The notes below the pieces were generated by a model, which worked only from the letters and a program-made list of their open reading frames with translations, made no database searches and was not told the DNA's origin. A stretch of DNA of 47,723 bases, taken from Leeuwenhoekiella polynyae. Its GTDB lineage: Bacteria; Bacteroidota; Bacteroidia; Flavobacteriales; Flavobacteriaceae. The translations under genes and the position numbers were made by a program. Position 1 is the stretch's first letter, and the number at the start of each line of letters is the position of its first letter. Positions 1 to 47,723 of this stretch are shown here, in pieces. The stretch is taken from NCBI RefSeq assembly GCF_004104075.1, contig NZ_QOVK01000027.1, forward strand, positions 1-47,723. Direction: 5' to 3'.

Positions 1-123
1 GTAAGTAGCGGGTTGTACTTCTTCTATTTCAATAATTTCTTCAACTACATTTTTATTTTCTTTCTCTTTACAAGCTACTAGTGCAGTTAGAGCCAATGCT
101 CCTAAAACAATTCTGGAATTCAT
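1..123 (-). CDS. N-terminus of a lipoprotein (cut by window edge)
   Basis: Only the first 41 codons are in the window, read from an ATG at 123 towards base 1 without a stop. The protein starts with a short hydrophobic stretch (residues 4-17) ending in LVAC, a lipobox with Cys18, followed by a charged Lys/Glu-rich linker typical of surface or periplasmic flavobacterial lipoproteins. It lies 19 bases downstream of the GH105 gene on the same strand, so it is probably the next gene of the same operon and likely part of the same polysaccharide cluster. The functional domain lies outside the window, so no function is assigned. Confidence 0.7.
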   Translation of the reverse strand, partial: MNSRIVLGALALTALVACKEKENKNVVEEIIEIEEVQPATY

Positions 124-142
124 TTTTATTTTTTTGTTGTGG

Positions 143-1360
143 TTAGCGATCTAATTGTAATGCAGCCATTATGAATGGCCCCGTACCTTTAGGATCATTG
201 TCTTGTTTACGTTCGTTGATGTAATATTCACAAGAACCATCACGATAAGGATCACCTCCTAAACCGGCAACCGCGCATACCTGAGTTAAAGTAATTGTGC
301 CGTCCTCATCACGCTTAATGAGTTCTTCTGTAAGCCCATCAAAAGCCTTATTTGCCAAATCTTTATAAGCGCTGTCAAGATAACCTTTATTCGCTCCTTT
401 TGCAAAGGCATATGCAAACATAGAACTCCCGGATGCTTCTAAATAGTTACCGTCTTCATCACCTAATGTAGGAACTTGATACCATAAACCTGTCTTATCT
501 TGATATGGAGTTAAAGCACCTGCAAGGTCATTTAAATACTGAATAAGCGCTGCTCGTTTAGGATGATCTTTAGGAAAATAATCCAATACATCTACCAGCG
601 CCATTGCATACCAGCCTAAAGATCGCGACCAAAAATTGGGCGAAACACCGGTTTCTGAATCAGCCCATTTTTGTTCTTTACTCTCATCCCAACCGTGATA
701 AAGTAAATTGGTTTCGGGATCAATAGCGTGTCTTTGAATAAGCTCAAACTGCTTTGCAACGTCATTTAAATTAGTGGAATCACCAAAAGTCACAGCATAC
801 TCCGCATAAAACGGAGCGCCCATATATAAACCATCTAACCACATCTGATATGGATACCTTTTTTTATGCCAAAAACCACCTTCAGAAGTCCGTGGATGCT
901 CCTGAAGTTGCTTATCTAACAGCTGCATGGCCTTCTTATATTTCTCCTTCTTGGTTTTCTCATAAACCGGAAATAAAATTTTACCGGCGTTAATCATATC
1001 TATATTGTAATCTTCTAAATTATAGGTTGAGATAGAACCGTCTTCACGCACCAATTCGTTTGTATAGTGTTCTGCATAATCAAAATAAGTAGAATCATTG
1101 GTTTTCTCATATAAGTCTAAAAAACTTTTAAGCACCAAACCGTGAACATAATCCCACTTAGCCACATCTCGCCCATCAATTTGATAAGCTTCTGGGTTAT
1201 GCATCATTATAGATTGTGCCATTTGCACAGACCATTTTTCTGAAGCTAGATCAATAGTTGTAGTTTCTTTTACCTCAGTAGTTTTTTTCTCCTTTTTACA
1301 AGCTGAAAATGCTATCAGGAGAGCCAAAAAGAATATTTTAAAAAAACGCGAATTACTCAT
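143..1360 (-). CDS. GH105-family unsaturated uronyl hydrolase lipoprotein
   Basis: A 405-residue protein with a lipoprotein signal (lipobox FSAC, Cys21). The remainder matches the (alpha/alpha)6-barrel unsaturated glucuronyl/rhamnogalacturonyl hydrolases of GH105/GH88. Visible hallmarks are YQMWLDGLYMGAPF, with Asp176 in the place of the catalytic Asp of YteR-like enzymes, FWSRSLGWYAMA in the middle, and the C-terminal GSCEYYINERKQDNDPKGTG block that closes GH105 proteins. The family removes the 4,5-unsaturated uronic acid that polysaccharide lyases leave at the non-reducing end, usually from a rhamnose. Here it would act in the periplasm or at the cell surface. It is divergent from the sulfatase/DUF4861/rhamnose mutarotase genes, which supports a rhamnose-uronate substrate such as ulvan or rhamnogalacturonan. 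Family assignment is firm; substrate is inferred. Confidence 0.9.
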   Translation of the reverse strand: MSNSRFFKIFFLALLIAFSACKKEKKTTEVKETTTIDLASEKWSVQMAQSIMMHNPEAYQIDGRDVAKWDYVHGLVLKSFLDLYEKTNDSTYFDYAEHYTNELVREDGSISTYNLEDYNIDMINAGKILFPVYEKTKKEKYKKAMQLLDKQLQEHPRTSEGGFWHKKRYPYQMWLDGLYMGAPFYAEYAVTFGDSTNLNDVAKQFELIQRHAIDPETNLLYHGWDESKEQKWADSETGVSPNFWSRSLGWYAMALVDVLDYFPKDHPKRAALIQYLNDLAGALTPYQDKTGLWYQVPTLGDEDGNYLEASGSSMFAYAFAKGANKGYLDSAYKDLANKAFDGLTEELIKRDEDGTITLTQVCAVAGLGGDPYRDGSCEYYINERKQDNDPKGTGPFIMAALQLDR

Positions 1361-1416
1361 TGTGAACTAGAATTGGTTTTAACGAAAACGATTTTTATAA
1401 TTGAAAATAAAAATAC

Positions 1417-1424
1417 AATCGATT
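1417..1424. promoter_or_regulatory. AATCGATT palindrome, possible LacI-type operator
   Basis: A perfect CG-centred octamer about 57 bases upstream of the GH105 start codon, within TGTAATCGATTGTA when read on the minus strand. CG-centred palindromes are typical of LacI-family operators, but a single 8-bp palindrome in AT-rich DNA could be chance. Confidence 0.2.
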
Positions 1425-1695
1425 ACACAAACTTAGTGTTCCGTTTCATATAATCAAAATAAAATCTAAAAGAAATATCTAATTAGAAATTTTTAACAGA
1501 AAAGAGAAACAGTAACACAGGCAAGTACAGGACGCTAGTATACAATTCATCTTATAACTTTAAATCTTAATTAAAAACTATTGACCAACTCAATAAATTT
1601 TACAACTGGTATTAACCTTCTGTAAGTGAAGATGAAAATTAATTTATAAATGAATATTTGTGTGTTTAGATTCAATTCTAATTTTGAGACGATAG

Positions 1696-1718
1696 TGCTA
1701 CGGTTGTTTGCCGTAGCA
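1696..1718 (+). terminator. Orphan rho-independent terminator-like hairpin
   Basis: TGCTACGG and CCGTAGCA form a perfect 8-bp stem around a 7-base loop, followed on the plus strand by TTGTTGTTTT. The minus strand side has no T run. No plus-strand gene lies upstream, so the hairpin either ends an unannotated small transcript or is a relic. Confidence 0.5.
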
Positions 1719-1763
1719 TTGTTGTTTTAAATCTATACTTTCTGCTTATAAGTCAAATCTAGG

Positions 1764-2079
1764 CAGGTTAGAACCGGATATTTGTTCAGGTTGTCCTATT
1801 AACTTTAATAAGAAATGATCTTCTAAGTTTTAGGACGGGTCAAACGTCCAATCAACGCTATAGCTCAAGCGTAGTTACTCCGTATCAAAAGCGTAGATAA
1901 AGCGTGTTATAACCTTACATAGAATAGCTTTTTAACTATCAAATCGGTCAGTACAAATCGGCTCTAGATTAAAACGAGGATCAGAGCTTCATTAATAAGG
2001 GTTCGTTTAATCAGGTTAGAACAGGACACTTTATACAGGCTGTACGTTTAACTTTGATAGGAACCACGGTATTTCTTCT
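1764..2079. repeat. Imperfect direct repeat pair (about 60 bp each)
   Basis: Copy A begins at 1764 and copy B at 2012, both with CAGGTTAGAAC. They stay alignable through ...TTTAACTTT.ATA.GAA... and end at TTCTTCT or TCTTCT. Identity by eye is roughly 70 percent. Copy B ends about 30 bases before the sulfatase start codon, so the repeat may be a duplicated leader or promoter segment. Confidence 0.4.
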
Positions 2080-2108
2080 GGAATATAAACCTTTATCAAA
2101 CTAAGAAA

Positions 2109-3494
2109 ATGATTAAAACCTCTTATTCCTTTAACTATTTTCTTTCTGTAATTGTAGTGCTCCTTCTGATGTCAGCTTGCAAAAAAGAGCAACAAAAAGA
2201 AGTAGATTCAGAAGTAACAAAACCCAATTTTCTAGTCATCATTGCTGATGATGCCGGTTGGAATGATTTCAGTTTTCATGGATCAGAGATTAAAACTCCC
2301 GTATTAGATAGCTTAGCCAAACAAGGTTTGATTCTAGATCGGTTTTACACTTACCCCACCTGCTCTCCTGCACGAGCAAGTTTTTTGACAGGAAGACCGG
2401 CGAGTCGCATGGGCATTGTCGCTCCTATTAGTGGAAAAAGCAAACTTAAATTACCTGATAGCATTAAAACATTCCCTCAAGCACTTAATGACCTAAATTA
2501 CAAAACCGCGTTGATGGGTAAATGGCACCTGGGTTTGCAGCCTGAGAACGGACCCGAGGTTTATGGTTTTAATTATTCGTACGGATTTTTGCACGGTCAG
2601 CTTGATCAATATGCGCACACCTATAAAAATGGCGACAGCACGTGGTACAAAAATGGAAAATTCATTTCCGAAGAAGGTCACGTAACCGATTTACTCACAA
2701 ATGGAGCTATAGAATATATCAAGGAGCAGGATTCAACGGATTCTTTTTATTTACAAATTGCTTATAGTGCACCTCATATTCCGTTACAAGAACCTGATTT
2801 TTGGCTGGAGCAGTACAGCCCAATAAAAGACAGCTCTAGGCAAGCTTATGCAGCTGCAATGGCCCATATGGATTACGGTATTGGTGAAATCTTTAAAACT
2901 TTAAAAAATCAAAAGTTAGACAAAAACACCGTTGTTCTTTTCTTTAGTGATAATGGCGCGCAGGAAAAATGGGTACCTACAACACAATATGATGGTAAAT
3001 ATGGACCCAACTATAATTTAGGAAGTAATCTACCTCTAAGAGATTTTAAGACTTCTAATTATGAAGGCGCTATACGGGTTCCGGCAATTATATCTTGGCC
3101 TCAATATTTAGAAGCAGGAACTTCAAAAAACTACTTGAGTGTTATAGATTTTATGCCTACTTTCTTGAAATGGGCAAATACTGAAAATATTCCGAATTCT
3201 GTAGAAGGTCAAAATGTTTCCGATTTACTTTCTTCAGAAAATAAAAATCGCAACTCCCCTATTTACATTAGGGGACATTTGCAAGAATCGGTTATTGTAA
3301 AGCCCTTTAAACTGATTCGTACCAGACACCTCAATAGTAAAACAGAATTCGAGCTCTATAACATTGAAGAAGATCCTTCCGAAGAGAAAAATTTGACTGA
3401 GAAAAATCAAGAAGAAATCGCCAAACTTTTAGTCCTTCTAAAAAAAGAATTTGCAAAAGACATAGATAAAGTTAATGTAGGTCTAAAAGATTAA
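2109..3494 (+). CDS. S1-family sulfatase lipoprotein (formylglycine-dependent)
   Basis: 461 residues with a lipoprotein signal (lipobox MSAC, Cys24). The alkaline-phosphatase-like sulfatase fold is clear: the metal-binding IIADDAGWND segment (Asp47, Asp48), the formylglycine signature CSPARASFLTGR with Cys85 as the residue that would be oxidised, the GKWHLG block, and the second metal site FFSDNGA. It would remove sulfate esters from a carbohydrate in the periplasm or at the surface, and needs an anaerobic or FGE-type maturase located elsewhere. The gene heads a plus-strand set with the DUF4861 protein and rhamnose mutarotase. With the divergent GH105 this suggests a sulfated rhamnose-containing polysaccharide. 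The regiospecificity and S1 subfamily cannot be read from the sequence by eye. Confidence 0.92.
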   Translation: MIKTSYSFNYFLSVIVVLLLMSACKKEQQKEVDSEVTKPNFLVIIADDAGWNDFSFHGSEIKTPVLDSLAKQGLILDRFYTYPTCSPARASFLTGRPASRMGIVAPISGKSKLKLPDSIKTFPQALNDLNYKTALMGKWHLGLQPENGPEVYGFNYSYGFLHGQLDQYAHTYKNGDSTWYKNGKFISEEGHVTDLLTNGAIEYIKEQDSTDSFYLQIAYSAPHIPLQEPDFWLEQYSPIKDSSRQAYAAAMAHMDYGIGEIFKTLKNQKLDKNTVVLFFSDNGAQEKWVPTTQYDGKYGPNYNLGSNLPLRDFKTSNYEGAIRVPAIISWPQYLEAGTSKNYLSVIDFMPTFLKWANTENIPNSVEGQNVSDLLSSENKNRNSPIYIRGHLQESVIVKPFKLIRTRHLNSKTEFELYNIEEDPSEEKNLTEKNQEEIAKLLVLLKKEFAKDIDKVNVGLKD

Positions 3495-3553
3495 ATGTTA
3501 GCATTACATTTAATAACTTTATATTCCTTTTGAAAGAATTTTAAACCTTTTCA

Positions 3554-4861
3554 ATGAAAAAACTAATTCATCCTCTTGTAATACTGCTTGCGCTTGCTTT
3601 AGTGAGTTGTAATACCTCTAAAGAAGAACGCATCACTTTTATCACGCTATCAAATTCTAGTGATTTTGATCTCATACAAAAAGCTGTTGGCATTGAGCTT
3701 AATAAACTTCCTGAAAAAGATAATACAGCTAAATATCCGTTAGTGTTAATTGATGGAGATACCATAGCTTCACAATTAAGCTACACCAACAATGACGGCA
3801 AAAAGAATCAATTATTCTTTATAATAGATATTCCTGCAAAAGCTTCTAAGCAGGTTAAGTTTAAGTGGATTGATAAAGCGCCTCAATATGCAGTAAAAAC
3901 TAACATCCGTTTTGGAAAAAGAGAAACTAAAGACGAACCGGTAAAGCCAGCAACTTCAGAAACACTTAGCGCGACAGATATGCCTAAAGCTCTCGGATTT
4001 CAGAAATATCAAACCGATGGACCCACATGGGAGAACGATAAGGTTGGTTTTAGGCACTATCTCGATGGTAGAAATGCAATAGATGTTTATGGTAAGAAAA
4101 CAGCTGCAATATCTCCAGATGATGTGGGTCTTGATTCGGTTAATGCGGTAGTAGACAATTATCACACTATGGAGGCTTGGGGTCGCGATGTCTTCCCTGT
4201 TGGAAATTCTGTAGGTTTAGCTGGTTTTGGAATTTTAGCTGACGGAAAAATTCAGCGTCTGGGAATTTTAGTCACAGATAGTTTAAGCAATATTGAAAAG
4301 ACAACTTTTAAAATTCTGGAAAAAGGTCCAGTAAGATCTTCGATGGAATACATCTATACAAATTGGAATACTGAAGAAAATACCTATCAGGCAAAAGAAA
4401 CCACTACAATTTGGCCGGGAATGTATGCTTTTCAAAACAAAGTTGCAGTTAGCGGTTTAACCCAAAAAGACACATTGGCTATAGGCCTATCTAATATTAA
4501 TAATCTAAATGGTGTTGAAGAATTAAAGACCGAAAAGTGGACAGCATTGATTCAGCATGACTCCTTAACCTATGATAGGACTTGGGTTATGGGTACTGCG
4601 CTAATTTTACCTTCAGACAAGTACATTAGTTATAGTGAAGCTCCAAAGACTGGTCAATTTACGCAGTCTTATCTCGCTAAAGTAAACGTCAAAAATGACG
4701 AAAGTATAACCTATTATGGAGTTTCAGGATGGGAGTTAAGTCAAGAAAAACGTTTTAAAGATGCTGCTTTTTTTAAACAATATGTTATTGATCTCGCTAA
4801 TACTCTTTATACAGAATTAGATATCAGTATAAATACCGAAAATCAAAAGATTTCAGAATAA
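3554..4861 (+). CDS. DUF4861 domain lipoprotein
   Basis: A 435-residue exported protein: lipobox LVSC with Cys19, then a domain that resembles DUF4861 through its length and segments such as GFQKYQTDGPTWENDKVGFR, DGRNAIDVYGKK, and MEAWGRDVFPVGNSVGLAGF. DUF4861 proteins are common in Bacteroidota loci for pectin and related uronic-acid polysaccharides, but their reaction is not something I can state with confidence. The gene lies 59 bases after the sulfatase and 4 bases before the rhamnose mutarotase, so the three are probably cotranscribed. The aromatic- and acid-rich core would suit a carbohydrate-active enzyme, which is an inference. Confidence 0.8.
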   Translation: MKKLIHPLVILLALALVSCNTSKEERITFITLSNSSDFDLIQKAVGIELNKLPEKDNTAKYPLVLIDGDTIASQLSYTNNDGKKNQLFFIIDIPAKASKQVKFKWIDKAPQYAVKTNIRFGKRETKDEPVKPATSETLSATDMPKALGFQKYQTDGPTWENDKVGFRHYLDGRNAIDVYGKKTAAISPDDVGLDSVNAVVDNYHTMEAWGRDVFPVGNSVGLAGFGILADGKIQRLGILVTDSLSNIEKTTFKILEKGPVRSSMEYIYTNWNTEENTYQAKETTTIWPGMYAFQNKVAVSGLTQKDTLAIGLSNINNLNGVEELKTEKWTALIQHDSLTYDRTWVMGTALILPSDKYISYSEAPKTGQFTQSYLAKVNVKNDESITYYGVSGWELSQEKRFKDAAFFKQYVIDLANTLYTELDISINTENQKISE

Positions 4862-4865
4862 AATT

Positions 4866-5183
4866 ATGCAAACACAGGCCTTTACAATGAAACTCAAACC
4901 GGGTTTTGAAGAAGAATATAAGAAACGTCACGACGAGATCTGGCCAGAACTTCAGTCGCTTTTAAATGAGTCTAGAATAGAACAGTATCATATTTTTTTA
5001 GATGAAAAAACAGGAACTTTATTTGCTTTTCAAACCTTAAAAGAAGATCATACTACCGAGACAATACCGCAGAATCCAATAGTAAAAAAATGGTGGGCTT
5101 TTATGGCCGACATTATGGAAACCAACCCAGACTATTCTCCTATTGAAACACCTTTAAAAGAAGTTTTTAAACTTCAGAAGTAG
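4866..5183 (+). CDS. rhaM: L-rhamnose mutarotase
   Basis: 105 residues, the usual length of RhaM/RhaU. The N-terminal motif KPGFEEEYKKRHDEIWPEL is typical, with His22 at the same position as the catalytic histidine of the E. coli enzyme, and a WWAFMADIME segment follows near the C-terminus. The enzyme interconverts the anomers of L-rhamnose in the cytoplasm so that rhamnose isomerase receives its preferred form. It starts 4 bases after the DUF4861 gene, evidence of a shared transcript and of rhamnose release by this cluster. Other steps of rhamnose catabolism (RhaA/B/D or an oxidative path) are not in the window. A hairpin terminator follows. Confidence 0.92.
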   Translation: MQTQAFTMKLKPGFEEEYKKRHDEIWPELQSLLNESRIEQYHIFLDEKTGTLFAFQTLKEDHTTETIPQNPIVKKWWAFMADIMETNPDYSPIETPLKEVFKLQK

Positions 5184-5238
5184 TTCTTAAATAAACTACC
5201 TAGGGGTATTAAACCTATTGACGCTGCCAATAAAAAAC

Positions 5239-5262
5239 AAGGCTGATCTATCGACCAGCCTT
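5239..5262. terminator. Bidirectional rho-independent terminator
   Basis: AAGGCTG and CAGCCTT form a 7-bp stem with a 10-base loop. It is followed by ATTTTTTTT on the plus strand and, read on the minus strand, by TTGTTTTTTA. It lies between the convergent rhaM and 5270-5803 genes and can serve both. Confidence 0.8.
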
Positions 5263-5269
5263 ATTTTTT

Positions 5270-5803
5270 TTATTTCTTTTTACCCTCTCCCTTAAAGTTT
5301 TGAGAACTGTTTTTAAACAACACATTAAATGTTGTCAGGCTACCGTAGATACGGGTAATATATTGTTGCAAGTCTATTTTCTCCTGATCATCCAGATTTT
5401 TGCTAGCGTTGATCTTTTGCTCCATAACGCGAATGCGATCACGCACCATTACAATTTTATGGAAAAAGGTATCTATAGGAATTTCTTTATTAGAAAGGTT
5501 GGGGTCTGCCGGGTTTAAGGTGATGCTTCCACCCTTCCATTTATCTGCGATTGGAACTACTTCAGATATATCAGAATAGTGCTTTAGAAGCCCTCTGAGT
5601 GTTTTTTCAACCTCATAAAAGCTGATTGTATCAACCTCATCCTCTACTGCCTCAATTACTTCAAAATCTGTATCCAAATCTAAAGTTTCTAAGCCGGTTT
5701 CTATAAAGGTTATCCAATAATGTTTTGAAGTAACATTAGTTATTACGCCAGCTCCTAATTCATCGTGTTTTATACGCGAGCCGATGCCCAAAAGTGTTCC
5801 CAT
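5270..5803 (-). CDS. Conserved hypothetical protein, 177 aa
   Basis: I do not recognise a named family. There is no signal peptide or membrane segment, so it is probably cytoplasmic. The N-terminal 55 residues (GSRIKHDELGAGVITNVTSKHY.ITF) look like a small beta-barrel of the kind seen in KOW/CarD-like or PcrA/UvrD C-terminal domains. The rest is mainly helical with charged stretches (RDRIRVMEQKINASKNLDDQEKIDLQQYI) and ends in a lysine-rich tail. It is the last gene of the minus-strand group before the bidirectional terminator. The resemblance to a nucleic-acid or polymerase-associated barrel is tentative. Confidence 0.7.
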   Translation of the reverse strand: MGTLLGIGSRIKHDELGAGVITNVTSKHYWITFIETGLETLDLDTDFEVIEAVEDEVDTISFYEVEKTLRGLLKHYSDISEVVPIADKWKGGSITLNPADPNLSNKEIPIDTFFHKIVMVRDRIRVMEQKINASKNLDDQEKIDLQQYITRIYGSLTTFNVLFKNSSQNFKGEGKKK

Positions 5804-5886
5804 TAATTTTCAGTTTAAATTTACTACAAGATAGAAAGCTACCTTATTTTAGTAAAATTAAATCAAAATAAAAATTGTAGAAAAAA

Positions 5887-6627
5887 CTATAATTTCTTAT
5901 CAATCATCTCATATTGATAATACTCTTCCTTAACACTTTCAAAATTGAGTCCGTAGTTAACAAGCATCGCTAAAGACACTAAGAAGAAAAATCGGTCGAA
6001 AAAATAGAACAATTCAAAATTGAAATAATACGCAAACAAGGCTGCAATATCGGAGAATATAAAACCGAATGCAAAGAAGGTGTAGAGTAACGAGCGGTTG
6101 CTATTGTATTTGTTATTATAAGCAATAGCCTGAACACCTAAAACCATCATTGCCGCACCATATCCGTAAAGCAAAAGAGGCTCTAAATTATCATGAAAAG
6201 TATGCATCACCATACTCATATTCATTATAATATAAAGCGTGTATGTATTTGCTGCAACCAATAATAAAGTTACAACGATAACAGAGGGTTTGATATTTAT
6301 TTCTGAAATCTTAGGCATACGCTCAAGAACTATTGTAGTATAACACAATATTCCTATAATAAGATAAAGCTTGTATCCCCAAGGCTCCTCATAAAATTGA
6401 AAAAATACATCGCGGACAGTAAAAAATAGCAAAACTGAAAGCGTCCAGAAATTAATAACTTTCTTTTTTACTAAAAAATAAACTAGAAAAAGTAAGATGG
6501 TAATAAAACGTGCAAATCTGCTAGACTCTAAATCCATAAAAGCAACAATAGACAGGTTGACTATTGCAGCCAATACAATTAATGTGATAAAAATTAATTT
6601 ATCATTATTGAAAAATTTAGAGCTCAT
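5887..6627 (-). CDS. Multi-pass membrane protein, 246 aa
   Basis: About seven to eight hydrophobic segments are spread along the whole protein (for example residues 12-30, 38-53, 60-72, 86-99, 113-133, 147-163, 176-200, 206-225), with short charged loops, so it is an integral inner-membrane protein. Size and topology are similar to the YhhN/TMEM86 lysoplasmalogenase-like family, but I see no motif that settles this. It lies between the DUF3078 gene and the 177-aa hypothetical on the same strand, probably as a separate small transcription unit. Function unknown. Confidence 0.7.
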   Translation of the reverse strand: MSSKFFNNDKLIFITLIVLAAIVNLSIVAFMDLESSRFARFITILLFLVYFLVKKKVINFWTLSVLLFFTVRDVFFQFYEEPWGYKLYLIIGILCYTTIVLERMPKISEINIKPSVIVVTLLLVAANTYTLYIIMNMSMVMHTFHDNLEPLLLYGYGAAMMVLGVQAIAYNNKYNSNRSLLYTFFAFGFIFSDIAALFAYYFNFELFYFFDRFFFLVSLAMLVNYGLNFESVKEEYYQYEMIDKKL

Positions 6628-6713
6628 AATTTTATACTCACCTTATATGTTTAGGAATTATTATTTATTTACGCAAAAATTGCAAACTCAGTTTTTTGTT
6701 GTTGCGTTTTTTT

Positions 6714-7736
6714 TTAAAAATCAACAACAACACCTATACCCAGCTGCTGTTTCCACTGTGTTCTTGCTCCCATTGTCACCTCTTCTCCATTTACATTTGT
6801 CTCCGTAATTTTAACATCATTATCATACTTAAGATGAGATCCTACTTTGGCAAGAACAAAACTGTTTACTTTAAAATTTAAGTTCATCTCCCAATCAATA
6901 TCAATATTGCCAAAACTATTTAGATAATCTGTGTAAAGATTTACCAAATTAGTCAGGTTAATATTTTCCATAACCTTCGCATTCAATGAACTCTGCAAAA
7001 GTATCCCCAATTCGCTATTTACATTTGATCCCTGACGAATAATATTACCATCATCATCGTAAATAGCCGGGTCTACACCAAAAGCACCATTATTTGCCAG
7101 TTCTTGATCGAGTACAAAAGTTGATTTGTAAGTTAAAGGTGAGGCATAAATTGATAAATTATCTAGCTTTTGACCGTATTCTCCTCCTACACCTAAGAAT
7201 ACATAACCGGGAGCCATAAATTGAGAAATAGGAGTACTTGTATCTGGATATTTATACCCATTAGTAAACTGTGATGCAAATCTAAACTTGGCTGAATAAT
7301 ACCAGTTTGAAATCGTATCACGACGATATCCAAAGTCTGAAGTTACCTCTAGCATATCATCTGTTTTGCGTAACTCTTGTCCTTCTTGACTATTTACACC
7401 ATAACGTGTTGTAAGTTTATTACGCCACTTTCTTTGATTATCAGAATAATTTCTTTCAAGAACCAACTCTGCCAAACCTGATATAGAATTACTTCCTCCG
7501 GCATTCCAGTTTACAAATGCTACTTCGCTTAGATCAAGACCTACTCGATTAACTTCTTTCCAATTAGTCTTGGGTTTAGGAGCTAGCTGTTCTGTTAAAC
7601 GCTTTACCAAATTCTTTTTAATAGGCAGCGGAAAAGCAACATGTTGTGCTCGAACTTGCACTCCAAATAAAAGCAGTAAACTAAATAGGCTGAAGAAGAA
7701 TATTTTTTTCAAACTATGGTTTTTTAGGTTAGTCAT
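6714..7736 (-). CDS. DUF3078 outer-membrane-type protein
   Basis: 340 residues with a cleavable signal (GVQVRA|QHV). The mature part is rich in alternating aromatic beta-strand segments ending in aromatic residues (LSEVAFVNWNAGGSNSISGL, RRDTISNWYYSAKFRFASQF, FLGVGGEYGQKL), the pattern of the DUF3078 family, which is widespread in Bacteroidota and predicted to be a beta-barrel. Its ATG overlaps the purM stop codon by one base (TAATG), so translation of the two is probably coupled. The role is not known. The coupling to purM is likely operon economy rather than function. Confidence 0.85.
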   Translation of the reverse strand: MTNLKNHSLKKIFFFSLFSLLLLFGVQVRAQHVAFPLPIKKNLVKRLTEQLAPKPKTNWKEVNRVGLDLSEVAFVNWNAGGSNSISGLAELVLERNYSDNQRKWRNKLTTRYGVNSQEGQELRKTDDMLEVTSDFGYRRDTISNWYYSAKFRFASQFTNGYKYPDTSTPISQFMAPGYVFLGVGGEYGQKLDNLSIYASPLTYKSTFVLDQELANNGAFGVDPAIYDDDGNIIRQGSNVNSELGILLQSSLNAKVMENINLTNLVNLYTDYLNSFGNIDIDWEMNLNFKVNSFVLAKVGSHLKYDNDVKITETNVNGEEVTMGARTQWKQQLGIGVVVDF

Positions 7737-8914
7737 TAATAGTTAAACGTACCAAACTGAGATTTAATTGTTAATTCTTTATTTTCTGAATCTTCAACTC
7801 TTCCTATAATTTGTGCATCGATATTAAAAGACTTTGAAATAGCGATAATTTCATCAGCAATAGCAGGATCTACATAAAGCTCCATACGATGCCCCATATT
7901 GAATACCTGATACATCTCTTTCCAATCTGTACCGCTTTCTTCCTGTATCAATTTAAACAAAGGTGGTACATCAAAAAGGTTATCTTTAATAATGTGTAGC
8001 TTATCTACAAAATGTAAAATTTTTGTCTGTGCACCTCCACTGCAATGTACCATACCGTGCAGTTGAGATTTATCAACTTCTGCTAAAATCTTCTTGATTA
8101 CCGGAGCGTAAGTACGTGTAGGAGATAAAACTAATTTACCTGCATCAAGAGGACTTTTTTCAACAGCATCAGTCAATTTTTTTGAACCGCTGTAAACTAA
8201 GTCTTCAGGGACAGCTTTATCAAAACTTTCCGGGAATTTTTCAGCTAAATACTTATTAAATACATCGTGCCTGGCAGAAGTCAAACCGTTACTGCCCATC
8301 CCTCCATTATATTCAGTCTCATAAGTAGACTGACCAAAACTAGCCAGACCTACAATAAGATCTCCCGCTTTTATATTGGCATTATTAACTACGTCTTCCT
8401 TCTTCATTCTAGCAGTCACCGTAGAATCAACGATTATGGTACGCACCAAATCTCCTACATCTGCGGTCTCACCTCCTGTACTTTTTATAGAAACACCGTG
8501 CTTTTCTAAGTCAGCAATTAATTCTTCAGTACCATTAATTATGGCCGAAATCACTTCGCCAGTAATCAGGTTTTTATTTCTACCGATTGTTGAAGAAAGT
8601 AAAATATTATCTGTTGCTCCTACACATAACAAATCATCAATATTCATGATTAATGCATCTTGAGCGATACCTTTCCAGACTGAAATATCACCGGTCTCTT
8701 TCCAGTACATGTAAGCCAAAGAAGATTTTGTACCGGCACCATCAGCATGCATGATCAAGCAATGCTCATCACTACCCGTCAAATAATCTGGAACTATTTT
8801 ACAAAAGGCCTGCGGAAACAATCCTTTATCTACATTTTTTATTGCGTTGTGAACTTCTTCTTTTCCTGCTGAAACTCCGCGTTGAGCGTACCTTTTTGAA
8901 ATCTCTTGATTCAT
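7736..8914 (-). CDS. purM: Phosphoribosylformylglycinamidine cyclo-ligase (AIR synthase)
   Basis: 392 residues of the PurM/PurL/HypE ATP-binding fold. Diagnostic segments are MHADGAGTKSSLAYMYW, WKGIAQDALIMNIDDLLCVGA (the metal and ATP-binding DDLLCVGA region), the STGGETADVGDLVR glycine loop, and GLASFGQSTYETEYNGGMGSNGLT. It catalyses ATP-dependent ring closure of FGAM to AIR, the fifth step of purine synthesis, in the cytoplasm. It is longer than the about 345 residues of the E. coli enzyme, as seen in other Bacteroidota. The start follows a plausible minus-strand -7 element (8932-8939) and lies just after the curli operon terminator, so it begins a new transcription unit with DUF3078. Confidence 0.93.
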   Translation of the reverse strand: MNQEISKRYAQRGVSAGKEEVHNAIKNVDKGLFPQAFCKIVPDYLTGSDEHCLIMHADGAGTKSSLAYMYWKETGDISVWKGIAQDALIMNIDDLLCVGATDNILLSSTIGRNKNLITGEVISAIINGTEELIADLEKHGVSIKSTGGETADVGDLVRTIIVDSTVTARMKKEDVVNNANIKAGDLIVGLASFGQSTYETEYNGGMGSNGLTSARHDVFNKYLAEKFPESFDKAVPEDLVYSGSKKLTDAVEKSPLDAGKLVLSPTRTYAPVIKKILAEVDKSQLHGMVHCSGGAQTKILHFVDKLHIIKDNLFDVPPLFKLIQEESGTDWKEMYQVFNMGHRMELYVDPAIADEIIAISKSFNIDAQIIGRVEDSENKELTIKSQFGTFNY

Positions 8915-8931
8915 TCTATATTATTATTTTG

Positions 8932-8939
8932 CAAAAGTA
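8932..8939 (-). promoter_or_regulatory. Candidate -7 element for purM
   Basis: Read on the minus strand this is TACTTTTG, which fits the Bacteroidota -7 consensus TAnnTTTG. It lies 18 bases upstream of the purM ATG. A good TTTG -33 box is not evident (TTTC at about the right distance), so the site is plausible rather than certain. Confidence 0.4.
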
Positions 8940-8950
8940 AGAAATAAAAA

Positions 8951-8970
8951 CGTCCTGAAATTTCAGGACG
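8951..8970. terminator. Bidirectional terminator at the end of the curli operon
   Basis: CGTCCTGAAA and TTTCAGGACG form a perfect palindrome, flanked by AAAAA on the left and TTTTTTT on the right. On the minus strand it ends the curli operon 28 bases after the last stop codon. Confidence 0.85.
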
Positions 8971-8997
8971 TTTTTTTAATATACTTAAAATTTAGAC

Positions 8998-10512
8998 CTA
9001 TTCCCAGTCTGGCATTGATGCGTTAGAAAAAAGAAGCTTATCATCATTAGAACTATTATTTGAATTTAAATCAATAGAATAAATTGAGGGTGTAGAATTA
9101 AGATTATTAGCTTGTCTTGTTAATACCACCTGTCCCTCTGAGGGAGACCATCTAGGGTCAAGGTCATTCTCACCTATATCAACATCGGCATCCAGTTGAA
9201 GATTTATACCTGAATTAAAATCATAGATAAACACTCTACTTTCAAAGATTCTGTATTGCTCATTTTGTGAGCCTGACAAATCTATTGTGTACAAAATGCG
9301 ATTGCCGTTTGCATCTAAATCGAGCCCTCCAGCAGCCCCATCATAATTAGTTAAAACCCGATTCAATACTAACTGAGTAGAAAGGTTTAACGTATATATA
9401 TTGGTTTGATACCCGTTAATATTATTAGTTTTTATCGCAATGACATCCTGATCAAATTCTGATGTTGCTACTTCTGAAATCAAACTACCATCCGGAGTTT
9501 GGTAAATCAATGCGGCACCACTTCCGTTTATACCTATGCTGTAAAGTTTATCAAAATTTGGATAATAAATTTTACTACCATTCTGAGACCAGGCAAAATC
9601 AATTTCGCTTAACCTAAAACCATTAACAGGAATAGAGCCCGAAAGTTTTTGAACATTGCTACCGTCTGCATTCATTGTAAAGAGATGCACAATACCGCCT
9701 TGCGTTCTTAAGAATGCTATTTTACTCGTTTCAGCATTTGCCCGTGGCCTAAAACTATTGGTAGTAGACGAAGTCAATTGATATTCTGTGTATCCATTAT
9801 CTTCACTTTCCACTCCTGCATAGATAACACTATTTCCATTCTCAAGTCGCGTAAATAGAAAAGGCGCTCTGTCGAGATTTATGGTTCTAAACTGACCTAC
9901 CTGACTTAAAACTTTTTCATTTCCTCCATCATTAGCAGAAACTTGCCAGAAATAAGTGGTTCCTAGATTAAGATTCGCTACAGTTAAAATAGTATCGTTT
10001 ATAACACTGTAAACCTCTTTAGTATTTGAAAAGGTATTGCGTAACTCTAAATCATAAGTGATATCATCAGAATCAGTTGCACTTGATGACCAAATGAATG
10101 TGGTATTTAATTCAACACCAATACTATTATCTATAGGTGCTATTAATTCTGGAGCTATAGGCGAACTATTAGCGGTTTTAGAAACCACCATTTCAAAAAC
10201 CACATTACCTATTTGATTTGCACGAACACTAACTGCTTCAAATGCGGTCACATACCTATCTAATTCGGCTTGAACAGCGTAGTCATCTTCAGCTATTGGC
10301 TCAATTGTAAATCTGCCTTCCTCGTCTGTAAAAACTGTCGAAGAAGCGGGGTTTGTAGAAATCCGTACATTCGCAATCGGCGTTTTGCTTTGATCATCAA
10401 CCACTCTTCCGGTTAATGTACCTTGCCCAATTAAATCAATGGTATCTTCGCTACAGGAATAAAAACCAATAGCTATAATTAATATTGAAATTATATATCT
10501 CTTAATTTTCAT
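8998..10512 (-). CDS. CarboxypepD_reg-like / FN3 / TolB-type propeller lipoprotein of the curli operon
   Basis: 504 residues from the ATG at 10512. A GTG at 10521 in the same frame would add MLP but fits the signal less well. Lipobox FYSC gives Cys20. Domains in order: a carboxypeptidase-regulatory-like beta-sandwich (about 30-105: GTLTGRVVDDQSKTPIANVRI, TDEEGRFTIEPI), a fibronectin-III-like domain (about 115-210, ending GTTYFWQVSANDGGNE), and a WD40-like/TolB propeller (about 215-504) with repeated blades such as IAFLRTQGGIVHLFTMNADGSN and YSIGINGSGAALIY. The start overlaps the csgG stop by 11 bases and a terminator follows, so it is the last gene of the curli operon. A surface or periplasmic accessory for fibre anchoring or binding is inferred. 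It has no counterpart in the E. coli csg operons. Confidence 0.85.
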   Translation of the reverse strand: MKIKRYIISILIIAIGFYSCSEDTIDLIGQGTLTGRVVDDQSKTPIANVRISTNPASSTVFTDEEGRFTIEPIAEDDYAVQAELDRYVTAFEAVSVRANQIGNVVFEMVVSKTANSSPIAPELIAPIDNSIGVELNTTFIWSSSATDSDDITYDLELRNTFSNTKEVYSVINDTILTVANLNLGTTYFWQVSANDGGNEKVLSQVGQFRTINLDRAPFLFTRLENGNSVIYAGVESEDNGYTEYQLTSSTTNSFRPRANAETSKIAFLRTQGGIVHLFTMNADGSNVQKLSGSIPVNGFRLSEIDFAWSQNGSKIYYPNFDKLYSIGINGSGAALIYQTPDGSLISEVATSEFDQDVIAIKTNNINGYQTNIYTLNLSTQLVLNRVLTNYDGAAGGLDLDANGNRILYTIDLSGSQNEQYRIFESRVFIYDFNSGINLQLDADVDIGENDLDPRWSPSEGQVVLTRQANNLNSTPSIYSIDLNSNNSSNDDKLLFSNASMPDWE

Positions 10513-11920
10513 CGGTAACACTATTTAATTTATTACTCTGCTTATTACCAAATCGGTATTGAATACCCAATCCAAAATTATAGTAAAAATCATCTCGCTT
10601 TCCATTTTCAACACCATCCAATAAATCACTGAGCACAATGTTTTGTTCAGCAAACATTCTAAAATCAAAAGATTCATTTATACTGTATTTAACACCCAAG
10701 CCGTACTGTACTTTCATAAAACTTTGAGACAAACCCTCAGGATCAGAATCTTCTGCTCTATGATCAAAAATAAATCCGGATCCTGCATAGAGATAAGGCC
10801 CTAAATTATCATTAGGCAGTAAATTAAATCTTGCATTTAGGTCTAAACTCAGGTATTCATTTTTATACTGAAAATCGTTATTTACTTGAAATAAACTGAC
10901 TGCAACCTCAACATCAAAATTGTTATTTATGCTGTGACCATAATCTCCTCTAAAATAAAATCCCGGTTTTTTTTGAGAATAATCTCCATCTATCAAACTT
11001 ACCCCTGACATAATAGAAAAATAATTAGGCTTCGTATTTTCTTGAAAAATGCGATCATAAAGCCTAACTGACTGTTCTTCTTTTTTCTCCTTAATATAAG
11101 ATTCTACTAGCTCCTGATTAACTTGATTTCCTCCTTTTGCAGACCAATACCCATCCTCAATTCCTTCAATAATAAGAGCTCTTACCGCTTTTTCTACAGC
11201 ATCTTTAACGGCCAGTTGAACAGGTTCATTTTGAGTAATACCGGTTTCAGCTTCTAATAGCCTTTGAAACTTAACAAACCTAAAAAAGCTTGCGTCAAGA
11301 GCTTGAGACAGGATTGTTTTTGAGACATAAACTGTTTTTAAAATTTCACCATTACTGGTTGAAACCATTCTTAGATACACAGTAATTCTATCCTGTCTAT
11401 ATTTAGTAGACCCCCCAATACCAAAGTAGCGAGCACCTAATCCTCCGGTAACAATATTAGTATCATATGAAACGATACCTCCTTCTAATATAATTCCTGC
11501 ATATTTGAGCGGTGGTAAGGGAGGTTCATTAGGGTTTAGATTTTTTATATACTCCTGTTTCGTATTTCGAATAATATTTCTTTCGGTTGTAAGGTTACTT
11601 AAGTTCTCTCGCTCAATAGGTATAAACCAATTTGAATCTTCTAAAGCTTTTAGGAGGATCGCAGTGCTTCCCTGCGTAACAGCTGTACTAAACGTACTGC
11701 CATTCTCAACGGCCTTATATTGACCGGTTTGATCCCTAAAGTTATAAACTGCGACCTCGACAGGAGTTTGTGCCTCTGGCAGATCTAGTAATCCTTGTGT
11801 GCTTTTAGAAAACTCACCTTGTCTTGCTTCGTGCTGAATTATAGGTTGATTAAAATAGGCTCCGCAAGAATTAAGAATCATTCCGCCCAAAACCAGCGTA
11901 AGCAACTTATTTATTTTCAT
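10502..11920 (-). CDS. csgG: Curli secretion channel CsgG with C-terminal barrel-like extension
   Basis: 472 residues: lipobox LNSC with Cys19, then the CsgG domain (about 35-265), recognisable from VAVYNFRDQTGQYKA, TAILLKALEDSNWFIPIERENLSNLTTERNIIR, PLKYAGIILEGGIVSYDTNIVTGG and RYFGIGGSTKYRQDRITVYLRMV. CsgG forms the nonameric outer-membrane channel that exports curlin subunits. E. coli CsgG has about 277 residues. Here about 200 more follow, and from about 300 they form a row of amphipathic aromatic strands (FYFRGDYGHSINNNFDVEVA, YGLGVKYSINESFDFRMFAE, FYYNFGLGIQYRFG) like a small OmpA-type barrel. Gene order with csgE and csgF supports the call. The role of the extension is unknown. Confidence 0.93.
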   Translation of the reverse strand: MKINKLLTLVLGGMILNSCGAYFNQPIIQHEARQGEFSKSTQGLLDLPEAQTPVEVAVYNFRDQTGQYKAVENGSTFSTAVTQGSTAILLKALEDSNWFIPIERENLSNLTTERNIIRNTKQEYIKNLNPNEPPLPPLKYAGIILEGGIVSYDTNIVTGGLGARYFGIGGSTKYRQDRITVYLRMVSTSNGEILKTVYVSKTILSQALDASFFRFVKFQRLLEAETGITQNEPVQLAVKDAVEKAVRALIIEGIEDGYWSAKGGNQVNQELVESYIKEKKEEQSVRLYDRIFQENTKPNYFSIMSGVSLIDGDYSQKKPGFYFRGDYGHSINNNFDVEVAVSLFQVNNDFQYKNEYLSLDLNARFNLLPNDNLGPYLYAGSGFIFDHRAEDSDPEGLSQSFMKVQYGLGVKYSINESFDFRMFAEQNIVLSDLLDGVENGKRDDFYYNFGLGIQYRFGNKQSNKLNSVTDEN

Positions 11921-11929
11921 AATGTGTAA

Positions 11930-12337
11930 TTAATTGGGTACTATGACTTGGGTAGTCTCTCCGGTAGAGGTGTCTAATATGTTAATCACTAAACCCTCTG
12001 TAGACTCAAAAACTTCTACATTTAATGATCCAAAGGTAAATGTGCCTTCCTCTTTAAAATCGCCTATACTTTCTACTTGAGCATTTAATAAGGTTCGGGA
12101 TAGTTGACTTAAGATTTGTCTATTTAAATTATCTCCAAAGCTTTCTAATTCTGTTTGTTCCTCTCTGGAATTTGTTTTTGCCGTGTGACCATTTTGAGCA
12201 GATGCAGCGCTTAAAAGCCATTGGTAATTAAACGTATCTCCTCCAAAAGCCGGATTAATAGGCTTATAAGTGAGTTGCTGAGCTTGGGTTGCTCCCATCA
12301 TAGCTATGAAAAAGACAAAGAAATTAATGTGCTTCAT
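11930..12337 (-). CDS. csgF: Curli assembly component CsgF
   Basis: 135 residues with a signal peptide (about residues 1-19, ending ATQA|QQL). The mature N-terminus QQLTYKPINPAFGGDTFNYQWLL matches the conserved CsgF segment that inserts into the CsgG pore (PxNPxFGG..N...LL). In curli systems CsgF couples secretion to surface nucleation. The C-terminal part is less conserved. It lies 9 bases before csgG and 3 bases after the csgE stop, a tightly packed operon. Confidence 0.93.
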   Translation of the reverse strand: MKHINFFVFFIAMMGATQAQQLTYKPINPAFGGDTFNYQWLLSAASAQNGHTAKTNSREEQTELESFGDNLNRQILSQLSRTLLNAQVESIGDFKEEGTFTFGSLNVEVFESTEGLVINILDTSTGETTQVIVPN

Positions 12338-12340
12338 GAT

Positions 12341-13102
12341 TTAATATCTAGTAATTTGATCTTTGGTGCTCTGAATTTGTTGAAGTTTGGCAACCACTTG
12401 ATTAAATGCAATTTCTGATTGTTGCTTTAAAAATTCTTGAGATGGATTTGAAAAAAACTGCCAAACAAGCTGATTGTCAACCTTAACCGATATTCGTGTT
12501 GTTCTAGCTCTAAAAGGCAATTCATCAATTACAATATCTTTTTTTGATTTCAAACCTGATAGATAATATTTTGAATAAAACAACTTGTAAAAATCTCTTC
12601 CCATCTTAGTAATAGAATTCTCAACAACTAGACCTTCTAAAAAAAAACCATCTTGAGATGGCGCCATATCTTGATTAATTGACTCATTTTGCTTTGCTAA
12701 TACAATTTTAGTGTTAGACTTTTTATCATTTAAAACTATGCGGTCTTGTCCCAGTGGTTTTCCTTCTAAACTATAAATAACAAGCAGAACAATAACTCGC
12801 CGTTCTTCTGCCCTACTAATCGTAATATTCTCTAAACGCTCTCTGGACTGACTTGCTAATCCAAATCGTCCTACTAATGAATCTTTATAAACCTTGCCTT
12901 CTTCGTCTCTAATAAAGGTTGCAAATTCATATCTAAAACTTTGATCTGCTAAAGATTTATTTTCAGCAACTGCTACAAAGTCATAGAATTCACCACTGTT
13001 CTCAACTAGTATTTCAGCTTCAATTTCCTGATTGATGAATTGCGCATTTATAGCATTGTAATTGAGTAAAAAGAGAATTATGTTTAGTAAAAAAAGTCTC
13101 AC
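12341..13102 (-). CDS. csgE: CsgE with an additional N-terminal domain
   Basis: 253 residues, about twice the length of E. coli CsgE. Signal peptide 1-20 (NAINA|QF). Residues about 150-253 are CsgE: FFLEGLVVENSITKMGRDFYKLF parallels the GLL.N.T....GHDFY.AF signature, followed by INE-like VIDELPFRARTTRISVKVDNQLVWQFF. Residues 21-128 form a separate beta-rich domain (FVAVAENKS..DQSFRYEF, GLASQSRERLENITIS, RRVIVLLVIYSLEGKPLGQDRIVL). Its pattern is reminiscent of the CsgC/CsgH small anti-amyloid chaperones; that resemblance is my inference. The start is GTG, immediately after the csgB-like stop (TAAGTG), so coupling is likely. CsgE gates the CsgG channel and directs curlin to it. Confidence 0.88.
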   Translation of the reverse strand: MRLFLLNIILFLLNYNAINAQFINQEIEAEILVENSGEFYDFVAVAENKSLADQSFRYEFATFIRDEEGKVYKDSLVGRFGLASQSRERLENITISRAEERRVIVLLVIYSLEGKPLGQDRIVLNDKKSNTKIVLAKQNESINQDMAPSQDGFFLEGLVVENSITKMGRDFYKLFYSKYYLSGLKSKKDIVIDELPFRARTTRISVKVDNQLVWQFFSNPSQEFLKQQSEIAFNQVVAKLQQIQSTKDQITRY

Positions 13103-13621
13103 TTATTTAAAGCTTCTTACTATTAGAATCTTTGACAATCCGGTTTGTTTGAATTGTAACGATTCAGTTAAACTATTTGATCCGTATTTATTGAAATTCA
13201 AATTTGATCCGTTCTGAGTGATGTTTAAATCGATGGTTTCTCCAGGAAGATTAACATAGTCAACAATTTGATTATTTGTTCCATTTTGAATAATATCTGC
13301 CAGAGCGTGGTCTGCGACGTAATTTAAATCCAGATTATTGTTAGTTCCGTTTTGAGCAACCTTAATATCTGAGCTGTTTGTCTGCGTATTTATAGTTATG
13401 GTGTTAAGCGCTCCTACCTGAGTAAGATATACTTGATTGCTACTTTTTAAGTTTTTGGCTCTATCATAAGACGACCGTTGCATATCATAAAAACCAGAAT
13501 TAAAAAGAGAACGCTCAGTTTCCGTTGAGTTTGTTTTTTCACTAGCAACATACGTCTGTGCAATTAAACCCGTGGATATACCTGTAAAAAAAAATATTAA
13601 AAGCATTTTTAAGGAATTCAT
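13103..13621 (-). CDS. csgB: CsgB-like minor curlin
   Basis: 172 residues from the ATG at 13621. The frame stays open upstream, but the hydrophobic signal (MNSLKMLLIFFFTGISTGLIAQ) begins here. The mature part contains curlin-type Q..G..N units: LTQVGALNTITINTQ, VAQNGTNNNLDLNYV, DIIQNGTNNQIVDYV, LNITQNGSNLNF, SLQFKQTGLSKILIV. There are fewer and more irregular repeats than in the neighbour, and a basic end (VRSFK). Small size, position and basic C-terminus suggest a nucleator like CsgB rather than the bulk subunit. It lies between the large curlin gene and csgE, directly abutting csgE. Assignment as nucleator is inference; curlin membership is solid. Confidence 0.8.
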   Translation of the reverse strand: MNSLKMLLIFFFTGISTGLIAQTYVASEKTNSTETERSLFNSGFYDMQRSSYDRAKNLKSSNQVYLTQVGALNTITINTQTNSSDIKVAQNGTNNNLDLNYVADHALADIIQNGTNNQIVDYVNLPGETIDLNITQNGSNLNFNKYGSNSLTESLQFKQTGLSKILIVRSFK

Positions 13622-13663
13622 ATCTAAAGAATTACTAGTTAAATAAATCCTATATAGAAGAGA

Positions 13664-13688
13664 AAGGGGTGTGCTCAACACACCCCTT
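13664..13688 (-). promoter_or_regulatory. Hairpin between csgA and csgB genes
   Basis: AAGGGGTGTG and CACACCCCTT make a perfect 10-bp stem with loop CTCAA, 43 bases upstream of the csgB-like start on the minus strand. The following sequence (CTCTTCTATATAGG) is only moderately U-rich, so it may act as a leaky terminator or an mRNA-stabilising or processing element that lets the major subunit be made in excess. Confidence 0.55.
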
Positions 13689-13733
13689 CAATCCTAATTA
13701 AATTACATTATGATAAAAAATATTACCACCTTT

Positions 13734-14975
13734 TTAGTATCCAGCAGGAGTAGTGCGTACTTCTGGTGTTAAATCAAGAGATCCCTGACCAACAAAATCT
13801 TCTTGAAGTGTAGTAATACTGTTATTTCCACCGTTACCTTGAGTATAAGTAGCAGAATGACCATTACCATACTGAGAAATAATTGCAGAACCTTTAGACC
13901 AACCTTGAGTAAGGTCTATTTTATGATCAGAACCATTTTGGTATAAATCTGCATATTGGCTATAGCCAGATTGAGTTACATCAACAGTATTATCTGTACC
14001 GAATTGATGTACAAATGCCTCTTGTCCTCTAGTGCTCTGATTAACTTTTGCTAAGTTATCTGATCCATCTTGTAAAACTCTAGCATAGCTACCGGGATCT
14101 CCATAAGGATCAATACTTGTCTGATTAACAATAGCGTTGTTTCCTGTAGAACCCATTTGATGTACAACCGCTTTGTCACCATTTCCTGCAGTTAAATCAA
14201 CATCATTACCTGTTTGATTAACAGTAGCTTTATTGTCATCTGAATCTTGATCTACATAAGCCTCTGCATAATTATTATCCTGAGTGATTTTTGCAAGGTT
14301 GCCCTGAGTTTCAATTTGCTCAACCACGGCTAAGTTATCAGTACCAGTAGTACTAATTTTGGCCATGTTTTTATCCCCAGAAACAGCATAAGACTCTTGG
14401 TTAACACGAGCTTTGTTTCCGGTACCCATTTGATCAACATCTGCTTCATTTCGAGGAAAACGAGCATTAGGTGCTCCTGGCTGATTAGGCTTACCAACTT
14501 GTGTTACTTTTGCCTGATTATCATCTCCGCTCTGAGTTACATCAGCCTTACTTTGATCATAGGTTTGTTTTACCTTCGCCCAGTTTCCGGTTGTAACATC
14601 GGTAGATCCAGATTGAGTTACTCTAGCCCAGTTTCCTACAGCAGCCATACCCGTACCTTGAATGATACTTGATATGTTGCCTAAATCATCCTGATCTACA
14701 TAAGCCTTGTTATCAGATCCTCCCTCCTGAATTGCAGCAGACTGGTTAGAAGTTCCTACCTGATCAACCTTTACCAGGTTGCTTTCCCCATATTGAAAAG
14801 ACTCCGAACTATTGGTCGTACCGTTTTGAACCAAATTAGCTTTGTTCATCGTTCCTGCCTGATAAACATCCCCACTATTTGAGGTTCCACTTTGACTTCC
14901 TGTTGAGGTGTTCTGTTGCGCAAAAGCAACTGCCCCAAACATTAGCGCGCTAGCGCATAAAATAACTTTTTTCAT
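13734..14975 (-). CDS. csgA: Large CsgA-like major curlin
   Basis: 413 residues with a signal peptide (MKKVILCASALMFGAVAFAQ). From residue about 24 to 390 it is built of roughly 28 units of about 11 residues of the form (G)xxNxAxVxQ, for example NGTTNSSESFQ, SGDDNQAKVTQ, MGTGNKARVNQ, DGSDNLAKVNQ, FGTDNTVDVTQ. Two units make one curlin strand-loop-strand repeat, so this equals about 14 repeats against 5 in E. coli CsgA. Several units carry insertions of 4-12 residues (around GKPNQPGAPNARFPRNEADV, NDVDLTAGNGDKAVVHQ, SIDPYGDPGSYARVLQ). The C-terminal tail (QEDFVGQGSLDLTPEVRT) is outside the repeats. It is the first gene of the operon and should be the extracellular amyloid subunit. Confidence 0.92.
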   Translation of the reverse strand: MKKVILCASALMFGAVAFAQQNTSTGSQSGTSNSGDVYQAGTMNKANLVQNGTTNSSESFQYGESNLVKVDQVGTSNQSAAIQEGGSDNKAYVDQDDLGNISSIIQGTGMAAVGNWARVTQSGSTDVTTGNWAKVKQTYDQSKADVTQSGDDNQAKVTQVGKPNQPGAPNARFPRNEADVDQMGTGNKARVNQESYAVSGDKNMAKISTTGTDNLAVVEQIETQGNLAKITQDNNYAEAYVDQDSDDNKATVNQTGNDVDLTAGNGDKAVVHQMGSTGNNAIVNQTSIDPYGDPGSYARVLQDGSDNLAKVNQSTRGQEAFVHQFGTDNTVDVTQSGYSQYADLYQNGSDHKIDLTQGWSKGSAIISQYGNGHSATYTQGNGGNNSITTLQEDFVGQGSLDLTPEVRTTPAGY

Positions 14976-15031
14976 GATTGAAAAGTTTTAAATTAATAAT
15001 ATATAGAATGGTTAATAAAATGCTATTCTAG

Positions 15032-15070
15032 ACTTTTGATATGTTTGACGGGGCTTGTCAAATCAAAAGT
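15032..15070 (-). promoter_or_regulatory. Inverted repeat in the csgA leader (proximal)
   Basis: On the plus strand ACTTTTGAT-ATG-TTTGAC faces GTCAAATCAAAAGT across a GGGGCTT loop: 14-15 bp arms with a 3-base bulge. It lies 57-95 bases upstream of the csgA ATG. It could be an operator or an RNA hairpin in the 5' leader. No U run follows, so it is not a classical terminator. Confidence 0.6.
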
Positions 15071-15171
15071 TATTAAAGGGGAGTCAAGGTTTGCATTAGT
15101 TCATTTACATCATCAGCTTGAGCTCTAACGCTTTGCTAATTTATATAAAAACAACGCTCTGATTTTAAGAA

Positions 15172-15220
15172 CACTACAACTTTTCGATGAAATTCAGATA
15201 GTATCGAAATCGTTGTAGTG
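15172..15220 (-). promoter_or_regulatory. Large inverted repeat next to the putative csgA promoter (distal)
   Basis: CACTACAAC-TTTTCGAT (15172-15188) faces ATCGAAA-TC-GTTGTAGTG (15203-15220), arms of 17-18 bases that pair almost perfectly around a 14-base loop. It abuts the -7-like element at 15223-15230, so it would either overlap the transcription start as an operator or form a strong hairpin at the 5' end of the curli mRNA. Confidence 0.65.
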
Positions 15221-15222
15221 CA

Positions 15223-15230
15223 CAAAGCTA
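15223..15230 (-). promoter_or_regulatory. Candidate -7 element of the curli operon
   Basis: Read on the minus strand: TAGCTTTG, matching TAnnTTTG. No good -33 TTTG is seen at 17-23 bases, which could mean activator dependence. The call rests on the -7 match and its position only. Confidence 0.35.
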
Positions 15231-15347
15231 TACAAATACTGGCTTTAGTATTAAAAAGGGAAAAACACCTTTTTATTCTCTAAAAATACATTTATAAGAA
15301 TAATCTTACATTAAATGTAAGAAACAGGATGTTTTCTATTTCAATTT

Positions 15348-17531
15348 TTAATTTAAATTGAGTAATTCTCTGTTTTTTGCTAATGGCCAAAGTTTATCTT
15401 CAACTAATAACTCTAACTTATCAGAAGCATAACGTATAGTATCAAAAAACGGAAGCACATTTTTTTTGTAATCTATAGCCCGCTCTTTTATATTTAACTT
15501 ATTTGCAGACTTTCTAGATTCAACCATAGCATGAATATCACGGTTGATATCACCTATATATTTAGATATTTGAATTATGAGGGCTATTTGCTCTTGTGCA
15601 AGATTCTCATAGTCATTAGCAAAAATATTTTTAAGACCTTCTACATTTTTGATCAATAAATTTTGATACCGTATAGCTGTAGGAATTATATGGTTTTTAG
15701 CAATATTTCCTAAAACCCTACTTTCAATTTGAATGCGCTTTATATATTCTTCTAGTTCAATTTCATAACGGGCTTTAAGCTCTACGCTATTCATTACAGC
15801 CATTTCTTCAAAAACTGAAACAGAACGTTTATCTAATTGAATGGCTAAAGCTTCAGGAGTACTGCTATGGTTGCTTAACTTTCTTTTTAAAGCTTCTTGC
15901 TCCCATGCCTCACTATACCCATCTCCCTCAAAACGAATTTTCTTAGATGCCTTTATATACTCTCTAAGAATATTGAAGATCGCATCATCTTTCTTCATTT
16001 TTTTCTTATCAACAAGCTTATCTACTTCACTCTTAAAGTCTTTAAGTTGTTTGGCGACAACGGTATTTAACACAACCATTGGTTTAGCACAATTTGTTGT
16101 CGAACCTACAGCACGGAATTCAAACTTGTTACCGGTAAATGCAAAAGGTGAAGTTCGGTTTCGATCTGTATTATCTAAAAGGATTTCAGGAATTTTACCA
16201 ACTACGTTGAGTTTTAAGTCCGTTTTTTCCTGAGGAGAAAGCTTACCATCAGTTACTTTTTCTAATTCATCTAAAACAGCTGTGAGTTGTTTCCCTATAA
16301 AAACAGACATGATTGCCGGCGGTGCTTCATGTGCTCCCAATCTGTGATCGTTAGATGCTGATGCTACTGAGGCTCTAATCAATTCTTCATTATCCTGTAC
16401 TGCTTTTATGGTATTCACAAAAAAGGTAAGAAACTGCAAGTTCTTCATAGGTGTTGTACCCGGACTCAACAAATTAACTCCCGTATCTGTCGCTAAAGAC
16501 CAATTATTATGTTTACCACTACCGTTAACTCCGGCAAATGGTTTTTCGTGAAAAAGAACTTTTAGATTATGTCGCTCTGCAATTCGATCCATCAAATCCA
16601 TAATGAGTGAATTATGATCTACTGCAAGATTGGCTTCCTCAAAAATAGGAGCCAACTCAAACTGGTTAGGAGCAACCTCATTGTGTCTGGTTTTCACAGG
16701 AATACCCAGAAACATACATTGTTGCTCCAAATCTTTCATAAAATTCAAAGCCCTGGCTGGTATTGATCCAAAATAATGATCGTCCAGTTGTTGCCCTTTT
16801 GCAGGTGCGTGACCTAATAGTGCCCTTCCTGTTTGCATAATATCAGGACGTGAAACTGCAAGTGCTGAATCTATTAAAAAATATTCTTGCTCCCAACCCA
16901 ATGTTGCCGTTACCTTGCTAACACTCTTATTGAAGTATTTAGCTACTTCCGTAGCATTATGATCTATTGCTGTTAAAGCACGTAAAAGCGGGGTTTTGTT
17001 ATCTAATGCTTCGCCGGTGTAGGAGACAAATACGGTAGGTATACACAACGTAGTATCTAAAATAAAAGCAGGCGAAGTAGGATCCCAAGCAGTATAACCT
17101 CTTGCTTCAAAGGTATTTCTAATTCCGCCATGCGGAAAAGAAGAGGCATCGGGCTCTTGCTGAACAAGTTTTGCACCTTCAAACTTTTCAATTGCGTTTC
17201 CCTCTGGAGTTTGCTCAAAGAAAGCATCATGCTTTTCTGCAGTTGCCCCTGTTAATGGCTGAAACCAATGCGTATAATGTGTTGCTCCTAATTCTAACGC
17301 CCATTGTTTCATTCCGGCAGCAATACTATCTGCCATCAAACGATCTATTTTAGCCCCTGTATTAATAGCAGCTTCAACTGCCTGAAAAGCATCATGAGAC
17401 AAGACTTGTCGCATAGCTTCTTTTCCAAAAACATGTTTGCCAAAAAGCTCTGACCTTTTTTTATTTTCAGATATAGTTATGGGTAAACGGCTAAGGCTTT
17501 CCTTTAAGGCAAAAAATCGCAATGTGCTCAT
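15348..17531 (-). CDS. glnN: Glutamine synthetase type III
   Basis: 727 residues, the usual length of the GSIII (GlnN) family, far longer than GSI or GSII. Signatures are PFLLxx-like catalytic segments including GWEQEYFLID, TRHNEVAPNQFELAPIFEEAN, FAGVNGSGKHNNWSLATDTGVNLL and DNTDRNRTSPFAFTGNKFEFRAVGS. The long C-terminal helical region (after about residue 560) is characteristic. It makes glutamine from glutamate, ammonia and ATP in the cytoplasm, as a dodecamer. It is divergent from a second, unrelated glutamine synthetase (GSII) 201 bases away. Nitrogen-dependent regulation through shared sequences between them is likely but not shown. Confidence 0.95.
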   Translation of the reverse strand: MSTLRFFALKESLSRLPITISENKKRSELFGKHVFGKEAMRQVLSHDAFQAVEAAINTGAKIDRLMADSIAAGMKQWALELGATHYTHWFQPLTGATAEKHDAFFEQTPEGNAIEKFEGAKLVQQEPDASSFPHGGIRNTFEARGYTAWDPTSPAFILDTTLCIPTVFVSYTGEALDNKTPLLRALTAIDHNATEVAKYFNKSVSKVTATLGWEQEYFLIDSALAVSRPDIMQTGRALLGHAPAKGQQLDDHYFGSIPARALNFMKDLEQQCMFLGIPVKTRHNEVAPNQFELAPIFEEANLAVDHNSLIMDLMDRIAERHNLKVLFHEKPFAGVNGSGKHNNWSLATDTGVNLLSPGTTPMKNLQFLTFFVNTIKAVQDNEELIRASVASASNDHRLGAHEAPPAIMSVFIGKQLTAVLDELEKVTDGKLSPQEKTDLKLNVVGKIPEILLDNTDRNRTSPFAFTGNKFEFRAVGSTTNCAKPMVVLNTVVAKQLKDFKSEVDKLVDKKKMKKDDAIFNILREYIKASKKIRFEGDGYSEAWEQEALKRKLSNHSSTPEALAIQLDKRSVSVFEEMAVMNSVELKARYEIELEEYIKRIQIESRVLGNIAKNHIIPTAIRYQNLLIKNVEGLKNIFANDYENLAQEQIALIIQISKYIGDINRDIHAMVESRKSANKLNIKERAIDYKKNVLPFFDTIRYASDKLELLVEDKLWPLAKNRELLNLN

Positions 17532-17606
17532 ATTTTAGTTGATTTTTATGAAATTCAGAATTCAGAGGTGTAAAAATATATGATTTCGTAATACACCCCT
17601 ATTTTT

Positions 17607-17645
17607 TAAGGGTCTTATTAAATTTATTCCGTTAATAAACCCTTA
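17607..17645. promoter_or_regulatory. Inverted repeat between divergent glutamine synthetase genes
   Basis: TAAGGGT-C-TTATTAA (17607-17621) faces TTAATAAACCCTTA (17632-17645): 14-bp arms with a single bulged base and a 10-base centre. A shorter GGTGTA/TACACC pair lies at 17567-17597, and TACACCCC/TACACCCCCC motifs sit at 17592 and 17644. Placed about 75 bases from glnN and 88 from the GSII start, it is a strong candidate for a shared operator. Confidence 0.55.
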
Positions 17646-17685
17646 CACCCCCCACTAAAACAAATATCAGATATTAAAGAAATGT

Positions 17686-17693
17686 TATATTTG
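17686..17693 (+). promoter_or_regulatory. Candidate -7 element of the GSII gene
   Basis: TATATTTG matches TAnnTTTG exactly and lies 39 bases upstream of the ATG. No clear TTTG at -33, which would be compatible with an activated promoter. Confidence 0.5.
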
Positions 17694-17732
17694 TTATTAG
17701 TTTAATTCAAAAAAAATTTAAATCAATTTATT

Positions 17733-18749
17733 ATGGGCAAATCAAAATTAGAGTATCTCTGGTTAGATGGTTATACACCAACTGCCAATCTTAGAAGTAA
17801 AACCAAAGTAGAAGATGATTTTAGCGGGAAGTTAGAAGACTGCCCGGTATGGTCATTTGATGGTTCTTCAACTAAACAAGCCGAAGGAGGCTCTTCTGAT
17901 TGTCTGCTGAAGCCCGTTGCAATATACCCAGATCCAGCTCGTAGAGATGGTTACTTGGTAATGACTGAAGTTCTTAATGCTGATGGTACTCCGCACGAAT
18001 CTAATGCAAGAGCCACTATTGCTGATCAAGATGATGATTTCTGGTTCGGTTTTGAGCAGGAATATTTTATTATGGACAAGGAGACACAACTTCCATTAGG
18101 TTTCCCTGTAGGTGGTTATCCTGGTCCTCAAGGTATGTATTACTGTTCTGTAGGTGGTAAAAACACACACGGTAGAGCATTTGTTGAAGAGCACGCAGAT
18201 CTGTGTATTGATGCTGGTCTTAACTTTGAAGGTATCAACCAAGAGGTTGCTAGTGGACAATGGGAATTTCAACTTTTTGCAAAAGGAGCTAAAAAAGCTG
18301 GTGATGAGATATGGGTAGCACGTTATTTATTACAACGTCTTACTGAAGATTATGGGTACTATATAGAATACCACCCAAAACCAATTAAAGGTGACTGGAA
18401 TGGTTCTGGTATGCACGCTAACTTCTCAAACACTACTTTAAGAACTGCAGGTTCTAAAGAAGTTTATGACACTATTTGTGAAGCTTTCCGTCCTGTAACT
18501 AAAGAACACATTGAAGTTTACGGTGAGTTTAACGACCAGCGTTTAACTGGTAAGCATGAGACTGCTTCTATTCACGATTTCTCTTATGGAATTTCTGACC
18601 GTGGAGCATCTATCCGTATTCCTATTATCACAGTAGAAAAAGGATATAAAGGATGGTTAGAAGATCGTCGTCCTGCATCTAATGCTGATCCATACAAAGT
18701 AGCGGGTCGTATCGTTAAAACGGTATTAGAAGCTGAAGAGAAAATATAA
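17733..18749 (+). CDS. glnA: Glutamine synthetase type II (eukaryote-like)
   Basis: 338 residues, matching GSII. The beta-grasp segment contains CPVWSFDGSSTKQAEGGSSD, the GSII form of the conserved FDGSST.QA.G..SD motif; then FWFGFEQEYFIMD, QWEFQLFAKGAKKAGDEIWVARY, GDWNGSGMHANFS and the closing GISDRGASIRIP. It synthesises glutamine in the cytoplasm. Having GSII beside GSIII is common in Flavobacteriia, but the divergent layout implies joint control. It has its own promoter-like -7 element and a strong terminator 22 bases after the stop. Confidence 0.94.
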   Translation: MGKSKLEYLWLDGYTPTANLRSKTKVEDDFSGKLEDCPVWSFDGSSTKQAEGGSSDCLLKPVAIYPDPARRDGYLVMTEVLNADGTPHESNARATIADQDDDFWFGFEQEYFIMDKETQLPLGFPVGGYPGPQGMYYCSVGGKNTHGRAFVEEHADLCIDAGLNFEGINQEVASGQWEFQLFAKGAKKAGDEIWVARYLLQRLTEDYGYYIEYHPKPIKGDWNGSGMHANFSNTTLRTAGSKEVYDTICEAFRPVTKEHIEVYGEFNDQRLTGKHETASIHDFSYGISDRGASIRIPIITVEKGYKGWLEDRRPASNADPYKVAGRIVKTVLEAEEKI

Positions 18750-18770
18750 ATTTTCTCTAGCATAAATTAT

Positions 18771-18794
18771 AAAAGCCCGCAATTGCGGGCTTTT
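18771..18794 (+). terminator. Terminator of the GSII gene
   Basis: Perfect palindrome AAAAGCCCGCAATTGCGGGCTTTT followed by CTCTTTTT on the plus strand. It lies between convergent genes and may also serve the CaxA-type gene. Confidence 0.85.
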
Positions 18795-18818
18795 CTCTTT
18801 TTATAATGTTCTCAAATG

Positions 18819-19757
18819 CTAACTAAAAGCTAGACCTATAAAAATGCAATATGCTGCAAAAAGCACAAAACCCTTCCAGCGGTTTAATTCTAATTTTAAA
18901 GGAAGAAAGCCTAACGGAAGTAATACAACTGCGAAGCCTAAAAGCCAAAACATATTGTTTAAAATACTACCATCAATAACCGGTATGGGTTTTATAATTG
19001 CCGTAAGACCTAAAACGGAAGCAATATTAAAAATATTAGATCCTATCAGATTTCCTAGCGAAAGCGCTTTTTCCTTTTTAAGTGCTGCAATAACCGAAGC
19101 CGCAAGTTCAGGTACGCTAGTTCCTATAGCTATAACCGTAACCGATATGGCATAATCGCTCACTCCCACCATATGTGCTAACTCTTTTGCTCCTGTAACT
19201 AACCACTCGGAACCAAAATAAAGTGATACCCCGCCAATTATTAGCCAAATGACAATTTTAAAATAAGAGGCTCCAGATAGTCCGGGATCAACCTCATCAT
19301 CCACGGCTCGTGCTTTTTTCGCTCTGCGGATTAAAAGAATTAAATAAGCTATTAATGAGGAAAACAAAATAAAACCCTCAAGTTTTGAGATCATTCCATC
19401 ATTTACAAGAGCCAGGTATAACCCCAATGAGAACAAAACCATCACCGGCCAATTGAATCTAAAAAAATCTCGATCAATACCTAGTGTTGAAATAATTGCG
19501 GTGATCCCTAAGACTAAAGCGATATTAGCAATATTACTACCTATCACATTTCCTAAAGCAATATCTGGCGAACCGTCTAAAGCTGCCTGTAAACTAACCA
19601 AAAGTTCTGGCGCCGATGTAGCAAACGAAACTACCGTAAGGCCAATAACCATTTTTGAAAGGTTAAGCTTAAAAGACAATCCTACCGATGCCCGAACTAA
19701 AAACTCACCCCCTATAACAAGTAGTAATAAGCCAAGCATCACAAAAACTATACTCAT
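18819..19757 (-). CDS. Calcium/sodium antiporter, CaxA/YrbG family
   Basis: 312 residues from the ATG at 19757. An upstream in-frame ATG at 19790 would add eleven polar residues before the first membrane segment and is less likely. The protein shows the duplicated Na/Ca exchanger layout with ten to eleven membrane segments: first repeat SFATSAPELLVS and ALGNVIGSNIANIALVLG, second repeat AIGTSVPELAAS and SLGNLIGSNIFNIASVLGLTAI. The acidic residues in the two PEL motifs are the ion ligands. A charged loop (RRAKKARAVDDEVDPGLSG) separates the halves. It exchanges Ca2+ for Na+ or H+ at the inner membrane. It follows folP on the same strand after 54 bases; no functional link is evident. Confidence 0.9.
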   Translation of the reverse strand: MSIVFVMLGLLLLVIGGEFLVRASVGLSFKLNLSKMVIGLTVVSFATSAPELLVSLQAALDGSPDIALGNVIGSNIANIALVLGITAIISTLGIDRDFFRFNWPVMVLFSLGLYLALVNDGMISKLEGFILFSSLIAYLILLIRRAKKARAVDDEVDPGLSGASYFKIVIWLIIGGVSLYFGSEWLVTGAKELAHMVGVSDYAISVTVIAIGTSVPELAASVIAALKKEKALSLGNLIGSNIFNIASVLGLTAIIKPIPVIDGSILNNMFWLLGFAVVLLPLGFLPLKLELNRWKGFVLFAAYCIFIGLAFS

Positions 19758-19811
19758 AAAATCATTCTTTATGGCTGCGAAGATAAGCAACCCAGTCTAA
19801 CTGATACGATA

Positions 19812-20645
19812 CTAAGCAGAAGCTATAAGCGTCTGATAAAGTTTTACAGCTTCGACAGCTTCTTTAACATCGTGAACACGCAAAATAGACGCTCCCTTTT
19901 CTAATGCAATCGTGTTTAAAACGGATGTTCCGTTTAAAGCTGATTGCGCATCAACATCAAGTGTTTTTGTAATCATAGATTTTCTAGAAAGACCTATCAG
20001 CAATGGTAAATCGAGAATTTGTAATTGATCTGCGGCATTAAGTAATTTAAAATTTTGAGATACTGTTTTTGCAAACCCAAACCCGGGATCAATAATAACA
20101 TCATTAATACCTAAGGCTCTTGCCGCAGCTACGCGTTTACTTAGATAAAAAATCACTTCTTTAACAAGATCCTCATATTGAGTAAGCATTTTCATAGTTT
20201 GTGGTGTTCCCTGCATATGCATTAATACATAAGGAACCTTTAATTCTGAAACCGTTTGCAACATTTGATCATCTATCAAACCTGCCGAAATATCATTAAT
20301 GAGTGAGGCACCTACCAACAAAGCTTCCTGCGCTACTTTAGCTCTAAAAGTATCTACAGATAAAAGGATTTCTGGAAAATTGTTAACTAATAATTTTACC
20401 ATAGGAATCAACCTTTTACATTCTTCATCTACCGAAATATCTGTTGCTCCGGGTCTAGAACTGTATGCTCCAACATCAATAAACGTTGCTCCATCAATAA
20501 GCATTTTCTCAGCTTGTCTTAAAATATCTTGCTCATCTTTATAGCTTCCGCCGTCGTAGAAAGAATCTGGAGTGATGTTGAGAATCCCCATTACTTTTGG
20601 TGTATCCAGATCAATTAGTTTGCCTTTACAGTTAATGCTTTTCAT
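19812..20645 (-). CDS. folP: Dihydropteroate synthase
   Basis: 277 residues, a TIM-barrel DHPS. Motifs: MGILNITPDSFYDGG (pterin site and loop 1), FIDVGAYSSRPGA (the Bacteroidota form of GGESTRPGA, loop 2), INDISAG, PYVLMHMQGTPQTM, IIDPGFGFAKT and LIGLSRKSMI. It condenses p-aminobenzoate with 6-hydroxymethyl-dihydropterin diphosphate, the sulfonamide target step of folate synthesis. It is transcribed divergently from the DUF1599 gene across a 127-bp gap that contains a GAGTTTT/AAAACTC palindrome nested inside AGCCG/CGGCT arms. Confidence 0.94.
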   Translation of the reverse strand: MKSINCKGKLIDLDTPKVMGILNITPDSFYDGGSYKDEQDILRQAEKMLIDGATFIDVGAYSSRPGATDISVDEECKRLIPMVKLLVNNFPEILLSVDTFRAKVAQEALLVGASLINDISAGLIDDQMLQTVSELKVPYVLMHMQGTPQTMKMLTQYEDLVKEVIFYLSKRVAAARALGINDVIIDPGFGFAKTVSQNFKLLNAADQLQILDLPLLIGLSRKSMITKTLDVDAQSALNGTSVLNTIALEKGASILRVHDVKEAVEAVKLYQTLIASA

Positions 20646-20772
20646 GAAATAGAGCGATGTTTTTCTAGATTGCTTATTTTAGGCGAAATTTACAGAAAAT
20701 CGTTGACCTCAGCCGTTAATAAATATGCTTTGAGTTTTAAAAACTCAGGCTAAGCGGCTTTATATATTTTTA

Positions 20773-21327
20773 ATGGAGCAAACTTCAGAACAATACGATG
20801 CGGTAATTAAGATCTGCCGCGATTTATTTTCAAAGAAAATGAGTGATTACGGTAGTGCTTGGCGTATTCTAAGACTACCGTCACTTACCGATCAAATTTT
20901 TATAAAAGCACAGCGCATACGTGGATTGCAGCAAAACGCTGTTCATAAAGTTGATGAGGGCGAAGCTTCAGAATTTATAGGGATTATCAATTATTCGATA
21001 ATGGCGCTTATACAACTTCAAGAAGGTGTTGTAGAGCAACCTGATTTTAATTTGGAACGATCACTTATTGCTTATGACGAGCAAGTTCAAATCACCAAAG
21101 AATTGATGCTAAACAAGAATCATGATTATGGTGAAGCCTGGCGCGATATGCGCATCAGCTCACTTACAGACCTGATTTTGCAAAAACTCTTACGCGTAAA
21201 GCAAATAGAAAACAATAAAGGTAAAACCTTAGTTTCTGAAGGTATAGATGCAAACTACCAGGATATGATTAATTATGCTGTTTTTGCTATGATATTAATT
21301 GAAGAAGCTACAACTAAAACCTCTTAA
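20773..21327 (+). CDS. DUF1599 protein with an internal duplication
   Basis: 184 residues, no signal or membrane segment. Two halves repeat the same pattern: KMSDYGSAWRILRLPSLTDQIFIKAQRIRGL (about 17-47) and NHDYGEAWRDMRISSLTDLILQKLLRVKQIE (about 117-147), each followed by an INY.I.A.I segment. This is the DUF1599 signature. The family is helical and in some genomes lies near nucleotide-modification genes; here it neighbours folP and a DoxX-like membrane protein, an arrangement I believe is common in Bacteroidota. The molecular function is unknown to me. Confidence 0.88.
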   Translation: MEQTSEQYDAVIKICRDLFSKKMSDYGSAWRILRLPSLTDQIFIKAQRIRGLQQNAVHKVDEGEASEFIGIINYSIMALIQLQEGVVEQPDFNLERSLIAYDEQVQITKELMLNKNHDYGEAWRDMRISSLTDLILQKLLRVKQIENNKGKTLVSEGIDANYQDMINYAVFAMILIEEATTKTS

Positions 21328-21328
21328 T

Positions 21329-23041
21329 TTGAAAAAACTAGTAAGTTTCGTACGCATTTTTGTTGGAGTCCTGTTTATCATTTCAGGATTTGTAAAACTC
21401 AATGATCCGGTTGGGTTTTCATTCAAACTACAAGAATATTTTGCACCAGATGTTTTAAATATCGAGTTTATGAGTCCATTTGCTTTGGGACTCGCTATTA
21501 TCTTAGTTATTGTAGAACTTGTTTTAGGTGTCGCTTTAATAATAGGATACTACAAAAAACTAACGATGTGGCTTTTGCTGCTCATGATCGTTTTCTTCAC
21601 CTTTCTTACATTCTATTCAGCATACTTCAATAAGGTGACAGATTGTGGTTGTTTTGGTGATGCGCTTCCTTTAACACCTTGGCAGTCGTTTACAAAAGAT
21701 GTGATCCTGCTGGTTATGATTCTCTTTTTGTTTTTCAATCTGAAACAGATCAAGCCTTTTTTCACAAATTTCACGCGCTCGATCTTAATCTTCGTGACGT
21801 TTATAGGCTGTCTAGGTTTTGCCTATTATGTATTGATGCATCTACCGGCGATTGATTTCAGAGCTTATAAAGTGGGTGTAAATATCAGTGAAGGCATGAC
21901 CATACCTGAAGGGGCTCCAGAAGCTGTTTTTGATTACCATTGGAAATTCAATATTAATGGAGAAGAAAAAATAATCACAACACAAGGAGAATACCCATCA
22001 AGTGAAGGTGAATTTTTAGGAGTAGAAACTGAAGTTGTTTCCGAAGGTTACATACCCCCTATTCACGATTTCACCATAGAAAAAGACGGCGAGAGTTATA
22101 CTGAGGATTTTCTCAATATGCCAAATCTAATTGTAATTATTGCTTATGATCTAAGCAAAACCGAATGGAATGGCTGGCCGGCAGTTAAAGATCTTACAGA
22201 TGAAGCTTTAAAAAAAGGGTATACAGTAATTGGTCTTACCGCATCTGGCGATGAAGCTGTGCGTGATCTACAAAATAAACAAAACATCAACTTTGATTTT
22301 TATTTTACTGATGCTACAACACTTAAAACTATTGTACGCAGTAATCCAGGAATTTTAAAACTCAACAAAGGGACGATCATTCAGAAAAAACATTGGAATG
22401 ATGTTGATGAAATTGAGCTTGAAGTCTTGCCCTCTGCTAAACCAGCTCTTAACCTAGAATTGAAACAACGCTTAGACAGTATTGCACGTTATGATCAATT
22501 GTATAGACCTTTGTTACAAGAAACAGACGAAGCAAAACGTATTGCGCTGGCAGAAGAAATGGGTATTCCTAAAGAAGATTACACAGGTGATCTATGGAAA
22601 AAGCAACGCATGCTTGACACCAGTAACCTTAAAGTCGTAAAAGCTATTCTTGACAATCACGGCTATCCCGGTAAATCATTAGTGGGTGAACCTACAAATC
22701 TTATTGCGCTAGAAGTTATTGAACACAATCCCATACAAATAGATCAGTATATAGATTTATTTAAAAAAGCTGCAGCTCAAGGCGAAATACCTATAACTAA
22801 GGTAGCGGTTTTAGAAGATAAATTTTTAATGATGCAAGATAAAGAGCAACTCTATGGAAGTCAGGCTCAGATCACTGCAGAAAACGGCTTTTTTATTTGG
22901 CCAATTAAAGACCCAGAAACCGTAAATCAACGCAGAAAAGAAGCAGGGTTTGAGCGCACTATTGAAGAATATGTAGCCGACTTGATGGGCAAAGATGCCA
23001 AATTTAAAGCCCTTAAAATCTCTGAAATCAAAAGACTCTGA
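21329..23041 (+). CDS. BT_3928-type DoxX/MauE-like membrane protein with periplasmic C-terminal region
   Basis: 570 residues if translation begins at TTG 21329, one base after the DUF1599 stop. No ATG is available near the true N-terminus; a TTG at 21299 is also in frame. The start choice rests on the family-like beginning KKLVSFVRIFVGVLFIISGFVKLNDPVGF. Four to five membrane segments (residues about 5-165) enclose a KVTDCGCFGDALPLTPW motif with vicinal cysteines, as in MauE/DoxX-related redox membrane proteins. The remaining 400 residues include a thioredoxin-like stretch (LIVIIAYDLSKTEWNGWPAVKDLTDEALKKGYTVIGLTAS) without a CxxC motif. A redox role at the membrane is inferred. The next two genes follow closely on the same strand. 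Confidence 0.83.
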   Translation: MKKLVSFVRIFVGVLFIISGFVKLNDPVGFSFKLQEYFAPDVLNIEFMSPFALGLAIILVIVELVLGVALIIGYYKKLTMWLLLLMIVFFTFLTFYSAYFNKVTDCGCFGDALPLTPWQSFTKDVILLVMILFLFFNLKQIKPFFTNFTRSILIFVTFIGCLGFAYYVLMHLPAIDFRAYKVGVNISEGMTIPEGAPEAVFDYHWKFNINGEEKIITTQGEYPSSEGEFLGVETEVVSEGYIPPIHDFTIEKDGESYTEDFLNMPNLIVIIAYDLSKTEWNGWPAVKDLTDEALKKGYTVIGLTASGDEAVRDLQNKQNINFDFYFTDATTLKTIVRSNPGILKLNKGTIIQKKHWNDVDEIELEVLPSAKPALNLELKQRLDSIARYDQLYRPLLQETDEAKRIALAEEMGIPKEDYTGDLWKKQRMLDTSNLKVVKAILDNHGYPGKSLVGEPTNLIALEVIEHNPIQIDQYIDLFKKAAAQGEIPITKVAVLEDKFLMMQDKEQLYGSQAQITAENGFFIWPIKDPETVNQRRKEAGFERTIEEYVADLMGKDAKFKALKISEIKRL

Positions 23042-23061
23042 TTCTATATATCTTAAATAAA

Positions 23062-24114
23062 TTGTTCTACGCTTTGCTTACCCTGTTTGGGGTAGTAACA
23101 GTTGTGTTTTTATTATTTACAGTTCTTCCAGGAGATCCTGCACGCATGATGCTGGACCAAAATGAAGACCCTGAGCAATTAGCGATAATAAAACATAAAT
23201 ACGGTTTTGATCAACCTGTGCTTACCCAATACGCATATTACCTTAATGATTTATCTCCCCTTTCTATTCATAACAATAACGGAGATAATTATACGAGTTT
23301 AACTTCCGGAAAATATAATTACACGAGAATATTTTCAATTGGAAACTATACGCTGGCTATAAAAAAACCGTACCTACGAGAGTCTTTTCAAAAAACAGGA
23401 AAAACGGTTGTAGCGGTCATTTCTGAAACTTTACCCAACACTATAGTTCTTGCAGTGAGTGCAATAACCCTTGCTATTCTTTTGGGTATACTTCTAGGAG
23501 TCATTTCGGCGAATGCCAGAGACACTTGGCTTGATAAATTAATTCAGGTTGTGAGTACCTTTGGAATGAGTGTTCCAAGTTTTTTCAGTGCTATTTTATT
23601 TGCCTGGTTTTTTGGTTATATACTACACGAATACACAAATCTCAATATGACAGGAAGCCTGTATGAGATGGACGATTTCGGTGAAGCCATAACCATTCAA
23701 TGGAAAAATATTGTATTACCTGCTTTGGTTTTAGGAATACGTCCGTTAGCGGTTGTAATTCAATTGATGCGTAATTCACTTTTAGAAGTATACAATCAGG
23801 AATACATCCGTACTGCTCAGGCAAAAGGACTCAATCAGCATCAGATCGTGTGGCGACATGCGTTAAAAAATGCTTTAAACCCTGTGGTAACAGCAGTTTC
23901 GGGCTGGTTTGCTTCTATGCTTGCGGGTGCTGTTTTTGTGGAATATATTTTTGGATGGAATGGCCTTGGTAAAGAGATCGTCGATGCCTTAAATACGCTT
24001 GACTTACCCATAATTATGGGTGCTGTGCTCGTCATCGCAACGATGTTTATTCTTATAAATATTCTCGTTGATATTATTTACGGTCTCCTGGACCCTAAAG
24101 TGCGCATTAGATAG
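23062..24114 (+). CDS. ABC transporter permease, DppB/OppB type
   Basis: A peptide/nickel-type permease with six membrane segments. It has the N-terminal FYALLTLFGVVTVVFLLFTVLPGDPARMML, where LPGDPA is the DppB hallmark, and the C-terminal EAA loop HALKNALNPVVTAVSGWFASMLAGAVFVEYIFGWNGLG. Coordinates start at TTG 23062. The family usually has several residues before this point, and the frame continues upstream as ILYILNKL from an ATT at 23041, so the true start may be the ATT overlapping the preceding TGA (357 residues). About 65 residues between the first segment and TVVAVISETLPN form a periplasmic loop. The partner permease, ATPase and binding protein are not in the window, as often in Flavobacteriia. 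Substrate unknown. Confidence 0.88.
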   Translation: MFYALLTLFGVVTVVFLLFTVLPGDPARMMLDQNEDPEQLAIIKHKYGFDQPVLTQYAYYLNDLSPLSIHNNNGDNYTSLTSGKYNYTRIFSIGNYTLAIKKPYLRESFQKTGKTVVAVISETLPNTIVLAVSAITLAILLGILLGVISANARDTWLDKLIQVVSTFGMSVPSFFSAILFAWFFGYILHEYTNLNMTGSLYEMDDFGEAITIQWKNIVLPALVLGIRPLAVVIQLMRNSLLEVYNQEYIRTAQAKGLNQHQIVWRHALKNALNPVVTAVSGWFASMLAGAVFVEYIFGWNGLGKEIVDALNTLDLPIIMGAVLVIATMFILINILVDIIYGLLDPKVRIR

Positions 24115-24169
24115 CCATATTGTTGTAGAATAGGCTGACTAATCCTAATTTTATATCTTATTCGTTTTT

Positions 24170-24652
24170 ATGAAAATCATACTTACATTATTAACAATAC
24201 TTTGTTTTTCAGTAGGTTTTTCTCAGGAAAAATCATTTTCTGCCGAAGCACTTCAGGATGTCTTGATCAAGACTAGCGGTTCTGAAGTCACTTTTGAATC
24301 TGTTTTAGAAATGCATAAAGGCAAAACTGTGCTGATTGATATCTGGGCATCCTGGTGTAAAGACTGTATCGCCGGCTTTCCTGATCTAAAAAAACTACAA
24401 GAAGATAATCCTAATATAAATTACGTTTTTCTTTCACTAGACAAAGATACAGAGCGCTGGAAAGCAGGTATTGATAAATATGACCTACAGGGAAGTCATT
24501 ACTTCATCAAACATGGTTGGAAAGGACCGCTATGCAGCAGTATAGATCTGGACTGGATTCCTCGCTATATTTTGCTTGATGAATCTGGACAAATTAAAGT
24601 TTATAAAGCAATAACCACAAAAGACAATCAACTACTAAATCAAATACAATGA
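24170..24652 (+). CDS. Exported thioredoxin-like protein (TlpA-type)
   Basis: 160 residues with signal peptide (LCFSVGFSQ|E, about residue 19). The core DIWASWCKDCIAGFPDLKKL carries a WCxxC active site (Cys63, Cys66) and the downstream cis-proline region DLDWIPRYILLDESGQI. Such proteins reduce disulfides in the periplasm, for example in cytochrome c or lipoprotein maturation. Its stop overlaps the tpiA start (ATGA), so the two are translated together. There is no visible functional connection to glycolysis. Confidence 0.9.
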   Translation: MKIILTLLTILCFSVGFSQEKSFSAEALQDVLIKTSGSEVTFESVLEMHKGKTVLIDIWASWCKDCIAGFPDLKKLQEDNPNINYVFLSLDKDTERWKAGIDKYDLQGSHYFIKHGWKGPLCSSIDLDWIPRYILLDESGQIKVYKAITTKDNQLLNQIQ

Positions 24653-25398
24653 GAAAAAACATCGTAGCCGGTAACTGGAAAATGAATACAGATCTTGCTG
24701 ATACGCAAGAATTGATCGGCGGACTAAAATCTATAGCTAAAACTTCTGATGCAGAAATTATTATAGCACCTCCTTTTACAAACCTTTACAGTGCCTTTGA
24801 AGCATTAAAAGGAGCTGGTATTGAAGTTGCAGCACAAAATATGCATCAATCTACTTCTGGTGCTTTTACCGGTGAGATCAGTGCCTCTATGCTAAAGGGT
24901 GTTGGCGTTAAAACAGTAATATTAGGACATAGCGAGCGCAGAGCTTATTTTGAAGAGAAAGAAGATTTACTTGCAGAAAAAGTAAATACCGCTTTAGAAA
25001 ATGATATGAAAGTGATTTACTGTTTTGGTGAAGAGCTTAAAGACCGAAACTTCAGCGAGCATTTTGAAGTGGTAAATAAACAAATCAGTCAGGCGCTTTT
25101 TCATCTGGATGCAGATGCCTGGAAGCACATAATACTAGCTTATGAACCGGTTTGGGCAATAGGCACAGGAGAAACAGCAAGCCCAGATCAAGCTCAGGAA
25201 ATGCACGCTTTTATCAGAAAAACTATTGCTGATGAATATTCTCAAGAAGTAGCAGACAGCGTTACTGTCCTTTATGGTGGTAGTGTAAAACCTGCTAACG
25301 CTAAAGAGATATTTTCAAAGCCAGATGTTGATGGTGGCCTTATAGGTGGTGCTTCTTTAAAAGCCGAAGACTTTATGGCGATCGTAAACGCATTTTAA
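24649..25398 (+). CDS. tpiA: Triosephosphate isomerase
   Basis: 249 residues, a complete TIM barrel: GNWKMN (Lys11, substrate phosphate and catalytic lysine), LGHSERR with the catalytic histidine, AYEPVWAIGTGETASPDQAQE with the catalytic glutamate and the flexible loop 6, then VLYGGSVKPANA and DGGLIGGASL. It interconverts dihydroxyacetone phosphate and glyceraldehyde 3-phosphate. It overlaps the thioredoxin-like gene by 4 bases and lies 8 bases before prmA. Confidence 0.97.
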   Translation: MRKNIVAGNWKMNTDLADTQELIGGLKSIAKTSDAEIIIAPPFTNLYSAFEALKGAGIEVAAQNMHQSTSGAFTGEISASMLKGVGVKTVILGHSERRAYFEEKEDLLAEKVNTALENDMKVIYCFGEELKDRNFSEHFEVVNKQISQALFHLDADAWKHIILAYEPVWAIGTGETASPDQAQEMHAFIRKTIADEYSQEVADSVTVLYGGSVKPANAKEIFSKPDVDGGLIGGASLKAEDFMAIVNAF

Positions 25399-25406
25399 AA
25401 TAATTT

Positions 25407-26243
25407 ATGGCTGAAGCATATTCTGAATACGCGTTTAAAGTAACACCGGTAAATCCCGGTGCAGAAATACTCATTGCTGAATTGAGTCAGCTTGATTTTG
25501 AAAGTTTTGATGAGACAGAAGAGGGTGTAAAAGCATACATCCTCTCTGCCTTAGATAAAGAAAATCTTTTAGAAGACATCTATCTACTCAATAACCCTGA
25601 ATTTGAAGTTTCATACTCTGTTAAGCTTATAGAGCCGGTAAATTGGAACGAAGAATGGGAAAAGAATTTTGAACCCATTGAAGTTGATGGTATTTGCTCG
25701 GTAAGAGCTCCATTTCATCCTAAACCAGAGATGGAGTTTGATATTGTTATTGAACCTAAAATGTCTTTCGGTACCGGGCATCATGAGACCACACATCTCA
25801 TGATCAAACACCTTCTAAAAATTGAAGTTGCTGGCTTAAAAACACTTGATATGGGTTGTGGCACAGGAATACTTGCTATTCTTGCTGCATTAAAAGGCGC
25901 AAAACCGGTAGACGCAATAGATATTGACCCGTGGTGTTATGAGAATACTGTAGAGAATGTATCCCGTAATGATGTTGATTTTATTAAAGCATACGAGGGA
26001 GACTCTAGTCTTTTAAAAGGCAAACAATATGATCTGATCATCGCAAACATTAACCGAAACATTCTAATGAATGATATTCCCACCTACGCAGGTTGCTTAA
26101 ATCATGAAGGTATTTTGCTCTTAAGTGGGTTTTACACTCAAGATATTCCGGCGATTACTAACGTTTGCAATCAACACGGATTAAATTTTATCATGAATTT
26201 TGAAAAAAATAATTGGGTAGCATGTAAATTTGTAAAAAATTAA
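25407..26243 (+). CDS. prmA: Ribosomal protein L11 methyltransferase
   Basis: 278 residues. The N-terminal substrate-recognition domain (1-110) is followed by a Rossmann-type methyltransferase: PKMSFGTGHHETTHLM (the PrmA FGTGxHxTT signature), LDMGCGTGILAILAALKGAKPVDAIDIDPWCYENTVENV (SAM motif I and II) and LIIANINRNIL (the NPPY-like NINxNxL). It trimethylates amino groups of ribosomal protein L11. It is followed 25 bases later by clpS; this prmA-clpS adjacency is frequent in Bacteroidota. Confidence 0.95.
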   Translation: MAEAYSEYAFKVTPVNPGAEILIAELSQLDFESFDETEEGVKAYILSALDKENLLEDIYLLNNPEFEVSYSVKLIEPVNWNEEWEKNFEPIEVDGICSVRAPFHPKPEMEFDIVIEPKMSFGTGHHETTHLMIKHLLKIEVAGLKTLDMGCGTGILAILAALKGAKPVDAIDIDPWCYENTVENVSRNDVDFIKAYEGDSSLLKGKQYDLIIANINRNILMNDIPTYAGCLNHEGILLLSGFYTQDIPAITNVCNQHGLNFIMNFEKNNWVACKFVKN

Positions 26244-26268
26244 CCCCCTGAATATAAGTTTTTTACCA

Positions 26269-26544
26269 ATGAGCACAAGAGAAAAGATTCAAGAAGAAGT
26301 AGACGTCCTCGAGGCAGAAGATCGAAATAATGAAATTATCGTATACAATGATGATGTTAACACATTTGATCACGTAATAAATACTTTAGTACATGTTTGT
26401 GATCATACCCCAATACAAGCAGAACAATGTTCATTGATAGTTCATTATAAAGGAAAATGTACTGTAAAGACCGGAAGCTATGATGACCTTGAACCACGTT
26501 GTAGCGCACTTCTAGATGCCGGCCTCAGTGCAGAAATCATATAA
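26269..26544 (+). CDS. clpS: ATP-dependent Clp protease adaptor ClpS
   Basis: 91 residues. The ClpS core IIVYNDDVNTFDHVINTLVHVCDHTPIQAEQCSLIVHYKGKCTVKTG includes the N-degron pocket NDD..T and the helix with H. It delivers N-end-rule substrates to ClpA-type unfoldases. It is the last gene of the run and is followed by a strong terminator. Confidence 0.95.
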   Translation: MSTREKIQEEVDVLEAEDRNNEIIVYNDDVNTFDHVINTLVHVCDHTPIQAEQCSLIVHYKGKCTVKTGSYDDLEPRCSALLDAGLSAEII

Positions 26545-26567
26545 ATTCCAAAAAATAGCCTATACAT

Positions 26568-26593
26568 AAAAAGCCTCTTAAAGAGGCTTTTTT
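26568..26593 (+). terminator. Terminator after clpS
   Basis: AAAAAGCCTCTT and AAGAGGCTTTTTT form a stem of at least 9 bp with a T run on the plus strand. Confidence 0.85.
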
Positions 26594-26717
26594 CTTACCT
26601 TATTATTGATTAAATGCAATTTTAAATCGTTAAAAGTTATAATTTTAACGATTAATAGCGTTACATGTTGTTTTTTTATAATATTTTACAAGTATTATAA
26701 ACACTAACTATTATTAT

Positions 26718-27587
26718 ATGTTATCAGAAACAATTAAAAAAGTAGGCTTTTTAAGCCTGGGAATTTCAATGGTATTTGCTTCTTGTTCTGAAGAGGCTTC
26801 AGAAAGCACACCTGAAGCCGCACAACCTACTGCTAATCTTGAGGTGTCACAAACCGTCATTGATCAGGTTGAAAATTTAGGAATGAATACTAATTATATT
26901 CGTTGGGACGACTTCTACTTTCCTGACGGTTCCTCTGAGCCCAGACTTTTCTTAGAAGAGGATGTTATTGTAACTCCAGATCAATTAGCTGAAATGACCG
27001 CTAACATTAAGCAAACTAAAGATGGTAAAGGAGATTCTAAACAATATAGGACATCTGCATTAGTGAGTCAGGGACGTACGATTTCGATAATTGGGTATAC
27101 TGGTGGCAACCAGGCTTTAACCCAAAAAGAACGTACCGCACTTGAATGGGCAGTAGCAAACTACAATGATCTAAATGGTGTAAGCATTAGTTTCAATTTA
27201 ACTTTTGGTACAGATTATCAAAGTAAAGACATGGTTGTCTATAACAACACTGTCAACAATCCTAGTGGTGCAGGTGGTAGCGCTGGCTTCCCTAGTAATG
27301 GATTGCCTTTTAAATTTGTACAGATTTATGGCCTTACTAATTATGACACAAATGTTGTTGAACACGTATTAACTCATGAAATAGGTCACTCAGTAGGATT
27401 TAGACATACAGATTGGTTTAGCAGACAAAGTTGCGGTCAAAATGTAAATGAAGGTGGAGATACTAACCACATTCCGGGAACTCCAACTGGCTATGACTCT
27501 ACATCTATTATGCTTGCTTGCTTTAGTGCTAGTGAAGATGGTGAATTCAACGCTAATGATATTACTGCTTTAAACAATATGTACTAA
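26718..27587 (+). CDS. M57-like zinc metalloprotease lipoprotein
   Basis: 289 residues. Lipobox FASC (Cys23) marks an exported lipoprotein. The catalytic site is HEIGHSVGFRH (His220, Glu221, His224, His230), the extended HExxHxxGFxH zinc motif of the dual-action HEIGH peptidases (M57), within a domain that begins about residue 120. The N-terminal 100 residues, with EDVIVTPDQLAEM, look like a pro-region. A Met-turn-like segment STSIMLACFSASEDGEFNANDITAL closes the domain. The protein is expected to act at the cell surface or, after processing, outside. It stands alone between two terminators, so it is a single-gene transcription unit. Confidence 0.87.
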   Translation: MLSETIKKVGFLSLGISMVFASCSEEASESTPEAAQPTANLEVSQTVIDQVENLGMNTNYIRWDDFYFPDGSSEPRLFLEEDVIVTPDQLAEMTANIKQTKDGKGDSKQYRTSALVSQGRTISIIGYTGGNQALTQKERTALEWAVANYNDLNGVSISFNLTFGTDYQSKDMVVYNNTVNNPSGAGGSAGFPSNGLPFKFVQIYGLTNYDTNVVEHVLTHEIGHSVGFRHTDWFSRQSCGQNVNEGGDTNHIPGTPTGYDSTSIMLACFSASEDGEFNANDITALNNMY

Positions 27588-27605
27588 GTATTAATTAGAC
27601 ACTTT

Positions 27606-27636
27606 AAAAGCCATTTTAATTAAAATGGCTTTTTTT
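27606..27636 (+). terminator. Terminator after the M57-like gene
   Basis: Perfect palindrome AGCCATTTTAATTAAAATGG with AAAA before and TTTTTTT after. Confidence 0.85.
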
Positions 27637-27646
27637 ATTTTTTAAG

Positions 27647-27677
27647 TTTGCAGATATTCAAAAAAGACTTATATTTG
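27647..27677 (+). promoter_or_regulatory. tRNA-Arg promoter of Bacteroidota type
   Basis: TTTG at 27647-27650, a 19-base spacer, then TATATTTG at 27670-27677. This is an exact match to the TTTG-N19-TAnnTTTG sigma-70 consensus of Bacteroidota, 47 bases upstream of the mature tRNA. Confidence 0.8.
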
Positions 27678-27724
27678 CACCCGCAAAATGAGGTAAATAA
27701 ATATCAAATTTTTGCAAAAATAAA

Positions 27725-27798
27725 GGCCTTGTGGCGCAACTGAATAGCGCACCTGATTACGGCTCAGGAGGTTCCAGGTTTGAATCCTGGCAAGGTCA
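27725..27798 (+). tRNA. tRNA-Arg (anticodon ACG)
   Basis: A full cloverleaf can be drawn: acceptor GGCCTTG with CAAGGTC (one G-T pair), D stem GCGC/GCGC, anticodon stem CCTGA/TCAGG with loop TTACGGC, T stem CCAGG/CCTGG with loop TTTGAAT, discriminator A. The anticodon ACG is at 27759-27761; A34 would be deaminated to inosine to read CGU, CGC and CGA. CCA is not encoded. It lies just before the glycan utilisation locus. Confidence 0.96.
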
Positions 27799-27831
27799 CA
27801 AAATAAGTCTACTTTTGACTATAAAAGTCTT

Positions 27832-27858
27832 AAAAAAACCCGCAAACGTGGGTTTTTT
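27832..27858 (+). terminator. Terminator after tRNA-Arg
   Basis: AAAAAAACCCGC and GTGGGTTTTTTT pair with one G-T, loop of four bases, ending in a run of T on the plus strand. Confidence 0.75.
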
Positions 27859-28226
27859 TAATTTATGGTTATTCCCTACTAGTCAGAATCCTTAGCCGTA
27901 TAGCTATCCCTCCTTCTTTTCTTTAAAATATTTAATGAATAACAATCAAATTAAATATAGCTATTAAGCAAGATTGCTATTAGCAATATAGAAGTTAAGC
28001 TTAGATACTTCACTCTCTTTACTGATTTCAAAAATCTTCTAAAAATCAGAAAAAAGCATTACAAACTAGTATTCATACGCTTACAATTAAAAAATCAATG
28101 CAAACTATAAATGTTAAATTTTTAACTATAGTGCTTTATAAATAAAATATTTTCATAATATTGATATGTAGTACATAATTACATAAACACATAATGATTT
28201 GAATATCAAAACTAAAACACACATTT
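27859..28226. other. 368-bp region upstream of susC
   Basis: No gene is seen. It is very AT-rich and contains a 7-bp-arm palindrome ATTGCTA-T-TAGCAAT at 27973-27987, an interrupted inverted repeat ACTATA..GTTAAA-TT-TTTAAC-TATAGT at 28104-28132, and the 13-bp palindrome at 28165-28177 proposed as the GntR operator. A clear TTTG/TAnnTTTG promoter for susC could not be picked out. Confidence 0.55.
28165..28177. promoter_or_regulatory. Candidate GntR (FadR-type) operator upstream of susC
   Basis: TATGTAGTACATA, a palindrome with 6-base arms around a central G. It differs from the site at 33853-33865 only at the two positions 6-7 (AG against CC). GT-N3-AC spacing is typical for FadR-subfamily operators. 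It lies 49 bases upstream of the susC ATG, close to where a promoter should be, which suits repression. Confidence 0.6.
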
Positions 28227-31200
28227 ATGAGAACATTTTTACAACTCAGGATGCTTAAAAAAATCACACTAGTGACTTTGGCATTATTGAGTACAACCAC
28301 ACTTATGGCTGCTCCTCTATCTGGAGAAATTTCTTTCAGCTATGAACAGAAAACGATTTCGGGAGTGGTCTACGACACACAATCTGGAGAAACTTTACCA
28401 GGTGTAAGTGTTGGTATTAAAGGCGCCAATACCGGTACTATTACAGATTTAGACGGTTCATTTCAATTACAGGTTGAGCCGGGTGCAGTACTCGTATTTA
28501 GTTATGTAGGTTACTTGACTCAGGAAGTACCTCTACAAAACCAGACTTCACTTACCGTAAATATGGAAACTGATATACAGTCTCTTGAAGAGGTTGCGAT
28601 TATTGGTTACGGTAAAGTAAAGCGCTCTAATCTAACCGGATCGGTTTCGACCGTTAGCTCAGAAACGCTAGAAAAAACCAATAAAGTAGACGCGGTTTCT
28701 TCTATACAGGGGCAGGTAGCTGGTGTTACGGTACAACGTACAGATAACAAACCCGGTGGAGGAGGCTTCAACATTCGTGTAAGAGGTGCCAATACTATTA
28801 ATACAGGTTCTGGAAATGGCGGATACAGCCCTGGTCAAAATCCCTTATTTGTAGTAGACGGAATTTTTGTTGATGATATCTCTTTCCTTAATCCGGCTGA
28901 CATCGAGCGTATGGACGTGCTTAAAGATGCAGCATCTGCTGCGATTTATGGTTCACGTGGTACAAACGGGGTTGTAATCATTCAGACCAAGAAAGGGAAA
29001 GAAGGAAAAATGACGGTGCGTTACAACAACTACGTAGGTTTTAAAGAAATCTATAACCTGCCACCAGTATTTAATGGCAAAAGCTATATTCCATTTCTTA
29101 GAGATGTGGTTGTGGGTAACCAGTTCGCTTCTAATACTGATGGTAATTACGGCCAATACTCTGCAGAAGCGGTAAACATCAATGATTATCTGAGTGAAGA
29201 AGAACGTGAAAATATCGCAAACGGAGTTAGTACAGATTGGGTAGACCTCATCACCCGTAATGGTTTTCAGCAAAACCATACCCTTGACATAAGTGGAGGG
29301 AATGAAAACACCGTTTATGCTGCCGGATTAGGTTATACACAGGACCAGGGAACTGTCTACGGCGAGGATTTTAATCGGTATACCTTAAAAGGAAATATTC
29401 AAAGTGATCTTACAGATTGGTTAACATTTGGCTATGATAACTACATCACTTTAGCAAAAACTAATGAAGGAAGTTTAGAAGCTTTTAGAAGTGCCTATCG
29501 GCTTAAGCCTATAGGAAGACCCTATGATGACAACGGGGATTTATTATTCCTGCCTACTCAAAAAGAGACCCAGTTAAGTAACCCTATTTTTGATACCCAA
29601 AACTGGAAATTAGAAAACAAATACATCAATTTTATTGGTAACATTTCCCTTAGCGTTAAACCGCTAGAAGGACTTAGCATTACTACGAAGTTTGCACCTA
29701 ACATCAAATATACCCGTGTGGGAGAATATCGTGGTCTGTACACCAAAAGTGCAATTGGTAACCAGAGTAATACCCGTGCAGAGGTAAACAACTTCTTAGA
29801 CTATTCGTATACTTGGGATAACATTGTTGATTACAGCTTAGATATTGACAATGACAACAGCCTGGCAGCAACACTAGTATATTCCAGATTTTTGCAGGAC
29901 AATGAATCTTATGGTATTCAGGTAAGAAACTTCACATCAGACAACTTCTTATTTTATAACCTGGGAGCCGGTTCAAATGTGAACTCGTATGGAAGCGGGT
30001 TTAGCAGACAGACGTTAGAATCTTATACAGCACGTATCAATTATAATTTGATGGACCGTTACATTCTTACCCTTACCGGTAGATACGATGGAGCTTCCGT
30101 ATTATCTGATGATAACAAATGGGCATTTTTCCCCTCAGCATCATTTGCTTATCGCGTAATACGCGAAGATTTTATGCGTAACCAAAAGGTATTTTCAGAT
30201 CTTAAGTTACGTTTAAGCTACGGGCAAACTGGTAACAACGGTATCGGCGGAGGATTAAACCCGCTGGGAACTCTTTCATTACTCGAATCAAGTTATACCA
30301 ATATTGGCGATGCAAGTGTATCTACGCTATTTGTTAATGGTCTTGCTAACCAGGATCTAACTTGGGAGCGCACTTCAGAAGTAAACGTGGGTTTTGACTT
30401 TGGTTTCCTAAACAACCGCTTAACCGGTAGTGTTGATGTTTACAACCGTAATATTAAAGACATCATCTTCTTTAGACCTTTGCCCACAGTAACCGGTTTT
30501 GGAGGAACCTTTGACAACATCGGGGAGTCTCGTAACCGAGGTATAGAAATAGGCCTTAATGCCAAAATTATAGAAAATGAAGATTTTACCTGGAGTACGA
30601 ACCTCAATTTTGCCAGCAATCGTAATGAGATTGTAAATCTATATGGTAATAGTGATGAAATCATTTTTGGAGCACAGGGCGGAACGTTTATTCACCGTGT
30701 AGGAGAACCAACCGGATCACTTTATGGCTTTAAGTACGACGGAATCTGGCAACTGGATCAGGCTGCAGAAGCTGAATCTTTCGGTCAGAAACCAGGGCAG
30801 GTACGTGTAGTTGACGTCAATGGTGACGGACAAATTACTGAACAAGGTGACCGGGTAGTTTTAGGAAACCCACTCCCAAAATGGACCGGAGGTTTTACGA
30901 GTACGATGAACTATAAAAACTTTGACTTCTCATTCTTTGTATATACTAGTCAGGGCGTAACGATCTCCAGTAATTTTCACAATGCCCGCGCATTCTCATA
31001 TGATGGTGAACCGGCTCGTTTGTGGAATGGATATGATACTAATTATTGGACACCTGAGAACCCTACCAATAACTGGTTTCAGCCCGGTAACGGTGGATCA
31101 TATCAGGGAGCTATCAAAAATATGGATGTATCTTTCGTAAAAGTTGGTTTTATGACTCTGGGCTACGCACTTCCTCAGGAAACTATTCAAAAATTAGGGA

Positions 31201-31349
31201 TTCAAAAACTACGCTTTTACACGACAGTACAAAACCCATTTACATTTAGTAAATACGATGGTTGGGATCCTGAAAATGCCGGTAGAAATACCTATGGTGC
31301 GTCATTTATGGCACGTACGTATATGGCCGGTATCAACTTTACTTTCTAA
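28227..31349 (+). CDS. SusC-type TonB-dependent outer-membrane transporter
   Basis: 1040 residues. The signal peptide probably starts at MLKKITLVTL (residue 9), with eight additional residues before it. Next are a CarboxypepD_reg-like domain (about 42-115: ISGVVYDTQSGETLPGVSVGIKGANTGTITDLDGSF), a TonB-box-like EEVAIIGYG (about 125), the plug domain with SIQGQVAGVTVQ, GGGGFNIRVRGANTI, LFVVDGIFVDDISFLNPADIERMDVLKDAASAAIYGSRGTNGVVIIQTK, and a 22-strand barrel ending in aromatic TYMAGINFTF. It imports the oligosaccharide released at the surface, together with the SusD-like lipoprotein encoded next. It is the first gene of the locus and carries a candidate GntR operator in front. Confidence 0.95.
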   Translation: MRTFLQLRMLKKITLVTLALLSTTTLMAAPLSGEISFSYEQKTISGVVYDTQSGETLPGVSVGIKGANTGTITDLDGSFQLQVEPGAVLVFSYVGYLTQEVPLQNQTSLTVNMETDIQSLEEVAIIGYGKVKRSNLTGSVSTVSSETLEKTNKVDAVSSIQGQVAGVTVQRTDNKPGGGGFNIRVRGANTINTGSGNGGYSPGQNPLFVVDGIFVDDISFLNPADIERMDVLKDAASAAIYGSRGTNGVVIIQTKKGKEGKMTVRYNNYVGFKEIYNLPPVFNGKSYIPFLRDVVVGNQFASNTDGNYGQYSAEAVNINDYLSEEERENIANGVSTDWVDLITRNGFQQNHTLDISGGNENTVYAAGLGYTQDQGTVYGEDFNRYTLKGNIQSDLTDWLTFGYDNYITLAKTNEGSLEAFRSAYRLKPIGRPYDDNGDLLFLPTQKETQLSNPIFDTQNWKLENKYINFIGNISLSVKPLEGLSITTKFAPNIKYTRVGEYRGLYTKSAIGNQSNTRAEVNNFLDYSYTWDNIVDYSLDIDNDNSLAATLVYSRFLQDNESYGIQVRNFTSDNFLFYNLGAGSNVNSYGSGFSRQTLESYTARINYNLMDRYILTLTGRYDGASVLSDDNKWAFFPSASFAYRVIREDFMRNQKVFSDLKLRLSYGQTGNNGIGGGLNPLGTLSLLESSYTNIGDASVSTLFVNGLANQDLTWERTSEVNVGFDFGFLNNRLTGSVDVYNRNIKDIIFFRPLPTVTGFGGTFDNIGESRNRGIEIGLNAKIIENEDFTWSTNLNFASNRNEIVNLYGNSDEIIFGAQGGTFIHRVGEPTGSLYGFKYDGIWQLDQAAEAESFGQKPGQVRVVDVNGDGQITEQGDRVVLGNPLPKWTGGFTSTMNYKNFDFSFFVYTSQGVTISSNFHNARAFSYDGEPARLWNGYDTNYWTPENPTNNWFQPGNGGSYQGAIKNMDVSFVKVGFMTLGYALPQETIQKLGIQKLRFYTTVQNPFTFSKYDGWDPENAGRNTYGASFMARTYMAGINFTF

Positions 31350-31365
31350 AAAAATAAATAGTATT

Positions 31366-32982
31366 ATGAAAAAATCAATTTATATCTCAGCTCTAGCACT
31401 TCTGCTTACCGGTACGCTGGTAACAAGTTGCGATGATTTTCTTGAGGAAACAAACAGACAGGCTATCAGTATTCCTTCTTCAAGAGAAAATGAAGAAAGC
31501 TTTCTACAACTCAATAATTATATCTACGAAGTAACGCGTGACAACACCACCCGTTATGCTCCAGATATGCTTTATGTACTGGAAGATCTCGGTACTGATA
31601 TCGTGACCCGCGCTTCCCCGCTTACCGGTGTTGATGCAATCAACGATTACGTAGACATGAACGCCTCAAATTATGTGATGCAGGTGTATTGGGCGAATCA
31701 ATATAAGCAGATCGCTGCCGCAAATACGCTGCTTGAAAACGCTGATTTGATTGATGGTGTAGAAGAAAGCTTAAAAAACAGAGGAGTAGGCGAAGCCAAA
31801 TTTTTCAGAGCCTGGTCTTATTTTAATCTGGTAGAAAATTACGGAGGAGTACCCCTTGTTACAGAACCCACCACTACCGCTCAGTCTGATTTTATGCGCG
31901 CGTCTGAAGAAGAAGTATATACACTAATTGTTAATGATCTTAATGACGCCATCAGCGCTGTTGATGAAAATCCCGACGAATACGGTCGCGTTTCTAAAGA
32001 TGCTGCCCGTCACCTGTTATCTAAGATATTACTTACACGCGGCTACAAATCTTTTGCGGCTTCAGACGATTATACTCAGGCAATTGCTCTTGCAGAAACG
32101 GTAATCGCAAATCATCCGCTTGAACCTACGTTTGCAGATGTGGTAGATATCGAAAACCAGCGCAATGACGAGGTGATTTTTTCATTCCTTTTTGGAAGCG
32201 AAAGTTCAAGTGTAGGCTGGGGTAATACCAAACATTTACTGTACAAGTTTGAATACTTTAACTATCCCGGATTAGCTCGTGGTAGCTTATATCAAAATGG
32301 TATCGGTAGAATGCCTACTCCATACTTCTTCAATATGTTTGATGAAGAAGATACCCGTAATGAAGAAACCTTACGATATGTTATGTATGCTGATGTGGCT
32401 GAAGACGGACTTGAAGTAGGAGACACTGCCATTTACTTTCCTAAAACGGCCTGGAGCCAGGAACGTATAGACAGCAAGCCGTATGCAGTAATCAATCCGG
32501 ATCAATACCTTGTGAACGACGGGGTTACTAATGTACACTGGCCAATGTTTAAGAAGTTTGAAGACCCGGGAGCTCCTTTCGTTTATGCAAATGAGCGTGC
32601 CTTAGGTGACCGTGATATGGTAATAATGCGCGGGGCTGAAGCTTATCTTATTGCAGCAGAAGCGGCTTTTCAAAATAATAATCCCGGTGCAGCTGTCACA
32701 TATCTTAATACAGTACGTTCACGTGCCGGTATTACTACACCGCTTACTGCGGGTGATGTTGATCTTGCATTTATATTGGATGAACGTGCCCGCGAACTGA
32801 TAGGCGAGGTAAACCGCTGGATGGATTTAAAACGTACCGGTACTTTGCTATCACGCGTTTTAGAATACAACCCGCACGCAGCGCTTAACAATGCGATTAC
32901 CGAGAAAAATCTTCTCAGACCCGTACCACAGGCTGAGATTGACGCTTCCGGTAAGACAATTAGCCAAAACCCCGGTTATTAA
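31366..32982 (+). CDS. SusD-type glycan-binding lipoprotein
   Basis: 538 residues from the ATG at 31366, which begins a proper lipoprotein signal (LVTSC, Cys22); an open frame upstream is not used. SusD features: N-terminal CDDFLEETN, TPR-like helices with FFRAWSYFNLVENYGGVPLVTEP, VSKDAARHLLSKILLTRGY, and the C-terminal RSRAGITTPLTAGDVDLAFILDERARELIGEVNRWMDLKRTG, then LRPVPQAEID..G.T..QNPGY, the standard ending. It captures glycan at the surface and closes the SusC barrel. It starts 16 bases after susC. Unlike many loci there is no separate surface-glycan-binding gene, and a terminator follows. Confidence 0.95.
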   Translation: MKKSIYISALALLLTGTLVTSCDDFLEETNRQAISIPSSRENEESFLQLNNYIYEVTRDNTTRYAPDMLYVLEDLGTDIVTRASPLTGVDAINDYVDMNASNYVMQVYWANQYKQIAAANTLLENADLIDGVEESLKNRGVGEAKFFRAWSYFNLVENYGGVPLVTEPTTTAQSDFMRASEEEVYTLIVNDLNDAISAVDENPDEYGRVSKDAARHLLSKILLTRGYKSFAASDDYTQAIALAETVIANHPLEPTFADVVDIENQRNDEVIFSFLFGSESSSVGWGNTKHLLYKFEYFNYPGLARGSLYQNGIGRMPTPYFFNMFDEEDTRNEETLRYVMYADVAEDGLEVGDTAIYFPKTAWSQERIDSKPYAVINPDQYLVNDGVTNVHWPMFKKFEDPGAPFVYANERALGDRDMVIMRGAEAYLIAAEAAFQNNNPGAAVTYLNTVRSRAGITTPLTAGDVDLAFILDERARELIGEVNRWMDLKRTGTLLSRVLEYNPHAALNNAITEKNLLRPVPQAEIDASGKTISQNPGY

Positions 32983-32988
32983 AACCGG

Positions 32989-33034
32989 AAAATCCGTCGA
33001 TCACAAGGTGAGTCCTGGATTGACGGATTTTTTT
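32989..33034 (+). terminator. Terminator after susD
   Basis: AAATCCGTC (32990-32998) pairs with GACGGATTT (33022-33030), followed by TTTTATT. The loop is long (23 bases), but an inner GATC/GAT pairing extends the stem. It lies between convergent susD and gntR genes. Confidence 0.75.
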
Positions 33035-33050
33035 ATTCAGTTTTAAATAA

Positions 33051-33749
33051 TTAGCTCAGTTTGCTAAAGTGTGGTGTAAGATGATTACGCATGTTCTCTC
33101 TAAATTCATAAGCAGTACCATTACGCAAGGTTTCAACCAGGTCATTGTGAGAGATACTACCCCGCTTCGGTTCTGCGGCAGACTTTGATTCCTGCTGCAT
33201 CATAAAATGAAAAACCGGTAGCAGCATAGATTGAAAACGGTTCAAGGTTCCGTTACCAGACATCTTATAGAGATACGAGTGAAACTCAATCTCGTAAGCC
33301 AGACGGGTTTGAAGATCGGTTTTACAAAGCGGATCATTAGCCTCCCGGTCTACTATTTCTTGTAACTTAACAATATCAGCATCTTTTTTTCTAATGAACA
33401 GCAATTCACTCATACCCACTTCAAGAACCAGTCGTAGTTCAAAAATGTGTTGCATGGCTTCTTCTCCAAGAAGGTCGGGGTCCATAATGCGCTCTATTCC
33501 GCTTAAAATATCAGGTTCTGCAATAAACATTCCCTTGCGCTTTTTAGATTCGACTACGCCAAGCATTCGCAGGCGACTAAGCGATTCGCGCACAATGTTA
33601 CGGCTAACACCCAGGTTTTCGGCGAGTTCAATTTCACCTGGTAAAGAGTCTCCAGACTTAAAACGGTTCTCTTTTAAAAATTCGAGAATACGTTGTTCTA
33701 CCTGCTCAACCAGTGAAACAGATTTAATGGGTTTGATTTTGGAAGACAT
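33051..33749 (-). CDS. GntR-family regulator, FadR subfamily (FCD domain)
   Basis: 232 residues from the ATG at 33749. A TTG at 33788 in frame would add thirteen residues and overlap the control region, so it was not chosen. Winged helix: QRILEFLKENRFKSGDSLPGEIELAENLGVSRNIVRESLSRLRMLGVVE (about 19-68), the classic GntR signature. The C-terminal FCD helical domain (about 95-225) has the metal-ligand histidines in FHSYLYKMSGN, ISHNDLVE and MRNHL. FadR-type proteins bind small carboxylates or sugar acids, so glucuronate or a related uronate is a reasonable inducer (inference). It is divergent from the GH28-led operon, and the 124-bp gap carries strong palindromes, so it probably controls the locus and itself. 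Confidence 0.93.
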   Translation of the reverse strand: MSSKIKPIKSVSLVEQVEQRILEFLKENRFKSGDSLPGEIELAENLGVSRNIVRESLSRLRMLGVVESKKRKGMFIAEPDILSGIERIMDPDLLGEEAMQHIFELRLVLEVGMSELLFIRKKDADIVKLQEIVDREANDPLCKTDLQTRLAYEIEFHSYLYKMSGNGTLNRFQSMLLPVFHFMMQQESKSAAEPKRGSISHNDLVETLRNGTAYEFRENMRNHLTPHFSKLS

Positions 33750-33822
33750 AATGGTTTTATGGTTAATTGCAAATATTTGGTAAATCAACTAAAACTTAAG
33801 ACATTCAAAAAGTAATTTTAAC

Positions 33823-33857
33823 ACATATTTTAAATATATTGCTATATTAAAATATGT
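33823..33857. promoter_or_regulatory. Palindrome between gntR and the GH28-like operon
   Basis: ACATATTTTAA (33823-33833) and TTAAAATATGT (33847-33857) are perfect 11-bp arms around 13 AT-rich bases. Its right end merges with the 33853-33865 operator-like site. The outer ACATAT/ATATGT ends resemble half-sites of the same motif, so this may be an extended or second binding site. Confidence 0.55.
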
Positions 33858-33865
33858 CCTACATA
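33853..33865. promoter_or_regulatory. Candidate GntR operator upstream of the GH28-like operon
   Basis: TATGTCCTACATA: arms TATGT and ACATA, identical to the site before susC at 11 of 13 positions. It ends 8 bases before the start codon of the GH28-like gene, where binding would block initiation. Confidence 0.6.
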
Positions 33866-33873
33866 TAAAATTA

Positions 33874-35286
33874 ATGAATATAACGAATATAAACGATTTT
33901 GGTGCCGTAAATGATGATTTTACGAATAATTCGTTGGCCATTCAAAAGGCCATAGATCATTGTGCCGGCCTTGGTGGCGGAAAAGTCGTTATTCCGCCAG
34001 GCAAACCGTTCCTTACAGGACCTTTTGACCTCAAATCAAATATTGAATTACATCTGGAGCAGGGTGCTGTGCTAAAGGCCTACCCTGACGAAGGTGTTTA
34101 TATTAAAAGCGCCTTTAGAAAAAATCTGGGTGAAGGCACCATCTGGATAGGTGGAGAAAATCTCAGCCAGATTTCCTTTACAGGCGGTGGCACAATAGAT
34201 GGTAACGGCATCTTTTTCATGGGTGATGAGCTACACGACTCTTATGAGCTTAAACCTTTTGAAACGGTAGATCCCAGACCGCACATTCTTACTTTGGTTT
34301 CATGTAAAAATGTAAAGATGCACGGCATTACAGTAAGTAATGCTGCTTACTGGGCGCTTCATTTTATAGGTTGTTATGATGTTTCAATCGCAAACATTTC
34401 AATCTATAATGATATTAAAGTACGCAATAGCGACGGTATTGATCTCGATCATTGCCAAAACGTACGCATCAGCAATTGCCATATCGAATCAGGTGATGAT
34501 TGCATCTGCCTAAAAAACAGAAGGGAATATGAGGAGTTAGGTCCCTGTAAAAATATCGTAATTTCTAATTGTACATTGATTAGTACTTCGTGTGCGATTA
34601 AAATTGGTTCAGAAAATATGGATGCCATAAGCCACGTTACTTTTAATAACTGCATTATTACCGGAAGTTGTAGAGGTATAGGTATTCAAAACCGGGACGA
34701 AGGCACCGTGTCAGACATCATTTTCTCTAACATTATGGTAGAATGTAAGCAGTTTTCTGACGTTTGGTGGGGAATGGCAGAACCTATTTACATTACGGCT
34801 TATCCCCGCGCCTCACACAATCACAAAGATGCTGGTTGGAGGTTAAAGCCCGGAGCTAAAGAAGCCAGTATTGGCAAGGTTTCTAACATCACGTTTGCAA
34901 ACATCAGGTGCAAGAGCGAAAATGGTATTTTCTTGGGAGCTGCATCACCAGATTTGCTCGATAACATCCGCTTTAATGACATTGATCTGGAGATTTCAAA
35001 AACCACCGAATATCCCGGAGGTTATTACGATTGTAGGCCGTGTAAAGATGCCGATTTTATAGGCGAGCAGACCTCAGGTTTTTATATGGTAAACGCCAGT
35101 AATGTGTACATTTCAAACACCACAGTAAACTGGGGAACCCAAAGACCTGATTATTATGGAAACGCGCTTTATGCCGAAAATATAACTCCACTAGTTCTTG
35201 ATAATTTTAATGGAACGGCAGCCTTTGAAAATTTGGAAAGCATCGTTAAAAAAGGAAAAACTCAACTCGAAAAAATCGCAAACTAA
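33874..35286 (+). CDS. GH28-like right-handed beta-helix protein, non-canonical active site
   Basis: 470 residues without signal peptide or lipobox: it begins MNITNINDFGAVNDDF directly, so it is probably cytoplasmic. The beta-helix and two GH28 acid motifs are present: NSDGID (Asn185, Asp187) and SGDDCICLK (Asp208, Asp209). The canonical GHG and RIK motifs are not: their places hold STSCAIKIGSE (about 237-247) and CRGIGIQNRDEG, followed by VWWGMAEPIYIT. That pattern occurs in a subset of Bacteroidota GH28-like proteins whose reaction I cannot state. It heads the operon SSS-MIOX-GH89-HGSNAT-GH2-GH95-nagB. A cytoplasmic uronosidase on an imported uronate-inositol or similar disaccharide is an inference from context. 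Confidence 0.85.
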   Translation: MNITNINDFGAVNDDFTNNSLAIQKAIDHCAGLGGGKVVIPPGKPFLTGPFDLKSNIELHLEQGAVLKAYPDEGVYIKSAFRKNLGEGTIWIGGENLSQISFTGGGTIDGNGIFFMGDELHDSYELKPFETVDPRPHILTLVSCKNVKMHGITVSNAAYWALHFIGCYDVSIANISIYNDIKVRNSDGIDLDHCQNVRISNCHIESGDDCICLKNRREYEELGPCKNIVISNCTLISTSCAIKIGSENMDAISHVTFNNCIITGSCRGIGIQNRDEGTVSDIIFSNIMVECKQFSDVWWGMAEPIYITAYPRASHNHKDAGWRLKPGAKEASIGKVSNITFANIRCKSENGIFLGAASPDLLDNIRFNDIDLEISKTTEYPGGYYDCRPCKDADFIGEQTSGFYMVNASNVYISNTTVNWGTQRPDYYGNALYAENITPLVLDNFNGTAAFENLESIVKKGKTQLEKIAN

Positions 35287-35288
35287 TT

Positions 35289-37448
35289 ATGATTTTAGGC
35301 TTATCATATCTGGATATTTTAGTATTGGTGCTGTACTTCGGTGTCATTGTGTATATCGGTATACGATCTAGCCTGAAGATTAAAAAAGAAGAAGATTATT
35401 TTCTGGGCGGCAGACAATTTGGAAAACTCTTTTCAACATTTGCGAGTTTTGGGCAGGCAACCTCAGCAGACGGTCCGGCAGGTGTGGCAACCACCACCTT
35501 TAAAAACGGCGCCAGCGGAATCTGGAGTTCGCTTTTAATGCTCTTTGCCACTCCTTTATTTTGGATCACAGCTCCGTGGTTGCGACGGTTGCGCATCACC
35601 ACGATGGGTGATTTTTATGAACAGCGTTATGCTTCACGAAAAATGGCCGCGACCTATGCTCTTGTGGGAACCATCGGGATGATGGGCTTGCTCTCTGTAG
35701 GTTATAAAGCGGTTACCACAACGGCTTTAGCTATGACCGGGAAGCCCGCAAGCGAATTGACAGCGACTGAAAAAATTGAAAAAGAAAAAGCAGACCGCCT
35801 TTTTGAATTATCTAACGAAAACTTCACCTACCTCTCGCAAGCTGAGAAACAGGAATTAGCCGAACTCCGACAGGAAAATCCACGGGCGTTATTCAGTTAT
35901 TTTTCTGAAGATGTGCTTATCTGGACCATCTGTTTCATCGTTCTGTTTTATACCGCGATGGGCGGACTCGAAGCTGCTTTTTACACCGATTTGCTTCAGG
36001 GTATTTTTATAATTTTGCTTTCAATCATTCTCATTCCTTTTGCCTGGTCGGCAATTAACGAACAATTTGGCGGTAGCGGAATGATGGATGCGCTCTCAAA
36101 TCTGCACGAGCAATTGCCCGAAAGTACTTTTGAGATTTTTGGTTCGCCTGCAACCTTAGACTTTACCTGGTATTTCATAGTTATGGCTGCTTTAGTATCT
36201 GGAATGACGGTCGTCGCGCAACCTAATCAACTCGTAACTGCGGGAGCTGCAAAAAGTGAAGATGCGGCGCGTACGGGCTTTGTGACCGGTACGTTTATGA
36301 AGCGTATCGTAACCATCTTATGGGGAATGGTGGGCCTTTGTGCCATCTTGCTTTATGGTGGTAAAATCATGAACTCCGATTTTGTTTGGGGTCACGCCAC
36401 CACACAACTATTGGCACCGTTAGGATTGGGACTTGTAGGTTTGATGCTGGCCAGTTTGATGGCTGCTTTGATGTCTACGGCAGATTGCCTGATGATTACC
36501 GTGTCCGGTTTAGTGGTTAATAATTTTTACAAATACTTTTTTCCGGAAAAGTCTGCCAGGCATTACATCTGGGCGGCACGTATTTCGGGAGCTATATTCC
36601 TGATTGGGGCGGCAATCATTACGACTCAATTTGACACGATTTTACAGATATTAAAGTTCATCTGGGAGTTTTTTGTAGTCTTTGTAGCAGCCTTTTGGCT
36701 GGGCTTAAAATGGCGACGCGCAAACCGCATATCTGCGTGGAGTTCGATTCTGCTCACGTTTACCTTGTTTTATCTAATCCCAACGCTCTTACCCAATATC
36801 TTTCCGGCGATGCGTACCGATGAAAGCCTTACGAAGCTTACCAACTCCCGTATTGTAACCCGAAATTATGAGGTAAAGGAAGTCGATCTGGATAACCGCA
36901 TACACGATATCGCCCAATGGGAAAAGCTTCCGCAAAGCGAAAAAGAACAGATCAGTAAACCGGAAGAACTTGCACTGGGCGGTACAAATGCTGTGGATTA
37001 TGCCATGCCGCGACAGGCTATTTTTTGGTCTAAAGGGGTTACGACCGAGAAAGATGGTACCTCCTACGGCCGCGGTTATATTTATCTTGAATTGTACTTG
37101 CTGGACAGTTTGGGTTGGGATCTTTCAAAAAATCCGTATGCCTTAAACGAAACCATAAGACTGGGAATTCGACTGTTATTCCCATTTCTGGTGCTGTTTC
37201 TTATCGCTTTAGCAACTAAACCGGATTCAGATAACCATTTAGCTGAATTCTACCGTAAAATGCGTACCCGTGCTGTAGACAATAGCATTCTGAAGAATCA
37301 GCCCACCACCGAAAAACTTTTATTCCCAAATAGCAATTGGGAAATCTATACCTGGAATAAAAAAGACCGTACCGGCTTCTTGCTGGCCTGTCTTATTGTT
37401 ATACTCATTATTGGATTACTTTACCTGATGGTTTCCCTCGGGTCTTAA
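35289..37448 (+). CDS. SSS-family sodium:solute symporter with large C-terminal loop
   Basis: 719 residues, long for SSS transporters (about 500-600). N-terminal LDILVLVLYFGVIVYIGIRSSLKIKKEEDYFLGGRQFGKLF is the typical first segment and EDYFLGGR motif. Later GGLEAAFYTDLLQGIFII (Na+/substrate region) and LMAALMSTADCLMITVSGLVVNNFYK confirm the family. Two insertions stand out: a charged stretch (about 155-205) between membrane segments 4 and 5, and about 120 polar residues near the end (about 510-630), before two last segments. It starts 2 bases after the GH28-like stop and touches the MIOX start (TAAATG). It should import a small product across the inner membrane, for example a uronic acid, inositol or a short oligosaccharide; substrate inferred from context. 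Confidence 0.9.
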   Translation: MILGLSYLDILVLVLYFGVIVYIGIRSSLKIKKEEDYFLGGRQFGKLFSTFASFGQATSADGPAGVATTTFKNGASGIWSSLLMLFATPLFWITAPWLRRLRITTMGDFYEQRYASRKMAATYALVGTIGMMGLLSVGYKAVTTTALAMTGKPASELTATEKIEKEKADRLFELSNENFTYLSQAEKQELAELRQENPRALFSYFSEDVLIWTICFIVLFYTAMGGLEAAFYTDLLQGIFIILLSIILIPFAWSAINEQFGGSGMMDALSNLHEQLPESTFEIFGSPATLDFTWYFIVMAALVSGMTVVAQPNQLVTAGAAKSEDAARTGFVTGTFMKRIVTILWGMVGLCAILLYGGKIMNSDFVWGHATTQLLAPLGLGLVGLMLASLMAALMSTADCLMITVSGLVVNNFYKYFFPEKSARHYIWAARISGAIFLIGAAIITTQFDTILQILKFIWEFFVVFVAAFWLGLKWRRANRISAWSSILLTFTLFYLIPTLLPNIFPAMRTDESLTKLTNSRIVTRNYEVKEVDLDNRIHDIAQWEKLPQSEKEQISKPEELALGGTNAVDYAMPRQAIFWSKGVTTEKDGTSYGRGYIYLELYLLDSLGWDLSKNPYALNETIRLGIRLLFPFLVLFLIALATKPDSDNHLAEFYRKMRTRAVDNSILKNQPTTEKLLFPNSNWEIYTWNKKDRTGFLLACLIVILIIGLLYLMVSLGS

Positions 37449-38324
37449 ATGCTTCGACTTATGAAAAATACAAATCAAAAAACAGAACCGCTACAAAGTC
37501 TCGATGAATGGGAAGATGACGTGGTACGCCGTTATCCTGAAGAGGCTCATAAAGCCAAGGAAGAATTTCGCAATTACGAGGCTCCTGCCCGCGACACGGT
37601 TAAAGAATTTTACCGCATCAATCACATCAATCAGACCTATGATTTTGTGCTTGAAAAGAAAAAAGATTTTCTTCAGTTTAACCGCCGGGAGATGTCACTT
37701 TGGGATGCAGTCGAATTTTTAAACACCCTCGTTGACGATTCTGATCCGGATATTGATCTGGATCAAACCCAGCATTTGCTACAAACTTCTGAAGCGATAC
37801 GTGCAGACGGGCATTCAGACTGGTTTGTACTTACCGGATTTTTGCACGATTTAGGTAAAGTATTATGTCTTTTTGGCGAACCACAATGGGCCGTTGTTGG
37901 GGACACGTTCCCAGTAGGTTGTGCCTTTTCAGACAAAATCGTGTACCCGGAATTCTTTAAAAAGAATCCCGATTACACTAATGAAGAACTAAATACCAAA
38001 TTCGGCGTATACAGTCCGTATTGCGGATTGGAGAAGGTGCATATGTCCTGGGGACACGATGAGTACCTCTACCACATTTTGAAAGACTATCTGCCCGAGC
38101 CGGCTTTGTATATGATACGGTATCATTCGTTTTATTCGCAACACCGCGAAGGGGCTTACGATCACCTGATGAGTGCTCACGATCACGAAATGTTTAAATG
38201 GGTAGAAAAATTCAATCCGTATGATTTGTACTCCAAGGCTCCTACCCCACCAAACGTAAAAGAACTGCGTCCCTATTATGAGGATTTGGCTGCCAAATTC
38301 TTACCGGACACCCTGAAATTTTAG
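37449..38324 (+). CDS. myo-Inositol oxygenase (MIOX)
   Basis: 291 residues, the size of the animal enzyme (about 285). All six diiron ligands of mouse MIOX have counterparts in matching motifs: His122 (RADGHSDW), His133-Asp134 (FLHDLGK), His203 ([10 protein letters not shown]), His226 (RYHSFYSQH) and Asp259 (NPYDLYSKA). The N-terminal [27 protein letters not shown] and [22 protein letters not shown] segments are also typical. It cleaves myo-inositol with O2 to D-glucuronate in the cytoplasm. ATG at 37449 follows the symporter stop directly; a second ATG four codons later is possible. Its place inside a SusCD locus between a symporter and an alpha-N-acetylglucosaminidase is unusual and implies inositol release from the glycan, or co-use of inositol. 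Confidence 0.95.
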
Positions 38325-38345
38325 ATCATTTTTATAGTACCTGTT

Positions 38346-40598
38346 ATGTCTCTTAAACCGAAATATCAAACTTTCTTTAAGCTTGCCTGTTCCCTTTTTA
38401 TACTTGTTGCACTCAGTTCCTGTAAAAAGGAAACAGAAGTAAAGGCTCAGGAAGAAACGCCCTACCAGGGCCTGCTGAATCGGGTTGTTCCCGAATACGC
38501 AGATGAGTTTATCATCGATTCGCTGCCCGATGCCGGCGATCAGGCTTTTGAAATTGCAGCTCAGGATGGTAAAATCAGTTTGAGAGGAAACAATGGGGTC
38601 GCAATCGCCTCGGCGCTGTATTACTACATCAAAGAGTATGCGCACGGGCAGATCACCTGGAATGGCACCAACCTCAACTTTCCGGAATCGCTACCCTTGC
38701 CCGAGAAACTGGTACGTAAAGAATCGCCTTACGAATACCGCTATTACCTCAACTATTGCACGTTCAACTACTCGATGAGCTGGTGGGATTGGGAGCGCTG
38801 GGAAAAGGAAATCGACTGGATGGCGCTTCACGGCATCAATATGCCTCTGGCTATTACCGGCGAAGAATACATCTGGGACGAAGTTTACAAATCCTACGGC
38901 TTTACCGATGAAGACCTGAAGGATTTCTTTAGCGGCCCTTCGTATTTCTCCTGGTTTTGGATGGGAAATCTGGACGGCTGGGGCGGTCCGCTTCCGCAAA
39001 GCTGGAAAGAAAGCCATCGCGACCTGCAAAAAAAGATTTTAAAGCGTTCGCGCGAGTTGGGGATGAAACCGGTGCTTCCGGCATTTACGGGGCACGTTCC
39101 GGCTTCCTTTAAAAAATTCTTCCCCAATGCCAATCTTAAAAAAACCAATTGGGGCAATGATTTTGGAGACACCTATATTCTTGATGCTGAAGATCCGCTT
39201 TTCGCAGAAATCGGTAAACGCTTTTTAGAAAAACAGGAGGAAGTTTTTGGTACAGATCACTTTTATACGGCAGATACTTTTAATGAAAATGAGCCGCCTT
39301 CAGACGATCCTGAATATTTAGGGGAGTTGAGCGAAAAGATTTTTGAAGGAATGAAAGCCGCAGATCCTGAAGCAACCTGGGTGATGCAGGGCTGGTTGTT
39401 TTACAGCCATAAAGATTTTTGGAAAACACCGCAAATCAAAGGCTTGCTCAGTACGGTGCCTGATGATCGTATGATTATCTTAGATCTGGCGACCGAAATT
39501 GAACCCGTCTGGAAGCAAACCGAAGCTTTCTACGGCAAACAATGGATCTGGAATATGCTACATAATTTTGGCGGAAACATCAGTATGTTTGGCCGTATCG
39601 AGACCGTTGCCGAGCAGCCGGCACTGGCCTTAAATGACAGCACTTCGGGCAATTTAAAAGGTATCGGCCTTACGATGGAAGCCATAGAGCAAAACCCGGT
39701 ACTTTATGAATTGATGACCGATAATACCTGGCGCGACACGCCTATCGAACTCCAGCCCTGGCTGAAAAAGTATACCCGCAACCGCTATGGCGCGGTAAAC
39801 GACAGCATCTTAAAAGCCTGGGATATTTTAGTAGCAACCGCATATAACGGCACCACAATACGCGACGGTGCCGAGTCTATCATCGCAGCACGACCTACTT
39901 TTGAAGGCTACCGCCGCTGGGCACGCACCAAGATGAATTACGATCCGCTTGATTTGCTACCTGCCTGGGACCTGTTTATTGGCGCCAGCGATACGTTTAA
40001 AAATTCAGATGGTTTTGAATACGACCTGGTAGACCTTAGCCGTCAGGTGCTTGCCAACTATGCCCTGCCGGTGCAACAGCAAATGCGTATCGCTTATGAA
40101 AATAACGACAAAGAAGCCTTTAAAAAACACGGCGACGAACTCCTGACGCTCATTAGTGATCTGGACCGACTACTCGCTACGCGAAAAGATTTCCTGCTGG
40201 GTCCCTGGATCGCAGATGCCCGAAGTTGGGGCACCACACCCGAAGAAAAGGCGCTTTACGAGCGTAATGCCCGCGACCTCATCACCCTTTGGGGCGGCCC
40301 TGATAATCCGTTGCATGAATACTCTTGTCGCCAATGGAGTGGAGTACTGGATGATTTTTACAAACCGCGCTGGCAACAATTTATTACCGATATTGAAGCC
40401 AACTGGGATGATTTTGATCAGGAGGCTTTTGATGAAAAAATCAAAGAATGGGAATGGAAATGGGTGAACAAAGAAGAGTCCTACCCTACCGAACCCAGCG
40501 GCAATGCCTTTGAAATCGCAAAAGAGCTTCACGCTAAATACCGAAGCAAAATTGCTCCAATCACGAAGGTTATGCCGCCTATTGACTATAACTATTAA
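38346..40598 (+). CDS. GH89 alpha-N-acetylglucosaminidase lipoprotein
   Basis: 750 residues. Lipobox ALSSC (Cys26). Three NAGLU parts are visible: an N-terminal domain (about 40-125, ending LRGNNGVAIASALYYYIKEYAHGQITW), the catalytic TIM barrel from YRYYLNYCTFNYSMSWWDWERWEKEIDWMALHGINMPLAITGEE, with ADTFNENEPPSDDPEYL carrying Glu314 and Glu316 in the region of the first catalytic glutamate, and the helical C-terminal domain. MFGRIETVAEQPALALNDSTSGNLKGIGLTMEAIEQNPVLYELM fits the second catalytic glutamate. The family removes terminal alpha-linked N-acetylglucosamine. Acting at the periplasm or surface, it would take GlcNAc capped by the next gene product. Follows MIOX by 21 bases. Confidence 0.95.
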   Translation: MSLKPKYQTFFKLACSLFILVALSSCKKETEVKAQEETPYQGLLNRVVPEYADEFIIDSLPDAGDQAFEIAAQDGKISLRGNNGVAIASALYYYIKEYAHGQITWNGTNLNFPESLPLPEKLVRKESPYEYRYYLNYCTFNYSMSWWDWERWEKEIDWMALHGINMPLAITGEEYIWDEVYKSYGFTDEDLKDFFSGPSYFSWFWMGNLDGWGGPLPQSWKESHRDLQKKILKRSRELGMKPVLPAFTGHVPASFKKFFPNANLKKTNWGNDFGDTYILDAEDPLFAEIGKRFLEKQEEVFGTDHFYTADTFNENEPPSDDPEYLGELSEKIFEGMKAADPEATWVMQGWLFYSHKDFWKTPQIKGLLSTVPDDRMIILDLATEIEPVWKQTEAFYGKQWIWNMLHNFGGNISMFGRIETVAEQPALALNDSTSGNLKGIGLTMEAIEQNPVLYELMTDNTWRDTPIELQPWLKKYTRNRYGAVNDSILKAWDILVATAYNGTTIRDGAESIIAARPTFEGYRRWARTKMNYDPLDLLPAWDLFIGASDTFKNSDGFEYDLVDLSRQVLANYALPVQQQMRIAYENNDKEAFKKHGDELLTLISDLDRLLATRKDFLLGPWIADARSWGTTPEEKALYERNARDLITLWGGPDNPLHEYSCRQWSGVLDDFYKPRWQQFITDIEANWDDFDQEAFDEKIKEWEWKWVNKEESYPTEPSGNAFEIAKELHAKYRSKIAPITKVMPPIDYNY

Positions 40599-40608
40599 AA
40601 ACCAGCCT

Positions 40609-41739
40609 ATGACTGTAAAAACTTCAGAACGCTTTTTATCGCTCGACGTATTTAGAGGGCTTACCATCGCCCTAATGATCCTGGTAAACACTCCGGGCAC
40701 CGGTGCAGCTATGTATCCATATCTGGTGCACGCGCAATGGTTTGGGTTTACGCTGGCAGATTTAGTTTTTCCGTCCTTTTTGTTTGCAGTGGGTAACGCC
40801 ATGAGCTTTTCGATGCGTCGCTTTCAGGAAGCTGCACCGGCAGACTTTTGGAAAAAAGTACTTAAACGCACTGCAATCATCTTCCTGCTGGGATTCCTGA
40901 TGTACTGGTTTCCCTTTTTTGAATTTAATGACGGGCAGCTGCAAGTATCTCCATTTTCAGAAACCCGGGTAATGGGCGTTTTACAACGTATTGCGCTGTG
41001 TTACTTTTTTGGTGCGGTGATGGTACGGTATTTTTCAGTTAGAGCTATTTTTATTTCTTGTGTGGTCATCCTCCTTGCTTACTGGGGAATTCTGTATGCC
41101 TTTGGGGAACCGGGAGGCGAACTCGACATGGCGACCAATGCAGCTGCTCAATTTGACTATGCTATTTTGGGCGAAGGCCACATCTATAAAAAAGATGCTA
41201 TTCCCTTTGATCCCGAAGGTATCCTGAGCACGCTGCCCAGTATTGTAAACGTTCTTGCCGGTTACCTTGCCGGTGTATTTATCAGACGAAAAGGCAAATC
41301 CTACGAGACCATTGCCAAGCTGATGCTAGCCGGCTTTCTCGTTTTTGCACTTGCAGAATGGTGGGCGCTTATTTTTCCGCTTTCTAAAAAGTTATGGACG
41401 AGTCCGTTTGCGATGTTAACTATTGGCCTTAATCTGTCTATGCTGGCAGCACTCATCTTTTCAGTAGAACTCAAAAACATCAAATTTGGCACAAACTTCT
41501 TCAACGTATTTGGCAAAAATCCACTGGTGATTTATCTCTTTTCCGAACTGTTTTACATCAGCCTGCGCCTGATTCCTGTAAATGAAAATCAGGACGCTTT
41601 TGAATGGGTAAGTGAAGTAATTTTTCAACGCATCTTCCCGGGTTCCTTTGGAGTGCTGATGACCGCTATTGTTTTTATGCTTCTGTGCTGGGCGCTAGGC
41701 TACTGGATGGACAAAAAGAAAATCTACGTCAAAATATAA
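40609..41739 (+). CDS. HGSNAT-like transmembrane acetyltransferase (DUF5009)
   Basis: 376 residues from the ATG at 40609, 10 bases after the GH89 stop. About ten membrane segments. The start SLDVFRGLTIALMILVNTPGTG, then HAQWFGFTLADLVFPSFLFAVGNAMSFSMRR are the signatures of the heparan-alpha-glucosaminide N-acetyltransferase family, with the HA.W.G.T..D..FP.F core and its histidine. In lysosomes HGSNAT passes acetyl groups from cytosolic acetyl-CoA to terminal alpha-glucosamine so that NAGLU can cut it. Here the gene directly follows the NAGLU homologue (GH89), so the same capping-then-cutting pair is likely in the bacterial envelope. Substrate is inferred; the pairing is direct sequence evidence. 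Confidence 0.88.
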   Translation: MTVKTSERFLSLDVFRGLTIALMILVNTPGTGAAMYPYLVHAQWFGFTLADLVFPSFLFAVGNAMSFSMRRFQEAAPADFWKKVLKRTAIIFLLGFLMYWFPFFEFNDGQLQVSPFSETRVMGVLQRIALCYFFGAVMVRYFSVRAIFISCVVILLAYWGILYAFGEPGGELDMATNAAAQFDYAILGEGHIYKKDAIPFDPEGILSTLPSIVNVLAGYLAGVFIRRKGKSYETIAKLMLAGFLVFALAEWWALIFPLSKKLWTSPFAMLTIGLNLSMLAALIFSVELKNIKFGTNFFNVFGKNPLVIYLFSELFYISLRLIPVNENQDAFEWVSEVIFQRIFPGSFGVLMTAIVFMLLCWALGYWMDKKKIYVKI

Positions 41740-44859
<3,120 letters not shown>

Positions 44860-44898
44860 TTTAAAAAGGATGGCATCCTTTACTATAAAAACCGATTG

Positions 44899-47400
44899 AT
44901 GAAAAAAATGTTCTTCCGTAGTTCTTCGTTGCTTCTTCTGGTGCTTTTTGCACTGCTTTCCTGTACAAATGAAGAAAATTCAGAATCTGAAACTGCTCAG
45001 GCTGAATTGCCCGAATTGTGGTACGATGCCCCGGCACGCGAATGGGTAGAAGCCCTGCCCTTGGGAAATGGTAAAATTGGTGCGATGGTTTTTGGGCGTG
45101 TGAGTGACGAATTGATTCAGCTAAATGAAAGTTCGCTTTATAGCGGCGGACCGGTTCCACAAAGTATCAACCCAGAGGCGGCTTCTTATTTGCAGCCTTT
45201 GCGTGAGGCTATTTTTGCCAAAGACTACGAAGAAGCTACGCTTTTGGCCAAAAAAATGCAGGGCTATTATACCCAATCCTATATGCCGATGGGTGATTTA
45301 TTACTGCATCAGGTCTTGAAAAACGATTCGGTACGAGCCTATAAACGTACCTTGAATATCGAAAATGCGATCACTACGACTTCTTTTGAGTCTGATGGTG
45401 TGAACTATACCCGGGAGTTTTTTACCTCGGCACCTGATAATGTTTTGGTGATGAAACTTACGGCAGATTCGGCCAAAGCCTTAAACCTAAATCTTTCCGC
45501 AGAAAGCCAATTAAGCGCTGAAGTTTCGGTTACCGAAAATCAGGAATTGGTGGTAAGCGGCAAGGCCCCGGCAAACGTAAATCCCAATTACTACAATCCC
45601 GAAGGTGTAGAACCCATTACTTACGACGACCCTGAAGGATGCGACGGAATGCGTTTTCAATACCGCATCAAAGTGTTGAAAACAGACGGCAAGCTAACTA
45701 CTCAAGATACTAGTCTCGCAATCGCTGATGCTTCGGAAGTCGTTATTTTACTTACCGCCGCAACCAGTTTTAACGGTTTTGACAAATGCCCGGACAAAGA
45801 CGGACTTGACGAAGCCAAATTGGCAAGCGAATTTATGCAGGCTGCTTCGGCCAAGTCGTTTGAGCAGTTAAAATCAGATCATATCGTAGATTTTTCGGCT
45901 TATATGCAACGGGTCGCACTTGATTTAGGCAAAACTTCAGAGGATAAATTAAATCAGCCCACAGACAGCCGTTTAAAAGCCTATTCAGAAGCTGCAAACG
46001 ATCCCGAGTTAGAAGCTTTGTATTTTCAGTACGGCAGGTATTTGCTCGTGTCTGCTTCGAGACCCGGCGGCATCGCGGCCAACCTGCAAGGAATCTGGAA
46101 TAAAGAAATGCGTCCGCCGTGGAGTTCCAATTACACCACAAACATCAATGCTGAAATGAATTACTGGCCTGCGGAAACCACCAATCTGAGTGAGATGCAT
46201 CAGCCCTTTTTAGCCTATATCCAGAACGCTTCGGTTACCGGAAGCCGTGTAGCTAAAGAGTTTTACGACGCACCCGGCTGGGTATTGCACCATAATTCAG
46301 ACATCTGGGCTACGGCAAACCCGGTGGGAGATCGTGGTGATGGTGACCCGTTATGGGCCAACTGGTATATGGGTGGTAACTGGCTTACGTTGCACTTGTG
46401 GGAGCATTATGCCTTTACTCAGGATCAAGACTATCTCGCTAAAGTATACCCGGTGATGAAAGAAGCTTCCCTGTTTACGCTGGATTGGTTGGTAGAACAC
46501 GATGGTAAATTAACGACCGCGCCTTCTACCTCGCCTGAAAATTTATTTCTGGTAGACGGTAAAGGCTATGCGGTTACCGAAGGTGCGACTATGGACATCG
46601 CCATCATTCGCGAACTGTTTAGCAACACGATTAAAGCTTCTGAAATTTTGGGCAAAGATGCCGACTTTAGACAGGAAGTTAGTGCTGCTCGGGACCGTTT
46701 AATTCCCTATCAATTAGGTACCAAAGGACAGTTGCAGGAATGGAATCTGGACTTTGAAGAAGAAAATCCGCATCATCGTCATGTTTCGCATTTATTTGGC
46801 TTACACCCGGGTACTTCAATTTCGCCGCTTACCACTCCGGAATTAGCCGAAGCCACAAAAAAGACTTTTGAACTGCGTGGTGATGAAGGAACCGGCTGGA
46901 GTAAAGCCTGGAAAATCAATTTTGCGGCGCGTTTACTGGATGGCGATCACGCCTATAAAATGATTCGTGAATTGATGTTTTATGTAGACCCCTATTCTAA
47001 AGAACATAAAGGCGGTACCTACCCCAATTTGTTTGACGCGCATCCGCCGTTTCAAATCGATGGAAATTTTGGAGCTACTGCCGGCATAGCCGAAATGCTG
47101 TTGCAAAGCCACCTGGGCGAATTGCACCTGCTCCCTGCTCTACCCGATGCCTGGCCTGATGGAGAGGTGAAGGGACTAAAAGCCCGTGGGAATTTTGAGG
47201 TAAGCTTAAAATGGGCTCATGGTAAACTTCAAACTGCAACAATAATTGCAAACAACGATGGAAAAATCACCTTACGCACGCAAATACCTGTTGAAGCGGA
47301 TACCAAAATTTTCGATTCAAAAGCAGATGGTGACTATTTTCTTACTACTTTTTCAGTACAAGCAGGCCAGACGTACCAGATAACAACCAAAAACAACTAA
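44899..47400 (+). CDS. GH95 alpha-L-fucosidase/alpha-L-galactosidase lipoprotein
   Basis: 833 residues from the ATG at 44899; lipobox LLSC. GH95 features: N-terminal beta domain ([37 protein letters not shown]), then the (alpha/alpha)6 barrel with [16 protein letters not shown] (Asn415, Asn417), TSPENLF (Glu547, general acid position) and [18 protein letters not shown] (Asp721), which correspond to the Asn/Glu/Asp set of the Bifidobacterium 1,2-alpha-L-fucosidase. The C-terminal domain has [23 protein letters not shown]. Members remove alpha-1,2-L-fucose or the equivalent L-galactose by inversion. It would trim an outer residue. It starts 39 bases after GH2 and 18 bases before nagB. Confidence 0.93.
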
Positions 47401-47418
47401 TCTAAGTTTTTATTAATT

Positions 47419-47723
47419 ATGAAAATAACTTCAGAAGATAGCAAACAAATCACCTACGAACCCGCAGGGAAATTTGAGGAAACCCGATTTGAGAAGATAC
47501 ACAACATCAGTTTTGAACAATCTACACAGGCTTCGGCTATTGTAGCTCAGGAGATCGCTGATTTAATCCGCAGTAAAGAGGCTGCCGGTGAGAAATGCGT
47601 GCTGGGTCTTGCTACGGGATCGTCCCCAATAAATGTGTATGCCGAACTGGTGCGTATGCATAAAGAAGAAGGGTTGAGTTTTAAGAATGTGATCACCTTC
47701 AATCTGGATGAATACTGGCCGAT
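47419..47723 (+). CDS. nagB: Glucosamine-6-phosphate deaminase, N-terminal part (cut by window end)
   Basis: About 101 codons lie in the window and the frame stays open at base 47723. The sequence has the NagB core start CVLGLATGSSPINVYAELVRMHKEEGLSFKNVITFNLDEYWP, preceded by an N-terminal stretch FEKIHNISFEQSTQASAIVAQEIADLIRSK. That extension is typical of the long Bacteroidota NagB (about 640 residues) that carries a second PIG-L/LmbE-type deacetylase domain at its C-terminus, which would lie outside the window. The enzyme turns glucosamine 6-phosphate into fructose 6-phosphate and ammonia, and fits GlcNAc release by GH89. It follows GH95 by 18 bases. Confidence 0.93.
   Translation, partial: MKITSEDSKQITYEPAGKFEETRFEKIHNISFEQSTQASAIVAQEIADLIRSKEAAGEKCVLGLATGSSPINVYAELVRMHKEEGLSFKNVITFNLDEYWP

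Follow-up and report, generated by a model that had tools for sequence, protein, structure and literature searches.

The right-hand part of the window, by which we mean the whole stretch of DNA analysed here (one entire contig of 47,723 bp), is probably a locus for the use of a GlcN(Ac)-hexuronosyl-myo-inositol glycan. The likeliest such glycan is the headgroup of a glycosyl inositol phosphorylceramide (GIPC) of plant type. The proposed target would be B-series-like, Gal - GlcN(Ac)-alpha1,4-GlcA-alpha1,2-inositol. The plant core GlcNAc-alpha1,4-GlcA-alpha1,2-Ins is given in the legend to Figure 3 of PMC6151786, and in plant heads the GlcA can bear mannose, glucose, GlcNAc or GlcN (PMC12201980). 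A glucosamine acetyltransferase with GH89, or mannosidases, would suit these known caps. The genes of the locus, the right end of which lies beyond the contig, are as follows.

28227..31349, plus strand: SusC/RagA TonB-linked outer-membrane transporter (TIGR04056, 831 bits, cut-off 368)
31366..32982, plus strand: SusD-like glycan-binding lipoprotein (PF07980, PF14322; the ORF opens at 31258, and the lipoprotein start at 31366 was read from the translation)
33051..33788, minus strand, divergent: GntR-type regulator with FCD domain (PF00392, PF07729)
33874..35286, plus strand: GH28w, a signal-less GH28 and proposed alpha-hexuronosyl-inositol hydrolase (PF00295)
35289..37448, plus strand: SSF719, a 719-residue Na+/solute symporter and proposed uronosyl-inositol importer (PF00474)
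37449..38324, plus strand: MIOX, myo-inositol oxygenase, inositol to glucuronate (PF05153, 364 bits, cut-off 25)
38346..40598, plus strand: GH89 alpha-N-acetylglucosaminidase, lipoprotein-like signal by eye (three NAGLU domains, 500 bits)
40609..41739, plus strand: HGSNAT/NagX-like membrane glucosamine N-acetyltransferase (PF07786 HGSNAT_cat, 33.6 bits, cut-off 22; the ORF opens at 40504, start read by eye)
41758..44859, plus strand: GH2 LacZ-type beta-galactosidase, signal peptide by eye (NF052611 beta_gal_Bga2A, 1048 bits, cut-off 999; the ORF opens at 41743)
44899..47400, plus strand: GH95, lipoprotein-like signal by eye (PF22124, 602 bits; the ORF opens at 44896)
47419..47721, plus strand: nagB-like gene, first 101 residues, ended by the contig edge (from the translation)

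These families had been named in a preliminary description, and profiles recovered SusC, SusD, GntR/FCD, GH28, SSF, MIOX, GH89, HGSNAT_cat, GH2 and GH95 in place; the putative nagB name follows that description. The adjacent SusC and SusD genes are as expected for a SusCD polysaccharide utilisation locus. As at other Bacteroidota SusCD loci, the pair is clustered with lipoprotein glycosidases, a regulator, a transporter and catabolic genes, whereas the window differs in its GntR/FCD regulator (nearest NCBIfam models NanR and LldR, all scores far under cut-offs), in the inositol oxygenase within the cluster and in the proposed inositol-lipid-head target. The SusC is 59-68% identical to SusC proteins of four other MIOX loci (G228, G115, G164 and G297). 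A further genome of the genus, G144, carries the gene set at 93-98% identity. Of the three named Leeuwenhoekiella, two also have it; L. nanhaiensis (L072) is without GH2. Given that the set is kept across genomes of the genus, it is not a chance mix.

From the families, gene order, conserved catalytic residues, gene associations and UxaC, all directly observed, we infer every substrate and the step order of the following route. Here, the SusCD pair would bring the head into the periplasm, and GH95 (a family of alpha-L-fucosidases and alpha-L-galactosidases) and GH2 would remove fucosyl or galactosyl residues. The NagX-like protein would acetylate terminal glucosamine from cytoplasmic acetyl-CoA, after which GH89 would remove GlcNAc. 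The leftover uronosyl-inositol would be imported by the 719-residue symporter and hydrolysed in the cytoplasm by the signal-less GH28w. MIOX would convert inositol to glucuronate, and both halves would thus end as glucuronate for UxaC, which is present in the genome.

The MIOX protein aligns across 259 residues with inositol oxygenase 2huo. Its score above cut-off and the conservation of its metal site place it in PF05153: H109, H133, D134, H203, H226 and D259, which match the metal ligands of mouse MIOX, are invariant in 12 sequences. The GH89 assignment follows from the NAGLU domains and from alignment with 4xwh, in which both glutamates, presumably the catalytic residues, are conserved. In the acetyltransferase, the aligned His, Asn and Asp of HGSNAT, which we assume to be functional, are conserved by eye. 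The protein exceeds the HGSNAT_cat cut-off, yet scores 169 bits against a cut-off of 480 with its best NCBIfam match, the NagX equivalog of SO_3504 type (NF046061). In human lysosomes, during heparan sulfate degradation, HGSNAT acetylates terminal glucosamine with cytoplasmic acetyl-CoA and NAGLU removes the GlcNAc. The window pair shares this combination of a membrane acetyltransferase capping terminal glucosamine and a GH89 enzyme removing GlcNAc; by contrast, it is bacterial, proposed to be periplasmic, and beside inositol genes, with no sulfatase among the eleven genes of the locus. Elsewhere, the NagX label at low scores is unsafe in genus g128, and a G322 protein so labelled is a sub-cut-off Acyl_transf_3 match only.

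GH28w has no signal peptide and starts straight with its catalytic domain, in agreement with the cytoplasmic placement suggested earlier. Among 12 aligned GH28w proteins, the catalytic aspartate motifs N-[SG]-D-G-I-D and G-D-D are conserved. The R-x-K motif, which in GH28 polygalacturonases binds the neighbouring galacturonate, is absent, and R-G-[IVL]-G-[IL]-Q-N-R-D-E-G stands there instead; GH28w thus has the catalytic aspartates and, in a structure model (pLDDT 91.8), the predicted beta-helix of GH28 without the hallmark of its pectin-acting members. The closest solved folds to the model are exo-acting GH28 enzymes, namely exopolygalacturonases and a galacturonidase. GH28 enzymes are known for acting on galacturonic acid and are not known to act on glucuronic acid, which counts against the proposed route. 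GH28w was sought independently of MIOX in 395 genomes of the phylum and found in 17, from nine genera, with genus g128 contributing 8 of the 17. MIOX lies within 9 kb in 14 of these genomes (6 of 9 genera). Two without MIOX, G312 and G412 (families f20 and f31), carry inositol-catabolic genes near GH28w: IolG at 465-483 bits (cut-off 355), IolC above cut-off and an IolE-like protein under it in both, with IolD and IolA in G412 only. The remaining genome, G525, has no MIOX and no iol genes across about 59 kb. The preliminary description would have been refuted by the absence of MIOX from all orthologous loci; this did not occur, since in 16 of the 17 genomes GH28w is accompanied by MIOX or by inositol-catabolic genes. 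A pectin or rhamnogalacturonan target was rejected on two grounds, the recurrence of inositol genes next to GH28w and the missing R-x-K motif. We regard GH28w as a candidate clade of uronosyl-alpha-inositol hydrolases. A symporter of SSF719 type adjoins 4/4 signal-less GH28w genes and 0/13 secreted ones (p = 4e-4, kinship uncorrected), and its cargo would be uronosyl-inositol.

MIOX of the window subfamily, termed MIOX-A (20 genomes), co-occurs among 299 family genomes with both GH89 (Fisher p = 1e-5) and PI-PLC-C1 (p = 1.5e-11), kinship being uncorrected in both values; PI-PLC-C1 lies within 20 kb of MIOX-A in 9/12. In the stretch read, a GH28w, GH115 or GH115-like gene lies near MIOX in 17 of the 20 MIOX-A genomes, and none of the 20 combines GH28w with GH115 or a GH115-like gene. 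A strict rule that the three never occur together was rejected: G207 has GH115 as well as a GH115-like gene, and in Portibacter lacus (G448) a GH115-like gene lies 10 kb from GH28w. In the other MIOX subfamily, 19 of 20 loci hold no GH89, GH92, GH115, GH28 or PI-PLC-C1 within 10 kb on each side; in two genomes with this other form (G001 and G006), GH89 and MIOX are on different contigs. GH89, GH92, GH115 or GH28 genes stand at just 12 of the best 80 of 583 named MIOX loci. Given that most MIOX loci are plain, MIOX alone proves nothing, and it was rejected as a stand-alone diagnostic gene.

This comparison supports an inositol-containing glycan, as the preliminary description had proposed, within which the GIPC-type head is a putative choice. 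Heparosan, an alternative raised at the same time, was rejected, since inositol genes are needless for it and no heparin lyase is found among the locus families. It is very unlikely that two unrelated functions share one operon, with MIOX and the symporter using free inositol beside an ordinary locus for GlcNAc-alpha-Gal or similar. MIOX plus symporter without glycan genes is indeed the common MIOX arrangement, and the genome has other glycan enzymes elsewhere, including 8 GH92 and 2 GH115 matches. However, identical partners recur in several families and outside the class, iol genes replace MIOX beside the same GH28 and symporter, and in all eight family genomes that have both GH89 and MIOX-A, the two are no more than 28 kb apart.

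The same steps could serve another uronosyl-inositol glycan, such as galacturonosyl-inositol or an undescribed algal or invertebrate inositol lipid, a reading to which we give a minor chance. The folds closest to the GH28w model fit it, and the named relatives are marine, as the genus Leeuwenhoekiella is. Sponges contain odd inositol lipids, according to PMC6151786. Against this, 13 of 16 MIOX-A loci without GH28w carry GH115, an alpha-1,2-glucuronidase family, or a GH115-like gene, which points to glucuronic acid; a GIPC-type head would be the better candidate. If the glycan were instead of GPI or fungal type, with GlcN directly on inositol, NagX and GH89 would free inositol in one step and GH28 would be unrelated. 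GlcN-inositol cores are found both in GPI and in the GIPC of fungi (PMC6151786, Figure 3 legend), related loci hold GH92 and GH125 mannosidases with PI-PLC-C1, and a related locus in G100 and G117 has GH89, NagX and GH92 but no MIOX. This is nevertheless rather unlikely, given the uronic acid-type genes near MIOX in 17/20 MIOX-A genomes, where GPI cores are drawn without uronic acid in PMC6151786, and given that in Portibacter, G375 and G428, where GH28w is beside MIOX, the 20-30 kb read contain no GH89.

For the preferred GIPC-type head, release from the lipid is the step that the window leaves unexplained. Of the extra genes that the preliminary description had sought in relatives, related MIOX loci hold a phosphoinositide-PLC and a phosphoesterase, in addition to GH115 and the mannosidases; glucuronate isomerase is near MIOX at 3/20 loci and IolC kinase in 2 genomes. 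Ceramidase (PF04734) is at none of these loci nor in the genome of the window, and was rejected as a locus member, its matches in 2/22 genomes being weak and on contigs other than that of MIOX. No PI-PLC-C1 (PF16670) match at E<=1e-30 was found anywhere in this genome (G000), which therefore differs from the fuller G228-type locus, and no phosphoesterase is among the window locus families. With none of the three, removal of phosphate-ceramide is unaccounted for, and because of the missing PI-PLC-C1 the organism may live on already released heads. According to PMC11496612, plant GIPC is the target of a Botrytis GIPC-phospholipase C, with a build-up of inositol phosphate glycans and, in a mutant plant, of probable GlcA-inositol; that enzyme is a fungal phospholipase, whereas the window genome has no PI-PLC-C1 match.

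On balance we lean slightly towards a bacterial system for plant-type GIPC heads that spans the phylum, in which the GH28 would have a new specificity (uronosyl-alpha-inositol) and the symporter a new cargo (uronosyl-inositol). Its modules would be interchangeable: the uronic acid would be handled by GH28w or GH115, the cap by mannosidases or the NagX-GH89 pair, and inositol by MIOX or Iol, with the split in either the periplasm or the cytoplasm. GIPCs are termed major sphingolipids on Earth, and a sizeable share of plant and fungal lipids, in PMC11907402. If the reading is true, GH28w would be a candidate enzyme for an unusual bond, bacterial MIOX and HGSNAT-like proteins would gain a role, and the gene signature could detect GIPC degraders in other communities. 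In the literature searched, judged from titles and abstract openings, no bacterial locus recycling GIPC heads and no MIOX in such loci appeared. Work on Bacteroides inositol lipid metabolism (PMC9246714) shares the phylum and inositol sphingolipids but concerns lipid production and contains neither "inositol oxygenase" nor "phospholipase C".

The G648 locus additionally carries GH39, GH97 and a GH106 rhamnosidase, for which GIPC sugars do not account. At the contig edge, the nagB DNA recurs in two further stretches of the genome at 95% and 90% identity, and a fourth, weak match covers 119 bases; such repeated nagB-like DNA may have caused the contig break.

The locus at 28227-47723 contains 10 complete genes and the beginning of an 11th, arranged in the order SusC, SusD, a divergently transcribed GntR/FCD regulator, GH28, a 719-residue SSF symporter, myo-inositol oxygenase (MIOX), GH89, an HGSNAT-like acetyltransferase (NagX-like), GH2, GH95 and a nagB-like gene that is cut by the contig end. 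The contig (C27) belongs to a genome of 4.79 Mb. Inspection of the first residues by eye revealed lipoprotein-like signals on GH89 and GH95, a signal peptide on GH2, and no signal on GH28 or MIOX. The MIOX shares 92-93% identity with those of Leeuwenhoekiella nanhaiensis, L. palythoae and L. marinoflava; gene order is as in the window in the latter two, and the L. nanhaiensis locus lacks GH2. A further genome of the genus (G144) has an identical gene order at 93-98% identity. The L. palythoae and L. marinoflava contigs likewise stop shortly past GH95 (L073 and L074). The cut nagB-like gene occupies 47419-47723, and two further stretches of nagB-like DNA are present in the same genome (C15:85849-86117 and C1:115969-116237, 95 and 90% identity, respectively).

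A search of the phylum with the GH28 protein as lone query (395 genomes) placed the GH28 and its close relatives (GH28w, proposed alpha-hexuronosyl-inositol hydrolases) in 17 genomes, including that of the window, at ∼52% identity or above; two further matches at 37-38% (G433 and G477) belong to loci of different types. MIOX was found within 9 kb of GH28w in 14 of the 17 genomes. The genomes G312 and G412, which belong to two other families, have no MIOX anywhere and carry genes for the inositol dehydrogenase IolG, IolC and an IolE-like protein (scoring under its cut-off in both) near GH28 and a symporter, with IolD and an IolA-type dehydrogenase also present in G412. This second, unrelated route for inositol use at the equivalent position is the strongest indication that GH28w would release inositol. 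The GH28w of G525, in which no MIOX was detected in the whole genome and no iol genes in about 59 kb, is surrounded only by GH92, GH89, NagX and SusCD. Overall, inositol genes accompany GH28w in eight of nine genera.

All 12 GH28w sequences compared retain the catalytic aspartates and lack the R-x-K motif, a feature of polygalacturonases; they share the motifs R-G-x-G-x-Q-N-R-D-E-G and K-x-R-R-E. The AlphaFold model of GH28w is confident (pLDDT 91.8), and the closest solved structures are exo-acting GH28 enzymes, namely the T. maritima exopolygalacturonase, a galacturonidase and the Y. enterocolitica exopolygalacturonase. Four of the 17 GH28w, from four different families, have no signal peptide, and the gene for the 719-residue symporter lies downstream of each of them; the remaining 13 have a signal and none is accompanied by this symporter (the G375 signal was assigned by eye, and the G412 reading frame opens upstream, its start being a manual reading with no strongly hydrophobic stretch before the domain). 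This pairing fits import of the uronosyl-inositol before cleavage.

MIOX scored above the cut-off in 47 of 299 family genomes. The window-like form (MIOX-A, 362-379 bits) occurs in 20 genomes and a second form (B, 313-327 bits) in 26; two genomes have both, and three have weak matches. Neighborhoods were examined for 19 MIOX-A genes besides that of the window, mostly over 20 kb per side, and for 20 of the 26 B genes over 10 kb per side, so that the comparison loci were covered over less sequence. At that width, 19 of the 20 B loci pair MIOX with a symporter and lack GH89, GH92, GH115, GH28 and PI-PLC-C1. The exception is L169 (G006:C3:76500-96499), where a distant MIOX with two in-frame TGA codons has as neighbors PI-PLC-C1, NagX, a pair of GH92 genes and a weak match to GH29.

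Families recurrent near MIOX-A, each named from the Pfam scan of a single cluster member, are GH92 (three kinds), GH115 or GH115-like, GH28, NagX, GH89, GH2, GH125, GH29, PI-PLC-C1 and a calcineurin-like phosphoesterase; a few loci also include UxaC, UxuA, UxuB or altronate dehydratase. With HMMs built from these same loci, presence in the 20 MIOX-A genomes was 13 for GH92a, 11 for the phosphoesterase, 9 each for GH115, PI-PLC and NagX (two NagX being distant, G127 at 26% and G260 at 32% identity), 8 for GH89, 5 for GH115-like, 4 each for GH28w and UxuA, and 3 for UxaC; some counted stretches overlap, which inflates copy numbers and leaves presence unaffected. The G228 locus combines phosphoesterase, GH115, PI-PLC-C1, NagX, GH89, two GH92, GH2, two GH28, SusCD, MIOX and symporter. 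In G135, G137 and G249 the recurrent families are nearly absent around MIOX-A. A second, secreted kind of GH28, present in loci such as those of G228 and G044, falls outside the proposed scheme. This clade stands alongside GH115 at MIOX loci L034, L042, L044 and L065. At L112, L134 and L063 (G137), GH95 lies immediately 5' of MIOX, with no GH89, GH92 or GH28 in the examined stretch.

At E ≤ 1e-30, GH89 was detected in 21 and PI-PLC-C1 in 20 of the 299 genomes. Among the 20 MIOX-A genomes the figures were 8 and 12 (Fisher p = 1e-5 and 1.5e-11, respectively, kinship not corrected). GH89 lies within 28 kb of MIOX-A in all eight, three of which have a more distant kind (G164 by 37% identity, G061 and G127 by lower HMM scores); PI-PLC-C1 lies within 20 kb in 9 of 12 and on a different contig in 3. 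In G001 and G006, which have GH89 and only the B form, the two genes are on separate contigs. PI-PLC-C1 genes distant from MIOX (L184, L185, L186, L187 and L189) adjoin SusC, some with SusD or phosphoesterase too, and those of L187 and L189 have TRAP transporter and glucuronate isomerase genes nearby; such loci are perhaps the lipid-side half of the same diet.

GH28w, GH115 or a GH115-like gene is present in the examined stretch of 17 of the 20 MIOX-A genomes, and the four with GH28w have neither GH115 nor GH115-like there, the right side of the window being unseen. Members of GH115 are alpha-1,2-glucuronidases, so GH28w may fill an equivalent role. The exchange is not strict: G207 has both GH115 and a GH115-like gene, and in Portibacter lacus (G448, L092) a GH115-like gene lies 10 kb from GH28w. 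Two GH115 genes are also present outside the locus in the genome of the window. For the proposed target, the sugar-inositol headgroup of glycosyl inositol phosphorylceramides (GIPCs), the Figure 3 legend of PMC6151786 gives the plant core as GlcNAc-alpha1,4-GlcA-alpha1,2-inositol. According to passages of PMC12201980, the GlcA can bear mannose, glucose, GlcNAc or GlcN, with arabinose, galactose, mannose and fucose further out; the commonest headgroups of barley grain are B-series with an amino sugar, and B-series is reported as predominant in the seagrass Zostera noltii. A mannose-type headgroup would suit the GH92 loci and a glucosamine-type one the NagX-GH89 loci, and the genes that relatives carry for arabinofuranosidase-like, alpha-galactosidase-like, GH95, GH29 and GH2 proteins would suit the outer sugars. 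The GH39, GH97 and GH106 rhamnosidase genes of G648 are not accounted for by these sugars.

Several observations do not fit. The window's genome has no match to PI-PLC-C1 or to the PF04734 ceramidase, and no phosphoesterase is among the locus genes; thus, the bacterium may live on soluble headgroups freed by other organisms. Ions that are probably free GlcA-inositol and its phosphate are described in PMC11496612 from an infected Arabidopsis gmt1 mutant. Among the best 80 of 583 named MIOX loci, many on short contigs, a manual count gave GH89, GH92, GH115 or GH28 genes at 12 and GH95 at three more. Related loci without MIOX occur in G100 and G117.

A literature search for bacterial GIPC use, or for MIOX in such loci, found no description. 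The individual parts are known families and the locus is classed as a SusCD utilisation locus; the gene combination, the proposed specificity of the GH28 clade and the proposed cargo of the symporter appear to be new.

Elsewhere in the window, a tRNA-Arg at 27725-27799, shortly upstream of the locus, is a possible island boundary. Another glycan cluster, at the opposite contig end (143-4861), encodes GH88, a DUF4861 protein and a sulfatase whose C-terminus is SGSH-like. A curlin-repeat protein at 13734-14975 lies near several small reverse-strand open reading frames, which together perhaps form a curli-like system.
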